Position numbers and translations under genes: made by a program. Source: a virus. From it: DNA of 23,145 bases. The notes beneath the pieces were generated by a model. That model worked only from the letters and a program-made list of their open reading frames with translations. It ran no database searches and was not told the origin of the DNA. The stretch lies in the IMG/VR virus record IMGVR_UViG_3300048091_000086, positions 1 to 23,145 of that record; one strand, 5' to 3'. This document shows positions 1-23,145 of the stretch, piece by piece; the first letter of the stretch is position 1; each line of letters opens with the position of its first letter.

Positions 1-2
1 TG

Positions 3-554
3 ACCGAGGACCGGCCCGAGAAGCGTTCTCTGGATGGCGCATGGCAGGATTCGGTCAACTACATGCTCGAGCAGGGCTTGTGGAACTTTGCCATTCGCAC
101 AGTCGAACTGCAGCCGGATAGCGACGTCGAGCCGCTGTTCGGCTTCGACTACGCGTATTCCAAGCCGGATGACTGGGTTCGCACGGCGGCAATCTCCTAT
201 GAACCTGCCTTCCGCGAAGGCATCCTCGAATACGAGGACGAGACCGATCATTGGCACACCTCGCATAACCCGATCTACGTCCGATACGTCTCCAATGACG
301 AAGCCTATGGATGGAACATTGGCGCATGGCGCCAGAGCTTCAGCAAGGCGCTGGAAGCCTATCTCGCCTTTGAATGCGGGCTCCCGATCGCTGCCGACCG
401 TGGCAATCGCAATGACCTGTTCACGCTGTTCCAGAAGCGCTTGCAGGACGCCAAGACCAAGGACGCGGTCGACGAACGCGTAAGAGAGAAGCCTCCGGGC
501 CGCTGGACGCGCTCTCGTAGCAATGGATACCCCGGAGACCGTCGGCGTGGCTAA
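3..554 (+). CDS. Tail tubular protein A-like (T7 gp11 type), 5' truncated by window edge
   Basis: The frame is open from the window edge and ends at TAA 552-554, giving about 183 visible residues; the start lies outside. Near the N-terminus it shows the pattern of podoviral tail tubular A / head-tail adaptor proteins: a W-x-D-S/A-x-x-x-M-L-E-x-G-x-W-N-F-A helix (residues about 14-30). This is followed by a run rich in Tyr, Trp and Asp and a C-terminal helix where a YLAFECGLPIA motif precedes a charged tail. Family knowledge: this protein forms the ring between portal and nozzle. The next gene, a nozzle-like protein, overlaps its 3' end, as in the T7 order 11-12. The extreme C-terminus is Arg/Pro-rich because it shares bases with the next gene's start. 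Identity as a gp11-type protein is inferred from motif and position. Confidence 0.72.
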   Translation, partial: TEDRPEKRSLDGAWQDSVNYMLEQGLWNFAIRTVELQPDSDVEPLFGFDYAYSKPDDWVRTAAISYEPAFREGILEYEDETDHWHTSHNPIYVRYVSNDEAYGWNIGAWRQSFSKALEAYLAFECGLPIAADRGNRNDLFTLFQKRLQDAKTKDAVDERVREKPPGRWTRSRSNGYPGDRRRG

Positions 555-3246
555 AGTCAACACCTATGCCCAGAGCTTCAACACGGGCGTCCATGACAAG
601 ACAGCACTGACGCGCACCGACCTGGAGCGCATGCGCCTGGCCGCCGAGGATCAGACCAACCTTCTTTGCAAGGCTGTCGGTCCGGGGTTCATGCGTCCCG
701 GCACACAGTATCTGACATCGACAGCTCTGAATTCTGAGGCGCGGCTGAAGGAGTTCATCTTCGGCGTCTCCGACGCGGCGCTGATGGAGTTCACCGATCA
801 CAGCTTCCGCGTCATGCTCAATGACGTTCTGATCACGCGGGCTGCGGTGTCGAGCACTGTGGTCAATGGGGACTTCTCCTCTGCCACTGGCTGGACCACG
901 ACCGGCGTCGCTGGTGGTACGGCAGTTATCACCAGTGGCAAGCTCGTCCTTAACGCGGTGAACATCGAAGGCATTGCCCAGTGCTCGCGGTCTGTTACGA
1001 CGGCTTCTCCGGGGATTGAGCATGCGTTGCGGATTGTCGTCGAGCGTGGCCCTGTCATCTTCCGCTGTGGCTCGACCAGCGGTGGCGATGAGTACATTTC
1101 CCAAACGATGCTGCCGACCGGAGAGCACTCGCTCGCCTTCACGCCGACCGGGACGTATTACGTTCAGTTCTCGTCCAAGGATCGCGTCAACCGCGTCGTT
1201 GACAGCATCCAGGTTGAAGCGGCCGGGGTCATGATAATCCCGACTCCTTGGTCGCTGTCGGCTTTGCCGTACCTGCGTATCTCCCAATCGGCGGACGTCT
1301 GCTTTGTTGCCTGCGACGGGTACCAGCAGCGCCGGATTGAACGACGCTCTCTGCGATCATGGTCGATCGGCCTTTATACGGCAGACGATGGCCCGTTCTC
1401 GCTGAATGCGAATACGACGGTTCGCCTTCGTCCTGGAGCCTTGGAAGGCAATACAAGCCTCTTTGCTTCATCGCCGTTCTTCTCGCCCGACCATGTCGGC
1501 GCGCTGTTCCGTCTCACCCATTCGGGGCAGACCATTATCCAGGGTCTCGCGCAGGAAGACACCTATACCGACCCGATCCGCGTGACCGGCGTTGCGACGG
1601 GTGGTGACCGAGACTTCGATATCATCACGTCCGGCACATGGTCCGGAACGCTGAGCTATCAGCGGTCCTTCGATGACCCGGATACCGGCTATGTCGATCG
1701 CGGCACGATCACGACCAACACGACGACAACGGTCAACGATACCGACAGCAACACGGTCTATTACTATCGCGTTGGCTTCAAGCCGGGGGCTTACACATCA
1801 GGCAAGGTGAGCATCACAATCGGCTATGACGGCGGCGGGGGCACGGGTATTTGCCGTGTTCTCGGTTACGTCTCATCGACTGAAGTCTCGATCGAGGTCT
1901 TGACCCCGTTCAAGGCAACGACATGGACCCGCGACTGGCGCCCTTCTGAGTGGTCGAACTACTCCGGATGGCCCTCCGCCGTCACGCTATCCGATGGGCG
2001 GCTATGGTGGGCCGGCGCAGATCGTCTATGGGGATCGGTGTCGGATGCCTTTGGATCGTTCGACGAGGATACGGAAGGCGATAGCGGACCAATCTCGCGC
2101 TCCATAGCGACGGGAGGGGTCAACAGCACGCAATGGCTTATGTCCCTCAAGCGCTTGCTGGCGGGCACTGAGGGCGCTGTGGCGTCCGTCAAGTCGTCGT
2201 CTCTCGATGAGCCTTTGACGCCGACAAACCTAGGGATCAAGGATTCTGCAACGACGGGCGCGGCTCCGGTTGATCCTATCAAGGTCGATACGCGCGGCAT
2301 CTTCGTTGAACGGGCGGGGTCTACGCTGCTCGAGCTGACATTCAGTGGCGAGACGTCTGATTATATCTCGTCTCAGATCAGCAAGTTGACCACCGACCTG
2401 TTCAGCAGCGGCGTCAAGTCGATATCGCTGCAACGCAGGCCCGACACTCGCATATGGCTCGTCCTCAATGACGGCAGTTGCGTCTGCATGGTCTATGAGC
2501 CGGGAGATGATGTCCTGGCGTTCATCCCTGTCGTAACGTATGGCTTGCTTGAAAGCGTGGCTGTCCTTCCATCATTGATCCAGGACCGGGTGTATTTCAG
2601 CATCAAACGGACGATCAACGGCTCCACGGTGCGTTACATCGAGAAAATGGCGCTGGATACCGACGTCAAGCCGTCGACACTCTGCAAGGTCATGGATGCC
2701 TTCAAGAGCGGTGTGAACGGGCCTGCATCAACGACCGTCGCTGTCGGAACGCATCTGATAGGCGAGACTGTTGTTGTCTGGGCTGATGGCGCTCCCATCG
2801 AGACATCCTACGGCGTTCGCGGCGAGTTCGTCGTTGATGGCAGCGGCAACATAACCGTGCCGAGCGCCGTCACAAACTGGGTTGCTGGCTTGCCGTATCG
2901 GGCGAGGTACAAGTCATCACGGCTTGCCTATGGCGCCCAAGGCGGCACTGCCATGCTTCAGAAAAAGGCTGTCGATGGGCTCGGCATCATCATGACGGAC
3001 TTCGTTCGCTCCGGCATCAAGTACGGCCATTCTTTCGATGATCCCTATCGTGGGTTATTCCCACTGCCGCAGATGGCAGACGGGGCAACGCAGCCGAATG
3101 TCGTTCTGAGCACCATCAGTGACGAAGAGCCGTTCACCTTCCCAGGCGAGTGGGACACCGATAGCCGCGTCTGTCTTGAAGTGAATTCGCCATATACGGG
3201 GACCTTCCTCGGGATGGTCTTCCAGATCACGACCAACGATCGATGA
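547..3246 (+). CDS. Tail tubular protein B / nozzle-like protein with an inserted beta-sandwich domain
   Basis: 899 residues from GTG 547. I prefer this start over ATG 523 because GGAG (534-537) sits 9 nt upstream and the GTG overlaps the previous gene's stop; ATG 523 has no Shine-Dalgarno. The N-terminus (QSFNTGVHD, then LxRTDLERMRLAAEDQTN and GxxxRPGTQYL) is the signature of podoviral tail nozzle or stabilisation proteins. A second hallmark at about residues 474-510 (GWPSAV, LWWAG, LWGSVSDAFGSFDED) fits the same family. Between them, about residues 105-225, a VVNGDFSS...GW start followed by strand-rich sequence looks like a carbohydrate-binding jelly-roll insert. Role by family: the distal tail tube through which DNA exits. 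It overlaps the next gene by ATGA. Confidence 0.78.
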   Translation: MAKVNTYAQSFNTGVHDKTALTRTDLERMRLAAEDQTNLLCKAVGPGFMRPGTQYLTSTALNSEARLKEFIFGVSDAALMEFTDHSFRVMLNDVLITRAAVSSTVVNGDFSSATGWTTTGVAGGTAVITSGKLVLNAVNIEGIAQCSRSVTTASPGIEHALRIVVERGPVIFRCGSTSGGDEYISQTMLPTGEHSLAFTPTGTYYVQFSSKDRVNRVVDSIQVEAAGVMIIPTPWSLSALPYLRISQSADVCFVACDGYQQRRIERRSLRSWSIGLYTADDGPFSLNANTTVRLRPGALEGNTSLFASSPFFSPDHVGALFRLTHSGQTIIQGLAQEDTYTDPIRVTGVATGGDRDFDIITSGTWSGTLSYQRSFDDPDTGYVDRGTITTNTTTTVNDTDSNTVYYYRVGFKPGAYTSGKVSITIGYDGGGGTGICRVLGYVSSTEVSIEVLTPFKATTWTRDWRPSEWSNYSGWPSAVTLSDGRLWWAGADRLWGSVSDAFGSFDEDTEGDSGPISRSIATGGVNSTQWLMSLKRLLAGTEGAVASVKSSSLDEPLTPTNLGIKDSATTGAAPVDPIKVDTRGIFVERAGSTLLELTFSGETSDYISSQISKLTTDLFSSGVKSISLQRRPDTRIWLVLNDGSCVCMVYEPGDDVLAFIPVVTYGLLESVAVLPSLIQDRVYFSIKRTINGSTVRYIEKMALDTDVKPSTLCKVMDAFKSGVNGPASTTVAVGTHLIGETVVVWADGAPIETSYGVRGEFVVDGSGNITVPSAVTNWVAGLPYRARYKSSRLAYGAQGGTAMLQKKAVDGLGIIMTDFVRSGIKYGHSFDDPYRGLFPLPQMADGATQPNVVLSTISDEEPFTFPGEWDTDSRVCLEVNSPYTGTFLGMVFQITTNDR

Positions 3247-3611
3247 CGCTAGAAATCATCCAGGTTCCACCATCGGCCGTACAGGCGCTCGAGGGGATTG
3301 CGATTGATATCCCGGCCGTCGCTTACATCGGCGTCGATGACGGGGAGGTCGTTGGCTCCTATGGGCTGGCATGGGGCGGCGGACGCTGCTGGATATGGCT
3401 TCATTTACCTAAGGGTAAAGCAAGCTATGCGCTGACAGTGATGCGACGCACACGGTCTTTGCTAGCCAAGGCGTGGCAACTCGGGGAGACAGAAGTGTTC
3501 ACCCCGCGCGATACGGAATTCGAAACGTCCGGGCGTCTGCTCAAGGTATTGGGATTTGAGATGCTCGGCATCGAAAAAGGAATGGAAGTATGGCGGCTCT
3601 CGCGGCGATAG
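3243..3611 (+). CDS. GNAT-fold-like small virion-operon protein in the T7 gp13 position
   Basis: 122 residues; ATG overlaps the preceding stop as ATGA, implying translational coupling. The pattern fits a small GNAT-like fold: two N-terminal strands (AVAYIGVDDGEVVGSYGLAW), a Trp-containing strand (CWIWLHL), a long helix (residues about 58-80), then a C-terminal SGRLLKVLGFEMLG...EVWRL motif typical of the last helix-strand pair of N-acetyltransferase folds. I do not see a clear Q/R-x-x-G-x-G/A acetyl-CoA loop, so enzymatic activity is doubtful. In T7-like phages the gene between the nozzle and gp14 is gp13, needed for internal virion assembly. Position and approximate size agree. Function in this phage is inferred. 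Confidence 0.55.
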   Translation: MTLEIIQVPPSAVQALEGIAIDIPAVAYIGVDDGEVVGSYGLAWGGGRCWIWLHLPKGKASYALTVMRRTRSLLAKAWQLGETEVFTPRDTEFETSGRLLKVLGFEMLGIEKGMEVWRLSRR

Positions 3612-4078
3612 GAACATGGATCGGCAGCAACATCGGCACCGTTGCCAGTATTGCCGGTACGGCTCTGACGGCGGCCGGCACGCTTACGTCCGGGAAGGCC
3701 GAGCGGAACAATCAAGAGTACATCGCCAAGCAGGAGGATATGAAGGCCAAGGAAGAATTGGCCGCCTCCCAGCGTGAAGCCATCCAGAACCGTCGCGAGG
3801 CAGTCTTTGCCAACTCACGCGCTCAGGCTCTCGCGGCCTCGTCAGGCGGCGGAGCCGGTGCCGATGCTCCGACCATCGTCAAGCTGATGAGCGACACCGC
3901 AGGACAGGGCGAACTCAACGCCGCAACCTCGATGTATGGCGGCCAGCAGCGGGCGGCCGGATTGATGGACAGCGCCAAGGGCCGGAGAGCATCCGGTCGC
4001 GCGTCTTACCTCGGCAGTCAGCTTGGAGCCTTCGGGCAGGTGGCAGGCGGTATCGCCAAACTCAAGGGTTACGGTTAA
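3590..4078 (+). CDS. Internal virion / ejection protein, T7 gp14-like
   Basis: 162 residues; the start lies 22 nt inside the previous gene with a purine-rich Shine-Dalgarno (GGAA at 3584-3587). The N-terminus is a glycine/alanine-rich hydrophobic segment (residues about 2-35) suited to membrane insertion. A charged helical stretch (about 38-75) and a Gly/Ala-rich C-terminus with a YLGSQLGAFGQVAGG motif follow. Size, hydrophobic N-terminus and gene order match T7 gp14, which family knowledge places in the outer membrane as the first part of the DNA-ejection channel. Its stop TAA shares a base with the next ATG (TAATG), so the ejection genes look coupled. There are no cysteines or enzymatic motifs. 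Confidence 0.65.
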   Translation: MAALAAIGTWIGSNIGTVASIAGTALTAAGTLTSGKAERNNQEYIAKQEDMKAKEELAASQREAIQNRREAVFANSRAQALAASSGGGAGADAPTIVKLMSDTAGQGELNAATSMYGGQQRAAGLMDSAKGRRASGRASYLGSQLGAFGQVAGGIAKLKGYG

Positions 4079-6708
4079 TGGCAAAACTGCCAAGTCGCTT
4101 CGATATCAGCCAGCAGCCCTCGGGCCGCTCTGGTCGCCAGATCGCCGAATACGACACGTCGGGTATTGGCCGTGGCTTGCAGAGCCTTGGTGCTTCCGTG
4201 TCTGCTATCGGCGAGGACATCAAACGCCAGCAGAATACGGTCGACCTTGCCCGCGCCGAAGCGGCCAAGGCCAAAGGCTTCATCGATGTTGAGAACGAAT
4301 TCTCCAATGATGGGGATTACTCCACCTTCAACAAGCGGGCTCCAGCACGGACCGGCGATATCGTCACGAAGTCGGCAGACCTTATCCGTGACCCTCAGAT
4401 GCGCGAGCGCTGGAAGCTTGGCGCTCAGACTGATGCCGTGCGGGTCAACGATTCCATTGGGGATCGGGGCCGCGCGCTCGGCAAGCAGGCGGAAACCGTC
4501 GCCTTCGACGATGCTTTGGAAACGAACAGGCGCATCTATGTGGATCCGAATAGCTCCGATGTGGCCAAGGCCAAGGCTCGTGCTGACATCGACGGTGCAA
4601 TCGCAACCGGTGAGAGGAGCGGTCTGTTGACGCCGGAGCAGGCGTCAAGCCGCCGCGACAAGTTCGTCAGGGATGCGGATTTCAGCCGTGCCAAGCTTGC
4701 CGTCGAGCAGAACCCGAAGCAGTTCGTTCGCCATAGCGTCACGGATTCCGACGTGCCTCCTGAAGGCGCCGCCCTGCTGGATACCATCGCCAGCACTGAA
4801 AGCCCGGATTACAACACGCTGAATGGCGGCGAGAAGTTCTCGGACTACTCGGATCACCCGCGCCGTGTGGGTAAAGGCGGAACGGCGACGGCTGCCGGAC
4901 GCTACCAGTTTGTTCAGGGCACATGGGATCGCGCCAAGGCGGCGACAGGTGTTCAGGACTTCTCCCCATCATCGCAGGACAAAGCCGCATGGTGGCTCGC
5001 CCAGGCTGATTACAAGGCCAACACTGGCCGCGATCTTCTGTCCGATCTTCGCTCCAAGGACCCGAATACGGTTGCCGGGGTTCGCCGTGCGCTTGGCTCG
5101 ACGTGGGAAGGCCTGAAGAGCCTCGACGACAATCGCTTCAACGCAAAGCTTGAGGCAGGTCCGGTGACCACGCCGGCCTACTTCAAGAACCTTTCGCCGG
5201 AAGAGCAACAGGTCGTCTACAATCAGGCCGAGACGCGCCGGCGCGAGATCGCTGTTGAGCAGCGCGGCAATATTGAAACGGTCGTCCAGAACGCTCCGAC
5301 GGCTATCCAGAACACCGGAACCTATAGCGGGACTATTCCGACCCGTACGGAGTTCATGGACGCCTATGGCGCTCAGGATGGCAACGAGCGCTACAACAAG
5401 TTCACGACCGCGATGGAAGTCAGCCAGCAGGCCTATAACTTCCGAACCATGTCGGCAGACGACATTCAGTCCATGGTCAATGAGGCCAAGCCGACATCGA
5501 GCGGCAATGACGCGGCTCTAGAGGCTGCCCGTTACGATGCCCTGTCGAGCGCCGCTTCCACGACGTTGGCGGCTCGAAAGGCTGATCCGGCCACCTATAC
5601 GCAGCAGGCATTCCCGAATGTAGCTCGTGCATGGTCCGATGCAGCCATCTCTGGCAACTATCAGGCGGCGATGAATGCCACGGCCTCTGCCCAGCAGCAG
5701 CTTGGCATCAAGGACATGAAGCTTCTACCGAAGCAGGTCGCCGATCAGGCGGTAGCTTCCTTCAAGAGCCCTGATGCAACGGACGATCAGCGGCTTGGAG
5801 CCGTCAGCTCGCTCGTCTTCTCCACGGCGGATCAGGGGCAGCGGCAAGCTGTCTTCAATCAGCTCGTCGATGCTGGCCTCCCGGCAATGACGGAAGGAGC
5901 CGTCGAAGCCGCAGCACGTGGGGATACCGGAGCGGCAAATCGCCTGCTTCAGGCTGCATTGACCGACACCGGCAAGCTTCCGAAGTCAGGCGATGTAAAA
6001 CCGTATGACATCGATGACACGCTCTATTCGTCCGTATGGGCACCGGGAGCGATCGGGGATGCTTCCTATGGCGTGGCCTATGGAGATGCGGCGAGCCTTG
6101 AGCGAGCGCAGCGGGGTGGTGAGCTTATGAAGAAAGCCGTCCAGCTTCGCGTGTCTCAGGGGCAGGATCTGGAGACGGCCGTCGCTGGCGCCTCCAAGGA
6201 TCTGTTCGGCGACAAGAAGGTCTACGACGGCAGCTATGGCGTGAATGCCAACCTGCCGGTGCCGACCGATACCGACGAGGACACCCTCTATAGCGGGCTG
6301 AATTCGGCCAAGACATCGTTCAAGGCAGCGCTCGAGCTTCAGCGTCAGCGCATCATCGATGGATCGAAGGCTGCTGTTTCAGACGGCGGCAAAGCCATTA
6401 TCGACCAGACGACCCAGAACCGCTTGGATGACATCCTTGAAAACGGCGTGTTCGTAGCCTCCGGCAACGGTGTTGGCCTTCGCGATCCATACACCGGCCA
6501 GTTCGTTCCCGGCGCCGATGGCGTAACGCCGTTGTCGATCCCGCTGCAAACGATCCTCGATCTTGGATCGCAGGTCTCGCAGAACACGGCCGGCACTCCG
6601 TCGGGCGGTAACATCGGAGGGGCCGGTCCTTTGATCATCGATATCAACCGCGGTGACATCAATCAGCGCGGCCGTCGCGACCAAGATGTGAAGACGTTCA
6701 AACCATGA
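4078..6708 (+). CDS. Large internal virion protein (T7 gp15 position) with lambda R-like lytic transglycosylase domain
   Basis: 876 residues, ATG within TAATG of the preceding stop. Residues about 1-220 are helical and charged. Residues about 232-350 contain a clear lambda endolysin (R, GH104)-type domain: LDTIASTESPDYNTLNGGE with candidate catalytic Glu241, then KFSDYSDHP (about 253-261), TAAGRYQF (271-278), W-D-R-A-K and DFSPSSQDKAAWW. The remainder, about 350-876, is long, Ala/Gln-rich and helical with no recognised motif. By position it corresponds to T7 gp15. In T7, however, the peptidoglycan-cleaving domain is in gp16 and of a different family, so the enzymatic function sits in a different subunit here. 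Likely role: local peptidoglycan digestion and periplasmic channel during DNA ejection. The stop overlaps the next start (ATGA). Confidence 0.75.
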   Translation: MAKLPSRFDISQQPSGRSGRQIAEYDTSGIGRGLQSLGASVSAIGEDIKRQQNTVDLARAEAAKAKGFIDVENEFSNDGDYSTFNKRAPARTGDIVTKSADLIRDPQMRERWKLGAQTDAVRVNDSIGDRGRALGKQAETVAFDDALETNRRIYVDPNSSDVAKAKARADIDGAIATGERSGLLTPEQASSRRDKFVRDADFSRAKLAVEQNPKQFVRHSVTDSDVPPEGAALLDTIASTESPDYNTLNGGEKFSDYSDHPRRVGKGGTATAAGRYQFVQGTWDRAKAATGVQDFSPSSQDKAAWWLAQADYKANTGRDLLSDLRSKDPNTVAGVRRALGSTWEGLKSLDDNRFNAKLEAGPVTTPAYFKNLSPEEQQVVYNQAETRRREIAVEQRGNIETVVQNAPTAIQNTGTYSGTIPTRTEFMDAYGAQDGNERYNKFTTAMEVSQQAYNFRTMSADDIQSMVNEAKPTSSGNDAALEAARYDALSSAASTTLAARKADPATYTQQAFPNVARAWSDAAISGNYQAAMNATASAQQQLGIKDMKLLPKQVADQAVASFKSPDATDDQRLGAVSSLVFSTADQGQRQAVFNQLVDAGLPAMTEGAVEAAARGDTGAANRLLQAALTDTGKLPKSGDVKPYDIDDTLYSSVWAPGAIGDASYGVAYGDAASLERAQRGGELMKKAVQLRVSQGQDLETAVAGASKDLFGDKKVYDGSYGVNANLPVPTDTDEDTLYSGLNSAKTSFKAALELQRQRIIDGSKAAVSDGGKAIIDQTTQNRLDDILENGVFVASGNGVGLRDPYTGQFVPGADGVTPLSIPLQTILDLGSQVSQNTAGTPSGGNIGGAGPLIIDINRGDINQRGRRDQDVKTFKP

Positions 6709-8453
6709 CCTTCAGCTTCATCCAGACCCCGAGGGGCAGCACCCTGACGGACAGCGACCTTGTGACGTCGGCGCTCGATCAGCCGATGTCGCTTGGCTCG
6801 ACATTCTGGGATCAAGCCAAGGGCGGAACGCTCGAAAGCTTCGGGCTTGGCACCGGCATCCGGAACTTCTCGACGCCGGAAGCGGCGCCACCTGAAGTGG
6901 AAGGACCGATTTCAGAGACGCTTCAGTCGATCAATCGCGCGATCGATCCGGCCGTGCTTCTGCGGCGCGCGCTAGGCACCTCCTACGACGGCTCGGTCAC
7001 GATCAACGAGGATCAGTACAAGCGCTCTCCATCGTACCGTGCCGATGTCCCATGGACGCAGGGCATGACCGAGGAGCGGGCGGCTTCCCTTGCCGAGCAG
7101 GATGACGTCCGTAAGGTTCGCGAGTTCTACGGCTCAAAGCGCCCGGTGACTGCCTTCTTCGGCAATCTCGGCGGCCAGGCTGTCGACCCGATCAACTACA
7201 TCCCGATTTTCGGGGAGGCAGTGCAGGCGGCAAACGTAGCCCGCTTTGGCCGTGTGGCTGGCAGGGCATTAACGGCTGCTGGCGATGCAGCGGCAAACAC
7301 GGCGCTTGCAGGCCTTTCTACGGCAGGTGTTCGTGGCCAGCTTGGCGATGATGTCTCTTGGCAGTCCACGGTTTCACAAATCGCCATGGCAGCTCTTATC
7401 GGTGGGGCCTTTGGCGCTATCCATGGCCGCTTTGGAAGAGCAACCCCGACCGAGCTCCGCGCTGATGCAGAGGCCAAGCTTGCCACGCTCGACAATGTGC
7501 AGGCTTCTCGGGTCTCCCTGAACGATGCCTTGGACGGCATGATCCGTGACGGTGAGGTGAACCTTTCGCCGGCGAGTGCGGATTTCGTGGTTCGCGCCGC
7601 CGATCAGGAACTGCCGAAGGTGGTCATCTCCCGTATGGCGCGGGAAGCAGATCCTGAAGCCCACACGCGGCTGGAGACGCTGAACCGGACCTTCGACATC
7701 AACGATGCCGAGATCCGCCGCCTTCAGAGCCAATCGCTCGACAACGCCACCTATGGCCCGACGCGCGGTGCGATGATCAAGGCCGACGAGCTTGCTGCTC
7801 GCTTGGAGAAGGCAGAGGAAGCCATCGCAGCAGCGCCGAATGAAAAGGAAAAGGCCGCTGCCACCTCGCGCCGGGATGATGCCCGTCAGGATCTTCGCGA
7901 TCATCTTGATACGATCGACGACGCCAAGGTGCAGGAAATCGAGGCTATCGACGAGCAGCTTGCCCAGCGCCGTTCTGTTCAGGAGCCGGTCGCTGCCGAG
8001 CGCGCCCAGTTGAAGCAGCGTGTCGATCAGCTCTTTGCTTCGGCCCGCGATGAATACTGGCAGACGCGATACTCGCAGCCGCCCACACAGGCGCCCGTGG
8101 AAGCGAATGGGCGACCGTCCGCCGTGACAGAGCCTGTGCAGCAGGTAGGCGTGTCTTTGACACGCCCTGCGGCGGCAATCGATGCTCGCGTTCCTCCGGC
8201 GCCGATTGACCTATCGGTGACGGAAGCGGCCAAGCGTGTCGGGAAACCGGAAGGTTCTCGCGCTCTGGCCGAACAATATCGCGTCAATCCAGAGACCGGC
8301 GACTTCCCGGAGCTTGCCGACATCGATCAGCTTCGGGCCGAAGGCCGGCTGACGGAAGAAGACATTGCCGCACTCGATGATGCGGATGAGACGATCAAGA
8401 CCGCCAACGCCTATTGCGAAGCCCTGAAATCCTTTGCGAGCTGTGTGATCTGA
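6705..8453 (+). CDS. Internal virion / ejection protein of unknown family (between gp15- and gp16-like genes)
   Basis: 582 residues, ATG overlapping the preceding stop (ATGA). An N-terminal region rich in Ser/Thr is followed by an F-F-G-N-L-G-G-Q-A-V-D-P-I-N-Y-I-P motif (about residues 150-167) and Ala/Gly-rich, membrane-compatible helices around 180-245 (AALIGGAFGAIHGRFG). This combination is common in large podoviral ejection proteins. A charged coiled-coil region (about 300-450) and a Pro-rich linker follow, then a C-terminus ending in a Cys pair (YCEALKSFASC). T7 encodes one gp16; here this and the next gene may be a split equivalent, because the first carries the gp16-like N-terminal features and the second the C-terminal ones. 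A strong hairpin lies in its 3' part (8141-8170). No enzyme motif was seen. Confidence 0.6.
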   Translation: MTFSFIQTPRGSTLTDSDLVTSALDQPMSLGSTFWDQAKGGTLESFGLGTGIRNFSTPEAAPPEVEGPISETLQSINRAIDPAVLLRRALGTSYDGSVTINEDQYKRSPSYRADVPWTQGMTEERAASLAEQDDVRKVREFYGSKRPVTAFFGNLGGQAVDPINYIPIFGEAVQAANVARFGRVAGRALTAAGDAAANTALAGLSTAGVRGQLGDDVSWQSTVSQIAMAALIGGAFGAIHGRFGRATPTELRADAEAKLATLDNVQASRVSLNDALDGMIRDGEVNLSPASADFVVRAADQELPKVVISRMAREADPEAHTRLETLNRTFDINDAEIRRLQSQSLDNATYGPTRGAMIKADELAARLEKAEEAIAAAPNEKEKAAATSRRDDARQDLRDHLDTIDDAKVQEIEAIDEQLAQRRSVQEPVAAERAQLKQRVDQLFASARDEYWQTRYSQPPTQAPVEANGRPSAVTEPVQQVGVSLTRPAAAIDARVPPAPIDLSVTEAAKRVGKPEGSRALAEQYRVNPETGDFPELADIDQLRAEGRLTEEDIAALDDADETIKTANAYCEALKSFASCVI

Positions 8454-11038
8454 TGGCCGATAACGACTTCGTTCGCTCTTCCTGCTATGCCGCTGCGGCC
8501 AATGCTGCCAAGGCTGCCGGGGCAGAACTCAGCGATCGTGACCTTGCCGCGGCTTTCCGTCAGGCGACCGAGGAAAAGGCACGCCTTAAGGCTTCCGGGA
8601 CCACGGATAACGTCGCCGACCGCATGAAGGTCATTGCCGACCAGACAGCGGAACGGACGCGGATCGCTTCTGCAATGCAGAAGCGGCATGCGGCCTTGAA
8701 CATTCTTGCGCGCGATCGCCTGGAACAGACGCTTGAAGCCTTCAAGAAGGCGGGTCTTTCTCCTAGGGATTCCATCCTCGCCGTCATGGAAGGCTCGCAG
8801 CAGGGAATTGCTGGAGCACGGGATTCCGTTCATGCCCGTCGCCTTGGCTACGAGGCTCGCTACGTCGGCGGCATGATGGCCGAGATCCAGAAGAACCGGC
8901 CGCATCTCGTCAATGTCCTGGCCGATAAGAGACTATCCGATGACGTCTTCCGCGAGATGGGCGAGCTTCGCGAAGGCGGCAAGCCGGGGGTGACCGGCAA
9001 TGATGACGCCAAATATCTGGCCGATGTCTTCGCCAAGCATGTGGAAGCCAGCCGAACGGACCTCAACCGCCTCGGGGCGTCGATCGGCAAGCTCGATGGC
9101 TGGGCCGGCGCCCAGGTTCACGACGACATGAAGATGATGCGGGCCGGCAAGAAATCATGGGTCGACCAGACCGCGACCCTTCTCGACCTGAGCCGCACCT
9201 TCCCTGATGCGGTGACCAGCAACGATGTCCGCGGTATCCTCGGAGATATCTACGACACCATCATCACCGGCGTGCCGAACAAGGCAACGGCAAAGGAGAT
9301 GGGCCAGCGGGTCAATCCGGCCAATCTCGCCAAGTCGCTCGGCAAGACCCGCGTGTTGCATTTCAAGGATGCTGAGAGCGCGATCGCCTACCGTGATGCC
9401 TTCGGCTACGGCAATTCGATCTATGGCATCATGGCCCATCAGCGCAGGGCAGCAAGCCTCGCGGCGCAGATGGACATGTTTGGGCCCAACCCGGAAGTGA
9501 TGTTCAATAGCCTCGTCGAGAGCGAACGCCGCAAGCTCAGGGATAATCCGGACCTTTCTCCAGAAGACAAAGTCAAGGCCATCCAGAAGCTCAACGCCGA
9601 CACCGGGCCATTGCGGGGGGCCTTTGACGTCATGTCCGGAGCCATCTCTCGTCCTGGCAACGTCAATGCCGCCAAGATCTCCAACGACATCCGCGCGGTG
9701 CAAAGCATGGCCAAACTCGGCGGTGCTGTCCTCACGGCCATGCCGACCGACGTGGTTGGCGCTGCGCAAGCGTCCATGTTCCGCGGCAATGGCTTCTTCA
9801 ATGGCATGGTCAAGCAGATCGGCGGCATCCTGAAGGGCAGGCCGAAGGAAGAGCAAGCCGAGATCTCGTATCTGTTCGGTGAAGGCTTCGACAGCCTGAT
9901 TGGTGACGTCCTCTCGCATGGCCTCGCCAATGACGGCCCAGTCGGCAAGATGAGCAAGCTGACCGAATCCTTCTTCAAATGGAACGGCCTGAACTGGTGG
10001 ACGGATGTTGGCCGCTCTGTCGTTGGCCGCACGGTCGCCGCCGAGATGGGGATGAGGGCAGACACCGCCTTCAAGGACCTCCCGGCGAACTATTCGCATG
10101 TGCTTGGCCTCCATGGCATCAGCGAGAAGCAATGGGAGGCCCTGCGGCAAGCAACAAGGCGCGAGGTGAACGGAAACGCCTACATCACGCCAGACGCCAT
10201 CCGTGAGCTTCCTGACGCCGCTGTAGAACCGTTGGTGGCTGACAGGCTGGCAGGAGCGAAGACGCCGGAGCGCAAGGCCGAGATCATTGATCAGGCAAGG
10301 CGCGATCTGGAGCTTCAGTCGCTCCGCTTCGTGGCCGATGAAACAAATTATGCCATCGTCGAAACCGACGCAGCATCGCGCAGGATCTCGACGCTCGGCA
10401 CTCGGCCGGGAACATTCGCAGGTGAAGCCGCTCGCTTCGTCATGCAGTTCAAGGGATTCCCGATCGCCTTCTCTCAGCGCATCCTTGGCCGCGCTCTGTT
10501 CGGGGGCAGGGGTGCCACCAAGTACGAGCGCATCATGAACAATGCGCCGCATCTCGGGGCTTTGATCGGGGGCCTGACAGTCGCTGGCTACATGGCCATG
10601 ACCATGAAGGACTTGGCGAAAGGCTACTGGCCGCCGCGTGATCCGCTCGACCCGAAGGTCATCACGGCGGCTCTGACGCAGGGCGGGGCGCTGGGCATCT
10701 ATGGCGACTTCCTCTTTGGAGAGGCTAATCGCTTTGGCTCGGGTGCACTGGAGACCTTCTCCGGCCCGTTCATCGGGACGCTGAGCGACATAGTGAATGT
10801 GCCGCTGAAGGCGCGGACGGCTTTGGAGAAGGGAGAGCGCCCGAAGATGGCAGGGGACATCCTGAACCTCGCGCTTCAGAACACTCCGTTCATCAACCTG
10901 ACCTATGCACGGCCGGCGCTCGATGTCCTGTTTCTGAACTCACTGAGGAACTGGGCAAGCCCAGGCTACACCAACCGCATGCAGCGGCAACGGCTCAAGG
11001 ACTATGGCCAGCGCCCGCTAATGCCATCCACGCTATGA
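8453..11038 (+). CDS. Large internal virion / ejection protein, T7 gp16 position
   Basis: 861 residues from ATG 8453, whose A is the last base of the preceding TGA stop (TGATG). This matches the coupled overlaps elsewhere in the operon. An in-frame TTG at 8414 would add 13 residues but would overlap by 40 nt and looks less likely. The N-terminus starts ADNDFVRSSCYAAA. The middle is helical and alanine-rich. The C-terminal third has the recurrent podoviral ejection-protein motif RFVMQFKGFPIAFSQRILG, then two hydrophobic helices (LGALIGGLTVAGYMAMTM; GGALGIYGDFLFGE) and an INLTYARPALD motif near the end. Family role: inner-membrane part of the ejectosome. No lytic transglycosylase motif is visible; that domain is in the gp15-position protein. 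The 3' end overlaps a reverse-strand gene by 44 nt. Confidence 0.68.
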   Translation: MADNDFVRSSCYAAAANAAKAAGAELSDRDLAAAFRQATEEKARLKASGTTDNVADRMKVIADQTAERTRIASAMQKRHAALNILARDRLEQTLEAFKKAGLSPRDSILAVMEGSQQGIAGARDSVHARRLGYEARYVGGMMAEIQKNRPHLVNVLADKRLSDDVFREMGELREGGKPGVTGNDDAKYLADVFAKHVEASRTDLNRLGASIGKLDGWAGAQVHDDMKMMRAGKKSWVDQTATLLDLSRTFPDAVTSNDVRGILGDIYDTIITGVPNKATAKEMGQRVNPANLAKSLGKTRVLHFKDAESAIAYRDAFGYGNSIYGIMAHQRRAASLAAQMDMFGPNPEVMFNSLVESERRKLRDNPDLSPEDKVKAIQKLNADTGPLRGAFDVMSGAISRPGNVNAAKISNDIRAVQSMAKLGGAVLTAMPTDVVGAAQASMFRGNGFFNGMVKQIGGILKGRPKEEQAEISYLFGEGFDSLIGDVLSHGLANDGPVGKMSKLTESFFKWNGLNWWTDVGRSVVGRTVAAEMGMRADTAFKDLPANYSHVLGLHGISEKQWEALRQATRREVNGNAYITPDAIRELPDAAVEPLVADRLAGAKTPERKAEIIDQARRDLELQSLRFVADETNYAIVETDAASRRISTLGTRPGTFAGEAARFVMQFKGFPIAFSQRILGRALFGGRGATKYERIMNNAPHLGALIGGLTVAGYMAMTMKDLAKGYWPPRDPLDPKVITAALTQGGALGIYGDFLFGEANRFGSGALETFSGPFIGTLSDIVNVPLKARTALEKGERPKMAGDILNLALQNTPFINLTYARPALDVLFLNSLRNWASPGYTNRMQRQRLKDYGQRPLMPSTL

Positions 11039-11276
11039 AGGCAGCGCCGACGAGCGCGGCGAGCCACATGAGAATGGTCGAAGAGACAAGCGTCTTGGCG
11101 CCTTCTCGTCCATTGACGATCACACCGATGACGGCAAGCAGGCCGATGATCCAGACGATGCCGATCGGCAACTCAAAGCCTCGGGTCCACCGGTGTTCAA
11201 TCAGCATGCCACCTGCAGCGGCAAAGCCGAGCATGGCCGCGATGAATACAATGAACTGCTGAGTGTCTTTGCTCAT
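10995..11276 (-). CDS. Small three-helix membrane protein, reverse-strand moron candidate
   Basis: 93 residues, starting MSKDTQQF. It contains three clear transmembrane segments: about residues 8-24 (FIVFIAAMLGFAAAGG), 37-54 (PIGIVWIIGLLAVIGVIV) and 66-87 (STILMWLAALVGAAFIAWMALA), with charged loops between. I chose ATG 11276 because an AAGG-type site lies just upstream; an upstream in-frame ATG at 11327 would add a basic tail without a good ribosome site. It is antisense to the virion operon, and its 3' end overlaps the gp16-position gene by 44 nt. The plus strand has no convincing gene here, which supports this reading. Family not recognised. Plausible roles are superinfection exclusion or another lysogen-expressed membrane function, but this is inference from size, topology and orientation. 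Confidence 0.6.
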   Translation of the reverse strand: MSKDTQQFIVFIAAMLGFAAAGGMLIEHRWTRGFELPIGIVWIIGLLAVIGVIVNGREGAKTLVSSTILMWLAALVGAAFIAWMALAGAGHSP

Positions 11277-11338
11277 TCGGCCTTCGGTCGGTCGGGATGG
11301 TCGACCACTCATACAACGAAAACGCACTGCAAACCAAG

Positions 11339-11361
11339 GGCTCCTTTCTGGGGGCCTTTTT
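11339..11361 (+). terminator. Intrinsic terminator upstream of the tailspike gene
   Basis: The stem GGCTCC (11339-11344) pairs with GGGGCC (11351-11356) with one U-G wobble and a 6-nt loop; TTTTT follows (11357-11361). It lies 17 nt before the tailspike ATG, after the virion operon. That leaves no room for a promoter between terminator and gene, so tailspike expression presumably depends on read-through. It is 21/26 identical to the terminator at 16254-16276. Confidence 0.75.
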
Positions 11362-11378
11362 CACTTCAAGGAATCCAC

Positions 11379-13784
11379 ATGACCTCGATCCAAATTGACC
11401 GCACGGATGGCCTCTCGTCGAGCACCGCGTTCAAGGGGCCGTGCAAGGCCGCAACGACCGTCAATATCGCGCTCTATGGCGAGCAGACGCTTGATGGCAT
11501 TGCCATCGTCACTGGTGACCGCGTCATGGTCAAGGACCAGGCGGCCGGCTACGAGAACGGCATCTATGTGGTCGATACCGGACAATGGCGCCGCGCCAAG
11601 GACTTCAGCCGCAACAATGACGTCCGCGAGGGAACGCAGGTCTTTGTCGCCAACGGCACGACCTATGAGCGGACGCTTTGGTGTGTCACGACCAATGACC
11701 CGATCGTCATCGGAACAAACGACGTCACTTTCCTGCAGACGATCGTCAGCGCCTTCGAACTTGAAGCACTGATAGCGCAGGCAGAAGCTGCGGCCGCCGC
11801 GGCAGAAGCCGCAGCCGCGTCATTGCCGCCGATTACGGCAAACACGATGCTGGTCGACAATGCCGCTGGCACCTCTCGTGAATCGAAGTCTTTCCCGGAC
11901 GTTCGCAATCTCCTCGACCTGGCGGTATTCGTCGACACCAGGACGGCGCTCAAGGCGCTCGACACGACGAAGGATGTCAATGCATACCTCAGGGAATCCG
12001 GCCGCGAGGGCCACTTCCTTTGGGTAGCCGGTGACTTCTCAACGCTCATTACAGCGGACACCCTTGAGGGCCTCTATATAAAGGCAAACGCCATCGCCTC
12101 GTCTGCTGGCGCATGGGTCCGTCAAGGCGGCTGGGCTGTGACCGGTGTCGATGCTCGTTGGTTCGGTTATGTCGCTAACTACAACTCGACGACGGGCGCA
12201 GGTACAGACATGGGGCCGTTGCTGGCCTCGATCTTGGCTATCTCCACGGTGATGGAAGTCCATTGCCCGACTGGCCTTGCCAAGCTCGACAATCTGGAGA
12301 TCCCCAAAGGCAAGGTAGTGCGCGGCGTCAAGCCCGCATTCGAGAGCTTTCTGGCAAACACCCGCAAGCCGGACAACATCAAGGGCACCGTGTGGTGTAC
12401 GCGCGCCGCCGGCGTGATGTCATCGGGGAGACCGACGAACGAGATTGTGCGCCTCAATCAGTACTCGGGTCTTGCCGATGTTCTGATATTCCATGATGGC
12501 CAGCCTACTCCGGGTGTCGGATGGACACCGACAAATACCCCTTGGGGCGTTCGTGCTGGACGCTTTGCCGACACGACCCGCGATGTCCGAGCTGAGCACT
12601 GCTGGATGGAGGGCGTGACGGTGCTAGCCTTCACGCACTGCATCGAGTTCCAGAAGGGCGGCGAAGGCGGCTATATCCGTGATTGCAAATGGCACGGGTT
12701 CAATATCGGTCTGTCCCTCGACAACATCCACCACATCATCATGCTGGATAATACCGAGGCTTACCCGTACTGGAACGGCGATGCCAACGTGCAGATCTAC
12801 ATGTACAACAACTACGTCGCCTACGAGATCGGGCGTGTGGATGGTCTCCGCGTCAAAGGCGGCATGTTCTCGATCTGGACGAATGTCGGCGTGGGCTTTG
12901 TGCCGTCGCGCTCGACAGACTTCCCCAATCAGTCAAGCGCGTTCATCGACGTTGACAGCATCTATAGCGATAGCTGTGTCCACGGCTTCATGGTGTACCC
13001 TGGTATCACGGGGGCTCCAATGACTGGGACGATCGGCCACATGATCGTTCACCGCGCGAGCATTACGGGTCTTGATATCGACAGCAACCCCGCTGTCGAC
13101 TATGGCGTTCGCCTTCGCGGCTGGTGTGATTTCCATGTTCACCATTTCGAAGGCTCCGGCTCCGGCTTTGCCCGCAAGGGCGGCCATGTCGTCGCTACGA
13201 CCGATGGATCGAAAATGTCGATCGGTCATGCCCGTGTCTGCGAATGGGATACGGATGGCCTCAACAAGCCGGCGTTCTCGTTTGGCGTTGCAGGGACTGA
13301 GCTCAGCATTGAGCAGCCTCTGGACATCTTCCAAGGCTCTGGCGGCTGGTTTGTCACCACAAAGCGCCTGTTCCAAGGGGATGCGTCGGCCGGTGAAAAC
13401 AACATCACGACGGGCCGCCATCTGTATCTTGACGGCATCGGCTTCGTCTCTAACCGATCAGTGACGGTGAACAGCGCGGAACAAACGCTCTTTGCTTCTC
13501 ACCCGGTCAAGATGCTATCCGCCGGCTATCGAGAGTACCGCGCTCGTGGTCGCGTTGGAACGCATGCCACAACTACCACTCTCACGCTGCACGCTGGTTC
13601 GGCAACGGTGATCACGACGGCGCTGTCCTGCCCTGCGAGCGGTTCAACGCTCGATGTAGACGGCACCTGGAAGACGATCAATCTAGACCCGACGACGGAA
13701 CCGGAGTTCGGCGCGCTACAGGCTATCGGCACGCCCGGTGATGCGAGCCTGCTGTTCCTGAGATTGGGCTTTGAATTCAGGTAA
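11379..13784 (+). CDS. Tailspike / tail fibre protein with beta-helix-like body
   Basis: 801 residues from ATG 11379, chosen because AAGGA (11368-11372) lies 6 nt upstream; the frame is open further upstream but runs through the terminator. Residues 1-125 are the conserved virion-anchoring domain of many podoviral tail fibres: AATTVNIALYGEQTLDG, GDRVMVKDQ, ENGIYVVDTGQWRRAKDF, VFVANGTTYE. An alanine/glutamate-rich helix (about 128-148) links to the body (about 150-700), rich in Gly/Asn/Val strands as in right-handed beta-helix depolymerases. The last 100 residues look like a separate strand-rich, Thr-rich binding or trimerisation domain. Likely role: recognising and perhaps cleaving a host surface polysaccharide. 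No catalytic residues can be assigned by eye. It is followed by the putative glycan-modifying gene, a telling neighbour. Confidence 0.8.
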   Translation: MTSIQIDRTDGLSSSTAFKGPCKAATTVNIALYGEQTLDGIAIVTGDRVMVKDQAAGYENGIYVVDTGQWRRAKDFSRNNDVREGTQVFVANGTTYERTLWCVTTNDPIVIGTNDVTFLQTIVSAFELEALIAQAEAAAAAAEAAAASLPPITANTMLVDNAAGTSRESKSFPDVRNLLDLAVFVDTRTALKALDTTKDVNAYLRESGREGHFLWVAGDFSTLITADTLEGLYIKANAIASSAGAWVRQGGWAVTGVDARWFGYVANYNSTTGAGTDMGPLLASILAISTVMEVHCPTGLAKLDNLEIPKGKVVRGVKPAFESFLANTRKPDNIKGTVWCTRAAGVMSSGRPTNEIVRLNQYSGLADVLIFHDGQPTPGVGWTPTNTPWGVRAGRFADTTRDVRAEHCWMEGVTVLAFTHCIEFQKGGEGGYIRDCKWHGFNIGLSLDNIHHIIMLDNTEAYPYWNGDANVQIYMYNNYVAYEIGRVDGLRVKGGMFSIWTNVGVGFVPSRSTDFPNQSSAFIDVDSIYSDSCVHGFMVYPGITGAPMTGTIGHMIVHRASITGLDIDSNPAVDYGVRLRGWCDFHVHHFEGSGSGFARKGGHVVATTDGSKMSIGHARVCEWDTDGLNKPAFSFGVAGTELSIEQPLDIFQGSGGWFVTTKRLFQGDASAGENNITTGRHLYLDGIGFVSNRSVTVNSAEQTLFASHPVKMLSAGYREYRARGRVGTHATTTTLTLHAGSATVITTALSCPASGSTLDVDGTWKTINLDPTTEPEFGALQAIGTPGDASLLFLRLGFEFR

Positions 13785-13789
13785 CGCAG

Positions 13790-13927
13790 TTAACCGAAAA
13801 ACGGGGCTGGCAAGATTGCCAGCTTCTCTGCCGACCAGAAAACAACGACCCCTATGGCGGCGAATACGCCGATCATCCCGGCTACGGTGAGAAAGCCTTT
13901 GATCGGTGCGAGTATAAAATTGTTCAT
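13790..13927 (-). CDS. Very small membrane protein, 45 aa, reverse strand
   Basis: ATG 13927 on the reverse strand is preceded by a perfect GGAGGT 4 nt upstream. The frame runs 45 codons to TAA. The peptide begins MNNFILAPIKGF and has one strong hydrophobic helix (about residues 12-31: FLTVAGMIGVFAAIGVVVFW), then a short Lys-containing linker and a PAPFFG end. The Shine-Dalgarno, the membrane helix and placement in a gap with no plus-strand gene all support a real gene. It is convergent with the tailspike gene (stop codons 5 nt apart) and divergent from the membrane glycosyltransferase-like gene. No family recognised; it could be an inhibitor or exclusion peptide, or a partner of the divergent gene. 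Confidence 0.6.
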   Translation of the reverse strand: MNNFILAPIKGFLTVAGMIGVFAAIGVVVFWSAEKLAILPAPFFG

Positions 13928-14010
13928 TGCAACCTCCATTTGGAGTGGATGCCTAGCATTTGCAGGGACTGTCGTCTATTCGGGGATTTGAATATCTCTG
14001 TGAGGCAGCT

Positions 14011-16224
14011 TTGAAATCCGCATTTATTTTGGGGGCGCCGCTCCTGCTTATCGTGCTTCTTGTCAACGGCGCTGTGCCTGGGCTCATGGCTCCGACGACC
14101 GCGCAGTTGTTCTGGTCAACCGGGTTCTCGCAGTCGTTCGCCAATGGCGGGTTGTCAATCTTCGCTCAAAACTTCGGTCTTCCAGAGCCCGCGGCCATGG
14201 CCTTCGGCTTGGCTGGCGCGTTCCCAGTGGCGGTCTTGATCAAAATTGGCATTCATCCGATCGAGGCTTACACGACGGTCTTTGCCTTGTGGCTTACCGT
14301 CGCCTTTGTAGGAGCCTACTGGTTGGCCAAGCAACTCGGAGGCAGCAGCTTCGTTTCGCTCTGTTGTGCCGCAATCTGGGGAACAATGCCGGTTATCGGC
14401 CAGCATCAGGCGTTTGGCATGGTGGCGCTAGGCATGGCCCTCCTGCCATTCTATGTCGCGGTGTCTTACCGCCTCATGCGCGGAGAAAAGGCTGGAACCA
14501 GGATAGCGACGCTGTTCATTGCCGCATGCGTGGTAGCCGTCTTCATGGATGGCTACACCTACATGATGTTTGCTGTCGCAACTGGCTTCATTGCTCTGGC
14601 CACCCTGATCGAGCGTTGGGGGGACTGTCGTAAGGATACGTTTATCCGCCTCGCTGTCGTAGCGGCCGGATTCGCCGCTTCATACCTGCTTTACATCGCA
14701 TATCTCGGCAAAAGTGGATTCGAGGCTGCCGAGCTTGATTTCTTCCGTGGATGGGCCGCCAGCATTGAGTTTCTGTTTGTCGCGACGAAGGGCCTGCTGC
14801 TGATTCCTGATCTGATCGGGATTAGCGACAAGCGGTTGCCCGATGAGTATTTCGGAGACCCATCGACCTATATCTCGACGTTTGCTCTGCCCATAGCGGC
14901 AGTTGCAGCCATCTGTCTTTTGGCCCGCGCCGGCAAGCTGAGTGATCGGGTCATCTTCGCACTGATCGCGCTGTTCGGGTTCTACATGTGCCTCGGTCCT
15001 TCGGTGAAGTTCCTTACCTACAGGTCGGAGGGCATGAGCCAGTTGATGCCGGCGGACTTGTCTCGCGGGGGCACCGGATCGGCATGGTTCTCTGAACACC
15101 TTCCGGGGTTCAAGAACATGCGGGCAAGCTATCGTTGGGTGGCGCTCGGCATTTTCGGGTCCTGGGCAATATTGGCGCTTGCCGCTACCCAGCGGGATTT
15201 GAGGAAAGTCATCGTCCCCTGCATGATAGCGGCTGCGATCTTCAATATTCCGACCATTGCGTCACTGACGCAGCCGACCAAGTTCCGGCAAATGGCCTAC
15301 GCAATTGATCGGGACGTGGAGCAAATGCGGCCATTCTTCAAGCCGGGGGAGAAGGTCGCAATGCTCCCCTATCGCAATGACTTCCTGGCCAACTACATCG
15401 CAGCACGTCTCAATATCGAGACCTACAACATCGGGGGCGACAAGAACCTGGTCGAGGCAAGCGAGCATTGGCCGGTAACCATGCAGCGGTTCAGTCAAGG
15501 CATCATCGATGATCAATACCCACGAAACGTTGCCGCGATTTTGGAAAGCGCCGACGCTGACGCTGTCATGCTGCCGTATTTTGACCTGCTCGAGGCGGCT
15601 CACAAATGGCCGTACCCTAAGGACTACGAAGGGCAGATGAGGGCGATTGCCGCAGCGGTCGATGCAGACCCGCGAATTGTCGCCACCTATGCAGAGCAAT
15701 TCGCAGTCTTGCGCTTGAGCTATGGCCTGAAAGGGCTTGGGGATACAGCTCGTGAGCCTCTTAAAATTGATCGCAGCGAGGTCCTTGTTAGTTCGTCGAC
15801 GACGGACCAGAACACATTCGCTGGCGTGGGATGGTATCCGCTCGAGCCGACCGGGATATGGTCGCGGGGTAGCTCCGAACTCATTATCAACGTGAAGGAT
15901 GCCAGTGATCACCTATCCGGCATTCAACTGACATTCACGCCATACACACCCCAGCCTGACGACAAGATGACTGTGACAGTTCTCGATCATGGCAATCTGG
16001 TCGTCGAGAAGGAATTCACAGGCCAAACGCCGAACGCATCCCTGCTGGTCGCTCTGTCGCCTGAGATGATCGACGAGAAGGGCAATATCCGGCTGCATAT
16101 CGAAGCAAGCCCACTGCATTCTCCGGCAGATAACGGAAGCGCTGACGCTCGCCGTTTGGGCATCATGCTTCATAGCGTCTCGCCGAAATTCTCGGACGGT
16201 AACAACTACGCCGTTCTGGAATAG
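14011..16224 (+). CDS. Polytopic membrane protein, likely GT-C-type surface-glycan glycosyltransferase (lysogenic conversion candidate)
   Basis: 737 residues from TTG 14011, chosen for GAGG (14002-14005) 5 nt upstream; TTG 13960 in the same frame is an alternative start (754 aa) with poorer spacing. The first ~400 residues hold about 10-12 transmembrane helices with a large first external loop (FSQSFANGGLSIFAQNFGLP), the layout of GT-C-like enzymes using polyprenyl-linked donors. Residues about 400-600 form a soluble region. Residues 605-735 are a strand-rich domain starting GWYPLEPTGIWSRG and ending SPAD..SADARRLGIMLHSV, a C-terminal module I know from O-antigen-type glycosyltransferases. 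The expected acidic catalytic residues of the first loop are not evident. AT-richer codon choice (TTT, ATT) than neighbours suggests acquisition. Likely role: O-polysaccharide modification by the lysogen. Confidence 0.62.
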   Translation: MKSAFILGAPLLLIVLLVNGAVPGLMAPTTAQLFWSTGFSQSFANGGLSIFAQNFGLPEPAAMAFGLAGAFPVAVLIKIGIHPIEAYTTVFALWLTVAFVGAYWLAKQLGGSSFVSLCCAAIWGTMPVIGQHQAFGMVALGMALLPFYVAVSYRLMRGEKAGTRIATLFIAACVVAVFMDGYTYMMFAVATGFIALATLIERWGDCRKDTFIRLAVVAAGFAASYLLYIAYLGKSGFEAAELDFFRGWAASIEFLFVATKGLLLIPDLIGISDKRLPDEYFGDPSTYISTFALPIAAVAAICLLARAGKLSDRVIFALIALFGFYMCLGPSVKFLTYRSEGMSQLMPADLSRGGTGSAWFSEHLPGFKNMRASYRWVALGIFGSWAILALAATQRDLRKVIVPCMIAAAIFNIPTIASLTQPTKFRQMAYAIDRDVEQMRPFFKPGEKVAMLPYRNDFLANYIAARLNIETYNIGGDKNLVEASEHWPVTMQRFSQGIIDDQYPRNVAAILESADADAVMLPYFDLLEAAHKWPYPKDYEGQMRAIAAAVDADPRIVATYAEQFAVLRLSYGLKGLGDTAREPLKIDRSEVLVSSSTTDQNTFAGVGWYPLEPTGIWSRGSSELIINVKDASDHLSGIQLTFTPYTPQPDDKMTVTVLDHGNLVVEKEFTGQTPNASLLVALSPEMIDEKGNIRLHIEASPLHSPADNGSADARRLGIMLHSVSPKFSDGNNYAVLE

Positions 16225-16253
16225 ACGACAGACAGGACAGCAACGTTTTCCAA

Positions 16254-16276
16254 GGCTCGCTTCGGCGGGCCTTTTT
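16254..16276 (+). terminator. Intrinsic terminator upstream of the lysis genes
   Basis: The 7-bp stem GGCTCGC (16254-16260) pairs with GCGGGCC (16265-16271) around a stable TTCG tetraloop; TTTTT follows (16272-16276). It lies 29 nt after the stop of the membrane glycosyltransferase-like gene and 25 nt before the endolysin ATG. Sequence and position closely resemble the terminator at 11339-11361. Endolysin transcription from upstream would have to read through it. Confidence 0.85.
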
Positions 16277-16301
16277 CTTTCCCCACAATCTGGAGCGTCC
16301 T

Positions 16302-16850
16302 ATGGACCGCAAGTCGTTCTACGACGTGCTGCGAGGCAGCGCGCTATTTCCGCATGGCCTGTCGACGGACCAAGTCAAAGGCATGGAAGCTTTGCTGGAT
16401 GCGGCGCAAGGGCTGGCAGCAGACGAGACGGCCTATGTTATGGCGACGGCCTATCACGAAACCGCCGAGACGATGCGGCCCATCGCTGAATACGGCAAAG
16501 GGAAGGGCCGCAAGTACGGCGTGCCTGGTCGTAATGGCGGGCAGGTGCCTTATGGTCGCGGCTTCGTGCAGACGACCTGGGACCAGAACTATGAGCGCAC
16601 CGATCGGGAGCTTGGCCTTGGCGGCCGGCTGATCGCCAACTACAGCCTGCTACTGACCGATACTGCTATGGCTGCACAGGCTGCCGTCCGGGGCATGGTC
16701 GAAGGTTGGTACACAGGCAAGAAGCTCTCCGATTACTTCGCCGGCGGCAAATGCGACTTCGTCAATGCGCGTCGGATCATTAATGGCACCGACAAGGCGG
16801 AGAAGATCGCCAGCCATGCCCGCGTCTTTCTGAAGGCAATCCAACAATGA
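16302..16850 (+). CDS. Endolysin, GH19-like (chitinase-type lysozyme fold)
   Basis: 182 residues; GGAG (16292-16295) sits 6 nt before ATG. Motifs fit phage GH19-like endolysins: an N-terminal substrate-side helix (L-S-T-D-Q-V-K-G-M-E-A-L-L), then ATAYHETAETMRPIAEYG with candidate catalytic Glu53 and a second acid Glu63. A YGRGFVQTTWDQNYERTDREL segment follows (written with key positions: Y88-G-R-G-F-V-Q, W-x-x-N-Y). The C-terminus has the usual F-V-N-A-R-R-I-I-N-G-x-D motif. No signal peptide is present, so a holin is needed for release, and one follows immediately (ATGA overlap). Length and motif order are typical of single-domain endolysins. Role: cleavage of peptidoglycan glycan strands at the end of infection. 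Confidence 0.82.
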   Translation: MDRKSFYDVLRGSALFPHGLSTDQVKGMEALLDAAQGLAADETAYVMATAYHETAETMRPIAEYGKGKGRKYGVPGRNGGQVPYGRGFVQTTWDQNYERTDRELGLGGRLIANYSLLLTDTAMAAQAAVRGMVEGWYTGKKLSDYFAGGKCDFVNARRIINGTDKAEKIASHARVFLKAIQQ

Positions 16851-17137
16851 AGTTCTTCATGGATCATATGGCATCGCCAGATTGGGCGGTACGACGTCGG
16901 ATTATCATCCTCGTTCTGATCTGGGGTGCCGGGGTGGTGACTTACCTTGCGGTGTGGGGGCGGCCGATCGCGCTAAGCGACACCATCGCAATGAACCTGA
17001 TCTTGCTGATGGGCGGCATCATCGGCTCCTACGTCTTCGGCGCGGTCTGGGAAACGAATGTTGCCCGGAAGTCCAACATCGCCCAGCAGGCGGTAGAGCA
17101 GGGCGATGCTGATACGACCGTCGAGGTGAAACCATGA
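16847..17137 (+). CDS. Holin, two transmembrane segments
   Basis: 96 residues; ATG overlaps the endolysin stop (ATGA). After a short basic N-terminus (WAVRRRI) come two hydrophobic helices, about residues 19-37 (IIILVLIWGAGVVTYLAVW) and 48-66 (MNLILLMGGIIGSYVFGAVW). A charged, Glu/Asp-rich cytoplasmic tail ends V-E-V-K-P. The GSYVFGAVWE motif at the second helix end recurs in small rhizobial phage holins, as far as I recall. Size, topology and place between endolysin and spanins support holin function: inner-membrane pore formation that times lysis. There is no obvious dual-start motif for an antiholin, although M1 and the nearby M5 and M8 give several possible starts. Confidence 0.75.
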   Translation: MKFFMDHMASPDWAVRRRIIILVLIWGAGVVTYLAVWGRPIALSDTIAMNLILLMGGIIGSYVFGAVWETNVARKSNIAQQAVEQGDADTTVEVKP

Positions 17138-17496
17138 TCGCTTTCCTCCTAAGCCCGATCGGCAAGGTTGCTGGCACCGCGCTCCTTGTCGTGGCTGTTT
17201 TCCTCGGCTTCCGCGTCTGGCTCGCCTCGCACGACAAGACCGTGCTGTCCGGATACGTCCTGCTGTCTGAAAAGACCGCAGCGGAAGCGACGGCAAAGGA
17301 AATGGAACGCCAGCGCAACGCGGCGTCTCAGGCTCTGGACGAGCACCGCAAACGCCTCGCCGCGGCGGAAGCTTCCGAGCAGGCCGCCAAGGATACCCTC
17401 GAAACTGAGATCAAAGCCTATGAGCTGCAGCTTAGCGAAAAGAACCGCGCTTGCCTTATCGATGACGCTGATCGTCTCTTCCTGCAACACCACTGA
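17134..17496 (+). CDS. Rz: Inner-membrane spanin (i-spanin, Rz-like)
   Basis: 120 residues; start overlaps the holin stop (ATGA). One N-terminal transmembrane helix (about residues 9-27, VAGTALLVVAVFLGFRVWL) is followed by a long charged coiled coil in the periplasm (about 40-100, rich in Ala/Glu/Lys/Arg). This is the standard Rz layout. The C-terminal part overlaps, in another frame, a small lipoprotein gene (17420-17725) that fits Rz1. Together they would span the periplasm and fuse inner and outer membranes in the last step of lysis. Identification rests on topology, position and the nested partner, since spanins diverge strongly in sequence. Confidence 0.75.
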   Translation: MIAFLLSPIGKVAGTALLVVAVFLGFRVWLASHDKTVLSGYVLLSEKTAAEATAKEMERQRNAASQALDEHRKRLAAAEASEQAAKDTLETEIKAYELQLSEKNRACLIDDADRLFLQHH

Positions 17497-17725
17497 CCGG
17501 CTCAATAAAGCGGCGACGACACAGGGCAAGATACAAGCTGGCATCGCGTTGCCGGCATGGCCCGACGACTGCCGGAAGACAGAGCCTCACGCTCCGGTCG
17601 AGGTTGGCGCAGAGCTGCGTTCCGTGCTTGTTCGGGAACGTAGCGCGCTCGACCGGCAGAACTCGCGTACGGGGCGCTGCGGGGCTTTCTACGACAGCGT
17701 GAAATCCAAGTACGGCGTTCACTGA
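17420..17725 (+). CDS. Rz1: Outer-membrane spanin lipoprotein (o-spanin, Rz1-like)
   Basis: 101 residues, beginning 77 nt inside the Rz-like gene in the +1-shifted frame. ATG 17420 gives a textbook lipoprotein signal: MSCSLAKRTA with basic residues, hydrophobic core LALSMTLIV, and lipobox V-S-S-C with the acylated cysteine at residue 22. ATG 17462 would leave too short a signal. The mature part (about 80 residues) has LPAWPDDC and further charged residues plus two more cysteines (about 56 and 90), which could form disulfides. Family role: outer-membrane half of the spanin complex. It extends well beyond the Rz stop, so the pair is overlapping rather than fully embedded. Confidence 0.72.
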   Translation: MSCSLAKRTALALSMTLIVSSCNTTDRLNKAATTQGKIQAGIALPAWPDDCRKTEPHAPVEVGAELRSVLVRERSALDRQNSRTGRCGAFYDSVKSKYGVH

Positions 17726-17763
17726 AACCATAGCATTGACTACGCATTGAAAGGGCTGGAACG

Positions 17764-18096
17764 TTGAACCCACCGAGCACCGAGATGGAATATGATCTCA
17801 GAACCCGCGTTGTCAGTCTCGAGCACCAATCCACACTGCATTCGCAGAGGATAGGCGAGTTGGAAAAGTGGCAACGCTTAAGTGACATTGCCGATGCTCG
17901 CAAAGACGAGCAGTTCAAGAATATGGACGCTCGGTTCTCGTCGATCGACAAGAAGATCGACGACCTGGGGAAATCCATGGGGGCGAAGACGGATGAGATC
18001 GGCGGCACGCTTAAGTGGGTCAACCGGACAATCCTGACGGGCGTCATCCTCGGGGTAATAGCGTTCCTGATCAAGGGCGGGTTCAATCTGCCCTAA
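17764..18096 (+). CDS. Coiled-coil protein with C-terminal membrane anchor (XhlA-like, lysis-associated)
   Basis: 110 residues from TTG 17764; AAGGG (17751-17755) sits 8 nt upstream. ATG 17785 is an alternative with a poorer site. Residues about 10-85 are charged and helical with heptad-like spacing (LEHQSTLHSQRIGELEKW; FSSIDKKIDDLGKSM). Residues about 88-106 form a single transmembrane helix (TILTGVILGVIAFLIKGG). This resembles XhlA-type small membrane proteins near lysis genes, or an accessory holin. It is the last rightward gene of the lysis block, 38 nt after the Rz1 stop. The exact function is unknown; the XhlA comparison is by architecture only. Confidence 0.6.
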   Translation: MNPPSTEMEYDLRTRVVSLEHQSTLHSQRIGELEKWQRLSDIADARKDEQFKNMDARFSSIDKKIDDLGKSMGAKTDEIGGTLKWVNRTILTGVILGVIAFLIKGGFNLP

Positions 18097-18147
18097 GCTC
18101 TCCTTTGTCACCAAACGTACAGATTAGAAGAATCTCATAAAAGCATC

Positions 18148-18183
18148 TTGACTGGCCGGATTTAATCATCACCTGATTCGGCC
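18148..18183 (+). promoter_or_regulatory. Candidate promoter/hairpin ahead of the DUF982 gene
   Basis: TTGACT (18148-18153) is a good -35-like element, preceded by C as in the rhizobial CTTGAC consensus. The matching -10 (CCTGAT, 18172-18177) is weak. The stem GGCCGGAT (18154-18161) can pair with ATTCGGCC (18176-18183), 8 bp with one G-U and a 14-nt loop. Its right arm abuts the Shine-Dalgarno GGAGG (18184-18188). It could be an operator or a 5' UTR hairpin that tunes translation. Confidence 0.35.
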
Positions 18184-18194
18184 GGAGGTGGCGC

Positions 18195-18542
18195 ATGTCC
18201 GAATATATAGGTGAACATATCCCCATCAGAGACTGCATCGTATGCGTTGAGAAGCGCAAAGGTGTCACCATGCGCCGGCACTGCACTCTTAGCGACCTTG
18301 CTTATAGCCTGCTCTACCGCTGGCCCGATGACCATCGCGGCAAGGAATGGCTGCTGGCGCAAACGATGTGCCTTGAGGCAATGGAAGGGCTAAGAGATCC
18401 TGAACAGGCGAGGGCGTCCTTTGTAGCAGCGGCCATCGCTGCAGAGATGCTGATGGTCAGGGAAGAGTATGTCCAGCAGCGACCCGCAAAGCGTCCGGCG
18501 AAGGGAAAGCGCGGGCAACGGTCGCTAGATACCGGGCCTTAA
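18195..18542 (+). CDS. DUF982-family-like small protein
   Basis: 115 residues; strong GGAGG 6 nt before ATG. The core matches my recollection of the DUF982 family: IPIRDCIVCVEKRKG, a short helix TLSDLAYSLLYRWP (family: EAAxxLxxxWP), then AQTMCLEAMEGLRDPEQARASF and an A-A-I-A-A-E-M-L helix (family: A..aC..aL.g...eeAR.aF..Aa.eA). The C-terminus is a Lys/Arg-rich tail beyond the domain. DUF982 proteins are abundant in rhizobia and on their mobile elements; their function is not established. The 3' end overlaps a convergent reverse gene by 18 nt. It probably has its own promoter, because a 98-nt gap separates it from the lysis genes. Confidence 0.6.
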   Translation: MSEYIGEHIPIRDCIVCVEKRKGVTMRRHCTLSDLAYSLLYRWPDDHRGKEWLLAQTMCLEAMEGLRDPEQARASFVAAAIAAEMLMVREEYVQQRPAKRPAKGKRGQRSLDTGP

Positions 18543-18803
18543 CCCTGCGAGCAGCCTGTCGTAATACTCCTCGACCATCCGAGAGGCTTCCCGAGCCGTC
18601 GCGACATAGCCGGTATTCGGTGCCACCCGTCGCTTGACATTCGGTCCCCCATTGCCGGACCAATGCCATCGCCCATTCATCGGGCCTGATTCCTCAAGCC
18701 TGATCCGGCCGACGGGCGTTTCCCCATCCCATGCCGCAAAGTCCTGATGGCCTTCTCCGGGCCACGTCTCACGCCACCGATACTTAGGTTTATATTCTTC
18801 CAT
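18525..18803 (-). CDS. Hypothetical small protein, 92 aa
   Basis: 92 residues, beginning MEEYKPKYRWRETWPGEG. It is rich in Trp, Gly and Arg, with a short strand pattern (VGRIRLEE, RWHWSG) and a C-terminal helix (TAREASRMVEEYYDRLLAGL). No family recognised; the composition suggests a small compact fold like other phage accessory proteins. No strong Shine-Dalgarno is visible. It lies 59 nt downstream of the HNH/integrase-N gene on the same strand and may be co-transcribed with it, or use a promoter overlapping the perfect dyad at 18828-18847. Convergent overlap with the DUF982 gene. Confidence 0.5.
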   Translation of the reverse strand: MEEYKPKYRWRETWPGEGHQDFAAWDGETPVGRIRLEESGPMNGRWHWSGNGGPNVKRRVAPNTGYVATAREASRMVEEYYDRLLAGLRPGI

Positions 18804-18827
18804 CTGCTAATTTTGACCGTGAACAGA

Positions 18828-18847
18828 TCGTGTCCAAAGTGACACGA
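18828..18847. repeat. Perfect inverted repeat containing CGTGTC
   Basis: TCGTGTC (18828-18834) and GACACGA (18841-18847) form a perfect 7-bp inverted repeat with a 6-nt centre. It sits in the 59-nt gap between two reverse-strand genes. It shares the CGTGTC core of the repeats beside the attachment site, so it may be a distant pair of integrase arm sites or an operator for the 92-aa gene. Confidence 0.5.
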
Positions 18848-18862
18848 CTATATTGGTCGCAA

Positions 18863-19483
18863 TCACCAATCTGTCGATACCAGCAACTTTCCATCCGCTG
18901 ATGACAAATCCGGAAAGCCCCTTCGGTCGTGTCCTGCTACTGCCTTGCAGACGGCGATGTAGTGATCCAGCCCCCACTCATTGATTCCGATATTCACGCC
19001 ATGAAGCACGAACCGGACATTCCCAGGCACATACCCTTTCGCGTTGTCGATCCTGTCTAGGCTCGGGCGCTGTGGGTGCTTGAAATACTTCTTGGTGCCT
19101 CGGGGCTGCGGATCGTAGTTGAACTCGATGCCGCTTATCTCGCACTTGTCGGAGCTCTTTCGCAGCTCTTCATGGATCCACTCTTCCGTGATGGCGAAGT
19201 CCTTCCCGATCTCCCGGGCTCTCTTCCTATACATCTTGAATAGCTGCTCCGCGATGTTCCGCCTTTTCCTCTGGCGCTCAGTCTGGACATCTCGTCCACG
19301 GCGCAGCTCGTCCGTCAGTTCCCGGCACCTTGCCGCGATCTCATCGTCGGAAAGCCCATCTGGCAGCCGCAGACGGAAAGCCTCTCCTCCAAATTGACGT
19401 GACGCCCTTCGAGGGTTCCAGTAGTGTGCTACACTGCCATCGCCATTGGTCCTAAATTGATAGCCAGGGCGGTCTCTTCTCAT
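18863..19483 (-). CDS. HNH-type nuclease fused to an integrase-like N-terminal domain
   Basis: 206 residues from ATG 19483 (GGAG 6 nt upstream; ATG 19489 has no spacing). Residues 1-60 align without gaps to the first 60 residues of the phage integrase (28 identical, including DRPGY, N-x-D-G, HYW-x-P-x-RA, L-x-DD-x-IA). That part of tyrosine recombinases usually binds arm-type sites. Residues about 66-95 are a basic helix. Residues about 113-180 match an HNH-like nuclease group: CEISGIEF, PSLDRIDNAKGYVPGNVRFV (141-160), then VNIGINEW. It sits across the attachment core from the integrase, same strand. Possibilities include a homing-type or att-associated endonuclease; the role is unproven. Start-region alignment supports both chosen starts. 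Confidence 0.72.
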   Translation of the reverse strand: MRRDRPGYQFRTNGDGSVAHYWNPRRASRQFGGEAFRLRLPDGLSDDEIAARCRELTDELRRGRDVQTERQRKRRNIAEQLFKMYRKRAREIGKDFAITEEWIHEELRKSSDKCEISGIEFNYDPQPRGTKKYFKHPQRPSLDRIDNAKGYVPGNVRFVLHGVNIGINEWGLDHYIAVCKAVAGHDRRGFPDLSSADGKLLVSTDW

Positions 19484-19492
19484 GCGCATCTC

Positions 19493-19529
19493 CGTGTCAG
19501 TTCCCGAGTGGGACTATACCACCCGGGAA
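19493..19529 (-). promoter_or_regulatory. Promoter/operator candidate of the HNH-integrase-N gene, with a CGTGTCA site
   Basis: TTCCCGAGTGG (19501-19511) and CCACCCGGGAA (19519-19529) form an 11-bp inverted repeat with one mismatch around a 7-nt centre. Read on the reverse strand the centre contains TATAGT, a good -10 box, 30 nt before ATG 19483. No convincing -35 is seen. A CGTGTCA copy (19493-19499, plus strand) adjoins it. A dimeric repressor or the integrase itself could bind here. Confidence 0.45.
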
Positions 19530-19573
19530 AAGTTTTGAGAGGAACGGCACGCTGATTTTACTAAGGTTTTTGA

Positions 19574-19621
19574 CAGTCTTCCAAGCTGAATACGCGGGTT
19601 CGATTCCCGCTACCCGCTCCA
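19574..19621. other. attP: Attachment core (attP-like): 3' half of tRNA-Gly(TCC)
   Basis: The sequence is the 3' part of a tRNA-Gly. It contains most of the anticodon stem-loop with anticodon TCC (loop CTTCCAA at 19578-19584), the variable region, the T-arm GCGGG-TTCGATT-CCCGC (19594-19610), the 3' acceptor strand TACCCGC and a genomically encoded CCA (19619-19621). The 5' half of the tRNA is absent: the bases upstream do not form a D-arm or pair with the acceptor. Such fragments are what phages carry so that integration restores the host tRNA gene. The integrase gene starts the next block and CGTGTCA repeats lie beside it. It could be attP of a free phage, attR of a prophage, or a tandem-prophage junction. 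Confidence 0.82.
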
Positions 19622-19647
19622 AGATTTTCAACCACTTAGCAATACCG

Positions 19648-19677
19648 CGTGTCACTCCGTGTCACGCCGTGTCAGAG
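19648..19677 (+). repeat. Three CGTGTCA direct repeats, 10-bp spacing (arm-type integrase sites)
   Basis: CGTGTCA occurs at 19648, 19658 and 19668, exactly one helical turn apart, in the 50 bp between the tRNA-Gly core and the integrase stop. The third copy overlaps the stop codon (19672-19674). A fourth copy is at 19493, on the other side of the core. Spacing and position are typical of arm-type binding sites for the N-terminal domain of a tyrosine integrase. Confidence 0.7.
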
Positions 19678-20814
19678 ACGGTTTTTCGCTCTGGCCTCGG
19701 CTACCTTCCGGCTTGCTTCCAACCCATCGCCACGGCTGTAGCGCCGCGTCGTCTTCGTCGTTGTGTGGGTTGCCAGATCTCGAGCTGCTTCAAGCGAGCC
19801 CGTTGCTTCCACCGTCTCCGAAACCGCTCCGGCCCGCGAATCCATAGACCAGACGTCTTTCGACACGCCGGCCGCATCGCGCACCTTCTTGAATTTTTCG
19901 GTGTAGCGGTTCTCCCAGTAGGGTTTTCCGTAGTCTTCATCGATGACCACAGGCCCGATATCCGGGATCCGGTAGGCCTTCAGCGCTTCCTCAACGAGAG
20001 GATAGCCCTTCAGATCGCGTGCTACCGCGGCACCGGTCTTGCTCGTCTTGAGCGTCAGGATCATGTCTTTCGAGATGTCCTTGGCCATTAAGCCCGTCCA
20101 GCGGAACTCTCCACCTTCAGGCGGCGGCGCCCATTCCCCGATCACGTCGATCCGGCGCAGAGCCGTTTCGAACTTCACGGCTTCCACAAAGCCGATCGAG
20201 GGGCATTTCAGTTCCGCACTTTTCTTCACGATTGCCAAGCACTGCTCATAGGTCATCGCGACCGTGCGGCTCTTCGGCTGCTCGAAACGCATGTCGGAGA
20301 GGATCTCTCGGGCCTGAGAGCATCCAGGAAGCCGTTCACCCGCTCCATAGCTGATGATGAGCCGGAGGAGCTTAACCGCGCCTGACGCCCGTCTATGGCC
20401 TTTCTTGCGCCAGTTGGTGAACCATTCCCGGAAGTCGGATGCTCTGAGAGCATCGATACGCCTCTTTCCGACGTTCTTTTCCAGCACGCGAAGGCTTGGC
20501 TCATAGTCCCGGATGCGGGTCGAGTGCTTCACGCCGTGCAGTGTGCTCGTCTTGTCATGGCGATAGAGCTTGATCAGAGACTTGATGGTGCCATCAAATT
20601 CAATCGGGGTTTCCCGATCGATGAGCTCGGCCTTCAGAGCCTCGGTGCGCTTCTTGCATTCCTCGGCAATCTGGTCGTCTGTCAGGTCATCAGCGAGCCT
20701 GACAATCGAGAGGGCGGCAGGTGACCCCTTTACCGCCCTCTTCGGATCCCAGTAGTGGACGCGGGTGCCGTCCTTGTTATCCCGGTACTTATACCCGGGC
20801 CTATCAGTCCTCAT
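19672..20814 (-). CDS. int: Tyrosine-type site-specific integrase
   Basis: 380 residues from ATG 20814 (upstream AAGGAA; ATG 20832 in frame is possible). Residues 1-60 are an arm-binding-like N-terminal domain shared with the HNH protein across the attachment site. Residues about 70-180 form the core-binding SAM-like domain (IKSLIKLYRHDK ... RALRASDF-type helices). The catalytic domain has Arg220 (ETALRRIDV), Lys256 or Lys259 (TLKTSKT), Arg327 (W-S-M-D-S-R-A-G), His350 (ATHTTT) and nucleophile Tyr359 (RRYSRG). Box II reads M-D-S-R, lacking the usual first His. It acts on the tRNA-Gly att core just downstream. The gene is the last of a leftward early operon; its start overlaps the small gene before it by 11 nt. 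Confidence 0.88.
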   Translation of the reverse strand: MRTDRPGYKYRDNKDGTRVHYWDPKRAVKGSPAALSIVRLADDLTDDQIAEECKKRTEALKAELIDRETPIEFDGTIKSLIKLYRHDKTSTLHGVKHSTRIRDYEPSLRVLEKNVGKRRIDALRASDFREWFTNWRKKGHRRASGAVKLLRLIISYGAGERLPGCSQAREILSDMRFEQPKSRTVAMTYEQCLAIVKKSAELKCPSIGFVEAVKFETALRRIDVIGEWAPPPEGGEFRWTGLMAKDISKDMILTLKTSKTGAAVARDLKGYPLVEEALKAYRIPDIGPVVIDEDYGKPYWENRYTEKFKKVRDAAGVSKDVWSMDSRAGAVSETVEATGSLEAARDLATHTTTKTTRRYSRGDGLEASRKVAEARAKNRL

Positions 20815-21022
20815 CCCAGTCTTCCTTTCCATCAGGGGCAAGATTGCCCGATGGAACCTTGCCGCCGCCTCCGGTGGTCGTGTCAAGCAATTCCGGCTTG
20901 GGGATTCCGGGGATAGCGGTAACAACCAGCGTTTTAATATCGATCGTCACGGCCATGCCTTCGCTCTTGGCGGCGCGGAAGATCCGTTCCATGTCTGCCT
21001 GGCGGAAAGCTGCTCTGGTCAT
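20804..21022 (-). CDS. Small protein immediately before the integrase; excisionase candidate
   Basis: 72 residues; start overlaps the preceding HNH gene (ATGA) and its end overlaps the integrase start by 11 nt. The N-terminus (FRQADMERIFRAAKSEGMAV) followed by a strand (TIDIKTLVVTAIP) resembles a small helix-strand family common in rhizobial phages, whose members start with a TF-x-Q-AD-x-x-R-A-x-KAA pattern. The C-terminus is Gly/Asp-rich and probably disordered. Being coupled to int is what one expects of a recombination directionality factor, but no winged-helix or AlpA motif is clear. The functional call is therefore only a hypothesis from position. Confidence 0.55.
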   Translation of the reverse strand: MTRAAFRQADMERIFRAAKSEGMAVTIDIKTLVVTAIPGIPKPELLDTTTGGGGKVPSGNLAPDGKEDWDED

Positions 21023-21399
21023 CGGCTCACAATCTCCCCAGTTCTGGTGTCGACGATGTCGCCGTTCATCTTCTTTTTGAACCGTTTCTGGAATCCGCCA
21101 GACTTCGACTTGACGCCGAGATGCTTCAACCGGTTGGCGTTGACCTTCGCGCGCACGGTCGCCTCGGTCTTGGTCTTTCCCTTGTGAGCGTCAGACAAGA
21201 CAGCCTGGAGATTGCTCTCCCGGTTCTCGCCTCCGAGCCAAAGAGGCGTGATGTGATCGAACTCGATCTTGTCACCGGGGCGGAACTCATGGCCGGTCAA
21301 CGCGCACCGATCTCCTTGCTTGCGCAGGATTCGGTCCTTGCATGCGTCAGTCGGCATGCTGTCGTCGGTGCGGCCGCGCCATTCTTCAACCGTTCGCAT
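21019..21399 (-). CDS. HNH endonuclease (classic DHI...GG-N type)
   Basis: 126 residues from ATG 21399, which lies inside the end of the preceding gene with GGAGG 9 nt upstream. Motif order: an N-terminal EEWRGRTDD segment, Cys32 (GDRCALTGHEF), then FDHITPLWLGGENRESNLQ with His49 and Asn63, and His72-Lys73 (DAHKGKT). This is the standard HNH signature. The C-terminus is very basic (FQKRFKKK), suited to DNA binding. The paired cysteines of a full zinc site are missing. Very similar small HNH proteins recur in early operons of rhizobial phages; roles may include DNA processing or packaging support. Its stop overlaps the next gene (ATGA). Confidence 0.8.
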   Translation of the reverse strand: MRTVEEWRGRTDDSMPTDACKDRILRKQGDRCALTGHEFRPGDKIEFDHITPLWLGGENRESNLQAVLSDAHKGKTKTEATVRAKVNANRLKHLGVKSKSGGFQKRFKKKMNGDIVDTRTGEIVSR

Positions 21400-21748
21400 T
21401 GAGGAAGTCCTCCATGTCGATCTGAGGAGCCTTGCGGCGGCGTGTGACAGCGGCATTGGCCGCGTGGTGCTTGGCATCCCATTTCAGGTGGCAACGCTGG
21501 CAAAGTGCTCGGCAGCGCTCGGGATCGGCATGGCTTTCGTCATGATCCATGTGAGCAATGGTCAAAACGACCTTGCTGCCGGTCTCTGGATGGATGCCGC
21601 GGTTCTCGGCTCGGCAGTCCGGATGCTGCGGCGTACCTTCGCAGGCATTCCCGGCGCGATCGAGGATGGACTGACGAAACGCCTTCCATTCCTTCGAATG
21701 CGTTCCGCCACCTGGATAGAGCTTCATACGGTCAGCGCGGATCGGCAT
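21386..21748 (-). CDS. HNH-like endonuclease with Cys4-type zinc site
   Basis: 120 residues from ATG 21748; AGGAGG lies just upstream and the start is inside the end of the previous gene (17-nt overlap). Motifs: KEWKAFRQSILDRAGNAC with Cys36, Cys45 (HPDC), TIAHMDHDESHADPERC with His66 and His69, and ALCQRCHLKWDAKH with Cys83, Cys86 and His87. The two Cys pairs and the central His residues fit a zinc-stabilised HNH fold. The N-terminal MKLYPGGGTHSKEW segment is typical of phage HNH proteins. It directly precedes a second, different HNH gene, so the operon encodes two nuclease types in tandem. Confidence 0.72.
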   Translation of the reverse strand: MPIRADRMKLYPGGGTHSKEWKAFRQSILDRAGNACEGTPQHPDCRAENRGIHPETGSKVVLTIAHMDHDESHADPERCRALCQRCHLKWDAKHHAANAAVTRRRKAPQIDMEDFLNANG

Positions 21749-22064
21749 CGGCCACCTCCTGAACGTCGAGGGGATGGGAGATGAGCGTCTGAGTTTCGCC
21801 AGGTTTGACAAACCGCACATATTGGGCGTCGGCGCCGACCCAGTGAGCCTGTTTCCCGCTGACCAGAATCGGACGCCCGTACCCTGTTGGATCTTCCCCG
21901 CGCTTGATGCTGCTGATCGTCATGAACTCCTTGAACGAGCAATGACGATAGGAGCAGTAGGCGTGCCAGGCTTTAACCCGAGCCGCAGCCGGAGAGTGCG
22001 CGTCGTACGGATGCGCCGGGAAGCCGGTCACGCTCACGAGGTAGCGCTTGAGGAGGAAACTCAT
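21732..22064 (-). CDS. Conserved-looking hypothetical early protein, 110 aa
   Basis: 110 residues; GGAGG 7-8 nt before ATG, start overlapping the preceding gene (ATGA). It starts MSFLLKRYLVSVTGFPAHP and contains YDAHSPAAARVKAWHAY, a helix that in related rhizobial phage proteins (by memory) has the form PYDAxSPxxARxxA. The later part carries strands around ILVSGKQAHWVGADAQYVRFV and ends acidic (DVQEVADADPR). Two Cys/His pairs (YCSYRHCSF) might bind metal. Function unknown. Gene order (before the HNH pair) and tight overlap imply co-expression in the early leftward operon. Confidence 0.62.
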   Translation of the reverse strand: MSFLLKRYLVSVTGFPAHPYDAHSPAAARVKAWHAYCSYRHCSFKEFMTISSIKRGEDPTGYGRPILVSGKQAHWVGADAQYVRFVKPGETQTLISHPLDVQEVADADPR

Positions 22065-22420
22065 TCGGACACCTCCTTGCGATACTCGGAGAGGGCGTCA
22101 GAGGCCAACTCGAACAGGATGTTCGGCACGTATTCCGCGTTTGAGTAGTCGCAGAGCCTCTCCAGCGCCGCCGCCAGCTTTTCGCATGCGGCCTCCAGAC
22201 GCTCGTTATCCGCTTTTTCGTCGCGATATCGGCCTTCCCAATAACGATAGTCGGCTGGATTTGCTGTTCGCCGTGACAGTTCCGCTTCCGCCTTCTCGGC
22301 TCTGGAACGGAGGGATTCGATCTCTGATTTCAGGTCGTACCATTCATAGCAGCGCTGCATGGTTTCGAGGTCTCCGCCAAACTGCGCGTGCGCGGCCAAA
22401 ACGTCTGCGTGAATTTTCAT
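22061..22420 (-). CDS. Coiled-coil hypothetical protein, 119 aa
   Basis: 119 residues from ATG 22420, which overlaps the stop of a 33-aa gene as ATGA. This coupling is the reason for preferring it over ATG 22447, which would overlap the small gene further and lacks a ribosome site. Residues about 30-95 are strongly charged and helical (LKSEIESLRSRAEKAEAEL; KADNERLEAACEKLAAALERL) and should form a coiled coil, interrupted by an aromatic W-E-G-R-Y-R segment. No family recognised. Possible roles include a structural or regulatory oligomer; nothing in the sequence identifies a partner. Confidence 0.58.
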   Translation of the reverse strand: MKIHADVLAAHAQFGGDLETMQRCYEWYDLKSEIESLRSRAEKAEAELSRRTANPADYRYWEGRYRDEKADNERLEAACEKLAAALERLCDYSNAEYVPNILFELASDALSEYRKEVSE

Positions 22421-22518
22421 CGTGCCATCACCCAGAAAGCTGAACACATGCCGCCGACAGCCATGAAGGCTAAAACCCCCATCAAGCAGTCAAGGATTGT
22501 CGCAGTTCGCTTGCTCAT
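22417..22518 (-). CDS. Very small membrane protein, 33 aa
   Basis: ATG 22518 is preceded by GGAGGGG 5 nt upstream and the frame ends at TGA overlapping the next start (ATGA). The peptide begins MSKRTATILDC and is otherwise one hydrophobic helix (about residues 8-31, with LMGVLAFMAVGGM). A strong ribosome site, coupled stop/start and membrane helix make it credible despite its size. Function unknown. It sits between a 51-aa gene (2-nt gap) and the coiled-coil gene in the early operon. Confidence 0.6.
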   Translation of the reverse strand: MSKRTATILDCLMGVLAFMAVGGMCSAFWVMAR

Positions 22519-22520
22519 CT

Positions 22521-22676
22521 TCACCCCTCCTTGATGACGCGGATGGCGTCGCAGGTTTGCTCATGCTTGCCGCACTTCACGCAGGTTACGGATCGGCCGG
22601 GAACAAGAGCCTGAAAGCGCGACAGCTTCCATTGGTGGCGGCATAGGCGTTGCCGGATCTTGATGAGGAGATTCAT
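22521..22676 (-). CDS. Small basic protein with CxxC motif, 51 aa
   Basis: ATG 22676 has AGGAGG 6 nt upstream, inside the end of the previous gene. The product starts MNLLIKIRQRLCRHQWKL and includes VTCVKCGKHEQTC, a Cys-x-x-Cys pair plus His and a further Cys, suggesting a small zinc ribbon or knuckle. It is basic overall. It ends 2 nt before the next ribosome-coupled gene. Small zinc proteins of this kind are common in phage early regions and often bind nucleic acid, but no specific family is recognised. Confidence 0.6.
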   Translation of the reverse strand: MNLLIKIRQRLCRHQWKLSRFQALVPGRSVTCVKCGKHEQTCDAIRVIKEG

Positions 22677-22677
22677 T

Positions 22678-23145
22678 TCATCCCTCCTGCGTTGAGTGAA
22701 GGGCTGCTCGAATTTTGGTGTGCACCACCCGAGCTTTGCGCATGTCTTCCACGCTCACCCAAATGTTTCGGGCGGTCATCGTCAGCGGCTCAATCAAGTC
22801 CCGAACAGCTTCTAGCAGGGCACGATCGCCCCCCACCAAAAGATGAACGTGCGGCGTCTCCTCATCCCTCACGGCTGCTGACTGTGGTCGGGCATAGAGG
22901 GGAGATGTGAATTTGCCCACCTTGTCGAGTGACAACGTGTGTTGTTCAAACCGATCTTTGCGAGACAGTATGTGCTCAAGCGTTTCTGGATATACCCACG
23001 CCACCGGAGCCTCATCGGCTCCTGACGTGTTTGTGAGGGCGGAGACGAGATCGGCACGAATGTATTCGACGCCCTTTTCTCCCCATTGGTTATCTTGGCA
23101 CCACATGCGGCCTTCGATCTCGTCGGCAAGCTCTATAGGCTCAAG
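22678..23145 (-). CDS. Hypothetical early protein, probably partial at the window edge
   Basis: The frame is open to the window end (155 codons visible) and an internal ATG at 23106 would give 142 residues. The upstream 13 codons (LEPIELADEIEGR) read naturally into MWCQDNQWGEKGVEYIRADLV, so the true start is probably outside the window. The segment GVEYIRADL recurs in many phage early proteins of unknown function that describe themselves only by this motif. The second half contains a HVHLLVGGDRALLEAVRDLIEP strand-helix. No catalytic motif is visible. It is the first gene seen of the leftward operon; its end carries the ribosome site of the 51-aa gene. Confidence 0.55.
   Translation of the reverse strand, partial: LEPIELADEIEGRMWCQDNQWGEKGVEYIRADLVSALTNTSGADEAPVAWVYPETLEHILSRKDRFEQHTLSLDKVGKFTSPLYARPQSAAVRDEETPHVHLLVGGDRALLEAVRDLIEPLTMTARNIWVSVEDMRKARVVHTKIRAALHSTQEG

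Follow-up and report, generated by a model that had tools for sequence, protein, structure and literature searches.

The closest precedent for a nuclease with a borrowed recognition domain is, in principle, Odn (Gp88), the origin-directed nuclease of Vibrio phage ICP1, which cuts the origin of a satellite and whose DNA-binding part is 42% identical to the satellite RepA_N domain (PMC8263062). The locus described here carries, in the left arm of a phage attachment site (attP), a gene whose product by its sequence is an HNH nuclease with a borrowed integrase arm-binding domain. Odn and this chimera are alike in joining a homing-type nuclease to the site-recognition domain of a mobile element. 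They differ in parts and in target: Odn combines a T5orf172 nuclease with RepA_N and acts on a replication origin, whereas the chimera shows HNH families and an integrase-type N-terminus in place of the two Odn domains, and its presumed target is attP, within which its gene is carried. Free-standing phage HNH homing endonucleases (surveyed, for example, in PMC10448857) have in common with the chimera an HNH domain, presence or absence in close relatives and a location where mosaic genomes show raised identity to each other; unlike them, the chimera has an arm-binding domain of the adjacent integrase's type and sits in an attachment site. With the lambda-type integration module the locus shares a tyrosine integrase with an arm-binding N-terminus, a core formed by a tRNA 3' end and arm repeats on two sides, the same layout being described for cluster J mycobacteriophages (PMC3706429). 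Unlike in the lambda-type module, the left-arm sites of our locus are separated from the core by the nuclease gene.

The window that we analysed spans an entire virus record (23,145 bases), so that host genes beyond its ends are out of view. An earlier note on this DNA had described a tRNA-Gly 3' fragment lacking its 5' half, with phage genes on both sides, and we found the same. The fragment reads as an anticodon arm with TCC, a T-arm and CCA, and ARAGORN found no complete tRNA in the window. The core shares 47 of its 48 bases with intact Rhizobiaceae tRNA-Gly(TCC) genes adjoining integrase relatives (L022, L024, L032, L035, L043, L044, L048, L055, L088, L089, L096, L103 and others); the lone mismatch is a T at 19577, where the host tRNAs have C. 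This likeness is not chance, because when the whole window was compared by megablast with 50,697 phage records, the core was the one place that matched, and it did so to tRNA-Gly genes (5 records). A phage-borne tRNA gene was considered as a reading of the core and rejected, since the 5' half is absent. Tail, internal virion and lysis genes lie to the left (523-18096), and the integrase followed by further small genes on the minus strand lies to the right. Absent from the earlier note was the gene directly left of the core, which is that of the chimeric nuclease inside attP (Table 1). Elsewhere on the left side, a 754-aa ORF between the tail fibre and lysis genes (13960-16224, plus strand) has a membrane protein-like sequence and fell into no family of Pfam at E 0.1 or of PHROG at E 0.01. 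A DUF982 protein (18195-18542, plus strand; Pfam E 4.6e-10) is 98% identical to its copy in G002, and a diverged copy of its gene occupies the equivalent place in G012.

Table 1. Positions of the features of the attachment region in the window.
Feature	Position	Strand	Remarks
Segment of raised identity to G002	18812..19722		left arm, nuclease gene, core, right arm
Left attP arm	18829..18846	+	predicted outer site CGTGTC 18829-18834; predicted inner inverted site 18840-18846
Chimeric HNH endonuclease, 208 aa	18863..19489	-	phrog_3322, E 9.1e-25
Predicted HNH nuclease domain, about residues 74-187	18929..19270	-	from families, alignment and model
Predicted nuclease N-terminal domain, residues 3-63	19301..19483	-	integrase arm-binding type
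Extra arm-type site CGTGTCA	19493..19499	+	3 bp upstream of nuclease start codon
attP common core	19574..19621	+	3' part of tRNA-Gly(TCC), anticodon arm to CCA
Right attP arm	19648..19674	+	three direct CGTGTCA(C) repeats, 10-bp period; motif scan
Tyrosine integrase, 417 aa	19672..20925	-	conserved reading starts at ATG 20814
72-aa ORF	20804..21022	-	overlaps integrase start; conserved alongside integrase

The integrase is of the lambda type. Its profile (A5) aligned with lambda Int residues 71-348 (E 7e-13), profile position 68 corresponding to lambda residue 71, and its fold matched lambda Int (E 6.9e-10). Residues R220, D223, R327 and Y359 are invariant and K259 nearly so; in Pfam and NCBIfam, no family passed the cut-off for either the integrase or the chimeric nuclease. 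The 72-aa ORF had tblastn matches upstream of int in most window-type loci and, judged by position alone, is a candidate directionality factor. A second HNH protein is encoded near the integrase (21019-21477, minus strand; Pfam HNH E 6.3e-4, just under the cut-off) and has relatives in many related phage loci.

Relatives in free and integrated form bear on the nature of the core. Integrase relatives were found in 13 viral contigs and in 7 genome contigs, the latter of Rhizobium, Sinorhizobium, Agrobacterium and Pleomorphomonas, and 101 bases around the core, used as query, matched in 9 of 16 related records. In integrated relatives an intact tRNA-Gly(TCC) adjoins the integrase, often with a tRNA-Tyr next to it (L004, L005, L007, L015, L043, L044, L048, L055, L088, L089 and others), and L091, L094, L106 and L107 have tRNA-Gly(CCC) instead. 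The provirus G003 has both ends: an intact tRNA-Gly by int at 1.5 kb (attL) and a second, 3'-fragment copy of the core at 40.9 kb (attR), 39.4 kb apart. As for free genomes, G002 has an exact 66-bp direct terminal repeat and an internal att site with phage DNA on either side, and another record, G001, runs across the junction of its ends. G014 has an exact 127-bp direct terminal repeat, shares structural genes with the window in conserved order, and matches the window in its order structural genes, att, int. Phage DNA is thus continuous across the site in both free genomes and, by analogy, in the window; the two sides of the window core also recur together in G002. The metagenome contigs G001 and G016, of the G002 population, end 17 and 101 bp past the core, as would be seen if the samples held a mixture of free and integrated forms, or of variants.

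Together with an integrase beside the core and flanking arm-type repeats, which are predicted from sequence, these findings make it nearly certain that the core is that of an ordinary attP. The phage is temperate, belongs with the Rhizobiaceae, and uses its integrase on tRNA-Gly(TCC). The earlier note had read the order of structural and lysis genes, att, int and early genes as that of an unintegrated genome; by comparison with the terminal-repeat records G002 and G014, which carry the site internally, this is the order of the window record, the site being attP.

The arms have a recurrent anatomy. Window-type right arms hold up to three direct CGTGTCA(C) repeats with a period of about 10 bp between the core and the int stop codon, over which the repeats of the window end; they are present in most window-type att sites, with copies degenerate or missing in some. 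In five left arms that lack the nuclease gene (G012, G014, L045, attR of G003, and L030), the inner inverted site lies about 30 bp from the core and the outer site about 40 bp beyond it. In the window these sites are parted from the core by the nuclease gene, and, by comparison with G012, the stretch separating the outer site from the inner one lacks about 34 bp. The extra arm-type site lies 74 bp from the core. Eight copies of CGTGTCA are present in the window (3.1 expected), and five of them fall within 18840-19674.

We next consider the product of the inserted gene. In addition to phrog_3322, it matched endonuclease VII (phrog_1035, E 2e-15). Its N-terminal 60 or so residues resemble the integrase of the window itself (38% identity over 86 columns, E 4e-17). 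This shared part lies at what we take to be the position of the arm-binding domain of lambda Int, given the lambda domain border, because the integrase profile aligns from lambda residue 71 onward. AlphaFold2 predicted the same order of strands and helix in both N-termini: strands 10-14 and 20-24 and helix 26-29 in the nuclease (mean pLDDT 79), and strands 8-12 and 18-22 and helix 24-27 in the integrase. The C-terminal part is predicted to form a beta-beta-alpha fold and aligns with PacI (VIA-align Z 8.5, rmsd 4.2, 111 residues). The PDB fold matches listed for the nuclease cover mainly residues 72-205 and none covers the N-terminal domain, which is not counter-evidence. Every one of the 12 rows of alignment A4 retains the HNH signature, the invariant residues including C116, S143, D145, R146, N157, N166 and W172. 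Signature and modelled fold are both as expected of an HNH homing endonuclease.

The gene is present or absent at this site in close relatives, as is seen for homing endonucleases. It is present in the window, G002 and G016, and absent from G012, G015, G014, G003 and others. Comparison with G012 places it between the inner left-arm site and the core: to its left G012 and G015 are 95% identical to the window, to its right G012 is 97% identical, and in its place G012 and G015 have a spacer of about 30 bp. Of 13 non-host left arms compared, two (window and G002) have the nuclease; L013 and L053 are alike in this set, and G016, which duplicates G002, was left out.

The window and G002 share the blocks 17724-21024 (94.7%) and 21397-21760 (90.1%) and little else. 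Within the first block, the segment that comprises both arms, the nuclease gene and the core differs from G002 at 11 of 911 bp, its bounds having been set after inspection, and the flanks differ at 108 of about 1,589 bp. A less selective test than these post hoc bounds is a comparison of synonymous codon changes, which number 6/209 in the HNH gene and 66/418 in int (Fisher 2.4e-7), with 3 and 6 nonsynonymous changes, respectively. The nuclease DNA thus has a more recent common source in the window and G002 than its surroundings, as homing predicts. Ordinary mosaic exchange could also give such a segment.

The chimera recurs beyond this phage. A search with the window nuclease of 394 genomes from the family of G017 (Rhizobium sp. 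Root1212) matched 23 genomes. HNH proteins accounted for six of these (L095, L099, L104, L111, L113 and L114), and the remaining matches were integrase-length frames, found via the N-terminal domain. All six HNH genes immediately follow a tyrosine integrase on the same strand. Five have an intact tRNA (Cys, Thr, Arg, Leu, Met) at a distance of 6 to 69 bp. The L095 gene has a 45-bp fragment of tRNA-Cys 80 bp away, and another int-bearing element separates it from the intact tRNA-Cys. L095 itself comprises two tandem int-bearing elements at one tRNA-Cys with a common 45-bp core, the nuclease of one facing the junction. L104 has a second, 23-bp core copy 43.1 kb away; no attR was found within about 53-60 kb for L111, L113 and L114, or in the 20-kb contig stretch of L099.

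Viral contigs added the chimeras L139, L191 and L206 (L141 is identical to L114), of which L191 and L206 were found among 23 viral loci related to the integrase of one family chimera. With the window, this gives ten distinct chimeric loci. The nuclease directly follows its integrase in eight of the ten, and for most of the ten a tRNA or att core is no more than 80 bp away. In L139 the gene is not adjacent to an integrase; one lies about 1 kb off, with other DNA between. In the window the core lies between the gene and the integrase; in the other systems gene and integrase are on one side of it. A relative of the L113 integrase (L198, 81%) is without the nuclease, and its int stop codon lies 22 bp from tRNA-Leu; in L113 the nuclease stop codon lies 25 bp from tRNA-Leu, a spacer similar to that of L198.

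Alignment A2, used as the query, matched mostly integrases through the N-terminal motif (12/385 class genomes), and because of this we used an HNH-only alignment (A3). In the family sample A3 gave 15 matches in 394 genomes, six of them strong (E < 1e-40) and the next at 1.5e-12; the six are rows of A3, and the search shows only that no additional strong one turned up. The order sample gave 5 matches in 397 genomes, of which one, L134, was strong (4.1e-20); it has a different N-terminus and no integrase within its 3.3 kb. The class sample gave 3 weak matches in 385 genomes. No protein with both an integrase-type N-terminus and a strong HNH match was found in the order (397) or class (385) samples; the genome searches scored at most 7 (nuclease query), 8 (A2) or 12 (A3) first-look candidates per genome. 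Among phage and plasmid records no match covered at least 80% of a chimera, the phage matches covering the HNH part, and in non-fused HNH relatives (L073, for instance) the N-terminus is of another kind and the locus holds no integrase. We conclude that HNH chimeras with an integrase domain, recurring at att sites, very probably form a real class. We recognised no description of HNH enzymes with integrase arm-binding domains in the literature searched, which was mostly open-access published papers.

Does the nuclease N-terminus follow the type of the neighbouring integrase? In the nine systems with a known integrase, the own-pair score was matched or beaten in 42 of 200,000 permutations. The own integrase scored highest in five of the nine (window, L104, L111, L114 and L191), second in L099, third in L095, and fifth in L113 and L206. 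In a seven-system version 3 of 5,040 permutations reached the observed score; among 75 integrases the own one ranked 29, 13, 6, 1, 1, 8 and 1, that of the window (29th) standing behind integrases of its own subfamily among the top rows inspected. Within the six RHG-motif systems alone, own-pair matching was not significant (16,585/200,000 permutations). The signal arises from differing N-terminal types. Because a correlation with the integrase N-terminus is seen for the HNH domain too (Mantel r 0.565, 0/3,000), long co-inheritance is as possible as repeated capture.

The explanation that we favour overall, by a narrow balance, is a tRNA-Gly attP with an arm-domain HNH nuclease homing to attachment sites. 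For homing as the function of the nuclease we would give even chances; binding, cleavage and homing are all inferred. Related phages without the nuclease would be the targets: the arm-binding domain would dock at arm-type sites (CGTGTCAC family) of their attP, and the HNH domain would cut beside these sites, near the core. Repair templated by the phage with the nuclease would then copy the gene in beside its binding site. In the window, insertion would have moved the left-arm sites by about 700 bp, and the extra CGTGTCA may replace them or regulate the nuclease gene. A nuclease recognising the right-arm repeats alone would cut its own genome, because all three are intact in the window; self-protection would require the assumption that cleavage depends on the left-arm context, which is disrupted by the insertion. 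For the class as a whole, we lean slightly towards att-directed nucleases, in which an HNH domain with the local integrase's arm-binding domain would find and cut att sites, either to spread by homing or to sabotage rival prophages that use the same tRNA, the domain following the integrase type.

The strongest alternative, which we consider unlikely, is that the chimera is a weapon with which a resident or co-infecting phage cuts the attP or att junctions of rivals or satellites using the same att system. The design principle is that of Odn, which cuts satellite origins (PMC8263062), and several elements do compete for one tRNA, as with the two at tRNA-Cys. Homing, however, directly explains a gene that lies inside attP on DNA of raised identity moved between phages, and no target besides attP came to light. 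It is distinctly improbable that the protein is a regulator or accessory factor whose arm-binding domain contends with Int for arm sites and modulates integration or excision, nuclease activity being secondary or lost: an arm-type site does lie 3 bp from its start codon and the gene, directly after int in eight loci, is probably co-translated, but the conserved HNH signature and predicted beta-beta-alpha fold point to a working nuclease. We give equally little weight to the N-terminal likeness being incidental, either an integrase 5' fragment read into an HNH gene after duplication or tandem integration, or a beta-sheet domain of a common kind, in neither case with a targeting role. Elements do occur in tandem at a single tRNA, and varied N-terminal domains are common in HNH proteins, as in the non-fused relatives; against this, the nuclease N-terminus of the window keeps only about 38 to 59% identity to same-type integrases and is still intact, and several distinct integrase types are each matched. 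Of the earlier note's two readings, attP is borne out by G002, G014 and G003, and a junction of two tandem prophages, with the core an attL/attR, is scarcely credible: a single contig is compatible with it and tandem elements exist (L095), but it found no positive support here, G002 and G014 hold the same order with the site internal, and G002 has both flanks together.

Borrowed site-recognition domains are already known in a nuclease directed at satellite origins (Odn). If the same is true for integrase arm-binding domains, then attachment sites would be a battleground or a homing target, and this would help explain swaps of integration modules between otherwise unrelated phages, such as the window phage and G002. 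It would also provide natural nucleases with predictable att specificity, the proposed target being short and known.
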